In this document: positions 1 to 21,608 of the stretch, in pieces
Layout of the letters: every line of letters begins with the position of its first letter
Numbering within the stretch: the first letter of the stretch is position 1
Virus record (IMG/VR): IMGVR_UViG_3300017776_000242
Coordinates: 1 to 21,608 of that record
DNA length: 21,608 bases
From: a virus
Strand: one strand, 5' to 3'
Translations under genes and position numbers: made by a program
Notes under the pieces: generated by a model
Seen by the model: only the letters and a program-made list of their open reading frames with translations
Databases searched by the model: none
What the model was told of the DNA's origin: nothing

Positions 1-195
1 CACAAAGGTATCTCATCCCGCAAATTCGAGAAGTCCTTCCGACTCTCTGAATTTGTTGTAATAGATGGGGCTGATCTTGTGAACGGGATACTTGTGGTTA
101 ATGCCAGGGTCGAAGTTCCAGAAGAGAGGCGTCCTCGGAAGATCGAAATCGGATCTACTGGGACATCAACGAAGAAGGAATTTATTCAAGATTAA
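1..195 (+). CDS. hsp20: Hsp20/IbpA-like small heat-shock protein, C-terminal part (5' truncated)
   Basis: The open frame enters from the left edge and gives 64 residues before TAA at 193-195. It reads as the end of an alpha-crystallin domain: an H-K-G-I-S-S-R-K-F-E-K-S-F-R-L stretch (beta strands that form the IbpA dimer face), then DGADLVNGILVV and a VPEERRPRKIEIG tail, matching the usual IbpA ending (ENGLL...VPE...PRxIEI). Family role is ATP-independent holding of unfolding proteins. Small Hsp20 proteins are known in T4-like cyanophages, so a phage copy is plausible. By hand count GC is about 47% over the first 180 bases against roughly 35% in gene 43, and CGG, AGG and GGG codons appear that are rare downstream. 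The start lies outside the window. Confidence 0.85.
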   Translation, partial: HKGISSRKFEKSFRLSEFVVIDGADLVNGILVVNARVEVPEERRPRKIEIGSTGTSTKKEFIQD

Positions 196-253
196 ATTCC
201 GGTGAGCAGCGAAACTCAGTAGGTTGTAATAAACAATTTACTGGAGTCAGACT

Positions 254-373
254 ATGGGTTACTTACGTAAACACAAGCATGGCATTAGGTCTGGATTCGA
301 AGCAATTTTACTAATAGGAGCGATATTAAGTATATCTCCATTTATTATGATGGTTGCTGCGAGTTCATTCTAA
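254..373 (+). CDS. 39-residue predicted single-pass membrane peptide
   Basis: A short ORF starting at ATG 254 with a good ribosome-binding site (GGAG at 243-246, seven bases upstream). The product has a basic N-terminus (MGYLRKHKHGIRSG) followed by a hydrophobic stretch of about 22 residues (AILLIGAILSISPFIMMVAA), which looks like one membrane segment with the basic end in the cytoplasm. I do not recognise a family. It lies between the Hsp20 gene and a hairpin, so it is probably the last gene of the upstream transcription unit. The site and the clean hydrophobic pattern make a real gene likely, but a peptide this short could be spurious. Confidence 0.6.
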   Translation: MGYLRKHKHGIRSGFEAILLIGAILSISPFIMMVAASSF

Positions 374-390
374 CGTCTTTTAGGGAGGGA

Positions 391-406
391 GGGAGAAATC
401 TCTCCC
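391..406 (+). terminator. Hairpin, possible transcription terminator
   Basis: GGGAGA, a four-base loop AATC, then TCTCCC gives a perfect 6-bp GC-rich stem directly after the 39-residue ORF and before the gene 43 promoter. The following bases (AACTTATTTAAAAT) are AT-rich but lack a clean T run, so termination may be partial. Preceding GGGAGGGAG repeats allow alternative register pairing. Confidence 0.5.
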
Positions 407-425
407 AACTTATTTAAAATAAACG

Positions 426-454
426 TTTACAATATGTTTAAACTATGATATAAT
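426..454 (+). promoter_or_regulatory. Sigma70-type promoter for DNA polymerase gene
   Basis: TTTACA (426-431), a 17-bp spacer, and TATAAT (449-454) with an extended -10 (TGa just before it). It is followed by ATATAC and TTATTATT, the same downstream context seen at the other strong promoters in this window. The transcript would begin near 461, giving a leader of about 30 bases ahead of gene 43. Confidence 0.8.
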
Positions 455-490
455 ATATACTTATTATTTGGATATGTACACACTATAATT

Positions 491-3001
491 ATGAAATTTT
501 ATACCTCAGTATCTCGCTACGGCAATAACCTTCTTTATAGAGGTTATGCTAATGGCAAAAAAATTCAAACAAAAATTAAATACCAACCAACCTATTATGT
601 TAATACAACTAAGGACACTGGTTATCGAGCCTTAGATGGCACAAAGGTTGCGCCTATCAAATTTTCTGATATGCGTGACGCAAAAGAATGGCTTTCAGCA
701 AATCAACATACTGCTGGTCGTCATATCTATGGAAACAATAAACACATTCCCGCTTATATCAATGAAGCATTTCCAGGGAATATCAAATTTGATCGTAATC
801 TTATTAATGTAACTACAATCGATATTGAGGTTCAGTCTGATGCTGGATTTCCAGAGCCTGAAGAAGCGGCTCATGAAGTTACAGCAATATGTATCAAAAA
901 CAATATTGACAAAACTTTTTATGTCTGGGGTCTTAAAGACTATGATGTAGAAAACAGCTACATGCAAGAAAGTCGTGTGGTATATGAAAAATGTTTAACC
1001 GAATCTGAACTTCTACTTAAATTTATCGCGCACTGGGCTTTACCTTCTCATTGTCCAGATGTTATTACTGGTTGGAATTCACGATTCTTTGATATGCCAT
1101 ATCTTATTAATCGTATTATCAAAATTCATGGCGAAGAGTTTGTACGTAGGTTATCACCATGGGGTTTAATTGATCGACGCGACGTTACAACAATGCAACG
1201 CAAACAATGTGCATATGAAATTCAAGGTATTGCCCAAATGGATTACCTTGATCTATTTCGTAAATTTGGTTACTCTTATGGTCCACAAGAATCATATAAG
1301 CTAGATCATATTGCGCATGTTGTTCTTGGTGAACGTAAGCTCTCATATGAAGAACACGGTAACCTACATACTTTATACAAATATGACCATCAAAAATTTA
1401 TTGATTATAATATCAAAGATGTGGATCTTGTAGATCGCTTTGAGGATAAGATGGGTCTTATTACTCTTGCTCTTACTATGGCTTATCGTGGTGGTGTTAA
1501 CTATGGCGATGTTATGGGTACAACTGCAATATGGGATTCTATTATTTTCCGTAATCTCTTTGCTAACAATGTAATTGTTCCCTTTGGCGAAGAAAAGTTT
1601 AAATCACCATATCCTGGTGGTTATGTAAAAGATCCACATGTTGGAATTCATGAATGGGTTGTTTCTTTTGACTTAAACTCGCTGTATCCATCAATCATTA
1701 TGCAGAATAATATGTCACCTGAAACTATTATTAATGGTAAAGTTGCTAATGTTTCGGTTGATACACTTCTTAGTGGCGAGGTAAAACCTAGGCTTGAATC
1801 TAACGAATGCGCTGCAGCTTCAGGCCAATATTTTAAAACTGACACTCAAGGTATTCTTCCAAAAATTATCGATGAAATGTATAGTGAACGCGTTGTCATA
1901 AAAAGACAAATGATTAATTCTCAGCGTGAGCTCGAAAAGGTTGATAAAAAAGATAAGCAAGAATTATATCGAGTCCAAAGGGATATTAACATTGCTGAAA
2001 ACCAGCAAATGTCGATTAAGATTCTTCTAAACAGTCTTTATGGCGCCCTAGGTAACAAGTATTTCAGATTCTTCGATCAACGTATTGCTGAGGGTATTAC
2101 TTTATCTGGCCAATTAACAATTCGTTGGGCTGAAAAGGCAATCAATGAATATCTTAACAAAGTCCTTAAAAGCAATAAAGATTATGTAGTTGCTATTGAT
2201 ACCGATTCTGTTTATGTAGTTCTCGATGATCTTGTTAAAGCTGTCAATCCTAAAAATCCACTTGAATTTGTAAACACTGTCTGCAACGAAAAGCTTGAAA
2301 AAGTCCTTGAAGACAGTTATAACACTTTATTCGAAACCATGGGTGGTATTGAAAATCGAATGGTTATGAAACGTGAAGCTATTGCTAATCGTGGTATATG
2401 GACAGCTAAGAAAAGATATATTCTCAATGTTCTTGATAATGAAGGTGTTCGTTATGCTGAACCTAAACTTAAGATCATGGGTATTGAAGCTATAAAATCT
2501 TCAACTCCAGCTCCATGTCGTGAAGCGTTAAAACAAATGTTTAAAACTATTATTAGTGGTTCAGAATCTGCAGTTCAAAAAGATATTGAATTATTCAGAT
2601 CACATTTTAAAACACTTTCCCCCGATCAAATTGCCTTTCCACGTGGTATAACTAATCTTACAAACTATATGGATAATCAAACCATATACAAAAAAGGTAC
2701 ACCAATTCATGCACGTGGCAGTATTATGTACAATAAACTTCTTGTTGACAAATCACTTCAAAGGCAATATAACAAAATTCAAAATGGTGAAAAGATCAAA
2801 TTCATATATCTTCGAATACCAAACCACATAAAGGAAAATGTTATATCTTTCCTTGATTACCTTCCGGAAGAGTTTGGTTTACATCGATATATTGATTACG
2901 ATACTCAATTTAATAAAACGTTTTTGGATGTAATTGATCCAATACTTTCAGCTATCGGTTGGAACTCTAAGGATGTTGCAACTCTTGATGAATTTTTTTA
3001 A
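491..3001 (+). CDS. 43: Family B replicative DNA polymerase, T4 gp43-like
   Basis: The 836-residue protein is the phage replicase with 3'-5' proofreading. Exonuclease motifs are visible: Exo I D111-x-E113, Exo II around D201 (NSRFFDMPY) and Exo III Y306-x3-D310, lining up with T4 D112/E114, D219 and D324. Polymerase motifs follow: motif A SFDLNSLYPS (D394), motif B KILLNSLYGALGN (510-522), motif C D570-T-D572, then KKRY. It is slightly shorter than T4 gp43 (898 aa). The C-terminus TLDEFF sits where T4/RB69 polymerase carries its gp45 clamp-binding peptide. No Shine-Dalgarno sequence is seen upstream of the ATG, unlike nearly every other gene here. T4 gene 43 is autoregulated at translation, so regulated initiation is possible but not shown. 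The next gene starts after its own promoter. Confidence 0.97.
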   Translation: MKFYTSVSRYGNNLLYRGYANGKKIQTKIKYQPTYYVNTTKDTGYRALDGTKVAPIKFSDMRDAKEWLSANQHTAGRHIYGNNKHIPAYINEAFPGNIKFDRNLINVTTIDIEVQSDAGFPEPEEAAHEVTAICIKNNIDKTFYVWGLKDYDVENSYMQESRVVYEKCLTESELLLKFIAHWALPSHCPDVITGWNSRFFDMPYLINRIIKIHGEEFVRRLSPWGLIDRRDVTTMQRKQCAYEIQGIAQMDYLDLFRKFGYSYGPQESYKLDHIAHVVLGERKLSYEEHGNLHTLYKYDHQKFIDYNIKDVDLVDRFEDKMGLITLALTMAYRGGVNYGDVMGTTAIWDSIIFRNLFANNVIVPFGEEKFKSPYPGGYVKDPHVGIHEWVVSFDLNSLYPSIIMQNNMSPETIINGKVANVSVDTLLSGEVKPRLESNECAAASGQYFKTDTQGILPKIIDEMYSERVVIKRQMINSQRELEKVDKKDKQELYRVQRDINIAENQQMSIKILLNSLYGALGNKYFRFFDQRIAEGITLSGQLTIRWAEKAINEYLNKVLKSNKDYVVAIDTDSVYVVLDDLVKAVNPKNPLEFVNTVCNEKLEKVLEDSYNTLFETMGGIENRMVMKREAIANRGIWTAKKRYILNVLDNEGVRYAEPKLKIMGIEAIKSSTPAPCREALKQMFKTIISGSESAVQKDIELFRSHFKTLSPDQIAFPRGITNLTNYMDNQTIYKKGTPIHARGSIMYNKLLVDKSLQRQYNKIQNGEKIKFIYLRIPNHIKENVISFLDYLPEEFGLHRYIDYDTQFNKTFLDVIDPILSAIGWNSKDVATLDEFF

Positions 3002-3019
3002 AATAAATGAAAAAAACAG

Positions 3020-3048
3020 TTTACAAACACATAAAAATGTGTTATAAT
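3020..3048 (+). promoter_or_regulatory. Sigma70-type promoter for the 3074-5821 unit
   Basis: TTTACA (3020-3025), 17-bp spacer, TATAAT (3043-3048) with extended -10 TGt. The core AATGTGTTATAATATA is shared with the promoter at 5794-5822. It lies in the 72-base gap after gene 43, just upstream of the AAAGGAG site of the next gene. Confidence 0.85.
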
Positions 3049-3073
3049 ATATCTATTATTAAAGGAGATACAA

Positions 3074-3358
3074 ATGTCTATTAAATTAATCAGGCTTACT
3101 TCAGGTGAAGAAGTCTTAGCAAAAATTACTGATGAATCTAATGATTCAATCACATTCGAAAATCCAATCGCGCTTTATGCTGCTGAAGAAGGTAAAATTG
3201 GCTTTATGCCTTATATTCCATATACAAAAGCTGAAGATGGACTAACTGTAAAAAATACTCATGTGCTTTTTACTGTTGATCCTGTAGATCAAATTCTTGG
3301 TCAATACAAAGAAGCGACTGGAGCTATTGTAACACCAAACAAAGGAATTATTGTATGA
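3074..3358 (+). CDS. Small Sm-like (LSm-type) conserved phage protein
   Basis: A 94-residue protein with a strong site (AAAGGAG) before the ATG. The opening SIKLIRLTSGEEVLAKITDES resembles an Sm1 motif (strand, G-E-x-V, strand), and the rest alternates short hydrophobic strands, as in the Sm-like proteins often found near gene 43 in T4-like marine phages. A role in RNA binding would follow from the fold but is not shown. It is the first gene of a transcription unit and its stop overlaps the next start (ATGA at 3355-3358). It could instead be an unrelated small beta-barrel. Confidence 0.65.
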   Translation: MSIKLIRLTSGEEVLAKITDESNDSITFENPIALYAAEEGKIGFMPYIPYTKAEDGLTVKNTHVLFTVDPVDQILGQYKEATGAIVTPNKGIIV

Positions 3359-3756
3359 GCATGAACTGGGTAAATGATATTAAAGATATGCATCATAAGT
3401 ATGGTGTTCATGAATGGGTTAAAAATAATCCAGATAAACTTGAACAGCTGCTTCATTTCCGTGTAGCCTTTCTCAAAGAAGAATTTGATGAAACATTTAA
3501 GGCTGTTGGAGAAAAAGATGCTGAAGAAATTGTTGATGGTCTAATTGATCTTTGCGTTGTAGCTATTGGGACACTTGATCTCATGGGTGTTGACGCTCAT
3601 GAAGCTTGGCATGAAGTAAATAAAGCAAATATGGCTAAAAAAGTTGGCGTAAAAGAATCACGCCCTAATCCATTGGGACTTCCCGATCTAGTAAAACCTG
3701 AAGGTTGGAAAGCTCCATCACACTTAGGTAATCATGGTCTCCTTAACAATATTTGA
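3355..3756 (+). CDS. MazG-like all-alpha NTP pyrophosphatase (candidate dCTPase)
   Basis: A 133-residue, mostly helical protein with the signature of all-alpha NTP pyrophosphatases: E43-F-D-E46 (ExxE) and E58-I-V-D61 (ExxD), followed by a hydrophobic helix (GLIDLCVVAIGTLDLMG) and N-K-A-N-M-A-K-K. Such enzymes hydrolyse a (d)NTP to the monophosphate and pyrophosphate with Mg2+ held by the acidic pairs. T4 gp56 (dCTPase/dUTPase), which keeps plain dCTP out of hydroxymethylcytosine DNA, belongs to this superfamily. Since a dCMP hydroxymethylase is encoded 2.4 kb downstream, a gp56-like job is a reasonable inference, though general dNTP housecleaning is equally possible. The start overlaps the previous stop, with AAAGGA upstream. 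Confidence 0.75.
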   Translation: MSMNWVNDIKDMHHKYGVHEWVKNNPDKLEQLLHFRVAFLKEEFDETFKAVGEKDAEEIVDGLIDLCVVAIGTLDLMGVDAHEAWHEVNKANMAKKVGVKESRPNPLGLPDLVKPEGWKAPSHLGNHGLLNNI

Positions 3757-4651
3757 CAGCATATACGATAATAAAACTACTAAAAGAGTAGACTATAACT
3801 CTTTTGATGATTTTGAAAAAGTTTTATACCGTTTGGCGGAAAGTGATAAGTATCAAAAAAAGACTGATGCTCCTTTAATATCACCGGCCACATATAAGAC
3901 CGAAACCACTCGAGCTAATGCTAATGTATTAAGCTGGGGTGGTTTCGGCATTGTTGATGTAGATGATTATGAAGGTTCTATTGATGATATTCATGAAAAA
4001 TATTCTAAGTACAAATATGTTTGTTACTCAACAGCAAGTTCTACAAAACAACATCCAAAATTCAGATTAGTTTTTCCATTAACTGAACAGGTACCAGCAG
4101 ACAAAATTAAACATTTTTGGTTTGCTCTCAATAAAGAAATAGGAGACATCGCAGATGCCCAAACAAAAGATCTTAGTCGAATGTACTACGTACCTTCAAG
4201 ATACAAAGGTGCATACAACTTCATATTCACTCACAACGGAATCACCATGGATCCGTCAGAACTTATGGAAAGACACAGATACGTTGTACCAAATGAATCG
4301 TTTTTCGATAAGCTACCCGAAGCTATCAGAAATGGAATTGTCGAACACCGAAAAGCTCAGCTTAACAACACTGACTTTTCATGGACAGGATATAAAGACT
4401 GTCCTTTTGTAAACCAAAAACAAGTTGATGAATATAAATCAATAACTGGATCTGGTTGGTATTTACAAATGTACAAGATTATGGTATCTACTGCTGGTAA
4501 CGCAATGCAACGAGGTTATCCAATCTCGGCTCGTGAAGTTGCTTGGATTTGTTCAGACTTGGACAATGAAACTGGTGGTTGGTATGGTAAACGAGATATG
4601 GTAAAAGAAGCAGAAAGAGCAATTGATTTTGTCTTTCGAAATAATATATAG
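3734..4651 (+). CDS. Primase-like protein (archaeo-eukaryotic primase-type domain)
   Basis: A 305-residue protein whose N-terminal half carries motifs like those of AEP-type primases in plasmid and phage replication proteins: GFGIVDVDDY (acidic DVD, 75-77), then YSTASST-x-x-HPKFRLVFPL (98-116, the S-x-H-like motif), then DAQTKDLSRMYYVPS (141-155). The C-terminal ~70 residues are helical (GNAMQRGYPISAREVAWICSDLD), resembling a PriCT-like module. The proposed role is primer synthesis or a related nucleotidyl transfer. T4 uses the unrelated DnaG-type gp61, which is not in this window. The start overlaps the MazG-like gene by 23 bases, with AGG five bases upstream of the ATG. The fold assignment is from motifs only; a Rep-type or inactive domain is possible. 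Confidence 0.65.
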   Translation: MVSLTIFDSIYDNKTTKRVDYNSFDDFEKVLYRLAESDKYQKKTDAPLISPATYKTETTRANANVLSWGGFGIVDVDDYEGSIDDIHEKYSKYKYVCYSTASSTKQHPKFRLVFPLTEQVPADKIKHFWFALNKEIGDIADAQTKDLSRMYYVPSRYKGAYNFIFTHNGITMDPSELMERHRYVVPNESFFDKLPEAIRNGIVEHRKAQLNNTDFSWTGYKDCPFVNQKQVDEYKSITGSGWYLQMYKIMVSTAGNAMQRGYPISAREVAWICSDLDNETGGWYGKRDMVKEAERAIDFVFRNNI

Positions 4652-4660
4652 GAGAAAAAG

Positions 4661-4924
4661 ATGGGTATTAAAATGTTAGGCAGTCAAGTTTTAGTAACGG
4701 CTGTAGAAAAAGAACAAACAACGGCAGGTGGTATTATTCTTACTGGTGATACAACTAAAGGATCTAAGCCAGGTTTAGTTTTATCTGTTGGACCATTAGC
4801 TATTGATCGAGTTGAATCAGGTCAAAGAGTATTTCTTGATTGGAATAAAGCTATGCCAGTCGATTATGAAGGCGAAGCTGCAGCAATTATAGATGTTGAG
4901 TGGATTAAGGCGGTGATTTCATAA
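4661..4924 (+). CDS. groES: GroES-like co-chaperonin (functional analogue of T4 gp31)
   Basis: An 87-residue protein with the GroES layout: N-terminal strand (KMLGSQVLVTAVEKE), the mobile GroEL-binding loop with TTAGGIILTGDTTKGSKPG (about 20-38), the LVLSVGP strand, then GQRVFLDWNKAM and the closing IDVEWIKAVI strand. It should cap host GroEL, as T4 gp31 does to help fold the major capsid protein. Unlike gp31, which is hard to align with GroES, this one reads as GroES directly, closer to bacterial cpn10. A strong AGGAG lies eight bases before the ATG. The stop overlaps the next start (TAATG), so translation is probably coupled. Confidence 0.88.
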   Translation: MGIKMLGSQVLVTAVEKEQTTAGGIILTGDTTKGSKPGLVLSVGPLAIDRVESGQRVFLDWNKAMPVDYEGEAAAIIDVEWIKAVIS

Positions 4925-5346
4925 TGTATACTTATAACGTTGAAGTGGTAAGAGTTGTTGATGGTGATACTGTTGATGTAGATATTGACTTAGGTTTTGG
5001 AATGGTCTATAAAAAACAACGTGTTAGAATGATGGGTATTGATACTCCAGAATCCAGAACTCGTGATCTTGAAGAAAAATTTTATGGTTTAGAATCTAAA
5101 AAATTCTTAAAAACACTATTGTTGGATTGTCCTGTAACTTTAATATCCCATGACAAAGGCAAGTTTGGTAGAATTTTAGGAGAGTTATATATTTATGGAA
5201 ACTTTGATAGATCAGTAAATAAAATGATGATTGATAACTTTCGCGCAGTTCCATATTATGGTGATTCAAAAGACCTTACAGAAGAACATCATTTGTCTAA
5301 TAGAAAAGCTTTAAACGAGCAAGGTATTGTATATGACCCCGATTAG
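4924..5346 (+). CDS. Staphylococcal-nuclease-like (thermonuclease) endonuclease
   Basis: A 140-residue SNase-fold protein: VVRVVDGDTVDVDIDLGFG (first strands, catalytic Asp near 13), RVRMMGIDTPESR (Arg35, Asp40, Glu43) and KGKFGRILGELYI (Arg83). These match the Ca2+-dependent SNase catalytic set Arg35/Asp40/Glu43/Arg87. No signal peptide is seen, so it should act inside the infected cell, perhaps in host DNA breakdown or DNA processing. It starts on the stop of the GroES gene and its end overlaps a predicted PD-(D/E)XK protein, so two putative nucleases are translated as neighbours. Confidence 0.88.
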   Translation: MYTYNVEVVRVVDGDTVDVDIDLGFGMVYKKQRVRMMGIDTPESRTRDLEEKFYGLESKKFLKTLLLDCPVTLISHDKGKFGRILGELYIYGNFDRSVNKMMIDNFRAVPYYGDSKDLTEEHHLSNRKALNEQGIVYDPD

Positions 5347-5821
5347 TGAATTAATTGATCGAATAAATAATCACACATATATTGTTGACCAGTGGTTATT
5401 AGATGCTTTAGAAGAAGAGTATCAAAAAGGATCTTATAGTAATAGAAATAATGTTGAAGCGCTTGCTTTAGAATTTACTCTTTATAAAGCCGGTGGATTT
5501 AAAAGACCAAAGACTTGGAGACACGATCTTGAATTATCTGATTCTATTTTTGTAGATCTTAAACGTAGACCAAAATGGTCAGATAATATTTCTCTTTCAG
5601 CTAAAGGACGATTAGAAGAGTCTTATGAAATGGGACAACTGACTCATATTGTTGGATATACTCAAAATATTGAAAGTAATTATAAAATTGGAGATATTCT
5701 TAAATTTAATGTAGATGGATTTTTACCAGTAATGAAAGCACTAAACGAGTCACAAACTAAAATGCGAAGTTATAAATTACTTAATAAAAAACGTTTACAA
5801 ACACTCCAAAATGTGTTATAA
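5333..5821 (+). CDS. Predicted PD-(D/E)XK nuclease-like protein
   Basis: A 162-residue protein counted from ATG 5333, chosen because AAGG (5321-5324) is correctly spaced; an in-frame TTG at 5327 is less likely. The pattern E-ALALEFTLYKAGGFK, then RHDLELSDSIFVDLKRR, resembles the core of PD-(D/E)XK nucleases (helix Glu, Asp, then D-L-K). This is a motif-level inference. The last ten codons lie inside the promoter at 5794-5822, and the TAA stop is part of its -10 box, giving a tail KRLQTLQNVL that reflects promoter sequence more than protein need. The start overlaps the SNase gene by 14 bases. Confidence 0.55.
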   Translation: MTPISELIDRINNHTYIVDQWLLDALEEEYQKGSYSNRNNVEALALEFTLYKAGGFKRPKTWRHDLELSDSIFVDLKRRPKWSDNISLSAKGRLEESYEMGQLTHIVGYTQNIESNYKIGDILKFNVDGFLPVMKALNESQTKMRSYKLLNKKRLQTLQNVL

Positions 5822-5822
5822 T
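5794..5822 (+). promoter_or_regulatory. Sigma70-type promoter embedded in the end of a CDS
   Basis: TTTACA (5794-5799), 17-bp spacer, TATAAT (5817-5822), extended -10 TGt. The -10 box contains the TAA stop of the upstream gene. It drives the nucleotide-metabolism group beginning at 5848. Confidence 0.85.
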
Positions 5823-5847
5823 ATACGTATTAAACAAAGGATAACAC

Positions 5848-6156
5848 ATGGCTAAATTTGACGAAAACAAAACACCACTTGGCTTAATACCACCAGAAGC
5901 ATTAGCTCAAATTGCTGATGTCTTTGGCTTTGGTGCTGAAAAGTATGGTGTAAACAATTGGCGTTATGATGGCGACTCAACCAGCTGGATTCGAACATAT
6001 TCATCTGTTCAGCGACATCTTAATGCATGGCATTCTAGTATTGACAATGACGATGAATCTGGTATGACTCATCTTGCGCATGCAGCGACTCAAATCATGA
6101 TTCTCATGACACATGCTATTGAACATCCAGAAGTCGATGATAGGTACAAAAAATGA
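5848..6156 (+). CDS. dATP/dGTP diphosphohydrolase N-terminal-like protein
   Basis: The 102-residue protein matches a phage family that I recall as the dATP/dGTP diphosphohydrolase N-terminal domain: KTPLGLIPPEALAQIADVFGFGAEKYGVNNWR (8-39), then RHLNAWHSS...DDESGMTHLAHAATQI (56-83). The E/H/D residues in the second block probably bind metal. The family is helical and MazG-like, converting a dNTP to dNMP and pyrophosphate. Here it directly precedes, and overlaps by four bases (ATGA), the dCMP hydroxymethylase gene, so a dNTP-pool role such as supplying dCMP from dCTP is attractive but unproven. AAAGGA lies ahead of the ATG. This is the second candidate pyrophosphatase in the window. Confidence 0.8.
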   Translation: MAKFDENKTPLGLIPPEALAQIADVFGFGAEKYGVNNWRYDGDSTSWIRTYSSVQRHLNAWHSSIDNDDESGMTHLAHAATQIMILMTHAIEHPEVDDRYKK

Positions 6157-6803
6157 AAATAAGTGATATAAGAAATCATTTTCGTAATGAATTATTAAAT
6201 AAAAATTTTACAACTGATCGTAATGGCAGTAAAACTATTGAATTGCTTGGTGCATCTTTCCATGCTACTGAACCAGCAATCTTTGGTAAACCAAACCAAG
6301 AATATATTGATGCTGAAATATCATGGTATGAGTCTCAATCAACAAACATTAACGATATTTACGTTGATAGAGATCCACCTAAAGCTTGGCAAATGACAGC
6401 AAATCGTCATGGTGAAATTAATTCTAATTATGGTCATCTCATCTGGAGTGAACAATATCATAATCAGTTTAATTCAGTTGTTAATGAACTAAGAACCAAA
6501 CCTGACTCGCGTAGAGCATCGATGATTTATACTCGTCCAAGTATATGGGTCGAATATAATGATCAAAACAAAAATGATTTTATTTGTACTAATTCGGTGA
6601 CATACTATATTCGAGATGATGAATTACATTGTGTAGTACAAATGAGATCAAACGATGTTATATTTGGCTATCGTAATGATTATGCATGGCAAGAATATGT
6701 TCTTTGCGCATTGGCTGATGAACTTGGCGTTAATGATGGTGATATGTACTGGCAAGTACAGAATTTACATGTCTATGAAAGACATTTTGATTTGGTGAAA
6801 TAA
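6153..6803 (+). CDS. 42: Deoxycytidylate (dCMP) hydroxymethylase, T4 gp42-like
   Basis: A thymidylate-synthase-fold enzyme that makes 5-hydroxymethyl-dCMP from dCMP and methylenetetrahydrofolate. It closely follows T4 gp42: EIxWYxSxS near 55-63, GEINSNYGHLIWSE (87-100), PDSRRASMIYTRPS (117-130), NDFICTNSVTY (141-151) with catalytic Cys145, and VVQMRSNDVIFGYRNDYAWQ (161-180). Cys145 and Asp176 are both offset by three from T4 Cys148 and Asp179. That Asp replaces the Asn of thymidylate synthases and selects cytosine over uracil, so the enzyme should act on dCMP. At 216 residues it is about 30 shorter than T4 gp42, ending at LHVYERHFDLV. It overlaps both neighbours, which are also nucleotide enzymes. 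It implies 5hmC in the phage DNA. Confidence 0.93.
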   Translation: MKISDIRNHFRNELLNKNFTTDRNGSKTIELLGASFHATEPAIFGKPNQEYIDAEISWYESQSTNINDIYVDRDPPKAWQMTANRHGEINSNYGHLIWSEQYHNQFNSVVNELRTKPDSRRASMIYTRPSIWVEYNDQNKNDFICTNSVTYYIRDDELHCVVQMRSNDVIFGYRNDYAWQEYVLCALADELGVNDGDMYWQVQNLHVYERHFDLVK

Positions 6804-7267
6804 TGAACGATTGGGGAATATCAAAAACTTATAAATGGGATAAGCGATATCTTGAATTAGCTCGACATATCGCGTCTTGGTCTAAAGATCCATCTCGTAA
6901 AATTGGAGCTGTTGCTGTAGGAACTAAAGGACAGGTTTTAGCTCAAGGTTATAATGGATTTCCACGTGGAATTGACGATAAAGATTCTATGTACAATAAT
7001 AAAATTACTAAATATGAAAGGGTCGTTCATGCTGAAATGAACTGTATATATAATGCTACATATAACGGCACTTCATTAGATGGATCAACAATGTATATTC
7101 ACGGATTACCAGTTTGTTCTGAATGCGCTAAAGGTATTATACAAGTTGGTGTAACAAGAGTTGTAACATCAGAAATAGATGATTCAATGCCAGAACGATG
7201 GGTTGAATCTACAGTATTAACTAGAAAACTGTTTGAAGAGGCAGGAATTATTTATGACTTCATTTAA
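6803..7267 (+). CDS. cd: dCMP deaminase
   Basis: The 154-residue zinc deaminase has H76-A-E78 (zinc ligand and catalytic Glu) and PVCSEC (Cys105, Cys108) as remaining zinc ligands. It has the dCMP-deaminase-type N-terminal block SKDPSRKIGAVAVG and QGYNGFPRGIDD. It converts dCMP to dUMP, feeding dTMP synthesis, here presumably by the ThyX encoded at 16617-17276. Hydroxymethylase and deaminase thus compete for dCMP, and adjacency (TAATG overlap) would keep them in proportion. The motif has PVC rather than the usual PC before the first zinc Cys. An extra zinc site as in T4 deaminase is not obvious. Confidence 0.9.
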   Translation: MNDWGISKTYKWDKRYLELARHIASWSKDPSRKIGAVAVGTKGQVLAQGYNGFPRGIDDKDSMYNNKITKYERVVHAEMNCIYNATYNGTSLDGSTMYIHGLPVCSECAKGIIQVGVTRVVTSEIDDSMPERWVESTVLTRKLFEEAGIIYDFI

Positions 7268-7562
7268 AAAAGACAGGTTTGACTTAGAGCAAGCGATCAT
7301 GAATGCATGGGCAACATCTGAAGATCTAGATCTCGTATATCATAATACAGATAACTTAATTTTAAATCCTAAAGATTGTGATACATTACAAAATCAAATG
7401 CTTGGATTAAAATATATATTTGAATTACGAATGGAAAAAGTTTGGAGCATCTTTGAAGAGATGATCAAAACCGAACAATTTAAAGAACACGATGCGCTTA
7501 CGGCTGATACTAGCTGGAAAGCTTTTGACGACTGGAAGAAACAACAGGATCCAGCTCAATAA
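7254..7562 (+). CDS. Conserved T4-like phage protein of unknown function
   Basis: 102 residues from ATG 7254, chosen because AGGA (7243-7246) sits seven bases upstream; an in-frame TTG at 7233 has no site. The sequence is mostly helical and acidic: DLEQAIMNAWATSEDLDLVY, then a middle helix (NQMLGLKYIFELRMEKVWSIFEEMI). I recognise this pattern from many T4-like marine phages, where it is an unnamed protein near replication or nucleotide genes. No catalytic motif is seen. It overlaps the end of the deaminase gene by 14 bases and is followed within ten bases by the tRNA. Confidence 0.75.
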   Translation: MTSFKKDRFDLEQAIMNAWATSEDLDLVYHNTDNLILNPKDCDTLQNQMLGLKYIFELRMEKVWSIFEEMIKTEQFKEHDALTADTSWKAFDDWKKQQDPAQ

Positions 7563-7568
7563 GAATTT

Positions 7569-7645
<77 letters not shown>

Positions 7646-7659
7646 AATAAAGAGTTGAA

Positions 7660-7803
7660 ATGAAACGTACAAATGGTATATGGTTATTAAGAGGAATACT
7701 ACTAATATGGCTAGCATTTTCCATCAAAAATACCGACGATTTATATGGAGTAAGATATAGTATGAGAATAATTAATGAATGTAAAATCGTAAAAGGAGAA
7801 TGA
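7660..7803 (+). CDS. 47-residue predicted membrane peptide
   Basis: A short ORF immediately after the tRNA. It has a basic start (MKRTNG) and a hydrophobic stretch IWLLRGILLIWLAFSI, followed by a polar, mixed-charge end. One membrane segment is likely, positive side in. The upstream site is weak (AAAGAG), so expression is uncertain. Its last codons carry the AAAGGAGA ribosome site of the next gene, and its TGA stop ends two bases before that gene's ATG. No family is recognised. Confidence 0.5.
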   Translation: MKRTNGIWLLRGILLIWLAFSIKNTDDLYGVRYSMRIINECKIVKGE

Positions 7804-7804
7804 T

Positions 7805-7990
7805 ATGTTATATAGCGGATATATGTTTGAAATTAATCAATGTGGATTAATTATGTCGGACAAAGATGGAGATATGATCCAATTAAAAAATACACCATTA
7901 GAAATTGGAGATTCATTTACTCTACAACTAACACAAGATGGTCGTTTATTTTTTAAACGTACGGATATAAGAGAAGAACTAGATGAGTAA
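7805..7990 (+). CDS. Hypothetical 61-residue protein
   Basis: Starts at ATG 7805 with a strong AAAGGAGA site. The predicted protein is short-strand rich (YMFEINQCGLIMSDKDGDMI, FTLQLTQDGRLFFKR), suggesting a small beta-sheet fold, and ends in an acidic tail. I do not recognise the family. Its end overlaps the next gene by eight bases, consistent with coupled translation. Confidence 0.65.
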   Translation: MLYSGYMFEINQCGLIMSDKDGDMIQLKNTPLEIGDSFTLQLTQDGRLFFKRTDIREELDE

Positions 7991-8165
7991 CTGGCATGGT
8001 GGCAAAGGTAGTAAACAAAGACCTACCGACAACAAAAAATACCAAGATAACTGGGATGATATTTTCGGTAAAAAAGATAAACCAAGCGCAGTAGATGATT
8101 GCGCCACAACCAAGGAAGAAAGTGCAGCTAATGAAATTAAAAAAAGAAATCAAAAGAATGACTAA
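7983..8165 (+). CDS. Small conserved phage protein with N-terminal WHGGKGSKQRP motif
   Basis: A 60-residue, highly charged protein opening with MSNWHGGKGSKQRPTDNKKY, then DNWDDIFGK. This GGKGxxxRP...WDxIFG pattern is one I recall from short unnamed proteins in many tailed phages. It has no membrane segment and the rest looks disordered. Function is unknown. It overlaps the previous gene by eight bases and the next one by eight, or more if the next gene starts further upstream. Confidence 0.65.
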   Translation: MSNWHGGKGSKQRPTDNKKYQDNWDDIFGKKDKPSAVDDCATTKEESAANEIKKRNQKND

Positions 8166-8412
8166 AGAGTTTACAACCCCTAAATATACAATCGATTGGT
8201 ATGTTAAATGGGCAGCTTCTGTAATTGTTCTTTGCGCAATGTCTATTAGAGGCATTGATGGACTACAAATGTGGGATCTTGTTCTATCAGCAATCGGTAT
8301 CGCATTGTGGTTATGGGTTTCTATCTTATGGAAAGATAGAGCTTTAATACTACTTAACGGGGTTGGATTAATGTTTTTGTTTAAAAATATTATGACTTCC
8401 CTTTACATTTAG
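8158..8412 (+). CDS. Predicted small inner-membrane protein
   Basis: From ATG 8158 the protein is 84 residues. In-frame ATGs at 8131 and 8095 would give 93 or 105 residues; the shorter form is preferred because it begins near the stop of the upstream gene, but no start has a convincing ribosome site. There are two or three hydrophobic segments: YVKWAASVIVLCAMSI, MWDLVLSAIGIALWLWVSIL and ALILLNGVGLMFLF. The central piece (DLVLSAIGIALWLWV...WKDRALI) resembles small membrane proteins of T4-like marine phages. The -35 box of the ino1 promoter lies in its last codons. Function is unknown. Confidence 0.6.
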   Translation: MTKEFTTPKYTIDWYVKWAASVIVLCAMSIRGIDGLQMWDLVLSAIGIALWLWVSILWKDRALILLNGVGLMFLFKNIMTSLYI

Positions 8413-8430
8413 TGAAAAATGTATTATAAT
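8402..8430 (+). promoter_or_regulatory. Sigma70-type promoter for the inositol/modification operon
   Basis: TTTACA (8402-8407), 17-bp spacer, TATAAT (8425-8430), then ATACATTATAACTATTA. Unlike the other strong copies it lacks TGn directly before the -10. AATGTA (8418-8423) and TACATT (8432-8437) form inverted arms around the -10, a possible operator. It is the only promoter seen before the five genes 8524-13411. Confidence 0.75.
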
Positions 8431-8461
8431 ATACATTATAACTATTAATATGATTAACAAA

Positions 8462-8495
8462 AGTGAGCTACTCTGATCCAGTCAAATGTCTCACT
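8462..8495 (+). other. Leader hairpin upstream of ino1
   Basis: AGTGAG (8462-8467) can pair with CTCACT (8490-8495) around a 22-base loop that itself holds a short ACT/AGT pairing. It falls in the roughly 85-base untranslated leader between promoter and ino1, 24 bases before the AAAGGAG site. It could be a regulatory or stabilising structure; chance pairing cannot be excluded. Confidence 0.3.
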
Positions 8496-8523
8496 ATAAT
8501 AAACTGATATAAAGGAGAAAATT

Positions 8524-9804
8524 ATGTCAAAAATAAATATCGCCATCGCGGGCGTAGGTAATTGTTCATCGGCACTTGTGCAAGGCGTTCAATATTATAT
8601 AGAAAAACCAGAAGATAAAATTGGCCTGATGTTTGAAGACATTGGTGGCTATTCAGCTGAGAATTTTAACTTCGTCGTTGGATTTGACGTTGATTCACGT
8701 AAAGTTGGTCAACGGTTAAATAAAGCAATTTATGCTAAACCAAATTGTAACATGGAAGTATTTCCTCCAGGTCACGATATGAGCTGTATTGCTAATGAGT
8801 CTACAGTATTCAGATCTCCAACTATGGACGGGATTGCTCCTCATATGAATGAGCTTGATGAAAATGTTACATTCCTAGAGGACAATAAAACCACACCAAT
8901 TACAGCATCTGAATATAGAAAAATTCTTAAAGATCGCAAAGTTGATGTATTACTTAATTATATGCCAGTAGGAGCTGAAGAAGCTGCAGCATGGCACATT
9001 GAAAATGCTATTAAGGCTGGTGTTCATGTTGTAAACTGTATGCCAACTTATATTTCTACAAAAGATGCTATGGAATTAGAGCAATTGGCTATTGACAATG
9101 GTGTAACAATTGTTGGCTCTGATATGAGATCTGATTATGGCGCATCACGTTTATCTGAAGTTCTTCAAGGATCTATTATGGATTCTGGCCTTTTGGTTAC
9201 ACAACACATTCAAGAAAATAAAGCTTGTGGTACAACCCAAGGTGATATGCGTAGGATTGGTAGAACAGCAAATACTGATTTCTTAAATATGGCAACAAAA
9301 GATCGTTTGAAAAATAAGCATATTTCAAAAGAGAATGTACTTAATGGCCAAGCTACAGTTCGTGGTAAAGATATCGCAGGACTTACAATGTATGCTGGTC
9401 CATCACTTACAGTTTTCCAAAAGCCAGGTGGTGAATATATTGGATCTGATAATAAAATTGCAAATATCGATATGGTATTTTGGGGTTGGGCTGGCGCTCG
9501 TTATGAGCTAACCGCTCGTTTATCAGTTCAGGATTCTCCAAATAGTGCTGGTATCGTGTATGATGCTATTAGATTCTGTAAAGTTGCTTCTGAAATGGGA
9601 ATTGTTGGTTACTTACGTGGACCATCAGCTTGGTCACAAAAGACTCCACCTGAGCAGCTTAAAACTGCAGATGCTAAATTTGAATGTGATGCATTGGCTC
9701 GTAGAGTTTTAACTGATAAAACAACTCCTCAACTTAAAGAAAATAATCCTAAAGTTGAAGATCTAACTTATACATTCCAATCAGGTGAAAACGATTATGC
9801 CTAA
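8524..9804 (+). CDS. ino1: myo-Inositol-1-phosphate synthase (Ino1)
   Basis: The 426-residue enzyme would convert glucose 6-phosphate to myo-inositol phosphate using NAD as a recycled cofactor. It is close to the bacterial/archaeal Ino1 type: INIAIAGVGNCSSALVQGV (Rossmann NAD site, 4-22), VVGFDVDSRKVG, VDVLLNYMPVGAEEA, INCMP-like VVNCMPTYIST, GSDMRSDYGAS, DFLNMATKDRLKNKHISK and the hallmark QDSPNSAGIVYDAI. It ends like actinobacterial Ino1 at PSAW...KTPPEQL, but with about 35 further residues and extra internal inserts. All expected blocks are present, so it is probably active. AAAGGAG precedes the ATG. Very unusual in a phage; it heads an operon with a HAD phosphatase and predicted DNA-modification proteins. 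Confidence 0.93.
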   Translation: MSKINIAIAGVGNCSSALVQGVQYYIEKPEDKIGLMFEDIGGYSAENFNFVVGFDVDSRKVGQRLNKAIYAKPNCNMEVFPPGHDMSCIANESTVFRSPTMDGIAPHMNELDENVTFLEDNKTTPITASEYRKILKDRKVDVLLNYMPVGAEEAAAWHIENAIKAGVHVVNCMPTYISTKDAMELEQLAIDNGVTIVGSDMRSDYGASRLSEVLQGSIMDSGLLVTQHIQENKACGTTQGDMRRIGRTANTDFLNMATKDRLKNKHISKENVLNGQATVRGKDIAGLTMYAGPSLTVFQKPGGEYIGSDNKIANIDMVFWGWAGARYELTARLSVQDSPNSAGIVYDAIRFCKVASEMGIVGYLRGPSAWSQKTPPEQLKTADAKFECDALARRVLTDKTTPQLKENNPKVEDLTYTFQSGENDYA

Positions 9805-10174
9805 GCAATTAATTAATACATTTGATATTGATGGAGTAATTTATTTCGGCGAGGACGTAACTGGTGTGCGTCCTGGCCGTGATGATGTTATTATTACCGG
9901 AAGGTCGTATCAACAAGAGCTTGATACCATTGTTATGCTAAAATCTCGTGATATACATAATCATGTAATGTTTAATCCTTTAAAGCGAAGTGATGATGCT
10001 TATAGCAGAAAAGCTTCAGGTATTCATAAAGCTAAATGTATCACAAAGCTTAAAGAATCATTTAAGATTGGACTACACTTTGAGGACGATCCTATTCAAA
10101 TTGAAGAAATTAAAAAGGTTCATCCAGAATTAAATATAATCCACTTAGTCAGAGAGGGTCTCATTGGCTACTAA
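9797..10174 (+). CDS. Small HAD-superfamily phosphatase-like protein
   Basis: 125 residues from ATG 9797, which has AGGTG upstream; an in-frame GTG at 9785 would add four residues. HAD motifs in order: FDIDGVI (nucleophile Asp10 and general acid Asp12), TGRS (34-37), Lys78/Lys80, and HFEDDP (95-99). There is no cap domain and no membrane segment. HAD enzymes use a phospho-aspartate to remove phosphate from small substrates. Its gene overlaps ino1 by eight bases, so inositol phosphate is an obvious candidate substrate, but a nucleotidase or polynucleotide phosphatase is equally possible from sequence. It overlaps the next gene by 11 bases. Confidence 0.8.
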   Translation: MPKQLINTFDIDGVIYFGEDVTGVRPGRDDVIITGRSYQQELDTIVMLKSRDIHNHVMFNPLKRSDDAYSRKASGIHKAKCITKLKESFKIGLHFEDDPIQIEEIKKVHPELNIIHLVREGLIGY

Positions 10175-11228
10175 TTCTTATAATTATGATTGGTGGTCAT
10201 TTGATAAAGACCTTATGCTTGACTTCAATCATTTCTTAAAAAAGATTAACGATCGTGCAGCTATTCATCAAGGTTTTACTAATGATCAATATGAAAATCT
10301 AAATCGTCATGGTGTAATTGACCATGGCTTAGGTGAGAACGTTGAATATTTTCATCCTACGATTACCTTAGATGATCGTATGAGATTTATTGGTACTGAA
10401 ATTGCTACATCTCGAATGAGCGATACTAATATTGTTGGTAACACGATTATATCTCACTTTTATGGGGCTCGTGGAGTTCACTGGATAGTATCAGGAAAGG
10501 AAGGAACCTTTGTTGATTTTGATCGAATTGCAGATGGCGATGATGACTATATTAAGTTTCTACGTAATAACATCGATAAAGCTATAAGAAATAAACAACC
10601 TATCTGGGGAACGACTGAGTTACACACATCGATTCAAACTGCTGGTAGAAACTATTGTCGTAAAAAATATAATGATCCAGATCGTAAGTTTCATCCAGTT
10701 GACGTAAGTGAATGGGTTGCTTCTTTCAGAGATACTAAAATCATTGAAGGTATGCTAGCTGCTAAAGATCTTTTTGAAGTGTTTACTTTATTAAGAACTT
10801 TACCAGGAGTTGGTGAATATTATGGATTCCATTGTGCAACTTCAACATCTGTTTTACCTCAAATGAAATATCATCATGATCAAAGGTTTGTTGCGCCAGG
10901 ACCAGGAGCAGTTTATACGATAAAATTACTTTGGCCAGATGTTCCTAATAAATATCTAGCTGAAGCAATTTATTTTATAAGAGAAAACGCAGCTGAAATT
11001 GGTTTGACTAAGGATGTTACGTTCCATGAATCAGCATATAATATTGAATTAGACAATGGTTCACATTTATTTAAAGAACAACAGAATGGATTAAAGTACT
11101 ACGGTACTGAGGTTCTATGTTGCCAGTATGGTGTATATCTACAAATAAGAGATGACGAAAAGGCCTGTGGAAGACGTCAAGTTGCTAGAGCTAAGACGCC
11201 TCAAAACACATTAACTGAGTTTTTTTAA
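10164..11228 (+). CDS. Alpha-glutamyl/putrescinyl thymine pyrophosphorylase-like DNA-modification protein
   Basis: 354 residues if TTG 10164 is the start, supported by AGAGAGGG (10150-10157) six bases upstream; the next ATG is at 10215. The central block has the helix-hairpin-helix signature LRTLPGVGEYYGFHCATST (LPGVG), then a D-Q-R-F-V-A-P-G-P-G-A stretch. This order (LPGVG, Asp, PGPGA) is what I recall for the DNA-glycosylase-like aGPT-pyrophosphorylase families proposed to attach groups to hydroxymethylated pyrimidines in phage DNA. The family's PWT N-terminal motif is not seen, so this is a divergent member. The tail TLTEFF resembles the polymerase's clamp peptide. A glycosylase with another role is the main alternative. 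Confidence 0.6.
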   Translation: MATNSYNYDWWSFDKDLMLDFNHFLKKINDRAAIHQGFTNDQYENLNRHGVIDHGLGENVEYFHPTITLDDRMRFIGTEIATSRMSDTNIVGNTIISHFYGARGVHWIVSGKEGTFVDFDRIADGDDDYIKFLRNNIDKAIRNKQPIWGTTELHTSIQTAGRNYCRKKYNDPDRKFHPVDVSEWVASFRDTKIIEGMLAAKDLFEVFTLLRTLPGVGEYYGFHCATSTSVLPQMKYHHDQRFVAPGPGAVYTIKLLWPDVPNKYLAEAIYFIRENAAEIGLTKDVTFHESAYNIELDNGSHLFKEQQNGLKYYGTEVLCCQYGVYLQIRDDEKACGRRQVARAKTPQNTLTEFF

Positions 11229-11229
11229 G

Positions 11230-12219
11230 ATGAAAAATATAATCAACTGCCCATTTATTCCAATAGCAAAACGTCATGCATCTCACCGAGGAGCTCAAGG
11301 CGTTATCTATGGAGATATGATTAAGGAAAAATATGGAAACTGCGATGTCAACTATGGTGGAGAAATTACAGATCATAATGCTTATGATAATCTCTGGGTT
11401 TATCATGGCAGTGATTATAGCGGCGGTCTTAATATGTTTGGTGGCGTTTATGGTTTCCCATACGTTGCTAACACTGTTAACTTTTCTAAATTTAAAGGTC
11501 AAGTCTATTCTATAGGTATGGATTTTCCTCCATATCATGAAATGATTAAAAGTAAATTAGATGCTGCTAAACGAGACGTTCAGCCTGAATGGCATCAGGT
11601 TGACTTAAAAAATCTTAAAAGAATGCATGACACAGCAATTAGAGTTGATTATCCTAATCCAACAGATAAAGTTATTATTGGTGATAGTCATTCAATATGT
11701 ATGTATCGTCCAGGTTGGACTGTTAATAGCGTTCCATTTAAAACCTTAAATGGCGCATTGAAACAAGGATTCAAAACATTTATTCCGCCAACAGGATATA
11801 AAGAACTTCATTGTTATTTTGGTAACATTGATGTGCGTCATCATATTATTAGATTAGAAGCAAGTATTATTGATTTGGCTGATAGATACATGGAAGAAGC
11901 TAGTAAATTTGACGCTAAGATATATGAACTATTGCCAATTGAACATGAATCAAGAAAGATCCCACAATCTGGATATCATAAAGGTAAACCATTCTGGGGT
12001 TCATGGCATGAAAGAACAGATATTCGTAATCAATTTAACGATTACATTGAAAAGGAATACGGCATCATAAGATGGACCGATAAATTAATGAATAAGGCTG
12101 GTGAGCTTGATTTTAAATATATGGAAAAGCCAAAATCAATTCATCTGTCAAGAGAGTTTTATCCATATTGGAATGGAATCGAAACTAAAATAACAAATAC
12201 ACTTGAGGAATTTTTCTAA
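11230..12219 (+). CDS. SGNH/GDSL-like domain protein in DNA-modification operon
   Basis: A 329-residue protein. The C-terminal two thirds carries SGNH-hydrolase blocks: IGDSHS (catalytic Ser), NGALKQG (Gly), YFGNIDVRHHI (Asn/Asp, similar to GEIDxRxH forms), and KSIHLSREFYPYW (His) near the end. The N-terminal ~110 residues (HASHRGAQGVIYGDMIKEKYG, then YDNLWVYHGSDYSGGLNMFGG) may be a separate domain and faintly recall the N-terminal half of phage beta-glucosyltransferases; this is weak. The family cleaves or transfers acyl groups, often on sugars. It ends in TLEEFF. It starts two bases after the previous stop with no clear ribosome site, so coupled translation is likely. The target is unknown. 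Confidence 0.6.
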   Translation: MKNIINCPFIPIAKRHASHRGAQGVIYGDMIKEKYGNCDVNYGGEITDHNAYDNLWVYHGSDYSGGLNMFGGVYGFPYVANTVNFSKFKGQVYSIGMDFPPYHEMIKSKLDAAKRDVQPEWHQVDLKNLKRMHDTAIRVDYPNPTDKVIIGDSHSICMYRPGWTVNSVPFKTLNGALKQGFKTFIPPTGYKELHCYFGNIDVRHHIIRLEASIIDLADRYMEEASKFDAKIYELLPIEHESRKIPQSGYHKGKPFWGSWHERTDIRNQFNDYIEKEYGIIRWTDKLMNKAGELDFKYMEKPKSIHLSREFYPYWNGIETKITNTLEEFF

Positions 12220-12220
12220 T

Positions 12221-13411
12221 ATGACTACATGGGCAAGCATTGTACCATTGATTGGTGGTGAGACCATCGCAATGGAAAACGTTTTTAAAACTAAACCAAA
12301 ATATTTTTTAACATTTGATGGATTTCAAGCAAATGAAGAACATTTGAGAAACTATTACAATAATGAGATTCCATATTTGAATTTGTCAAATGGTGATAAG
12401 CATACTGAAAGCGTTGATGTTGTAAATACAGTATGTCCATGTGCTGGTCTAAGTTCTTTAAGTCCTTCTGCTTCAAGCAATAATCCAGCAAATGATTGGA
12501 TGATTAAATCAGCAGAATATGTTTTAAGTGAAATGTCGCCAAAGGTATTTTGGGGAGAAAACGCTCCAAGACTAGCATCAAAAATGGGTGAACCAGTTGT
12601 AAGAAGATTACGTAAAATTGCTGAAGACAATGGTTATACATTTAGTATTTTTAAAACAAAATCTTTATTACATGGATTGAGTCAAGTTAGAGATCGAACA
12701 TTTTATTTCTTTTGGAAAGACAATACTGTTCCATTATTTGACTATATTGAAGTTCCACCAACAATGATTGCAGATGATATTAGATCTGTAGTGAATGACC
12801 CATCTGATGAAATGAGTCAAATTTTATGTAATGATAAAACTCCATCAGAAGATCCATATTATAAGTATATCTTAGAAGAACTCGAAGGTGGAATTACCCA
12901 CAAAGAGTTTGCAGCTAAGATTGAAAAGACCACAAATGTTCAAGATTATATTGAAGAACATACAACCTATAACAAGGTTGCTGAGTGGATGCGAGCAAAT
13001 GGATACGATAATGTAGCTCGTAAATGCGATAGAGCTTATCACAAGCTCAAAGCAGGTGGTAATATTATGCGTAAAGGCGTTGAAATTCCAAAGGATAAAA
13101 TTGGAGCTTTCGTAGGTCATATGCCAACAAGCATAACACATCCAGACGAAGATAGATTTTTAACAGTAAGAGAATCTATGTCTTTGATGAAATTGCCAAA
13201 TGACTATAAATTAGTGAATCCTAAAAGATCACTAAATCATATATGTCAAAATGTACCTGTAACCACAGCCGAACATCCAGCAGCTATGGTTAAAAAGTAT
13301 CTTGAGGGAAAACTTGATTCAATAGATACTGATTATATGGTACAAGATAATAAGAAAAAAACCTATGAATTTGTAAAAAACAGTTTACAATTGACTGAAT
13401 TTATGATATAA
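12221..13411 (+). CDS. DNA (cytosine-5) methyltransferase
   Basis: 396 residues from ATG 12221, one base after the previous stop, with GAGGA (12205-12209) upstream. Motif order is that of C5 methyltransferases: ASIVPLIGGETIAMENV (motif I-like), TFDGFQANEEH (II), VNTVCPCAGLSSLSP (IV, catalytic Cys74), WGENAPRL (VI, ENA at 113-115), LHGLSQVRDRTFYFFW (VIII), a target-recognition region around 170-300, TVRESMSLMKLPNDY (IX, 315-329) and ICQNVPVTTA (X, 341-350). Motif IV reads CPCAGLS instead of PPCQGFS, a divergence at the active loop. It should methylate cytosine in a short site. A C5 enzyme is unexpected in a phage making hydroxymethylcytosine, where most sites would be blocked. The last 11 codons and the stop lie in the next promoter. 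Confidence 0.88.
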   Translation: MTTWASIVPLIGGETIAMENVFKTKPKYFLTFDGFQANEEHLRNYYNNEIPYLNLSNGDKHTESVDVVNTVCPCAGLSSLSPSASSNNPANDWMIKSAEYVLSEMSPKVFWGENAPRLASKMGEPVVRRLRKIAEDNGYTFSIFKTKSLLHGLSQVRDRTFYFFWKDNTVPLFDYIEVPPTMIADDIRSVVNDPSDEMSQILCNDKTPSEDPYYKYILEELEGGITHKEFAAKIEKTTNVQDYIEEHTTYNKVAEWMRANGYDNVARKCDRAYHKLKAGGNIMRKGVEIPKDKIGAFVGHMPTSITHPDEDRFLTVRESMSLMKLPNDYKLVNPKRSLNHICQNVPVTTAEHPAAMVKKYLEGKLDSIDTDYMVQDNKKKTYEFVKNSLQLTEFMI

Positions 13412-13412
13412 T
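13384..13412 (+). promoter_or_regulatory. Sigma70-type promoter for the bS21-uvsX-gp41 unit, embedded in a CDS end
   Basis: TTTACA (13384-13389), 17-bp spacer, TATAAT (13407-13412), extended -10 TGa, followed by ATACAATATATTA. The TAA inside the -10 is the stop codon of the methyltransferase gene. The bS21 gene starts 34 bases after the -10. Confidence 0.85.
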
Positions 13413-13445
13413 ATACAATATATTAACCATTAAAAAAGAGGAATT

Positions 13446-13718
13446 ATGCCTAGTATTAATTTAAAAGCACAGCCCGCTAAATACCGTAAAGGTAAGAAAA
13501 ACCAGCGGCCACCACAAGACATGCCATTCGATGTTGCTTTGAGAAAGTTCAAAAAAGCAGTTGAAGCGGCAGGTATTCTACAAGATGTACGTAGAAAAGA
13601 ATATTATGAAAAACCTACTGCCAAGCGCAAACGTAAAAAAGCCGAAGCTATCGCGCGTCATAAAAGGCAGGTTGATTCTATTCAACAAACACAATTCGGC
13701 AGGAGAAAAGTACGATGA
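13446..13718 (+). CDS. rpsU: Ribosomal protein bS21 homologue
   Basis: 90 residues; from about 27 on it reads as bS21: [49 protein letters not shown], with the F-x-x-A-L-R-x-F-K/R-x-x-V-E-x-A-G-I and EKP-x-x-KRKRKK signatures. Bacterial bS21 is about 70 residues; this one has an extra basic N-terminal region of around 25 residues. bS21 sits on the 30S platform near the anti-Shine-Dalgarno end and helps initiation. Phage copies are known and are proposed to join host ribosomes. Heading the recombination/replication unit and overlapping uvsX (ATGA) is notable. GAGGA precedes the ATG. Confidence 0.93.
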
Positions 13719-14782
13719 GTATAATGGATAAACTAAAAAAGAACTCAAAGATTAAAACTTCGGATACACTATCTGAAAGTATTTTCTTTGGTGATAAGAC
13801 CATGGTCAAGACAGAAGTTCCAATGATCAATGTTGCTCTCTCAGGAGATCCAGACGGTGGATTAACTTCTGGTTTGACAGTATTGGCTGGTCCATCTAAA
13901 CACTTTAAAACATCATTTGCATTATTGATGGCTGCGTCTTATATGAAAGAACATAGTGATGCAGTAATGCTATTTTATGATTCAGAGTTTGGTTCACCAC
14001 AATCATATTTTGAAGCATTCGGTATTGACACTAGTCGAGTACTTCATACGCCAATTACTGATGTTGAACAACTTAAATTTGATCTAGTTGGTCAATTGGA
14101 TAATATTGAGCGTAAAGATAAAGTAATTATTGTTATTGATTCAATTGGTAACCTTGCTTCTAAGAAAGAACTTGAAGATGCTTTAAATGAAAAATCAGTT
14201 GCTGATATGTCAAGAGCAAAAGCACTTAAAGGTCTATTCCGTATGGTAACACCTTACTTGACTATGAAAGATGTGCCTCTATTGGCTATTAATCATACGT
14301 ATCAAGAAATGGGTCTATTCCCTAAAGCTGTAGTTTCCGGTGGTACTGGTATTTACTATTCAGCTGATAATATCTGGATTCTAGGTCGTAGACAAAACAA
14401 GCAAGGTATGGAAGTTACAGGATATGACTTTATTATTAATGTAGAAAAATCCAGAATGGTAAAAGAGAAATCTAAGATTCCAGTATCGGTCTCATGGGAC
14501 GGCGGTGTAGAACGCAATAGTGGTTTACTTGATATTGCTTTAGCTGGTGGATTTGTAGTTAAACCAAGTAATGGTTGGTACTGCATGGTTGATCAAGATA
14601 CCGGTGAAATGGTTGAACCTAAAGTAAGAGAAAAGCAAACTAGAACTGATGAGTTCTGGGAACCAATTCTCAATACTGATAAGTTTAAAAACTTCTTAAT
14701 TAATCAATACCAAATAGGCCATAAATCTTTAATTGATTTTGACCCAGAAAGTCCTTTACAAAACAATGAAAATGTGGTATAA
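13715..14782 (+). CDS. uvsX: UvsX, RecA-like recombinase
   Basis: 355 residues, closely following T4 UvsX: Walker [10 protein letters not shown] (59-67), FYDSEFG (88-93, catalytic Glu region), Walker [18 protein letters not shown] (136-152), [18 protein letters not shown] and INHTYQEMG plus the L2-like [13 protein letters not shown]. It forms the presynaptic filament on single-stranded DNA for strand exchange and recombination-dependent replication. AGGAG at 13701-13705 precedes the ATG. The tail PLQNNENVV and its TAA lie within a promoter-like sequence (14755-14783). It is downstream of bS21 and upstream of a small protein and gp41, as usual in T4-like phages for uvsX and 41. Confidence 0.95.
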
Positions 14783-14783
14783 T
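14755..14783 (+). promoter_or_regulatory. Promoter-like copy at uvsX end
   Basis: TTTACA (14755-14760), 17-bp spacer, TATAAT (14778-14783), extended -10 TGg. It lacks the ATAC...TATTA downstream context of the strong copies. RNA would start near 14790, inside the next gene (ATG 14785), so it could only make functional mRNA for gene 41 onward, or be vestigial. Confidence 0.5.
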
Positions 14784-14784
14784 A

Positions 14785-15093
14785 ATGGATAATGAATATA
14801 AAATTGTCGAACATCCAGATTCGGATTTTTATGCGATTCAATTGGTAGATCCATCGCCATGGGCTGGCGTTAGATATATTTATGGAACTGTTTCTATAAA
14901 AGAATCGCCAGAAATCGATATGGCAACATTATCGTTTTCGTATAATATTAATGATCCTGGTGACTTTGACCATGATGATTTGAAAGAAGATGAAGGTTTT
15001 AATAACTACATCGGAGAAATTTTAGGATTTATTATTGAGGAAGGAACAATTGCACAACGAGATACCGACACACGTACTGAGCCATCTACTTAA
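14785..15093 (+). CDS. Conserved small acidic protein between uvsX and gene 41
   Basis: 102 residues, strongly acidic (DHDDLKEDEGFN) with beta-rich first half: YKIVEHPDSDFYAIQLV, VRYIYGTVSI, MATLSFSYNI, and a C-terminal helix NYIGEILGFIIEE. T4-like marine phages often carry a similar unnamed small protein at exactly this place. There is no recognisable ribosome site; its ATG lies two bases after the uvsX stop, so it probably depends on translation through uvsX. It overlaps the presumed gp41 start by 44 bases. Function unknown; a replication accessory role is inferred from position only. Confidence 0.7.
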   Translation: MDNEYKIVEHPDSDFYAIQLVDPSPWAGVRYIYGTVSIKESPEIDMATLSFSYNINDPGDFDHDDLKEDEGFNNYIGEILGFIIEEGTIAQRDTDTRTEPST

Positions 15094-16438
15094 TAACGAA
15101 GAATACTGTAGACGCGTAATACCATATCTTCAAAAAGAATATTTTGAAGGTTCGCATAAAGTAGTATTCGACCTTATTGTAAGTTTTGTAGCTACACATA
15201 ATAAACTACCAACTGGTAGAGTATTGGATATTGAGTTACAAAAAGTAGCTGCACCAGAAGACGTATTAAATCAATCTTCAATTTTGATTAATGAAATCAA
15301 TACAAAGACTGATTTGGATACTGATTACCTTATTAGAGAAACAGAAAAGTGGTGTAAAGATAGAGCCGTATATCTTGCGATTATGGACTCTATCGGTATT
15401 ATTGACGGCAAAGATAAAGAAAGAACCGAAGGTGCTATTCCAGAAATATTATCAAATGCTTTAGGAGTGTCATTTGATCAGGCTATTGGGCATGATTATA
15501 TTGATGATTCTGACAGTCGTTTTGATTTTTATAATAAAACTGAAGAGCGCATTCCATGGGATCTTGATTATTTTAACAAAATTACCAAAGGTGGTATTCC
15601 AAATAAAACACTTAATGTTTGTTTGGCTGGTACTGGTGTAGGTAAATCTTTGTTTATGTGTCATAATGCTGCTTCTGTTTTACAACAAGGTAAAAATGTT
15701 TTATACATTACTATGGAAATGGCTGAAGAAAGAATTGCTGAACGTATTGATGCTAATCTTATGGACTTACCAATTCAACAACTTGAGTCGCTACCTAAAA
15801 ATGTATTTTCAGAAAAAATTCAAAGGATAGCAACAGGTACCATTGGGAAACTTCTCATTAAAGAATATCCAACCGGTGCTGCTCATTCTGGTCATTTTAG
15901 AGCATTACTTAATGAGCTAAAAATGAAAAAGAAATTTGCTCCTGATATTATATACATTGATTATCTCAACATATGCTCATCGTCTCGTATGAAGGCTATG
16001 GGTGGTAGTATAAATAGTTACACGTATATTAAAGCGATTGCAGAAGAATTAAGAGGTTTGGCTATTGAGTTTAATGTTCCAATTATGACAGCAACTCAAA
16101 CAACAAGGTCAGGCTTTAGTAATACTGATGTTGGTCTTGAAGATACTTCTGAATCATTCGGCCTACCGGCCACAGCTGATTTAATGTTTGCTCTTATAGC
16201 GACAGAAGAATTAGACGAGTTAAACCAAGTAATGGTTAAACAATTGAAAAATCGTTATAACGATCCTACTAAATATAAACGTTTTGTAATTGGTATTGAT
16301 CGTGCTAGAATGAAATTATATGATGTAGAAGAATCTGCTCAGTCAGATATAATGTCTGATATGAAGATTCCCGATAAACCAATAGCAACGTGGGGTGACA
16401 ATGAAAATAAAGACACGTTTGCTGAATTTAAAGTATAG
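15050..16438 (+). CDS. 41: Replicative DNA helicase, T4 gp41-like
   Basis: 462 residues if TTG 15050 is the start. There is no upstream in-frame ATG, and AGGAA (15038-15042) is correctly spaced; TTG 15035 is an alternative. The N-terminus IPTHVLSHLLNNEEYCRRVIPYL aligns with T4 gp41 MVEIILSHLIFDQAYF. DnaB/RecA core: Walker A AGTGVGKS (about 193-200), YITMEMAEERIAERIDAN (H1a/Glu), DIIYIDYLNIC (Walker B), TATQTTRSG, and a DTSESFGLPATADLMFA stretch equivalent to T4 DIAESAGLPATADFMLA. It unwinds DNA 5' to 3' as a hexamer at the fork with primase. The C-terminus TFAEFKV is shorter than T4's extended tail. It follows uvsX as is usual in T4-like phages. Confidence 0.93.
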   Translation: MHNEIPTHVLSHLLNNEEYCRRVIPYLQKEYFEGSHKVVFDLIVSFVATHNKLPTGRVLDIELQKVAAPEDVLNQSSILINEINTKTDLDTDYLIRETEKWCKDRAVYLAIMDSIGIIDGKDKERTEGAIPEILSNALGVSFDQAIGHDYIDDSDSRFDFYNKTEERIPWDLDYFNKITKGGIPNKTLNVCLAGTGVGKSLFMCHNAASVLQQGKNVLYITMEMAEERIAERIDANLMDLPIQQLESLPKNVFSEKIQRIATGTIGKLLIKEYPTGAAHSGHFRALLNELKMKKKFAPDIIYIDYLNICSSSRMKAMGGSINSYTYIKAIAEELRGLAIEFNVPIMTATQTTRSGFSNTDVGLEDTSESFGLPATADLMFALIATEELDELNQVMVKQLKNRYNDPTKYKRFVIGIDRARMKLYDVEESAQSDIMSDMKIPDKPIATWGDNENKDTFAEFKV

Positions 16439-16448
16439 GAGAAATACT

Positions 16449-16613
16449 ATGTTAGATTGGATTAAAGCTAGAGTAAAAGAAAGAACATCTCTAGATGGCG
16501 TATCACTTATTGTAATTTGTGGTTCTGTTATTTTGTTTGGCGGTATCGCTAAACTTCTTGCCTGGGCTGGCTTAGCTTGGGGTATATATACATTAGTACA
16601 AAAAGAGGACTAA
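16449..16613 (+). CDS. 54-residue conserved membrane protein
   Basis: Start at ATG 16449, with AGGAG (16437-16441) seven bases upstream; an in-frame ATG at 16395 inside gene 41 lacks such a site. The amphipathic start MLDWIKARVKERTSLDG is followed by two hydrophobic stretches, VSLIVICGSVILFGGIAKLL and AWAGLAWGIYTLV, so it is probably a hairpin of two membrane segments. I recall very similar small proteins downstream of gene 41 in T4-like cyanophages. Function unknown. It lies tightly between gp41 and thyX. Confidence 0.75.
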   Translation: MLDWIKARVKERTSLDGVSLIVICGSVILFGGIAKLLAWAGLAWGIYTLVQKED

Positions 16614-16616
16614 TTA

Positions 16617-17276
16617 ATGTTTAACGTTCGCGTTATCTCCCATAGCAAACCTGCTATTGGAATTGAACTGAAAGATGATTTGTTACAAATGGTCGCATTT
16701 TGCGCAAGAGTATCAAATCCGAGTAACCAAAATAATGAAGCTAGCGCGGAAAAATTAGTGCAATATCTAATTAAACATCAACATTGGTCACCTTTAGAGA
16801 TGGTTAATGTATGTATGGAAATTGACACTACAAGGGATATCGCTAGACAAATTCTTAGACACAGATCTTTTTCATTCCAAGAATTTAGTCAGCGATATGC
16901 CGACCCTACAAAGGATTTAACCTTTGTGACCAGGGAAGCTAGACTCCAAGACGAAAAGAATAGACAAAACTCCGTTGATATTCCAATGGAAGATTCGATT
17001 CACCATATTTGGGAGTCATATCAAGAAGTGATTATTGAGCGATGTAAACACGCTTATGAATGGGCTATTAATGCTGGTATAGCTAAAGAACAGGCGAGAG
17101 CAATTCTTCCTGAGGGACTTACAATGTCTCGTATGTATGTCAATGGTACCTTAAGATCTTGGATTCATTATATGCAATTAAGAGCTGGTAATGGAACTCA
17201 AAAGGAACACCAAGAAATTGCAAGGGCATGCGCTGAAGCTATATACCAAATATTCCCTCTCGATGATGTCATATAA
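16617..17276 (+). CDS. thyX: Flavin-dependent thymidylate synthase ThyX
   Basis: 219 residues with the diagnostic ThyX motif RHRSFSFQEFSQRY (81-94; RHRxxSxxxxSxR). It also has HQHWSPLEMVNVCMEID before it and ARAILPEGLTMSRMYVNGTLRSWIHYMQLR near the C-terminus, with the dUMP/FAD-contacting arginines. It makes dTMP from dUMP using methylenetetrahydrofolate, FAD and NADPH, forming tetrahydrofolate rather than dihydrofolate. It complements the dCMP deaminase at 6803-7267. T4 uses the unrelated ThyA-type enzyme, so this is a replacement common in marine phages. It is the last gene of the bS21-uvsX-gp41 unit, ending before a hairpin and the next promoter. Confidence 0.95.
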   Translation: MFNVRVISHSKPAIGIELKDDLLQMVAFCARVSNPSNQNNEASAEKLVQYLIKHQHWSPLEMVNVCMEIDTTRDIARQILRHRSFSFQEFSQRYADPTKDLTFVTREARLQDEKNRQNSVDIPMEDSIHHIWESYQEVIIERCKHAYEWAINAGIAKEQARAILPEGLTMSRMYVNGTLRSWIHYMQLRAGNGTQKEHQEIARACAEAIYQIFPLDDVI

Positions 17277-17293
17277 CTAAATGATATAAAAAA

Positions 17294-17310
17294 AGTGAAT
17301 TATTTTCACT
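17294..17310 (-). terminator. Hairpin with T run on the minus strand
   Basis: AGTGAA (17294-17299) and TTCACT (17305-17310) form a 6-bp stem with a 5-base loop. On the plus strand it is followed by AAAAC, not T. On the minus strand the stem is followed by a run of seven T, so it looks like an intrinsic terminator for antisense transcripts, or a plus-strand RNA end structure after thyX. Confidence 0.4.
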
Positions 17311-17317
17311 AAAACAG

Positions 17318-17346
17318 TTTACAACCTCCTTTCTTTATGATATAAT
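17318..17346 (+). promoter_or_regulatory. Sigma70-type promoter for the small-gene cluster
   Basis: TTTACA (17318-17323), 17-bp spacer, TATAAT (17341-17346), extended -10 TGa, followed by ATACCTATATTA. It is intergenic (thyX ends at 17276) and drives the run of small genes 17383-18943. Confidence 0.85.
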
Positions 17347-17382
17347 ATACCTATATTAAATGATAAAGAAAGGAACTACATT

Positions 17383-17712
17383 ATGACACAACTAATTGAA
17401 AAAACCCAAGAACTACTGGATCTCATGCAGCATCAACTACACACTAGGTTCGAACATACAATCGATACCACTCAATATATAATGGAACCAGGTAGGAATT
17501 TCATCAAGCTAATTAGAGATGAGAATGGCCGTCAAAGCGTTGTAGGTTTTGTAGTTAAAAAATCCCCCAAAGCATTAGATAATAAAACTAATGAAAAGTT
17601 TAAAATTGGTGATATGTTAATGGCAGCAAGTTGGAAAGCTCCAGCTACAAACTTTGCTAGAGGTAACGTATTTGAAGAATTACCAATGAGACAACTTTGT
17701 TTTGGACTTTAA
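17383..17712 (+). CDS. Conserved phage protein, unknown function
   Basis: 109 residues with AAAGGA ahead of the ATG. A helical start (TQLIEKTQELLDLMQHQL) is followed by strands: YIMEPGRNFIKLIRDENGRQSVVGFVVKK, then FKIGDMLMAASWKAPATNFARGNVFE. The last block is a pattern I recall from unnamed proteins of T4-like and other aquatic phages. No catalytic residues stand out. It is the first gene of an early-type unit, so a role in host takeover is possible by position only. Confidence 0.7.
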   Translation: MTQLIEKTQELLDLMQHQLHTRFEHTIDTTQYIMEPGRNFIKLIRDENGRQSVVGFVVKKSPKALDNKTNEKFKIGDMLMAASWKAPATNFARGNVFEELPMRQLCFGL

Positions 17713-17722
17713 GGAGTACATT

Positions 17723-17890
17723 ATGAATTTAGAAGAAGTAATAAAAAGCTTAGTTGAAGAAACGTTAACCGAAGATCAAGTGAGATCAATTGTTGGAGCG
17801 CCATCTGTAGAAGAATCAGAACTTTGCGCTTGTGGAAAAAAACTAGATAATTGTGAAGAGTCATATGAACACATGACTCATGGAGTATAA
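17723..17890 (+). CDS. 55-residue protein with Cys-rich possible zinc site
   Basis: Start at ATG 17723 with AAGGAG (17711-17716) six bases upstream; an in-frame TTG at 17702 is rejected. An acidic helix (LEEVIKSLVEETLTEDQV) leads to ELCACGKKLDNCEESYEHMTHGV, where Cys-x-Cys, Cys and two His could bind zinc. No family is recognised. The stop overlaps the start region of the next gene and GGAG for that gene lies in its final codons. Confidence 0.65.
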   Translation: MNLEEVIKSLVEETLTEDQVRSIVGAPSVEESELCACGKKLDNCEESYEHMTHGV

Positions 17891-17891
17891 T

Positions 17892-18221
17892 ATGAGAACC
17901 GATAGTTATGTAATGACAGCCCATACCGAATGTGCGGGCGATATGCTTGAAATTGAAACAATTAGAAAATCTATTAAAGCTATTAACAAAATGGCTAAAC
18001 AAGAAGATCAAATGAATCTATATAGGTATAATACTGGTTGGTCTGATGAGTTACCAAAAAAGTCACCACAATATAGAGTAAGCCTAATGCCCAGAGGTCC
18101 ACGTAGAGCTGCTGCTATTGCTGATGGTAGACATAAAACTGCTTATGATTCATGCCTTCCAATTAGGCATGCTAAAACAATTGATGTTTATGTTCATAGG
18201 AAGTCATCATGGTATTATTAA
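17892..18221 (+). CDS. Hypothetical basic protein
   Basis: 109 residues from ATG 17892, chosen over the in-frame ATG 17880 because GGAG (17882-17885) is six bases before 17892. An N-terminal helical part (ECAGDMLEIETIRKSIKAINKMAKQEDQ) is followed by a basic, Arg/Pro-rich part (SLMPRGPRRAAAIADGRHK) and an end HAKTIDVYVHRKSSWYY. Nucleic-acid binding is possible from composition, but I see no known domain. It overlaps the next gene by 13 bases. Confidence 0.65.
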   Translation: MRTDSYVMTAHTECAGDMLEIETIRKSIKAINKMAKQEDQMNLYRYNTGWSDELPKKSPQYRVSLMPRGPRRAAAIADGRHKTAYDSCLPIRHAKTIDVYVHRKSSWYY

Positions 18222-18418
18222 GAGCATTTAAAGAGATTACTAAGTGGGATGATAATACACCAAACCACACGTATATCTTAAATGCGCAAGGTCATTGTGT
18301 TGGATATAGAAAAACTAGTACAAAGGAATATATTCAATTCAAAAGTCCAATGAAGCAATTTTCAAAAACACGTAGAAAGTTTGTAGAACTAAAACCAGTC
18401 GAAAAATATATGAGGTAA
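18209..18418 (+). CDS. Hypothetical 69-residue basic protein
   Basis: Start at ATG 18209 with AGGAAG five bases upstream, inside the end of the previous gene. The sequence is strand-rich in the middle (HTYILNAQGHCVGYRK, KEYIQFKSP) and lysine/arginine-rich at the end (KQFSKTRRKFVELKPVEKYMR). No family is recognised. The predicted fold could be a small beta-sheet domain with a basic tail. Confidence 0.6.
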   Translation: MVLLRAFKEITKWDDNTPNHTYILNAQGHCVGYRKTSTKEYIQFKSPMKQFSKTRRKFVELKPVEKYMR

Positions 18419-18423
18419 TAATA

Positions 18424-18603
18424 ATGAAGTATGGAATGGAAGATCTAGCAGGCGTAATTGTATTAATGGGTTTATCACTTATACTTGGAGTAGTAATTGC
18501 TGCTACTTCTGTTCAAAGCTCTTGGAGATTAGATGCTGCTGAAACAGAATGTGCTCAATTTAATCCACTACATGGTCAATTCGAATGGATCGAGGAAGAA
18601 TAA
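18424..18603 (+). CDS. 59-residue predicted membrane protein
   Basis: ATG 18424, with GAGG a few bases upstream in the previous gene's end. After MKYGMEDLAG comes one clear hydrophobic segment (VIVLMGLSLILGVVIAATSV), then a polar tail of about 29 residues ending in WIEEE. Single-pass membrane topology is likely. No family is recognised. Its TAA shares one base with the next ATG (TAATG), and GAGGAAG in its last codons serves that gene. Confidence 0.65.
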   Translation: MKYGMEDLAGVIVLMGLSLILGVVIAATSVQSSWRLDAAETECAQFNPLHGQFEWIEEE

Positions 18604-18758
18604 TGGAAAAATTAGAAGCTTTTAGAGTTATTGCAGTTAGCAAATCATATGAAGTGGTTGCTAATTATGTATTTGCTCATCAAGAAGAAGCTGATATGTT
18701 TTATGGAGATATGACAAGCAAAGGCTATGATTGCGTATGCTTTAAGGTTGATGTTTAA
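18603..18758 (+). CDS. Hypothetical 51-residue protein
   Basis: ATG 18603 overlaps the previous stop and has GAGGAAGA upstream. The predicted strand-helix pattern (FRVIAVSKSYEVVANYVFAHQEEADMFYGDM, then YDCVCFKVDV) suggests a small alpha/beta fold. The CVC near the end could bind metal only with partner residues. Its TAA is joined to the next start (TAATG). No family recognised. Confidence 0.65.
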   Translation: MEKLEAFRVIAVSKSYEVVANYVFAHQEEADMFYGDMTSKGYDCVCFKVDV

Positions 18759-18943
18759 TGGAGTACATAATTTTTTGCGTCTGTCTAGTTGGCGCTGGAT
18801 ATACATCTTATCGTGTCGGCGTTCAAGAAGGAAGTGAAAGAATGCTTGAAATGCTGGAATATATTGGCATAGTTACAATTGACGATGATGATAACGTATA
18901 TCCAAATAAGTCATATATACCCACATATAGAGTAAAAAAATAG
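18758..18943 (+). CDS. 61-residue N-terminally anchored small protein
   Basis: ATG 18758 sits on the previous stop. It opens with a hydrophobic stretch (YIIFCVCLVGAGYTSYRVGV), which could be a membrane anchor, then an acidic mid-part (IDDDDNVYPNKS) and a basic end RVKK. A small phage membrane protein is likely; function unknown. Its TAG is directly followed by the late-promoter octamer, so it closes the early-type cluster. Confidence 0.65.
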   Translation: MEYIIFCVCLVGAGYTSYRVGVQEGSERMLEMLEYIGIVTIDDDDNVYPNKSYIPTYRVKK

Positions 18944-18951
18944 TATAAATA
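18944..18951 (+). promoter_or_regulatory. T4-type late promoter
   Basis: The octamer TATAAATA is exactly the T4 late-promoter -10 consensus read by gp55-bearing host polymerase with clamp gp45 and gp33. It lies in the 47-base gap before the first late-looking gene, giving an RNA start near 18957. It is the only intergenic copy I find in the window. Confidence 0.75.
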
Positions 18952-18955
18952 GTAT

Positions 18956-18984
18956 TATACATTTATTCGCAGGAGTGTTATAAT
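18956..18984 (+). promoter_or_regulatory. Second, sigma70-like promoter overlapping the late leader
   Basis: TATACA (18956-18961), 17-bp spacer, TATAAT (18979-18984) with extended -10 TGt. RNA from it would start near 18991, at the ATG of the next gene, giving a leaderless or near-leaderless message. The AGGAG site (18971-18975) lies inside its spacer. Confidence 0.4.
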
Positions 18985-18990
18985 ACCATT

Positions 18991-20355
18991 ATGAAAAGTT
19001 TTTTAATACATCAAGAAATAAAGGAAGCTGTTAAGCTAGCTCCTGGTCAACTTAAAAAGCCAAATGCCAACACAGGCGAAGCGAGAACAGATATTCTTGC
19101 TAGGCTTATCAGAGATGGAGTACCACTAGAATTAGCAAAAGGTGGTACTTTTAAAGTAACTGAAGTCGAAGATGCTTTAAAGCAAATTGAAATATTTAAA
19201 AAACTTGGTAAAGCATTTAATCTTCATGGCGATGGTAAAACTATTAGCTCCTCTGACTTAGGCAAAAGTAAAGTTTTTGGTGGAGGAAGCGGCGCTGGAG
19301 GTGGTACCGAAAATACCAAAATTACTGAATCTCATCAATGTGTTATATGCCAAGCAATGTTAGATAATGGCATTCAAGAAGAAGAATACTTTGAGTCAGA
19401 AGAAATACTCAAACCTGCATTTAAAAAAGTATTTGTTGATGCTTCATTTGATGAAATTATGAGTGTTGAAGGCACATGGTTTCATTCATCTTATGAATCA
19501 GCAAAAGCACTGATCAAACAAGGTTATATCAATAAGTCACAAACATTCCATAGAAATAGTAAATTGATGAATACTGTATATGCTTTAAAAAATGTAGCAT
19601 ATAAAAATTCAAAACAAAAGCCAGTAAAAGATGATAAATGGAACCCTGGAGATTTCTGGGCAGTTGAAAAATCATTTAACATTAAAGCTTTGGACACAAG
19701 TTCAATTCAAGCATATAATAAAGCATTACTTCAAGCATTTGCTGATAGACAACTAGTTGGTATATCACTTAAGCTTGTTAAGAAAAAGCCTAAAATTGCA
19801 GTTCTTAATGCTAAATTACCACCTGATACTGATGATCATAAGATTCTTAAAATACTACTTCAAGGTGAAAAGCGTGGTACTTTTTGGAGTAACAAAGGAG
19901 CAACTATCTTATTTGACGATGGTAAATTCGATTTAAGAGCTGGTAGTCTTGGTGGTGCGATTAAAGGAGAAATTGCTCTTAAAACAGCAAGAGGTGGCGG
20001 TGCTGGATATGGTATTATGCAAGACGCTCTTCAATCAACTTTAAGAAAGAAAATACCAGACAATGGCAAAATCAATCAAATGGCTAAAAAAATACTTAAA
20101 GGCGACAAAAAGTCTATTTCTGTATTTCATAAAATGTATAGCCATTTTTATAAGAACGATTCATATGAGAACTTTGAAAAAGAATTATCAGCAAAGGATG
20201 TATATTGGATCGGATCAAAACTAGCTTGTTTATATGTCGTTTATGTTGTTGATATTCACATGGGAACACGAGCTAATAGATGGATAACTAAAATTATTAA
20301 TTATGCTGGGTCTAAATCAGAAGACTCAAGTGTTTATGTAAAGGTATACGAATAA
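18991..20355 (+). CDS. Late protein with PD-(D/E)XK-like motif, unknown function
   Basis: 454 residues behind a late promoter. Features in order: a helical N-terminal region (10-75), a glycine-rich linker (GGGSGAGGG, 97-105), HQCVICQAML with Cys-x-x-Cys (117-120), then WNPGDFWAV (217-225) and LVGISLKLVKK (255-265). The D...S-L-K arrangement resembles a PD-(D/E)XK-like core, and I recall this WNPxDxW...GISLKK pattern in unnamed proteins of several myophages. The C-terminal part has ARGGGAGYGIM and a helical end. Function is not known. The ATG has AGGAG but 15 bases away, an unusually long spacing. It joins the next gene by TAATG. Confidence 0.6.
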   Translation: MKSFLIHQEIKEAVKLAPGQLKKPNANTGEARTDILARLIRDGVPLELAKGGTFKVTEVEDALKQIEIFKKLGKAFNLHGDGKTISSSDLGKSKVFGGGSGAGGGTENTKITESHQCVICQAMLDNGIQEEEYFESEEILKPAFKKVFVDASFDEIMSVEGTWFHSSYESAKALIKQGYINKSQTFHRNSKLMNTVYALKNVAYKNSKQKPVKDDKWNPGDFWAVEKSFNIKALDTSSIQAYNKALLQAFADRQLVGISLKLVKKKPKIAVLNAKLPPDTDDHKILKILLQGEKRGTFWSNKGATILFDDGKFDLRAGSLGGAIKGEIALKTARGGGAGYGIMQDALQSTLRKKIPDNGKINQMAKKILKGDKKSISVFHKMYSHFYKNDSYENFEKELSAKDVYWIGSKLACLYVVYVVDIHMGTRANRWITKIINYAGSKSEDSSVYVKVYE

Positions 20356-21596
20356 TGAAAGGATTTAAAAATCAACTAGCTGAAGCCGCAGGAAAGAACA
20401 CTCATATGATTCATATTGAGGATCTTATTCTTGATGGCGGAGTTAAGGGAGCGCGCCAAGCTATACTTGCATTGAGATCATTGCGAGATATGCTGTCGGG
20501 TAACGCAAAATCTGCAGTAGACGTTACTGTTAAATGGGATGGCGCTCCCGCCGTATTTGCCGGAGAAGATCCGTCAGATGGCCAATTCTTTGTAGCAAAA
20601 AAAGGTATCTTTAATGCTAATCCAAAGATTTATAAGTCTCATGCTGATATTGATGCTGATACAAGTGGAGATCTATCTAAAAAATTAAAAATGGCATACG
20701 ATTATCTTAAGCCTTTAGGAATTAAAGGTGTTATACAAGGTGACTTTATGTTTGATAAGTCAGACCTTAAAAAGGAGAAGATAAATGGAATTAGTCATAT
20801 TGTGTTTCATCCTAACACTATCGCTTATGCAGTACCTACTGGTAGTTCTCTCGCTAAGACGATTGGATCAGCTAAGATCGGAATTGTTTGGCATACTACA
20901 TACTCTGGAGCAACGTTCGAAACGATGAAAGCTGAGTTTGGCAGAGAAATTGTTACTAAACTTAAACCATCTAAGGATGTGTGGATGCAAGATGCGACCC
21001 TTGATGATCTATCAGGTACAGCAACTTTAACAAAAAGCGAAACTGATGAGCTAAATAAAAAATTATCAGATGCAGGCAAATTATTTAGAAAAATATCTGG
21101 ATCTACTCTTAAAGAGCTAGAATCAAATAAAGAATTAAATCTTGTTATTAATGTATATAACAATAGAAAAGTAAGAAATGGCCAAAGAATCACAGACACT
21201 AAGAAGCATGCAACTGGTCTTATTATGTTTGTCCAAGATCGATACCAAAAAGAAATTGACAAGAGAAGCAGTCAAGCTGGTAAAGATAAGCAAATTGCAA
21301 AAAGGGATCAATTACTTGCGTTTTTTGACAAATCTAATTTAAAAAACTTACAAAATGTGTTTGATTTGCAAAATTTAGTTGTAGATAGCAAATTAATTAT
21401 TATAAATAAACTAAACAGTTTAAATAAAATTGGTACTTTTGTTAAAACTAAGTCCGGATTTAAAGTAACCAACCCTGAAGGTTTTGTTGCTATAGATCGT
21501 ATGGAAGGTGGAGCTGTTAAACTTGTTGATAGACTAGAATTTTCTACTAACAACTTTAGCAAAGACATTATTAAAGGTTGGGATAATCCTAACTAA
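20355..21596 (+). CDS. Predicted nucleotidyltransferase (ligase-like) phage protein with KWDG motif
   Basis: 413 residues. VTVKWDGAPAVFAG (58-70) matches motif I (KxDG) of the covalent nucleotidyltransferase superfamily (DNA/RNA ligases, capping enzymes), with Lys60 as the expected AMP/GMP acceptor. FFVAKKGIFN (78-87), GVIQGDFMF (125-133; E/Q-G-D as in motif III) and KIGIVWHTTYSG (174-184) could be later motifs. I recall this HxEDLIL...KWDGAP family as an unnamed conserved protein (DUF6267-like) in many T4-like phages. The C-terminal 200 residues are helical and lysine-rich. It is probably an RNA/DNA ligase-like enzyme or a degenerate relative. It overlaps the 454-residue gene, so the two probably work together. 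Confidence 0.7.
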   Translation: MKGFKNQLAEAAGKNTHMIHIEDLILDGGVKGARQAILALRSLRDMLSGNAKSAVDVTVKWDGAPAVFAGEDPSDGQFFVAKKGIFNANPKIYKSHADIDADTSGDLSKKLKMAYDYLKPLGIKGVIQGDFMFDKSDLKKEKINGISHIVFHPNTIAYAVPTGSSLAKTIGSAKIGIVWHTTYSGATFETMKAEFGREIVTKLKPSKDVWMQDATLDDLSGTATLTKSETDELNKKLSDAGKLFRKISGSTLKELESNKELNLVINVYNNRKVRNGQRITDTKKHATGLIMFVQDRYQKEIDKRSSQAGKDKQIAKRDQLLAFFDKSNLKNLQNVFDLQNLVVDSKLIIINKLNSLNKIGTFVKTKSGFKVTNPEGFVAIDRMEGGAVKLVDRLEFSTNNFSKDIIKGWDNPN

Positions 21597-21608
21597 TGGG
21601 AACCGAGG
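21596..21608 (+). CDS. Possible start of the next gene (truncated by window end)
   Basis: ATG at 21596 shares its A with the previous TAA (TAATG), the same coupling seen at five other junctions here. Only MGTE can be read, so no product can be named. Confidence 0.35.

What the first reader, a model, noticed from the sequence alone, without database searches (positions are those of the whole stretch)
2981..12219. Shared C-terminal T-L-x-E-F-F tail on DNA polymerase and two putative DNA-modification proteins
gp43 ends in TLDEFF (codons 2981-2998), the aGPT-like protein in TLTEFF (11208-11225) and the SGNH-like protein in TLEEFF (12199-12216), each right before its stop. Codon choice differs (ACT CTT GAT GAA / ACA TTA ACT GAG / ACA CTT GAG GAA), which argues for selection on the peptide. 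In T4/RB69 the polymerase C-terminal peptide binds the gp45 sliding clamp, and gp55 and gp33 also use C-terminal clamp-binding tails. The inference is that the modification enzymes ride on the clamp and act just behind the fork. The GAGGA in the third tail also serves as a ribosome site, so part of that match could be coincidental.
Basis: partly seen in the sequence, partly recalled or inferred. Interest (0 to 1): 0.9.

Follow-up and report, generated by a model that had tools for sequence, protein, structure and literature searches.

The report
Clamp-binding tails on phage DNA-modifying enzymes
In a family of marine T4-type viruses of bacteria, the enzymes that chemically mark the viral DNA end in the same few amino acids that the viral DNA polymerase uses to hold on to the sliding clamp, so they probably ride behind the replication fork and mark new DNA as it is made; binding itself has not been tested.

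Summary
gp43 ends TLDEFF, the HMUDK/'aGPT'-like protein TLTEFF, the 'SGNH' protein TLEEFF. The tails are not chance. A motif drawn from gp43 tails alone hits 14 of 681 ORFs in four relatives' contigs plus phage C48C1 (0.4 expected); 13 hits are gp43 or DNA-acting modification enzymes. Every distinct, intact orthologue tail keeps the motif (43 aGPT-like, 47 SGNH, 30 of 31 methyltransferase), while codons and linker length vary. It is not a by-product of ribosome sites. In C48C1, which lacks this cassette, the hits are exactly gp43, an unrelated N6-adenine methylase and a TET dioxygenase. Precursor enzymes of the same cassette have no tail. Relatives encode a T4/RB69-type gp45, and their gp55 ends KLELFM. 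T4 gp43, gp55 and gp33 tails are interchangeable clamp binders, and T4 alpha-glucosyltransferase binds gp45. Best reading: a portable C-terminal clamp tether coupling DNA modification to replication. Binding was not tested. New variant of a known kind. Further find: the 'SGNH' protein carries a T4 beta-glucosyltransferase-like N-terminal region, and the operon probably makes hydroxymethylcytosine.

The parts
491..3001 (+). gp43, family B DNA polymerase; clamp tail TLDEFF at 2981-2998
   Evidence: Pfam DNA_pol_B E 1.1e-32; tail codons; 57 of 57 distinct gp43 3' ends in relatives carry the motif
10164..11228 (+). HMUDK/'aGPT'-like DNA-modification protein; tail TLTEFF at 11208-11225 on a disordered linker
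   Evidence: Pfam HMUDK_hel E 6.2e-9, matched by 28 of 28 orthologues; AlphaFold model matches SP10 5-hmdU DNA kinase, E 2e-5; residues 343-354 pLDDT < 50 with a terminal mini-helix 350-353; 68 of 68 distinct 3' ends keep the motif
11230..12219 (+). BGT-like N-terminal region plus SGNH-hydrolase-like domain; tail TLEEFF at 12199-12216
   Evidence: T4 beta-glucosyltransferase Pfam model matched by 12 of 34 members, best E 6e-5; hhalign P 7.6e-5; T4 BGT is the top Foldseek hit; residues 300-329 low confidence with terminal helix 325-328; 64 of 64 distinct 3' ends keep the motif
12221..13411 (+).
   Evidence: Pfam DNA_methylase E 5.5e-15 (on the ORF from 12203); 53 of 54 distinct 3' ends keep the motif, the exception being a frame-shifted end
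12205..12209 (+). GAGGA inside the SGNH tail, likely ribosome-binding site of the methyltransferase (ATG at 12221)
   Evidence: sequence; SD-like GGAG/GAGG in 45 of 59 SGNH ends with a close downstream gene, but in only 1 of 44 MTase and 1 of 21 aGPT-like ends with a distant one
6153..6803 (+). T4 gp42-type dCMP hydroxymethylase (makes hmC precursor); no clamp tail, internal control
   Evidence: Pfam Thymidylat_synt; shares T4 gp42's GFRNDYAWQ block with Asp where thymidylate synthase has Asn
8524..9804 (+). myo-inositol-1-phosphate synthase homologue of the cassette; no clamp tail, internal control
   Evidence: Pfam Inos-1-P_synth E 2e-7; conserved order gp42-MIPS-HAD-aGPT-SGNH-C5MT
9785..10174 (+). 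short HAD-like / polynucleotide-kinase-like phosphatase of the cassette; no clamp tail
   Evidence: PHROG 415 polynucleotide kinase E 2.6e-6; conserved neighbour

Best explanation
The shared C-terminal peptide is a sliding-clamp-binding tail: a flexible linker followed by [T/S/N/Q/K/G]-L-x-[acidic]-F-[F/L/M], ending within about three residues of the stop. It is a portable short linear motif added to enzymes that modify bases in DNA. In this phage family gp43, the late sigma gp55, the HMUDK-like protein, the BGT/SGNH protein and the C5-methyltransferase carry it; in the related phage C48C1 it is on gp43, an N6-adenine methylase and a TET dioxygenase. The tail would dock in the hydrophobic pocket of the phage's own gp45 ring, which stays on newly made duplex DNA, so that modification enzymes are tethered to and slide with the clamp and modify fresh DNA soon after synthesis, before host nucleases meet it. 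Shown by sequence: presence, conservation, specificity, flexible linker, and a gp45 in the relatives. Inferred: binding to gp45, competition with gp43/gp55 for the pockets, and timing behind the fork.
For: Tails are exact and conserved in every intact distinct orthologue: 43 aGPT-like, 47 SGNH and 30 of 31 methyltransferase tails. A motif taken from gp43 tails hits 14 of 681 ORFs in four contigs plus C48C1 against 0.4 expected, P about 2e-17; 13 of the 14 are gp43 or DNA-acting modification enzymes. Independent replication: in C48C1 (no aGPT/SGNH cassette) the strict hits are gp43, a D12 N6-adenine methylase and a Tet_JBP protein, 3 of 166 against 0.05 expected; all 37 distinct tails of that methylase family and all intact TET tails keep it. 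Leu and the first Phe are nearly fixed while their codons vary, e.g. gp43 Leu uses six codons; linker length varies by more than 20 residues in SGNH proteins. Both AlphaFold models show a disordered tail ending in a short helix. Positive control: a relaxed motif finds T4 gp43 SLDFLFG, gp55 SLDFLYEAND and gp33 TLDFLL, which PMC2988020 describes as interchangeable clamp-binding epitopes. Relatives encode gp45 and their gp55 ends KLELFM. Precedent: T4 alpha-GT binds gp45 (PMC13216743). Enzymes acting on precursors (gp42, MIPS) lack the tail. In Aeromonas phages the tail resembles that lineage's own set: SGNH-aGPT fusion CSLDGLFAI and Tulanevirus SGNH NTLELFDI beside gp43 NNLFDMFDI. Small phages of 32-37 kb bearing TET or adenine-methylase homologues lack it.
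Against: No binding experiment or complex model was possible; the window fragment itself lacks gp45 (it is in relatives). The tail is not universal: cyanophage Dam proteins (Syn19, P-SSM4), the S-TIM5 C5-methyltransferase, T4 Dam and T4 beta-GT lack it, although T4-type phages have gp45. T4 alpha-GT binds gp45 without an obvious tail of this kind, and in T4 clamp binding was judged not to be the main reason for alpha-glucosylation dominance (PMC13216743). A baseplate-hub-like protein shows a loosely similar LxxFF end, so the loose motif is not proof of clamp binding.
Confidence: 0.84

Rival explanations
1. The tails bind gp45, but mainly to couple the enzymes to late transcription or to regulate access of gp43/gp55 to the clamp, rather than to modify DNA at the fork.
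For: The gp55 tail in the same phages is the same motif, and gp45 is also the late-transcription activator in T4 (PMC2988020).
Against: The carriers are DNA-modifying enzymes of five families with no RNA polymerase link; the cassette sits in the replication region beside gp43, UvsX and gp41.
Confidence: 0.07
2. The tails bind a different partner, such as the host beta clamp, the clamp loader or another replisome protein, that happens to accept the same peptide.
For: Binding to gp45 is not shown here; the QLTEFM form in the methyltransferase faintly recalls bacterial beta-clamp motifs (general knowledge).
Against: The same peptide is on gp43 and gp55, whose T4 counterparts bind gp45; relatives encode gp45; TET and methylase homologues in small phages lack the tail.
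Confidence: 0.06
3. The match is a by-product of nucleotide constraints (Shine-Dalgarno GAGGA inside the tail, start-stop overlaps) or chance.
For: 45 of 59 SGNH ends with a close downstream gene hold GGAG/GAGG, and Phe codon choice at one position is narrow there.
Against: The motif persists without an SD-like sequence in the methyltransferase (1 of 44 ends hold one), the adenine methylase (0 of 10 and 2 of 24) and aGPT-like (1 of 21) where no gene follows closely; chance P about 2e-17.
Confidence: 0.01
4. The tails are ordinary structural C-termini of each enzyme (packing on its own core), and their likeness is convergence without a shared partner.
For: Each family is internally conserved.
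Against: Linker length varies by over 20 residues before an unchanged motif; models show it disordered; homologues such as cyanophage Dam end before it; five unrelated families share it.
Confidence: 0.02

Closest known systems
T4/RB69 gp43, gp55 and gp33 C-terminal clamp-binding epitopes
   Same: Short hydrophobic-acidic peptide at the very C-terminus after a flexible linker, interchangeable between proteins, binding gp45 (PMC2988020); T4 forms SLDFLFG, SLDFLYEAND, TLDFLL.
   Different: Here the same kind of tail is on DNA-modification enzymes, and the consensus is L-x-[DE]-F-[FLM] rather than L-D-F-L.
T4 alpha-glucosyltransferase - gp45 interaction (Sommer 2004; PMC13216743)
   Same: A DNA-modifying phage enzyme binds the phage clamp, proposed to modify DNA with replication.
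   Different: Unrelated enzymes; alpha-GT ends FKEQFDIITK with no evident tail of this type, and its clamp binding was found not to be the main determinant of alpha-glucosylation in T4.
Eukaryotic DNMT1 with PCNA (PIP-box recruitment; general knowledge)
   Same: Works alike: a DNA base modifier recruited to newly replicated DNA by a clamp-binding peptide.
   Different: No homology; DNMT1's PIP box is N-terminal and serves maintenance methylation.
5-hmdU DNA kinase / 'aGPT-Pplase' family (PF18723)
   Same: Window 10164-11228 matches the HMUDK helical domain and the SP10 kinase fold.
   Different: The operon encodes a gp42-type dCMP hydroxymethylase, so the substrate is more likely 5-hydroxymethylcytosine; activity untested.
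T4 beta-glucosyltransferase (PF09198)
   Same: N-terminal region of the SGNH protein resembles BGT in sequence and predicted fold.
   Different: Below Pfam's curated cut-off; the second half has SGNH-hydrolase motifs (GDSH, GNID) in place of the BGT sugar-nucleotide domain; T4 BGT does not bind gp45.

Membership tests
gp45 clamp-binding C-terminal tails (gp43/gp55/gp33 type) | Short hydrophobic-acidic peptide at or within a few residues of the C-terminus | tested here: met
   All four window tails and all intact orthologue tails
gp45 clamp-binding C-terminal tails (gp43/gp55/gp33 type) | Separated from the folded enzyme by a divergent, length-variable, flexible linker | tested here: met
   Linker entropy and length variation; pLDDT < 50 in tails
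gp45 clamp-binding C-terminal tails (gp43/gp55/gp33 type) | The phage encodes a gp45-type clamp | tested here: met
   gp45 in near relative G005 matches RB69 gp45 1b77/1b8h, E 5.5e-20; also in ten other relatives. Not in the window fragment itself
gp45 clamp-binding C-terminal tails (gp43/gp55/gp33 type) | Same peptide class as the phage's own known clamp clients | tested here: met
   gp43 TLDEFF and gp55 KLELFMV in the same genomes
gp45 clamp-binding C-terminal tails (gp43/gp55/gp33 type) | Physical binding to gp45 | not testable with these tools
5-hmdU DNA kinase (HMUDK) | HMUDK helical domain / fold | tested here: met
   28 of 28 orthologues match PF18723; SP10 kinase E 2e-5, TM 0.58
5-hmdU DNA kinase (HMUDK) | Acts on 5-hydroxymethyluracil in DNA | tested here: inconclusive
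   The genome has a dCMP-type, not dUMP-type, hydroxymethylase; no chemistry tested
T4 beta-glucosyltransferase | Match over its length, above the curated cut-off | tested here: not met
   Only the N-terminal 60-70 residues align; window protein 13.9 bits against cut-off 27
CmoX carboxymethyltransferase | Arg at SpCmoX position 350 | tested here: not met
   Aligned residue is Gln in the window methyltransferase (criterion from PMC12783734)

The most novel reading that the evidence does not exclude
Clamp-tethering is a general organising principle of DNA hypermodification in T4-superfamily phages: at least five unrelated modification enzymes have independently acquired the polymerase's clamp tail, forming a replication-coupled 'modification factory' on gp45, and the tail can be used to predict unknown DNA-modifying enzymes. 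Here it would tether a three-enzyme system that builds a new hydroxymethylcytosine derivative, possibly carrying inositol or inositol phosphate.
Probability: 0.5. Interest if true: 0.85.

Novelty: new variant of a known kind. Interest (0 to 1): 0.68.

Why it matters
Phages must mark their DNA before host nucleases cut it, but how marking keeps pace with replication is unclear; for T4 a clamp interaction is known for one glucosyltransferase and its importance is disputed. A conserved, six-residue, transplantable tail on several enzymes makes the question directly testable: delete or swap the tail and follow modification. It also gives a simple sequence rule for finding unknown DNA-modification enzymes (the strict motif picked an adenine methylase and a TET protein blind in C48C1) and extends the clamp 'tool-belt' idea, known from PCNA and DNMT1, to phage base hypermodification.

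Tried and rejected
Ribosome-site coincidence: rejected as the cause. Chance: rejected. CmoX-type carboxymethyltransferase for the C5-MTase: key Arg absent. The S-B43 carboxymethylation enzymes CmoA and CmoX have no such tail. T4 Dam and beta-GT and cyanophage Dam: no tail, kept as counter-examples. T4 alpha-GT: no recognisable tail. PDB sequence searches for aGPT-like and SGNH proteins gave nothing convincing; Foldseek against PDB gave PaMx11 PUGT only weakly (E 0.68). A loose motif gives 12-16 hits per large contig with 5-8 expected, so it was not used for claims. A hit in contig G002 (L137:16039-16461, 140 aa, SSIETFFQ) has no known family and was left open.
Full report
WHAT WAS CHECKED. The three tails exist at the stated positions, directly before stop codons, with different codons. 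The first is on gp43, a family B DNA polymerase; the second on a protein matching the 5-hmdU DNA kinase helical domain; the third on a protein with no Pfam match above cut-off; the next gene is a C5-cytosine methyltransferase homologue.

CHANCE. A strict pattern, [TSN][LI]xxF[FLM] followed by at most two residues, was taken from gp43 tails so as not to be fitted to the other proteins. It hits 3 of 27 window ORFs; shuffled tails give 0.06. Across four relatives' contigs (97-128 kb) and 138 kb of phage C48C1 it hits 14 of 681 ORFs against 0.40 expected from its internal frequency (binomial P about 2e-17). The hits are gp43 (4), aGPT-like (3), SGNH (2), C5-methyltransferase (2), adenine methylase (1), TET (1) and one unknown 140-aa protein.

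ORTHOLOGUES. Loci from IMG/VR plus two Aeromonas phages give 43 distinct aGPT-like tails, 47 SGNH tails and 31 methyltransferase tails. All carry [LIV]xx[FLW] followed by a hydrophobic residue near the end, except one methyltransferase end that is frame-shifted. The Aeromonas fusion tail (SLDGLFAI), counted in both of the first two lists, has Leu in place of the first Phe. Among the IMG/VR set counted by distinct 180-nt 3' ends, 68 of 68 aGPT-like, 64 of 64 SGNH, 53 of 54 methyltransferase and 57 of 57 gp43 ends match; Leu and the first Phe are almost fixed while Leu uses up to six codons and Phe both. The linker before the motif is poorly conserved and varies by more than 20 residues in length in the SGNH family. 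This is the signature of a short linear motif selected at the peptide level.

RIBOSOME SITE. The GAGGA in the third tail does look like the ribosome site of the methyltransferase (ATG 12221). SD-like sequence is common in SGNH ends with a close downstream gene (45 of 59), but the peptide is kept where there is none: methyltransferase 1 of 44 ends, aGPT-like 1 of 21, adenine methylase 0 of 10 and 2 of 24.

INDEPENDENT REPLICATION. Phage C48C1, the closest named relative by gp43 (51% identity), gave no match to the aGPT-like or SGNH protein. Scanned blind, its strict hits are exactly three of 166 ORFs: gp43 (TLEDFFG), a D12-class N6-adenine methylase (STLDAFFG) and a Tet_JBP dioxygenase (SLEEFFV). 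Orthologues of both in IMG/VR keep the tail: 37 of 37 distinct adenine-methylase tails and all intact TET tails. Stenotrophomonas phage DLP_6 TET also has it (ATLGDFFV); TET homologues in 32-36 kb phages and a P2-like adenine methylase do not. Cyanophage Dam proteins end before the tail, showing that it is an add-on and that it is not obligatory.

CLAMP AND KNOWN CLIENTS. The window fragment has no gp45, but the record of a near relative (gp43 90% identical) encodes one that matches RB69 gp45 over its length (E 5.5e-20; entry 1b8h is among those with this sequence). gp55 proteins of the relatives end KLELFM or SSLEMFL, except in two more distant ones. In T4 the gp43, gp55 and gp33 C-termini bind gp45 and are freely interchangeable (PMC2988020); a relaxed version of the motif recovers all three in T4. 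T4 alpha-glucosyltransferase binds gp45 while beta-glucosyltransferase does not, though clamp binding was judged not to set the alpha/beta ratio (PMC13216743).

LINEAGE MATCHING. In Aeromonas phages 44RR and 31 the SGNH and aGPT-like proteins are one 795-aa polypeptide ending CSLDGLFAI; the Tulanevirus SGNH proteins end NTLELFDI, and gp43 of both groups ends NNLFDMFDI. The tail thus resembles the clients of its own phage lineage, and the two marine tails become one when the proteins are fused.

WHAT THE ENZYMES ARE. AlphaFold models are good (pLDDT 88 and 80), with the last 12 and about 30 residues of low confidence and a terminal mini-helix over the motif. The aGPT-like model matches phage 31's fusion protein and the SP10 5-hmdU DNA kinase. 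The SGNH protein's N-terminal region resembles T4 beta-glucosyltransferase (12 of 34 members match PF09198, best 6e-5; hhalign P 7.6e-5; top Foldseek hits, E 2.5e-3), followed by an SGNH-hydrolase-like domain. The operon order gp42 - inositol-phosphate synthase - HAD - aGPT - SGNH - C5MT is conserved. The thymidylate-synthase-like gene is of T4 gp42 type, with Asp in the GYRNDYAWQ block, so the DNA probably contains hydroxymethylcytosine. The precursor-level enzymes (gp42, inositol-phosphate synthase) have no tail; the DNA-level ones do. That internal split is what a clamp tether predicts.

MECHANISM. Best supported: the tails dock on gp45 rings left on new duplex DNA, giving the modification enzymes high local concentration and processivity close behind the fork. 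Shown: motif, conservation, specificity, linker, clamp gene. Inferred: binding, competition with gp43 and gp55, timing.

NOVELTY. Clamp tails and one clamp-bound DNA-modification enzyme are known in T4. New here, as far as eight literature searches showed (open-access papers only), is a common C-terminal clamp tail on five unrelated modification enzyme families, with a sequence rule that predicts them.

Noticed in passing
window 6153-13411: Conserved operon of gp42-type dCMP hydroxymethylase, myo-inositol-1-phosphate synthase, HAD-like protein, HMUDK-like, BGT/SGNH and C5-MTase suggests an unknown hydroxymethylcytosine hypermodification, perhaps with inositol.
   Followed up: partly
window 11230-12219: Apparent fusion of a T4 beta-glucosyltransferase-like N-terminal region to an SGNH-hydrolase-like domain.
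   Followed up: partly
L173:36831-39218 and L173:39288-40811 (Aeromonas phage 44RR): SGNH and HMUDK-like proteins fused in one ORF; the neighbouring gene is a sodium:solute symporter, which could import a sugar or inositol for the modification.
   Followed up: no
L179:1776-3957 (Aeromonas phage 25) and the same genes in phiAS4, L178:1775-3957: In Tulanevirus the SGNH gene sits after a UDP-galactopyranose mutase and an unassigned 358-aa protein that may be a glycosyltransferase, hinting at a galactofuranose-type DNA modification.
   Followed up: no
window 16412-16435: gp41-like helicase ends DTFAEFKV, conserved in relatives as [TS]F[AS][DEN]FK[VIL]; a second, different conserved C-terminal peptide of unknown partner.
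   Followed up: no
L169:47774-48589 (S-B43 CmoY), L170:44793-45062 (gp33): The amide ligase CmoY and the late-transcription coactivator gp33 of cyanophage S-B43 share a different C-terminal end, GTLPL and KLPL; CmoY orthologues all keep LP[LI]. Possibly another clamp tail type.
   Followed up: partly
L137:16039-16461 (contig G002): 140-aa protein of no known family with the strict tail SSIETFFQ; candidate DNA-acting enzyme by the tail rule.
   Followed up: no
L174:6842-8305 (T4 DNA ligase gp30): T4 ligase ends NTFEDVFGDFHEVTGL, with a TFEDVFG stretch recalling the clamp motif.
   Followed up: no

Follow-up and report, generated by a model that had tools for sequence, protein, structure and literature searches.

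A widespread phage gene cassette linking inositol synthesis to predicted 5hmC-handling enzymes suggests an inositol-type disguise of viral DNA

Introduction

Why would a marine phage carry the genes for making inositol directly beside enzymes that handle 5hmC? The question is raised by a five-gene operon in a stretch of viral DNA of 21,608 nucleotides (the whole stretch analysed, hereafter the window), which had been predicted from its letters to join an inositol-phosphate synthase to DNA-base modification enzymes. Decorated cytosines are known from other phages: RB69 carries arabinosyl-hmC (PMC6024577), Shewanella phage Thanatos pentosyl cytosine (PMC12838424), and Synechococcus phage S-B43 has the CmoA/CmoX/CmoY 5-carboxymethylcytosine system, in which Arg350 is the key residue of CmoX (PMC12783734). 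No description of inositol in phage DNA was found in the literature searched, outside which the key thymidine-hypermodification papers lay, and the MetaGPA paper makes no mention of inositol (PMC8670742). Because the inositol-making genes adjoin 5hmC-handling enzymes, the cassette suggests that an inositol-type group disguises the DNA of these marine bacterial viruses. The best explanation overall, to which we give a probability of roughly 60%, is that gp4 and gp3, the products of the fourth and third genes, attach inositol or one of its derivatives to 5hmC in the DNA.

Results

The five genes lie densely packed on one strand between two promoter-like sites (Table 1), as had been predicted: ino1 overlaps the HAD phosphatase gene by 8 bases, which itself overlaps gp3 by 11 bases, and gaps of 1 base separate gp3 from gp4 and gp4 from the C5-cytosine-methyltransferase (C5-MTase)-like gene. 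The two sites are the top two sigma70-like matches within 7.5-14 kb and bracket the operon exactly; promoter-like sites overall are no more frequent than in shuffles. Of 85 distinct ino1 genes, 15 alone are preceded by the motif of the upstream promoter, which is therefore not a general feature of the cassette.

Table 1. Features of the operon and its surroundings in the window
Feature	Position	Strand	Assignment	Basis
dCMP 5-hydroxymethylase	6153-6803	+	T4 gp42 type, predicted source of 5hmC; upstream of cassette	phmmer
dCMP deaminase-like protein	6803-7267	+	predicted nucleotide supply	PF00383 E 4.7e-20
Promoter upstream of ino1	8402-8430	+	sigma70-like	TTTACA-17-TATAAT, 11/12
ino1	8524-9804	+	myo-inositol-phosphate synthase, mycothiol/M. 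tuberculosis type by likeness	TIGR03450, 1gr0, invariant residues
HAD phosphatase	9797-10174	+	ATG start; predicted inositol-phosphate phosphatase	phrog_415, motifs
gp3	10164-11228	+	TTG start; predicted DNA-base transferase or base-flipping subunit	PF18723, AF2, PUGT
gp4	11230-12219	+	ATG start; predicted action on 5hmC in DNA	PF09198, SGNH fold
C5-cytosine-methyltransferase-like protein	12221-13411	+	ATG start	PF00145, catalytic motifs
Promoter of following unit, with uvsX	13384-13412	+	sigma70-like	TTTACA-17-TATAAT 11/12, TG before -10
uvsX	13715-14782	+	RecA-like; right-hand landmark	

Co-occurrence of ino1 with the aGPT-like gene, gp3, had been set beforehand as a point on which the original prediction could fall, and ino1 was found to adjoin 54 of the 56 distinct gp3 genes whose flanking sequence was long enough (identical sequences removed). 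Across 236 partly redundant loci, the adjacent and co-directional pairs ino1-HAD, HAD-gp3 and gp3-gp4 were counted 190, 189 and 190 times, with median intergenic gaps of -20 to 0 bases, an order far beyond chance. Across marine phages, the genes for Ino1, HAD, gp3, gp4, the C5-MTase-like protein and the dCMP hydroxymethylase co-occur in order. Part or whole of the cassette, a widespread phage module, is carried by hundreds of related virus sequences. A nucleotide BLAST search of the operon against phage records gave no match. Gene order and overlaps persist down to protein identities of about 40-60%, which makes it hardly credible that the operon is a loose collection serving ordinary auxiliary metabolism, with no common product. 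The predicted conserved cassette of hypermodification type is supported by this linkage, and it is very probable that the operon is a 5hmC hypermodification cassette.

Regarding the supply of 5hmC, phmmer aligned the dCMP hydroxymethylase of the window to the T4 enzyme (1b49) with an E-value of 2.4e-67. The Asp of its RNDYAWQ motif, which we take to correspond to T4 D179 replacing Asn177 of TS, is kept and is invariant in 27/27 homologues. The enzyme would yield hm5dCMP, and we strongly infer that the phage DNA is replicated with 5hmC made from it, in support of the earlier view that this phage has 5hmC.

Ino1 matched M. tuberculosis Ino1 (1gr0) in a search of PDB sequences with an E-value of 1.5e-47 and 166 bits. 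Because TIGR03450 scores it 196 bits, below the 638-bit equivalog cut-off, membership of the mycothiol family is not claimed. Residues K265, K269, D309, K311, D337 and K373 are invariant in 23/23 sequences, the catalytic lysines even among copies 40% identical. The second PDB match, at 94 bits, is a five-membered-cyclitol-phosphate synthase, so that the Ino1 homologue might make a different, for example five-membered, cyclitol as the added group; the far higher score of M. tuberculosis Ino1 and the invariant lysines make this unlikely. The HAD protein matches phrog_415 (E 6e-6) and carries the HAD phosphatase motifs DxDG, T-G-R, K and D-D, with D14, D16, G17, T38-G39-R40, K82 and E100-D101-D102 invariant in the homologue alignment. 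Its gene likewise follows ino1 in Stenotrophomonas phage Marzo and Caulobacter phage Cr30. The families, the intact active sites and the strict pairing indicate that Ino1 and HAD would yield free inositol.

This inositol could also be an intermediate that is first glycosylated, as happens in mycothiol synthesis, or a metabolite or osmolyte of the cell or virion, with gp3 and gp4 adding something else to the DNA. Such a route is compatible with the mycothiol type of the Ino1 family, with a GT4-like glycosyltransferase near ino1 in loci L078 and L089, with the UDP-sugar genes that flank the cassette in locus L079 and with the ino1-HAD pair adjoining 7-deazaguanine genes in Stenotrophomonas phages. 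However, most cassettes lack such a glycosyltransferase, and the fixed linkage of ino1 is to gp3 and gp4, and to ADDT in Cr30, where ADDT, TAGT, ino1 and HAD lie together. An intermediate role and a role of free inositol outside DNA are, taken jointly, improbable, and an inositol-derived group on the DNA is moderately favoured.

The aGPT-pyrophosphorylase-like identity proposed for gp3 was borne out by a match to PF18723, the HMUDK_hel/aGPT-PPlase2 family (E 6e-9, 36.1 bits against a curated cut-off of 25), that recurs in 36/36 homologues at E-values up to 1. The AF2 model (pLDDT 91.5) points to an HhH-glycosylase-like fold, and its top structural match is PUGT (8z2n, Z 10.8 over 208 residues), a phage enzyme that exchanges the activated hydroxymethyl of 5hmU in DNA for glycine. 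The likeness to PUGT is one of fold only, a profile search giving no match of gp3 to PF18724 (ADDT/PUGT). PF18723 is the sequence family of the helical protein that partners the 5hmdU kinase, whereas the proven transferase family is ADDT, so gp3 may merely present the base. In PaMx11, the standalone PF18723 protein adjoins a P-loop kinase and gp46/PUGT is the ADDT. The defence glycosylases Brig1 and Brig3 were rejected as relatives of gp3, being published as members of the uracil-DNA-glycosylase superfamily. Pairwise profile comparison detected no relationship of the alternative-module X1/X3 to ADDT or gp3, and no useful match came from hmmsearch of PDB sequences with the profiles of gp3 and gp4.

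The description of gp4 as SGNH-like held for part of the protein, an N-terminal half resembling T4 beta-glucosyltransferase (BGT) having been missed. The protein appears to be a chimera, new here, of this BGT-like half (residues ~1-140) and an intact SGNH domain (~140-315). PF09198 was found in 21 of 49 gp4 homologues (best 6e-5), gp4 of the window scoring 13.9 bits against a 27-bit cut-off, and hhalign related gp4 to T4 BGT with an E-value of 5e-5 and a probability of 67%, single-sequence similarity being weak (E 0.044). In the AF2 model (pLDDT 91.9), the SGNH structure 2hsj matches with Z 11.9 over 155 residues; S153, the Ser in GDS, and H305, the His of block V, are invariant in 49/49 homologues. 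As in T4, the hydroxymethylase is of the gp42 type and the gene with the BGT-like half sits between gene 42 and uvsX, the position of bgt. Unlike T4 BGT, gp4 lacks the UDP-glucose-binding C-terminal domain and has the SGNH fold in its place, and this phage adds inositol synthesis and an aGPT-PPlase2-type protein.

The contexts of gp4 extend beyond inositol. In Aeromonas phage 44RR and relatives it forms a fusion with gp3, and in phiAS4, where gp3 and ino1 are missing, it adjoins a putative glycosyltransferase. Its contexts include UDP-galactopyranose mutase with a putative glycosyltransferase, a vSGLT-type symporter together with fused gp4-gp3, and a PLP module. The gp4-bearing phages 44RR, phiAS4, avDM9-HANS and phage 25 all have a T4-type hydroxymethylase. 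Because it appears to be a BGT-like/SGNH chimera and is the system's most general component, gp4 is, beside the aGPT-like protein, a candidate 5hmC enzyme. Most SGNH enzymes are esterases or acyltransferases, and we know of none that activates a hydroxymethyl base. The same system could run in another order. In that case gp3, possibly helped by a kinase from the host or encoded far away in the phage, would join the inositol to 5hmC, and gp4, as a general finishing enzyme, would then acylate or trim the attached polyol or sugar, which would suit a common partner of the inositol, mutase-glycosyltransferase, symporter and PLP modules. This order is possible but doubtful: no acyl donor gene was seen, the gp4-gp3 fusion in 44RR suggests tightly coupled steps, and the BGT-like half suggests that gp4 itself contacts 5hmC.

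The C5-MTase-like protein matches PF00145 (E 5e-15) over 60-352, the alignment beginning only at position 57. Its catalytic PC, EN and QxRxR align to HhaI and HaeIII, and P79-C80, E119-N120, Q161, R163 and R165 are invariant. Motif I reads PLIGG where FxGxGG is expected, the first Gly of GxGG being replaced, and there is no invariant acidic residue at the expected place of motif II. Identification as CmoX was rejected, the invariant Gln349 falling, in the HaeIII alignment, at the column of HhaI Asn304, where CmoX has Arg. The S-B43 cluster resembles this one in having a C5-MTase-like protein within a cytosine hypermodification cluster and differs in the residue at the cofactor position and in the starting base, which here comes from the dCMP hydroxymethylase. 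The enzyme would act on residual C or aid 5hmC activation through a Cys-C6 adduct. It might even be the key enzyme, the adduct of 5hmC expelling water and inositol adding at the exocyclic methylene, a route that would dispense with a kinase. The kept catalytic Cys and other motifs with the altered motif I, the Gln that is neither the Asn of HhaI nor the Arg of CmoX, and a similar gene beside the 5hmC sugar-type cassette of Pseudoalteromonas phage XG4 fit this idea, as do thiols reportedly coupled to 5hmC by C5-MTases in vitro (Liutkeviciute and colleagues). Nevertheless, the gene is missing from some cassettes, such as those of loci L048, L067 and L075, no 44RR relative of the protein is among the tblastn matches listed, and a hydroxyl group is a weak nucleophile for such chemistry, which together leave this a poor prospect.

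Some cassettes carry further genes. A homologue of the beta-glucosyl-HMC alpha-glucosyltransferase phrog_842 (E 4e-27) lies between HAD and gp3, and an FkbM methyltransferase gene was found in 19 loci. No activating kinase had been seen in the window, and likewise a search of 13 related contigs (32-360 kb), which are fragments and in which controls were barely detected, yielded no hydroxymethylpyrimidine kinase of the P-loop 5hmdU DNA kinase kind (PF18748, PF18747). The AAA_33 matches in these contigs are short P-loop matches in frames of 309-335 aa, probably the clamp loader, except one in the 360-kb record. A kinase could sit in unsequenced genome parts, which we count against the best explanation.

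Discussion

The systems closest in kind differ in what they attach and how. In the thymidine hypermodification of M6, PaMx11 and ViI (5hmdU kinase, HMUDK_hel, ADDT/PUGT), the HMUDK_hel family and the PUGT-like fold are shared with gp3; by contrast, the base here is 5hmC rather than 5hmU, the predicted nucleophile is a polyol, and the contigs examined, which are fragments, yielded neither a hydroxymethylpyrimidine kinase nor an ADDT gene. The TET-associated (TAGT) and glucosyl-HMC (phrog_842) glycosyltransferases, RB69 and Thanatos share sugar-type decoration of a 5-substituted cytosine, and some cassettes hold a TAGT/phrog_842 homologue, but nucleotide sugars are used there, whereas Ino1 and HAD would supply a free polyol. 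Mycothiol synthesis in M. tuberculosis shares the Ino1 family and catalytic residues; here ino1 is instead linked to DNA-modification genes, most cassettes lack an MshA-like glycosyltransferase, and neither the cysteine ligase nor the deacetylase of that pathway was recognised in the window.

In the mechanism that we propose, Ino1 would convert host glucose-6-phosphate to inositol phosphate, from which HAD would remove the phosphate. The BGT-like half of gp4 would recognise 5hmC in duplex DNA, and the SGNH Ser-His site would turn the 5-CH2OH into a leaving group, most likely an ester, an activation that would take the place of the thymidine-system kinase. gp3, as a base-flipping HhH-fold protein, would then swap this group for an inositol hydroxyl to give inositol-methyl-cytosine, which some relatives may decorate further with the FkbM O-methyltransferase or the glucosyl-HMC glucosyltransferase homologue. 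The roles assigned here to gp3 and gp4 are tentative. More speculative still is the general form of this mechanism, in which cyclitols are attached with neither kinase nor nucleotide sugar, by gp4 ester activation and gp3 exchange for inositol, gp4 being a universal adaptor for donor modules.

Should the proposal hold, a large group of ocean phages would be using inositol, made in the infected cell, as a substituent of DNA bases that is absent from the literature searched, and 5hmC would be derivatised with neither nucleotide sugar nor kinase. Two new enzyme types would become available for 5hmC labelling, and the cassette would be a swappable module by which phages alter their DNA chemistry, a change that would probably evade restriction, CRISPR and base-excision defences.

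Two further points concern gp4. The putative glycosyltransferase beside it in phiAS4 would need no activated base, which counts against the proposed activation by gp4. In the adaptor reading, the donor modules would be inositol synthesis, sugar symport, UDP-galactofuranose and PLP enzymes.

Genomic context of the cassette and its probable target base

We consider that the five-gene cassette (ino1, HAD, gp3, gp4 and a C5-cytosine-methyltransferase-like protein, C5-MTase) hypermodifies 5-hydroxymethylcytosine (5hmC) with a probability of about 0.85, and the added group is rather likely to be inositol or derived from it. The five open reading frames were found where the original prediction had placed them. 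The first three overlap by 8 and 11 bases, the remaining junctions are single-base gaps, and the whole set is flanked by two sigma70-like sites of equal score (see Table). The window, a virus record of 21.6 kb from IMG/VR, carries a T4-like phage replication region with a DNA polymerase, UvsX and, by reading, a replicative helicase. Given that the dCMP hydroxymethylase matches T4 gp42 and that all 27 homologues share its diagnostic Asp, the phage DNA very likely contains 5hmC. Immediately 5' of this gene, a dATP/dGTP diphosphohydrolase-like protein (PF18909) is encoded that might be the dCTPase expected of a 5hmC phage. A tRNA-Arg gene is overlapped by an ORF that is probably spurious. In phage C48C1, whose UvsX is 75% identical, the slot preceding uvsX is occupied by a DNA methyltransferase, a nucleotide-sugar epimerase and a UDP-glucose dehydrogenase, which replace the ino1 cassette.

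Table. Coordinates of features in the window and in surveyed loci of other records (L-numbers)
Feature	Location	Basis or remark
PF18909 protein	window 5848-6156	E 3.6e-28
dCMP hydroxymethylase	window 6153-6803	T4 gp42 match, E 2.4e-67
Probably spurious ORF	window 7425-7727	minus strand
tRNA-Arg (tct)	window 7569-7645	+ strand
sigma70-like site	window 8402-8430	score 11/12
ino1	window 8524-9804	
HAD	window 9797-10174	
gp3	window 10164-11228	
gp4	window 11230-12219	
C5-MTase	window 12221-13411	
sigma70-like site	window 13384-13412	score 11/12
X1-X2-X3 module	L224:2999-6022; L211:4227-7471	
Symporter and fused gp4-gp3	L095:5408-9388	Aeromonas phage 44RR2.8t
Genes surrounding ino1 and HAD	L093:7098-12621	Stenotrophomonas phage Marzo
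Pre-uvsX slot	L268:9481-14239	phage C48C1
5hmC cassette	L250:100-6580	vB_Psh_XG4, unannotated record
Bacterial gp3-family gene	L234:9554-11580	Crocinitomix algicola contig NZ_LYPF02000017

Linkage of ino1 and gp3

Queries with the window proteins yielded 42 gp3 and 57 ino1 loci, and profile searches gave 332 candidates for gp3 and at least 592 for gp4. The predicted co-occurrence of ino1 with the aGPT-like gene was borne out: among distinct gp3 genes whose flanks reached 3 kb upstream and 2.5 kb downstream, ino1 was nearby in 54/56, HAD in 55/56, gp4 in 51/56 and the C5-MTase in 44/56. Distinct ino1 genes with wide flanks (n=34) were accompanied by the hydroxymethylase in 29 cases, HAD in 33, gp3 in 32, gp4 in 32 and the C5-MTase in 30. 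As the survey was seeded by gp3, gp4 or ino1, and ino1-seeded loci are included in the ino1 tally, these counts measure linkage and not abundance.

Ino1 matched Ino1 of M. tuberculosis (E 1.5e-47), and five-membered-cyclitol-phosphate synthase more weakly. Its catalytic Lys and Asp are invariant in 23 sequences, including distant copies from Stenotrophomonas and Caulobacter phages, which argues that Ino1 is under selection for catalysis. The HAD protein has the full motif set.

Domain composition of gp4 and gp3

In the AlphaFold model of gp4 (pLDDT 91.9), the C-terminal part folds as an SGNH domain (2hsj: Foldseek E 3e-5, Z 11.9) in which S153 and H305 are invariant. The N-terminal part appears to resemble the N-terminal domain of T4 beta-glucosyltransferase (BGT): PF09198 was matched by 21 of 49 homologues (best 6e-5), hhalign gave E 5e-5 with a probability of 67%, and the common segment includes N-x-F-G-G. 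T4 BGT structures ranked lower in the Foldseek list (1c3j, probability 0.80). In T4 the interval from gene 42 to uvsX contains bgt; the corresponding interval in the window, from the gene 42 homologue to uvsX, contains gp4. We infer that gp4 was derived from, or built on, a BGT-type 5hmC-recognition domain.

The description of gp3 as aGPT-like holds in that it belongs to PF18723 (HMUDK_hel), the family earlier named aGPT-PPlase2, but by sequence this is the family of the kinase's helical partner and not that of the transferase. In Pseudomonas phage PaMx11, a standalone PF18723 protein (gp50) adjoins a P-loop kinase (gp49), and gp46 is PUGT, a proven 5-phosphomethyl-dU glycinyltransferase of the ADDT family. 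The fold of gp3 is nearest to PUGT (Foldseek probability 0.94, E 0.25; Z 10.8, rmsd 3.5, 208 residues), followed by matches with Z 9.7 and 9.3; since helical folds raise the background Z, this likeness is moderate evidence and the sequence family is firmer ground. In four close relatives (L046, L047, L051, L058), ino1 is 92-94% identical and gp3 just 26-32%, indicating that gp3 is swapped as a module. A bacterial gp3-family gene of Crocinitomix algicola, without ino1 or gp4, is flanked on one side by an HTH protein of the restriction-control type (matched by PADLOC Control_protein and REase_II) and on the other by a 184-aa protein that reads as GIY-YIG nuclease-like with no family match; this locus is possibly a defence system sensing modified phage bases via the gp3 fold.

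Cassette variants and separate Ino1-HAD contexts

A homologue of the TET-associated glycosyltransferase (TAGT)/phrog_842 glucosyl-HMC glucosyltransferase is inserted between HAD and gp3 in L004, L005, L045 and L090, and an FkbM-type methyltransferase is added in 19 cassette loci. In L209, L211, L215, L224 and others, a module X1-X2-X3 stands in place of ino1-HAD-gp3, followed by gp4 and, often, the C5-MTase; X2 is threonine-dehydratase-like (phrog_7093, E 7e-36), and no family match was found for X1 and X3. The 44RR-type Aeromonas phages encode a gp4-gp3 fusion with a sodium:solute symporter (nearest vSGLT) 5' of it; in 44RR2.8t the symporter gene is immediately adjacent, suggesting that it imports the added group. 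In phiAS4, a UDP-galactopyranose mutase and a protein reading as a GT-B glycosyltransferase precede gp4, and the same slot of phage 25 holds unannotated genes of matching size. A T4-type hydroxymethylase is present in all five of 44RR, phiAS4, avDM9-HANS, phage 25 and XG4.

Caulobacter phage Cr30 carries ADDT, TAGT-like, ino1 and HAD genes in that order, with short genes separating the last two, and in Stenotrophomonas phages 7-deazaguanine-type genes adjoin ino1-HAD. These settings show Ino1-HAD to be separable from gp4. Together with the cassette variants, they imply that Ino1-HAD behaves as a donor-supply pair moving from one DNA-modification system to another, and that gp4 acts as the component facing 5hmC. 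In phage Marzo, GTP cyclohydrolase, QueC-like and TGT-like genes surround ino1 and HAD, and L073 likewise holds ino1-HAD-QueC-like; in Marzo a 7-deazaguanine base might conceivably bear a cyclitol.

Activation of the base

The donor supplied by Ino1 and HAD, or by the symporter, would be a polyol or sugar that is not activated, and activation would therefore have to occur on the base, as with PUGT, which uses a phosphorylated hydroxymethyl. A search of 13 related contigs, which are incomplete, found no member of the hydroxymethylpyrimidine kinase families, although the controls for those families barely matched; AAA_33 matches in these contigs were mostly to a short P-loop in frames of clamp-loader size. 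The apparent need for base-side activation and the lack of such a kinase match favour gp4 as the activator of the 5hmC hydroxymethyl and gp3 as the enzyme that would then exchange the activated group, a predicted division of labour that we hold only tentatively; in the main rival, gp4 would be a finishing acyl enzyme.

The C5-MTase and related systems

No paper linking inositol to phage DNA modification was found in the literature searched. The closest recent system, CmoX/CmoY (5-carboxymethylcytosine), differs from the window cassette in base, enzymes and key residue (PMC12783734). The C5-MTase keeps its catalytic motifs, with PLIGG as motif I versus FxGxGG, and has an invariant Gln at the column occupied by Asn in HhaI/HaeIII and by Arg in CmoX (alignment via HaeIII). 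Complete replacement of C by 5hmC would leave a simple C5-methyltransferase little substrate; in that case a special role for the enzyme would be likely. A relative (30% identical) is the last gene of another 5hmC cassette, in Pseudoalteromonas phage XG4, after a dCMP hydroxymethylase and genes named by reading only as HAD-like, nucleotidyltransferase-like and two glycosyltransferase-like.

Follow-up and report, generated by a model that had tools for sequence, protein, structure and literature searches.

Why should a T4-like phage encode an enzyme of inositol synthesis? The question is raised by a gene in IMG/VR record IMGVR_UViG_3300017776_000242, a virus fragment of only 21.6 kb, whose full 21,608 nucleotides form the window analysed here. 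An initial annotation, made from these letters, named the open reading frame at 8524-9804 a full-length myo-inositol-phosphate synthase (MIPS, or Ino1) and listed several uses for its product: decoration of DNA or capsid, a host lipid, an osmolyte, or the redirection of glucose 6-phosphate. Sequence supports the identity of the enzyme and, among the uses, DNA decoration is the one that the gene context favours: inositol, or a closely related compound, is probably attached to the modified cytosines of this phage.

A phage MIPS with an intact active site

The gene and its most distinctive segment lie as follows.

8524-9804, + strand: MIPS (myo-inositol-phosphate synthase), open frame of 426 amino acids with an ATG start
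9220-9270, + strand: clade-specific MIPS loop seen by alignment, residues 233-249, 17 amino acids just before NTDF, where cellular MIPS mostly has 3

The ATG is preceded by AAAGGAG, which resembles a ribosome site. The protein scores above the cut-off for the Pfam family Inos-1-P_synth (31.6 against 27 bits, E 2e-7), and its best solved relative is an inositol-3-phosphate synthase (1gr0, E 1.5e-47, residues 3-385); the second best, 6k96, is a five-membered-cyclitol-phosphate synthase. It also matches PHROG 33138 (E 7e-107), which has no assigned function, and the NCBIfam model mycothiol_INO1 (TIGR03450, E 1.2e-57), where its 195.8 bits do not reach the equivalog cut-off of 638 bits. The QDSPNSAG block is intact, as first annotated, at residues 336-343, and the remark that the protein exceeds Ino1 enzymes of about 360 residues holds against the 1gr0 chain of 367.

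We take K265, K269, K311, K373, D309, D337, N250 and D252 to be the catalytic positions. All four lysines are invariant in a 15-row alignment. Among 160 phage rows, which represent 89 distinct sequences with several rows per contig and the window present twice, every one of these positions except K373 is unchanged in 160/160, and K373 is kept in 159 with one gap. The 79 rows from a genome collection, one of them a phage contig (L255), keep the four lysines, D309, N250 and D252 in 79/79 and D337 in 78/79. The initial annotation had named loss of the catalytic lysines as grounds for refutation; in these alignments, of sequences rather than structures, the lysines are kept and the identity is not refuted. 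We regard it as confirmed, at this level, that the frame encodes a MIPS relative in which the lysines and aspartates used in catalysis by the cellular enzyme are kept, and with these residues intact the phage protein would be expected to convert glucose 6-phosphate to inositol phosphate.

Relatives of this protein at 38-42% identity occur in 18 records of the named phage collection (16 Stenotrophomonas, 2 Caulobacter Cr30). Most of them are already annotated as inositol-phosphate synthase, so phage MIPS as such is already known. Our scan of IMG/VR returned 57 closer loci, 57-100% identical.

The phage enzyme shares with cellular MIPS (Ino1; 1gr0) the catalytic lysines and aspartates and the NAD-site glycines, but differs in falling far below the mycothiol Ino1 cut-off, in its loop and in its place in the tree. 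The loop, 17-18 residues between QxN and NTDF, is found in 157 of the 159 phage loci scored; the remaining two, Mendera and Cr30, have 3 residues there, as do 76 of the 79 genome-collection sequences (two are unscorable and one is L255). It accounts for part of the excess length over the cellular enzyme, and, lying before NTDF, it could alter substrate or product. A quick tree built from the 79 genome-collection rows and 34 non-redundant phage rows groups 32 of the latter with L255 in a single clade (support 100, branch 0.99), with Mendera and Cr30 outside it on long branches of unsure placement. L255, filed as a 'Planctomycetaceae' MIPS with 64% identity, was considered as a bacterial donor and rejected: it carries hydroxymethylase, HAD, transferase-like, SGNH, methyltransferase-like and uvsX homologues, and is therefore a phage contig in a bacterial bin.

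MIPS opens an operon in the DNA-modification region

The neighbours of MIPS, identified by sequence or predicted fold, are these.

491-3001, + strand: family-B DNA polymerase, left border of the modification region (Pfam DNA_pol_B 1.1e-32)
6153-6803, + strand: dCMP 5-hydroxymethylase of T4 gp42 type (1b49, E 2.4e-67, 230 bits)
6803-7267, + strand: dCMP deaminase (PHROG 174, 5.5e-45)
8402-8430, + strand: sigma-70-like promoter match TTTACA-17-TATAAT ahead of the cassette, 11 of 12 positions
9785-10174, + strand: HAD-type phosphatase, overlapping MIPS (PHROG 415, 2.6e-6)
10164-11228, + strand: transferase-like protein (Pfam HMUDK_hel, 36.1 bits against a cut-off of 25)
11230-12219, + strand: SGNH/GDSL-fold protein (invariant blocks; predicted fold near 2hsj)
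12203-13411, + strand: C5-cytosine-methyltransferase-like protein (Pfam DNA_methylase 5.5e-15)
13715-14782, + strand: UvsX recombinase, right border of the region (PHROG 97, 2.6e-84)

The T4-like character noted initially is borne out by the flanking family-B polymerase, UvsX, DnaB-like helicase and gp42-type hydroxymethylase. The genes for MIPS, HAD, transferase-like, SGNH and methyltransferase-like proteins follow one another on one strand, overlapping or directly adjoining, with MIPS first, so that MIPS is the opening gene of an operon and not a stand-alone metabolic gene. The promoter match ahead of it is joint best within 7500-14000, a stretch whose 32 matches are about as many as shuffled sequence gives (30.6); a second promoter-like site with 11 of 12 matches lies at 13384-13412. 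Together with the hydroxymethylase, the operon sits between DNA polymerase and UvsX, and according to the available part of one report (PMC8056088) most hmC-modification genes of Tevenvirinae sit between DNA polymerase and uvsX.

The base that would be modified is indicated by the hydroxymethylase. T4 dCMP hydroxymethylase (1b49) is its best match at 230 bits, the best thymidylate synthase reaching 58.6 bits. Its D176, which we take to correspond to T4 Asp179 and to the dCMP-specificity residue, is D in 14/14 aligned relatives, and two solved T4 variants have N there. The hydroxymethylase profile matches in 8/8 long MIPS contigs. This strong homology argues that the enzyme would lead to 5-hydroxymethylcytosine (hmC), and because it is of gp42 type, hmC is the base to expect. 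Known decorations of hmC in T4-like phages are glucose and arabinose.

The HAD protein is a candidate inositol-phosphate phosphatase on the grounds of linkage, motifs and the lack of an inositol monophosphatase (PF00459) match in 11 phage records, 8 of them contigs (0/11; control 14/14). Its DxDGV, ITGR, K82 and EDD elements are invariant in 20/20 aligned sequences, and it lies on the MIPS strand in 172/172 loci with both genes, with the frames within 100 nt in 168. A PDB sequence search with the HAD profile gave no match up to E 0.1.

MIPS and its cassette occur together

We analysed IMG/VR loci gathered with three of the downstream genes as seeds. With the transferase-like gene (best 80 of 338 loci), MIPS, HAD and hydroxymethylase were present in 40/40 loci with 5 kb upstream, which are mostly close kin and form 17, 7 or 3 sequence clusters depending on the threshold. 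The SGNH gene (best 80 of at least 596 loci, 42 qualifying) was accompanied by MIPS and HAD in 35/42 and by hydroxymethylase in 41/42; the seven loci without MIPS were also without HAD and the transferase-like gene. For the methyltransferase-like gene (best 80 of at least 586 loci, 31 qualifying) the figures were 16/31 for MIPS and HAD and 31/31 for hydroxymethylase, the other 15 loci also being without transferase-like and SGNH genes.

Over all loci examined, in counts that a contig may enter more than once, MIPS was present in 168 of 180 loci with the transferase-like gene. Aeromonas phage 44RR accounts for one of the 12 others; in the remaining 11 the locus is truncated less than 1 kb upstream. 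Nine of 177 MIPS loci were without a transferase-like gene, counted in the same way: seven of these end within 1.5 kb downstream, and the last two are Mendera and Cr30.

The cassette is exchanged for DNA glycosylation genes

What stands in this position when MIPS is missing? We pooled all seeds, MIPS included, and obtained 73 distinct methyltransferase-like loci with 6 kb upstream. In each of the 54 with MIPS, genes for HAD, transferase-like and SGNH proteins are present, with no member of the tested AGT/TAGT/GLF/GT set. The 19 without MIPS are all without HAD and the transferase-like gene, and carry instead a glycosyltransferase/GLF set only (13 loci), a PLP-enzyme set only (4) or both (2). 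By eye, most swap-in genes are located between the dCMP deaminase and methyltransferase-like genes, as is the MIPS set.

Pfam analysis of ten proteins from five MIPS-less loci found AGT twice, TAGT once and GLF among the families, with matches to DNA alpha-glucosyltransferase (1.4e-34 and 7.7e-30), TAGT (3.6e-19) and UDP-galactopyranose mutase (1.8e-53); the ten also included two epimerases, a UDP-glucose dehydrogenase and a cytidylyltransferase-like protein, and two had no match. AGT or TAGT was found in 0/8 long MIPS contigs, some of which may be fragments, in searches that matched known bearers, and neither appeared in Pfam scans of ten of the larger ORFs of the window. Two of the 54 MIPS loci carry another glycosyltransferase (L045, GT4; L046, GT8), and a TAGT-like gene below the cut-off occurs in MIPS locus L006, which falls outside the 73 with its methyltransferase-like gene absent from the stretch examined. 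FkbM methyltransferases occur in 7/54 MIPS loci against 0/19 MIPS-less loci.

Clamp-type tails on candidate DNA-acting proteins

Four proteins of the region end in similar short peptides.

2975-2998, + strand: polymerase tail VATLDEFF; pattern in 36/37 unique polymerase C-termini
11205-11225, + strand: transferase-like tail NTLTEFF; pattern in 54/63 unique C-termini
12196-12216, + strand: SGNH tail NTLEEFF; pattern in 65/73 unique C-termini
13391-13408, + strand: methyltransferase-like tail LTEFMI; pattern in 86/93 unique C-termini

The pattern, approximately (L/I)xx(F/L)(F/M/L/I/Y) and defined after the sequences had been seen, is absent from MIPS (0/75), HAD (0/75), hydroxymethylase (0/89), dCMP deaminase (0/73), UvsX (0/93) and helicase (0/61), and occurs in 1/30 ThyX proteins. 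These counts divide small-molecule enzymes, which are without the tail, from the DNA-acting candidates, most of which have it. Among 1246 unassigned genes, 41 carry the pattern; visual inspection assigns these to polymerase pieces (10), glycosyltransferase-type genes (21), Mendera genes (2) and apparent chance (8). The swap-in glycosyltransferases, too, bear clamp-type tails.

The tail of T4-like polymerases binds the sliding clamp, and we read the C-terminal tail of the cassette proteins as a putative sliding-clamp tether. T4 itself offers a parallel: in the accessible part of PMC13216743, alpha-glucosyltransferase is described as co-purifying with the clamp gp45 and beta-glucosyltransferase as not doing so, the authors concluding that the gp45 interaction does not chiefly account for the larger alpha share. 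A clamp-type tail might also serve as a simple marker for unrecognised DNA-modifying enzymes in phage genomes.

Predicted folds of the three tailed cassette proteins

The AF2 model of the transferase-like protein (pLDDT 88.7) has as its nearest fold 8z2n, the 5-phosphomethyl-dU glycinyltransferase (PUGT) of phage PaMx11, with a VIA Z of 11.4, a value that helical folds can reach by the tool's own warning, an rmsd of 3.6 over 221 aligned residues, and a Foldseek probability of 0.80 (E 0.76). Next come the queuine-salvage enzyme DUF2419 (Z 9.8) and HhH glycosylases (at most 9.2). The comparison is suggestive of a PUGT-type fold, a moderate match for a helical protein. In sequence searches, the profile of this protein found no PDB match up to E 5, and HHalign found no kinship with a single Cr30 ADDT sequence (probability 0.3%) or with two families of MIPS-less loci (3 and 2 sequences). 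NCBIfam had no match for it or for the SGNH protein.

Fold assignment is firmer for the SGNH protein, whose model (AF2 pLDDT 83.5) aligns with 2hsj over 169 residues at Z 11.8 and rmsd 3.8. GDSH, GxxDxRxH and H305 are invariant in 18 rows, and we take the GDSH and H305 blocks to hold the SGNH catalytic Ser and His.

C5-methyltransferases act through an active cysteine. The methyltransferase-like protein has invariant C80, ENAP and QxRxR (10 rows), its profile weakly matches HaeIII (1.2e-7) and HhaI (about 5e-7), and by eye its SAM-binding motifs I and II look changed. A putative activation of hmC through its cysteine is a lead only. The gene accompanies every cassette type seen and is not specific to the MIPS cassette; in five named phages (Mendera, Cr30, 44RR, phage 25, PTm1) its profile matched 0/5, in a run without a positive control. 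Because SGNH and methyltransferase-like genes both occur without MIPS, neither is specific to inositol, and the SGNH protein perhaps performs a general step, since other cassettes have SGNH too.

A proposed route to inositol on cytosine, and its alternatives

We consider it rather likely that MIPS provides the precursor step of a DNA-decoration cassette in which fork-tethered enzymes put inositol on hmC. The gp42-type hydroxymethylase would supply hydroxymethyl-dCMP and hence hmC in DNA, while MIPS would turn glucose 6-phosphate into inositol phosphate for HAD to dephosphorylate. Held at the replication fork by its tail, the transferase-like protein would then join inositol to hmC in DNA through the hydroxymethyl group of the base, a role that we infer from swap, tail and fold, and the SGNH and methyltransferase-like proteins may help or finish. 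The MIPS cassette stands where related phages have sugar cassettes, with DNA alpha-glucosyltransferase, TAGT, UDP-galactopyranose mutase and others. For the group itself, we see about an even chance that the 5-hydroxymethyl group of cytosine bears myo-inositol, or else an inositol that is O-methylated or glycosylated; the latter forms are considered because FkbM methyltransferase or glycosyltransferase genes occur in some cassettes.

Two known systems come close to the proposed route. The hmC glucosylation and arabinosylation of T4 and RB69 resemble the window in gp42-type hydroxymethylase, polymerase-uvsX location and clamp link (T4 alpha-GT/gp45), but here a cyclitol synthase takes the place of sugar-nucleotide genes and neither AGT nor TAGT was matched in the eight long MIPS contigs searched. 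Thymidine hypermodification (5-hmdU kinase, amino acid:DNA transferases, PUGT) shares the HMUDK_hel domain and the predicted fold nearest 8z2n, whereas the base expected here is hmC and the nucleophile would be inositol rather than an amino acid. No report linking inositol with a phage DNA base was found in the accessible parts of the open-access literature.

The same pathway might deliver another product: with its loop, MIPS could make some cyclitol other than inositol, or start from another hexose phosphate, and that product would then decorate hmC. The near-universal loop of the phage loci, found among scored genome-collection rows only in phage contig L255, and the relationship to 6k96 both speak for this; however, the catalytic residues are kept and the best solved relative makes inositol 3-phosphate, and we think it unlikely. 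An inositol phosphate attached to hmC as a phosphodiester, with HAD serving another step, is in our estimate a distinctly weaker prospect. The enzyme whose fold is nearest to that of the transferase-like protein takes its name from a phosphomethyl base, so that phosphorus chemistry has precedent there, and the 11 phage records gave no PF00459 match; yet HAD keeps to the MIPS strand throughout and has no clamp-type tail, as expected of a small-molecule phosphatase. That MIPS is a passenger of a cassette decorating DNA with something else appears improbable. SGNH and methyltransferase-like genes do dispense with MIPS, but the transferase-like gene does so only where the contig ends within 1 kb upstream or in 44RR, and the 44RR group (19 records) carries a sugar-type symporter beside that gene.

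Ordinary auxiliary metabolism, with inositol as an osmolyte, host lipid head group or signal, or as a drain on glucose 6-phosphate, is in our view very improbable. For such a purpose MIPS alone could suffice, and the authors on Ps15, a Mendera relative, count its MIPS among the bacteria-like genes gained by transfer, as the part of PMC9025141 available states. Against this, MIPS is linked with genes of DNA-decoration type and is swapped with DNA glycosyltransferases, and visual inspection of the 11 loci with listed ORFs revealed no lipid or osmolyte gene. Gene context thus led us to set aside the osmolyte, the lipid and the glucose 6-phosphate drain of the initial list.

Inositol on hmC, if true, would be a new chemical class on DNA bases, a cyclitol and not a sugar, requiring a different attachment chemistry because inositol has no anomeric carbon. 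It would represent a new counter-defence coat, open a new way to DNA-modifying transferases, and supply a reason for the retention of MIPS in phages as unlike as Menderavirus and Cr30. It would also be a warning to surveys in which mass is the sole criterion for glucosyl-hmC. Because inositol and glucose are isomers, inosityl-hmC (C16H25N3O10, about 419.15) would have the same mass as glucosyl-hmC: the computed masses, 257.10 for hmdC and 162.05 for C6H10O5, sum to 419.15, equal to glucosyl-hmdC, and mass alone therefore cannot separate the two.

Cassette parts in other phages

MIPS of Stenotrophomonas Menderavirus and of Cr30 has the same HAD family downstream as in the window, but these phages differ in having no MIPS loop and no transferase-like gene in the stretch examined. 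In Mendera, MIPS is flanked by GTP cyclohydrolase (one small gene away) and by HAD, QueC and a QueE-like gene, and a queuine tRNA-ribosyltransferase is named in the MIPS region of Ps15 in the available part of PMC9025141. Cr30 has two small genes between MIPS and HAD, and upstream of MIPS an amino acid:DNA transferase (1.3e-52, two genes away) and a TAGT-like gene below the cut-off whose tail fits the pattern. The hydroxymethylase profile had no match in Mendera and only a weak one in Cr30 (1.6e-6). The base chemistry of these phages is likely to be other than that of the window.

In Aeromonas phage 44RR, the SGNH and transferase-like parts are fused, hydroxymethylase is present and no MIPS was found. 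A vSGLT-type sodium symporter lies directly upstream of the fusion (2xq2, E 3.3e-103). When the lists are compared by eye, the 19 Aeromonas records with the transferase part are also those with a close symporter (81-100%); 13 further records from the symporter search hold distant symporters only. Some records name the symporter a galactose transporter. The SGNH part occurs in 43 named phage records, and in Aeromonas phage 25 it follows a UDP-galactopyranose mutase gene and one unknown gene.

Variation of the putative decoration cassette among related loci

The C5-methyltransferase-like protein of the window (12203-13411) accompanies all hmC (5-hydroxymethylcytosine) cassette types seen among the IMG/VR loci. 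Its base-acting motifs are retained and, by eye, the SAM motif I region appears altered; the role of such a protein where the DNA cytosines are hmC is puzzling.

Three hmC-type loci (L186, L189 and L190, in each at about 5-10 kb) contain the SGNH and methyltransferase-like genes and lack the set built on the myo-inositol-phosphate synthase (MIPS), which is replaced in all three by an uncharacterised protein family of about 400 aa. A second uncharacterised family, of about 355 aa, occurs in L186 and L189, and L186 also encodes a PLP-enzyme-like protein (Pfam 1e-5, below the cut-off). These gene sets perhaps represent a further, uncharacterised decoration type.

Other gene arrangements were found at the following loci:

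L061 6408-10388, vSGLT-type sodium symporter and SGNH/transferase-like fusion (Aeromonas phage 44RR2.8t)
L062 5776-9047, UDP-galactopyranose mutase, uncharacterised 358-aa protein and SGNH gene, consecutive (Aeromonas phage 25)
L002 13365-16624, MIPS and HAD-type phosphatase within a queuosine-type cluster (Stenotrophomonas phage Mendera)
L042 5413-9258, 1281-aa ORF of unassigned function, flanked by the SGNH gene and the recombinase gene uvsX

In 44RR2.8t, the symporter immediately precedes the fusion, and the two co-occur in the same 19 Aeromonas records; a possible role of the symporter is uptake of the group which is synthesised by other phages. The gene row of phage 25 perhaps specifies galactofuranosyl-hmC, and the product of the Mendera cluster may be a deazaguanine bearing inositol. 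A 403-aa protein of the latter cluster, for which a Pfam search gave no match, ends in NSLDDLFG, a clamp-like tail.

L255, from a genome collection (bin Planctomycetaceae TMED10), carries the phage cassette and uvsX on its contig and is a phage contig placed in the wrong bin.

Other genes in the window

7569-7645, tRNA-Arg (TCT), the sole tRNA gene found in the window
13446-13718, gene encoding a protein like ribosomal protein S21 (PHROG 21469, 4.6e-19), with the cassette on one side and uvsX on the other
18991-21596, a pair of large phage genes, conserved and of unassigned function (PHROG 1462, 4.1e-37; DUF6267, 3.7e-103)

Follow-up and report, generated by a model that had tools for sequence, protein, structure and literature searches.

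The open reading frame at positions 10164-11228 encodes a protein, F, that on profile comparison belongs in part with the HMUDK_hel family and not with the aGPT/ADDT family. F comes from a 21.6-kb virus record, the whole of which was analyzed and is called the window, and it stands in a hypermodification cassette on hydroxymethylcytosine (hmC) that is real and widespread (42 contigs found with F, 57 with a myo-inositol-phosphate synthase homologue termed MIPS, and at least 592 matches to its partner protein G). Judging from the genes of this cassette, inositol is the leading candidate for the added group. What can be said of the function of F comes mostly from its surroundings, namely the pair formed by MIPS and a HAD phosphatase, the SGNH/BGT-like partner G, and the C-terminal tails that these proteins have in common.

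The features of the window are as follows.

2978..2998, + strand: tail ATLDEFF of the window DNA polymerase, reference for the common tail
6153..6803, + strand: dCMP 5-hydroxymethylase of the T4 gp42 type, with Asp
6803..7267, + strand: dCMP deaminase
8524..9804, + strand: myo-inositol-phosphate synthase (MIPS) homologue, 426 aa
9797..10174, + strand: small HAD phosphatase-like protein that starts at an ATG of its own, at 9797, and overlaps the MIPS stop
10164..11228, + strand: F, PF18723 (HMUDK_hel)-family protein of probable HhH-GPD/PUGT-like fold, 354 aa, TTG start
10800..10832, + strand: HhH-like motif LPGVGEYYGFH of F, aa 213-223, a sequence feature
11205..11225, + strand: tail NTLTEFF of F, clamp-type (PIP-like) peptide with putative clamp binding
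11230..12219, + strand: G, predicted T4-BGT-like N-terminal half and SGNH/GDSL-hydrolase-fold C-terminal half, 329 aa
12221..13411, + strand: divergent C5-cytosine methyltransferase-like protein, with its own ATG at 12221 and a PCAGLS motif

Family and fold of F

The gene for F is one of a series of closely packed T4-like genes on the + strand, and its TTG start overlaps the stop codon of the preceding gene. Its relatives indicate that the frame is real and conserved. It is no chance reading frame because relatives are encoded in 42 IMG/VR contigs (56-96% identity) and, at full length and 24-26% identity, in 19 Aeromonas phage records (44RR, 31 and their kin), the counts of phage records here and below including GenBank/RefSeq duplicates and near-identical phages and standing for few independent lineages. 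With the F homologue of a jumbo-phage contig (L167) as query, tblastn reached 318 phage records, 128 of which are Salmonella phages. A sequence search of the PDB with F gave no useful match, and the F profile matched nothing in phage 25, Mendera or Cr30 and reached just E 0.048 in PTm1. Finally, 84,980 species genomes were scanned for F. This produced 47 pattern matches, 2 of which were confirmed, and both are contigs of one marine planctomycete MAG with the same phage cassette. The idea that F is a cellular repair gene was rejected on this basis.

The earlier note had taken F for a divergent aGPT-type pyrophosphorylase. In Pfam, F matches PF18723 (HMUDK_hel) with E 6.2e-9 and 36.1 bits (cut-off 25) over residues 185-279, a partial match that covers profile positions 145-239 (95/281). 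PF18723 is the "5-hmdU DNA kinase, helical domain" family, the usual partner of the 5-hmdU DNA kinase. The L167 homologue scores 56.5 bits (E 3.7e-15) against the same profile, and the relatives from 44RR (16.3 and 19.4 bits in two comparisons) and avDM9 (17.2 bits) fall below its cut-off. No match of F to PF18724 was found at E<=0.1, whereas gp51 of M6 scores E 1.4e-46 against this profile, that of the amino acid:DNA transferases (ADDT), the old aGPT-Pplase family. Using hhalign, the F family was matched to M6 gp55 (E 1.5e-4 and 3.7e-4) over the GPGA and C-terminal ExxxC[EQ]F regions, the HMUDK_hel template being here in effect M6 gp55 alone, with the true ViI sequence outside it; the values against ADDT (E 0.069 and 0.18) were not significant. 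Since Pfam and hhalign both matched HMUDK_hel and neither gave a significant match to ADDT, F is placed with HMUDK_hel, and its membership of aGPT/ADDT was rejected. Of the two profiles that the earlier note had in view, F thus matched HMUDK_hel and not aGPT-Pplase. The pyrophosphorylase claim is not supported, and the broader view of a divergent base-hypermodification-type protein in a hydroxymethylcytosine phage is borne out by the PF18723 match together with the dCMP-type hydroxymethylase.

The AlphaFold2 model of F (18 sequences) is of moderate quality, with a mean pLDDT of 77 and a pTM of 0.73. Foldseek against the PDB returned no significant match for this model. Its first rank was PUGT 8z2n (E 0.55, prob 0.33), entries 8z2m/8z2n being presumably, from the PDB title, the PUGT glycinyltransferase of phage PaMx11 (gp46). 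The top of the VIA comparison was MjOGG 3knt (Z 7.1, rmsd 4.1, 185 aligned), with human DUF2419 at Z 6.6, PUGT at Z 6.2 (rmsd 4.4, 221 aligned) and OGG1 entries at Z ~5; Z values of 7.1 and 6.2 sit in the range that the tool calls common, and these fold matches are weak. The model thus makes an HhH-GPD/PUGT fold likely for F, and the structural comparison with HhH-GPD glycosylases suggested beforehand gave the weak matches just listed.

Across 74 distinct F sequences, G215, G217, Tyr219 and His223 of the HhH-like motif are invariant (74/74), as are the GPG of GPGA, Glu316, Cys320 and Gln321. By motif spacing, and with the OGG1 numbering as reference, Tyr219 occupies the catalytic-Lys position of bifunctional glycosylases in 74/74. 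Asp239, which lies at the spacing of the glycosylase catalytic Asp (~19 residues on), is an Asp in 70/74 and an Asn in 4/74. An ordinary bifunctional glycosylase was rejected for F, the putative Lys position being Tyr throughout. Monofunctional glycosylases likewise do without the catalytic Lys. The reading that the earlier note had set against its own, an ordinary glycosylase with its Lys/Asp, is therefore contradicted by the first of these two residues, the second being Asp in most sequences and Asn in four.

The hmC cassette, G and the inositol genes

The window hydroxymethylase matches T4 dCMP hydroxymethylase 1b49 with E 2.4e-67 and keeps 'RND', at a position where the T4 entries 6l18/6a9a read Asn. 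The cytosine-specific Asp reported beforehand, which stands where thymidylate synthase has Asn, is thereby confirmed, and a divergent hypermodification-type protein in such a phage points to chemistry on cytosine.

The window cassette consists of the hydroxymethylase, dCMP deaminase, MIPS, HAD phosphatase, F, G and C5-methylase. Among the 42 F contigs, G is present in 40, HAD in 38, C5-methylase in 38, MIPS in 37, deaminase in 30 and hydroxymethylase in 29; when only well-flanked contigs are considered (>5 kb upstream and 3 kb downstream of F), all six are found in 17/17. The 57 MIPS contigs contain F in 50 cases and G in 48, and their well-flanked subset has HAD, F and G in 17/17, the loci from the F, G and MIPS searches sharing contigs and co-occurrence being counted search by search. 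This association of F, G, MIPS and HAD is not mere synteny of close relatives because the gene order is rearranged in some contigs (L136, L159-L161, L165, L167).

MIPS and the HAD protein are identified by homology. MIPS matches the Mycobacterium tuberculosis inositol-phosphate synthase 1gr0 (E 1.5e-47), exceeds the PF01658 cut-off (31.6 bits vs 27) and matches TIGR03450 with E 1.2e-57, yet below the equivalog cut-off. Across 80 distinct MIPS sequences, Lys265, 269, 311 and 373 show at least 97% conservation, and the DxD, T, K and DD motifs of the HAD protein are conserved in 72 distinct sequences; these Lys and motif residues are presumably the catalytic ones. A PDB sequence search with the HAD protein gave no useful match. 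The MIPS-HAD pair is observed near DNA-modification genes in three phage groups, and with F and G only in that of the window. In Menderavirus it lies beside QueC/QueE and a TGT/DpdA-looking protein. In Caulobacter phage Cr30 (gp123 ADDT, gp122 TAGT-like, gp121 MIPS, HAD), it adjoins a true ADDT (E 1.3e-52) and a TAGT-like protein, and so resembles the window by the presence of MIPS and HAD with a thymine-hypermodification enzyme. Both groups are without F/G, and no hydroxymethylase was found in either, which sets Cr30 apart from the window. In PMC9025141, the gene for the Menderavirus inositol synthase is described as bacteria-like.

G yielded a good model from 30 sequences, with a pLDDT of 90.7 and a pTM of 0.87. 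Its C-terminal half has an SGNH/GDSL hydrolase fold (2hsj: E 1.3e-6, Z 12.8), and the structural match to T4 BGT with UDP-glucose, 1j39, has E 9e-4 and prob 0.97 over 248 columns. PF09198 (T4 beta-glucosyltransferase) is found below its cut-off over aa 29-95 (13.9 bits vs 27, E 0.044). Gly151-Asp152-Ser153-His154, Gly198, Asp201, Glu238 and His305 are invariant in 92/92 distinct G sequences. The SGNH motifs are recognized in the GDS Ser153 (92/92), the block III Asn199 (88/92) and the block V His305 (92/92). The usual SGNH Asp three residues before the His is missing, position 302 being Lys, Gln, His or Arg. The invariance of Ser153 and His305 makes it likely that the nucleophile and the His of G are intact. 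Most SGNH domains have esterase or acyltransferase activity, and we know of none that couples polyols.

The search for G in IMG/VR gave at least 592 confirmed matches (at least 599 stretches), of which the best 80 were analyzed. Among the well-flanked contigs in these best 80 of at least 592, 24/31 carry MIPS, HAD and F and 7/31 carry none of them. Six of those seven (L122, L124, L125, L126, L128, L130) encode instead a 400-aa protein, a PLP enzyme of the M6-gp52 type and a 354-aa protein X. The same three proteins occur in L123, which has less flank; the seventh contig, L129, has the 400-aa protein only. In hhalign against HMUDK_hel and ADDT, neither the 400-aa protein nor protein X of L122-L130 gave a significant result, and no Pfam/PHROG match was found for them. 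Compared by accession, the phage records that encode a relative of G number 43, duplicates and near-identical phages included, and comprise the 19 Aeromonas records with F, 21 with the GT-like protein of phage 25, and 3 Tenacibaculum phages. In phage 25, G is beside a glycosyltransferase-looking ORF and a UDP-galactopyranose mutase (UGM), without MIPS/F. Four donor modules thus accompany G: MIPS, HAD and F; the symporter described below with an F fusion; UGM with the GT-like protein; and the 400-aa protein with the PLP enzyme. Because MIPS and HAD occur without F/G, and G without MIPS/F, G keeps company with different donor modules and has no fixed link to inositol; F could likewise use another donor.

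The 44RR genome encodes a hydroxymethylase, and there the relatives of F and G form one 795-aa protein. The same 19 Aeromonas records that have the F relative also carry the G relative, and in exactly these a homologue of the SLC5-type sugar symporters is found (2xq2, E 3e-103). In the two regions that were read, 44RR and avDM9, the symporter gene is directly upstream of the F-G fusion. Glucose/galactose carriers are the closest relatives of the 44RR symporter, through which an alternative supply of polyol is possible. It has been reported as a sodium/glucose-type symporter, the passages on it proposing no role (PMC6163359). As regards 44RR, 31 and 25, the sections of Petrov et al. (2010) that treat these phages list gene 42 without glucosyltransferase genes, and record as not known at that date whether such phages modify hmC otherwise (PMC2993671).

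Across 11 genomes, PF18723 is present in 9/11, and the kinase PF18748 and ADDT PF18724 only in ViI and M6 (2/11). Neither of the latter two was found in the complete genomes of 44RR and avDM9. The kinase PF18748 is absent from 7 long IMG/VR contigs, which are possibly fragments, and no 5-hmdU kinase was found in Mendera, Cr30 or phage 25. A 5-hmdU kinase encoded elsewhere in the genome was rejected, as the complete 44RR and avDM9 genomes have none, the window itself being only 21.6 kb.

A last element concerns the C-termini. The tails of G and the C5-methylase in the window read NTLEEFF and LQLTEFMI, to be compared with those of F and the polymerase listed above. Among distinct tails, an L..F near the C-terminus is observed in 16/18 for the polymerase, 42/55 for F, 54/60 for G and 38/40 for the C5-methylase (2 of these 40 being extraction artefacts). 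It is found in 0/36 for the hydroxymethylase, 0/52 for the deaminase, 0/36 for MIPS, 0/38 for UvsX and 0/9 for ThyX; the 6/49 of the HAD protein are retained in the count. The 44RR fusion ends in SLDGLFAI and the G of phage 25 in KTLELFDI. These tails thus set apart the enzymes predicted to act on DNA from the metabolite enzymes. T4-type polymerases bind the clamp through their C-terminal peptide, and we infer that the tails of F, G and the C5-methylase would bind the phage sliding clamp. The alpha-glucosyltransferase of T4 is reported to co-purify with the clamp gp45, its output depending mainly on factors other than clamp binding (PMC13216743).

Possible roles of F and G

We propose, tentatively and at somewhat less than an even chance, that F and G form a replisome-tethered pair adding myo-inositol to the 5-hydroxymethylcytosine of newly replicated phage DNA. 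hmdCMP would be made by the phage hydroxymethylase, which homology supports well, and would then be incorporated. MIPS would convert glucose-6-phosphate to inositol-1-phosphate and the HAD protein would remove the phosphate, yielding free myo-inositol as the putative donor. F may bind and flip the hmC base, as suggested by its predicted fold. G, the N-terminal half of which resembles in its model the DNA-binding half of T4 beta-glucosyltransferase, could replace the 5-hmdU kinase, either by activating the hydroxymethyl or by carrying a covalent intermediate for inositol coupling, this step being the least certain. F and G would be held to DNA via their C-terminal clamp-type tails, and the product would be 5-(inositolyl-oxymethyl)cytosine or a close derivative. 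A more doubtful extension of this proposal is that 5-(myo-inositolyl-oxymethyl)cytosine is made by a kinase-free branch of the thymine set, in which the SGNH/BGT-like enzyme replaces the kinase within a common core for swappable donors (inositol synthesis, polyol import, galactofuranose, amino acid). To our knowledge, it would be the first SGNH enzyme acting on DNA.

Several observations speak for the inositol pair: the 17/17 co-occurrence, which survives rearrangement, the F-G fusion of 44RR, the symporter in the same 19 Aeromonas records, the tail pattern, the kinase-free genomes, the SGNH and BGT matches of the G model, and Cr30 as a second lineage. Against it stand MIPS and HAD without F/G in Menderavirus and Cr30, G without MIPS/F in phage 25 and the PLP contigs, the proximity of the 44RR symporter to glucose/galactose carriers, the weak fold matches of F and its partial PF18723 match.

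F and G could also add a non-inositol group to hmC, MIPS and HAD then being auxiliary metabolic genes with some other use in the infected cell. This would suit the occurrence of the MIPS-HAD pair without F/G in Menderavirus and Cr30, as well as G without MIPS in phage 25, 44RR and L122-L126/L128-L130. However, MIPS, HAD, F and G are together in 17/17 well-flanked contigs despite rearrangement, and the Cr30 pair is again beside DNA-hypermodification genes, so that we regard this explanation as unlikely. The division of labor might otherwise differ, F alone attaching inositol as a PUGT-like transferase and G acting late, by adding or removing an acyl group on inositol, sugar or amino acid. Addition and removal of acyl groups are known activities of SGNH O-acyltransferases and esterases, G has the SGNH fold with its invariant Ser/His, F resembles PUGT in structure, and a common finishing step would agree with four different donor modules. 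The fusion of F to G and the BGT-like N-terminal half are better suited to a primary DNA-acting role of G, and F has no significant sequence match to ADDT; we thus consider such a tailoring role improbable too.

Two further explanations bear on F itself. Repair, or the degradation of competing DNA, could be its function, with F acting as a DNA glycosylase or as an accessory that flips bases. The highest VIA row is indeed that of MjOGG 3knt (Z 7.1, on a par with PUGT at 6.2), and F has an HhH-like motif and Asp239 in 70/74. In contrast, Tyr219 stands at the Lys position in 74/74, Asp239 is replaced by Asn in 4, F matches PF18723, and the 84,980 species genomes gave only the two contigs of one marine MAG bearing the phage cassette, all of which makes a glycosylase very unlikely. 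Still harder to defend is the view that F works on 5hmdU-derived thymine as a true aGPT/ADDT enzyme. The C-terminal ExxLC-type motif that F has in common, by eye, with M6 gp51 and the weak structural match to PUGT would go in that direction; against this, there is no PF18724 match, the hhalign values are E 0.069 and 0.18, the hydroxymethylase is of the dCMP type, and two complete genomes have no 5-hmdU kinase.

Relation to known systems and significance

A parallel can be drawn with the thymine-hypermodifying phages M6 and ViI. F is over the cut-off of the Pfam family that includes M6 gp55 (PF18723, E 8.1e-56) and ViI HMUDK_hel (record 87558-88565), and it has the GPGA and ExxxC[EQ]F regions in common with gp55. 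In M6, the separate PF18723 protein gp55 adjoins the P-loop 5-hmdU kinase gp54 (PF18748), and gp51 is the PF18724 amino-acid transferase. M6 and ViI encode both kinase and ADDT, whereas 44RR and avDM9 encode neither, and in the window the base is hmC and the partner of F is G. F is also weakly similar in structure to PUGT/ADDT (PaMx11 gp46, M6 gp51), with, by eye, an HhH-like GxGxY and the C-terminal ExxLC-type motif, but there is no significant sequence match and no amino-acid-tailoring PLP enzyme beside F.

T4 and RB69 contain glucosyl- and arabinosyl-hmC, hmC being made at the nucleotide level and decorated after replication. The window would resemble them in both respects. Unlike in these phages, no known hmC glucosyltransferase was recognized in the window, and the cassette contains MIPS and HAD instead. 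G itself departs from T4 BGT in its C-terminal half, where an SGNH domain, its Ser and His invariant, takes the place of the UDP-sugar-binding domain.

Hypermodification of cytosine and that of thymine are treated as separate, with sugar transferases acting on hmC and a kinase with an amino-acid transferase acting on hmU. Here, a family of the thymine set is found in hmC phages, without its kinase and adjoining inositol-making genes. A search of mostly open-access literature found no paper proposing inositol in phage DNA, and PMC8670742 mentions neither inositol nor HMUDK. By mass alone, the inositol-type base could not be told from glucosyl-hmC, the two being isobaric (C16H25N3O10, calculated [M+H]+ 420.161), and it could have been overlooked. 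The corresponding calculated values are 258.108 for hmdC and 500.128 for a phospho-inositol form, and acetylation would add 42.011.

An inositol-bearing hmC, if real, would add a new type of building block to those known from DNA. It would also be a candidate for the hmC modification of the cultured Aeromonas phages 44RR, 31 and 25, a question raised in the sections of PMC2993671 cited above. Such a polyol on the base would be relevant to how the phages resist restriction and CRISPR, and the swapping of donor modules around G suggests that there may be more bases to find.

The C5-methyltransferase-like protein and insertions in the cassette

Window 7569-7645: gene for tRNA-Arg (TCT), lying after the dCMP deaminase region and before the myo-inositol-phosphate synthase (MIPS) gene
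Window 12221-13411: C5-methyltransferase-like protein; another example on contig L129, 7452-8681
L122 9160-9756 and L167 7349-7957: GIY-YIG-looking ORFs inside the cassette, recognised by eye

The C5-methyltransferase-like protein, in the window as well as on L129 for example, retains the catalytic motifs PC(A/S)GLS and QVR(D/E)R, and its SAM motif region is degenerate (PLIGGE/N). In the corresponding phages, cytosine C5 should already be hydroxymethylated; this protein might act on 5-hydroxymethylcytosine (hmC) instead of methylating. Both GIY-YIG-looking ORFs are probably homing endonucleases. L199 and L200, both assigned to the bin of a planctomycete MAG (TMED10), are contigs that also hold the phage cassette in full; they are probably phage DNA within this bin.

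Related clusters in named phages

Caulobacter phage Cr30 (L048), 7732-12254: amino acid:DNA transferase (ADDT), TAGT-like protein, MIPS and small HAD phosphatase-like protein
Stenotrophomonas phage Mendera (L047), 10001-14624: MIPS and HAD adjoining QueC, a TGT/DpdA-looking protein and QueE
Aeromonas phage 25 (L046), 5776-9044: UDP-galactopyranose mutase and glycosyltransferase-looking ORF immediately upstream of the homologue of G, the BGT-like/SGNH protein

In Cr30, ADDT was matched with an E-value of 1.3e-52 and the TAGT-like protein ends in a clamp-like tail, DLSKLF; neither a 5-hmdU kinase nor a hydroxymethylase was found in this phage. In Mendera, the tail of the TGT/DpdA-looking protein (SLDDLFG) is similar to the SLEDLFG tail of the DNA polymerase encoded by this phage; a clamp-tethered 7-deazaguanine system is possible. 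The phage-25 gene pair hints at galactofuranosyl-hmC, the glycosyltransferase-like ORF being present in all 21 phage records of this type.

A second hmC-type cassette

Seven contigs (L122-L126, L128 and L130) contain a second cassette of the hmC type, composed of hydroxymethylase, deaminase, a 400-aa protein without any match in Pfam or PHROG, an M6-gp52-type PLP enzyme and a 354-aa protein, then G and the C5-methylase. Of the three proteins preceding G, L129 has the 400-aa one alone. This gene content suggests a cytosine hypermodification derived from an amino acid.
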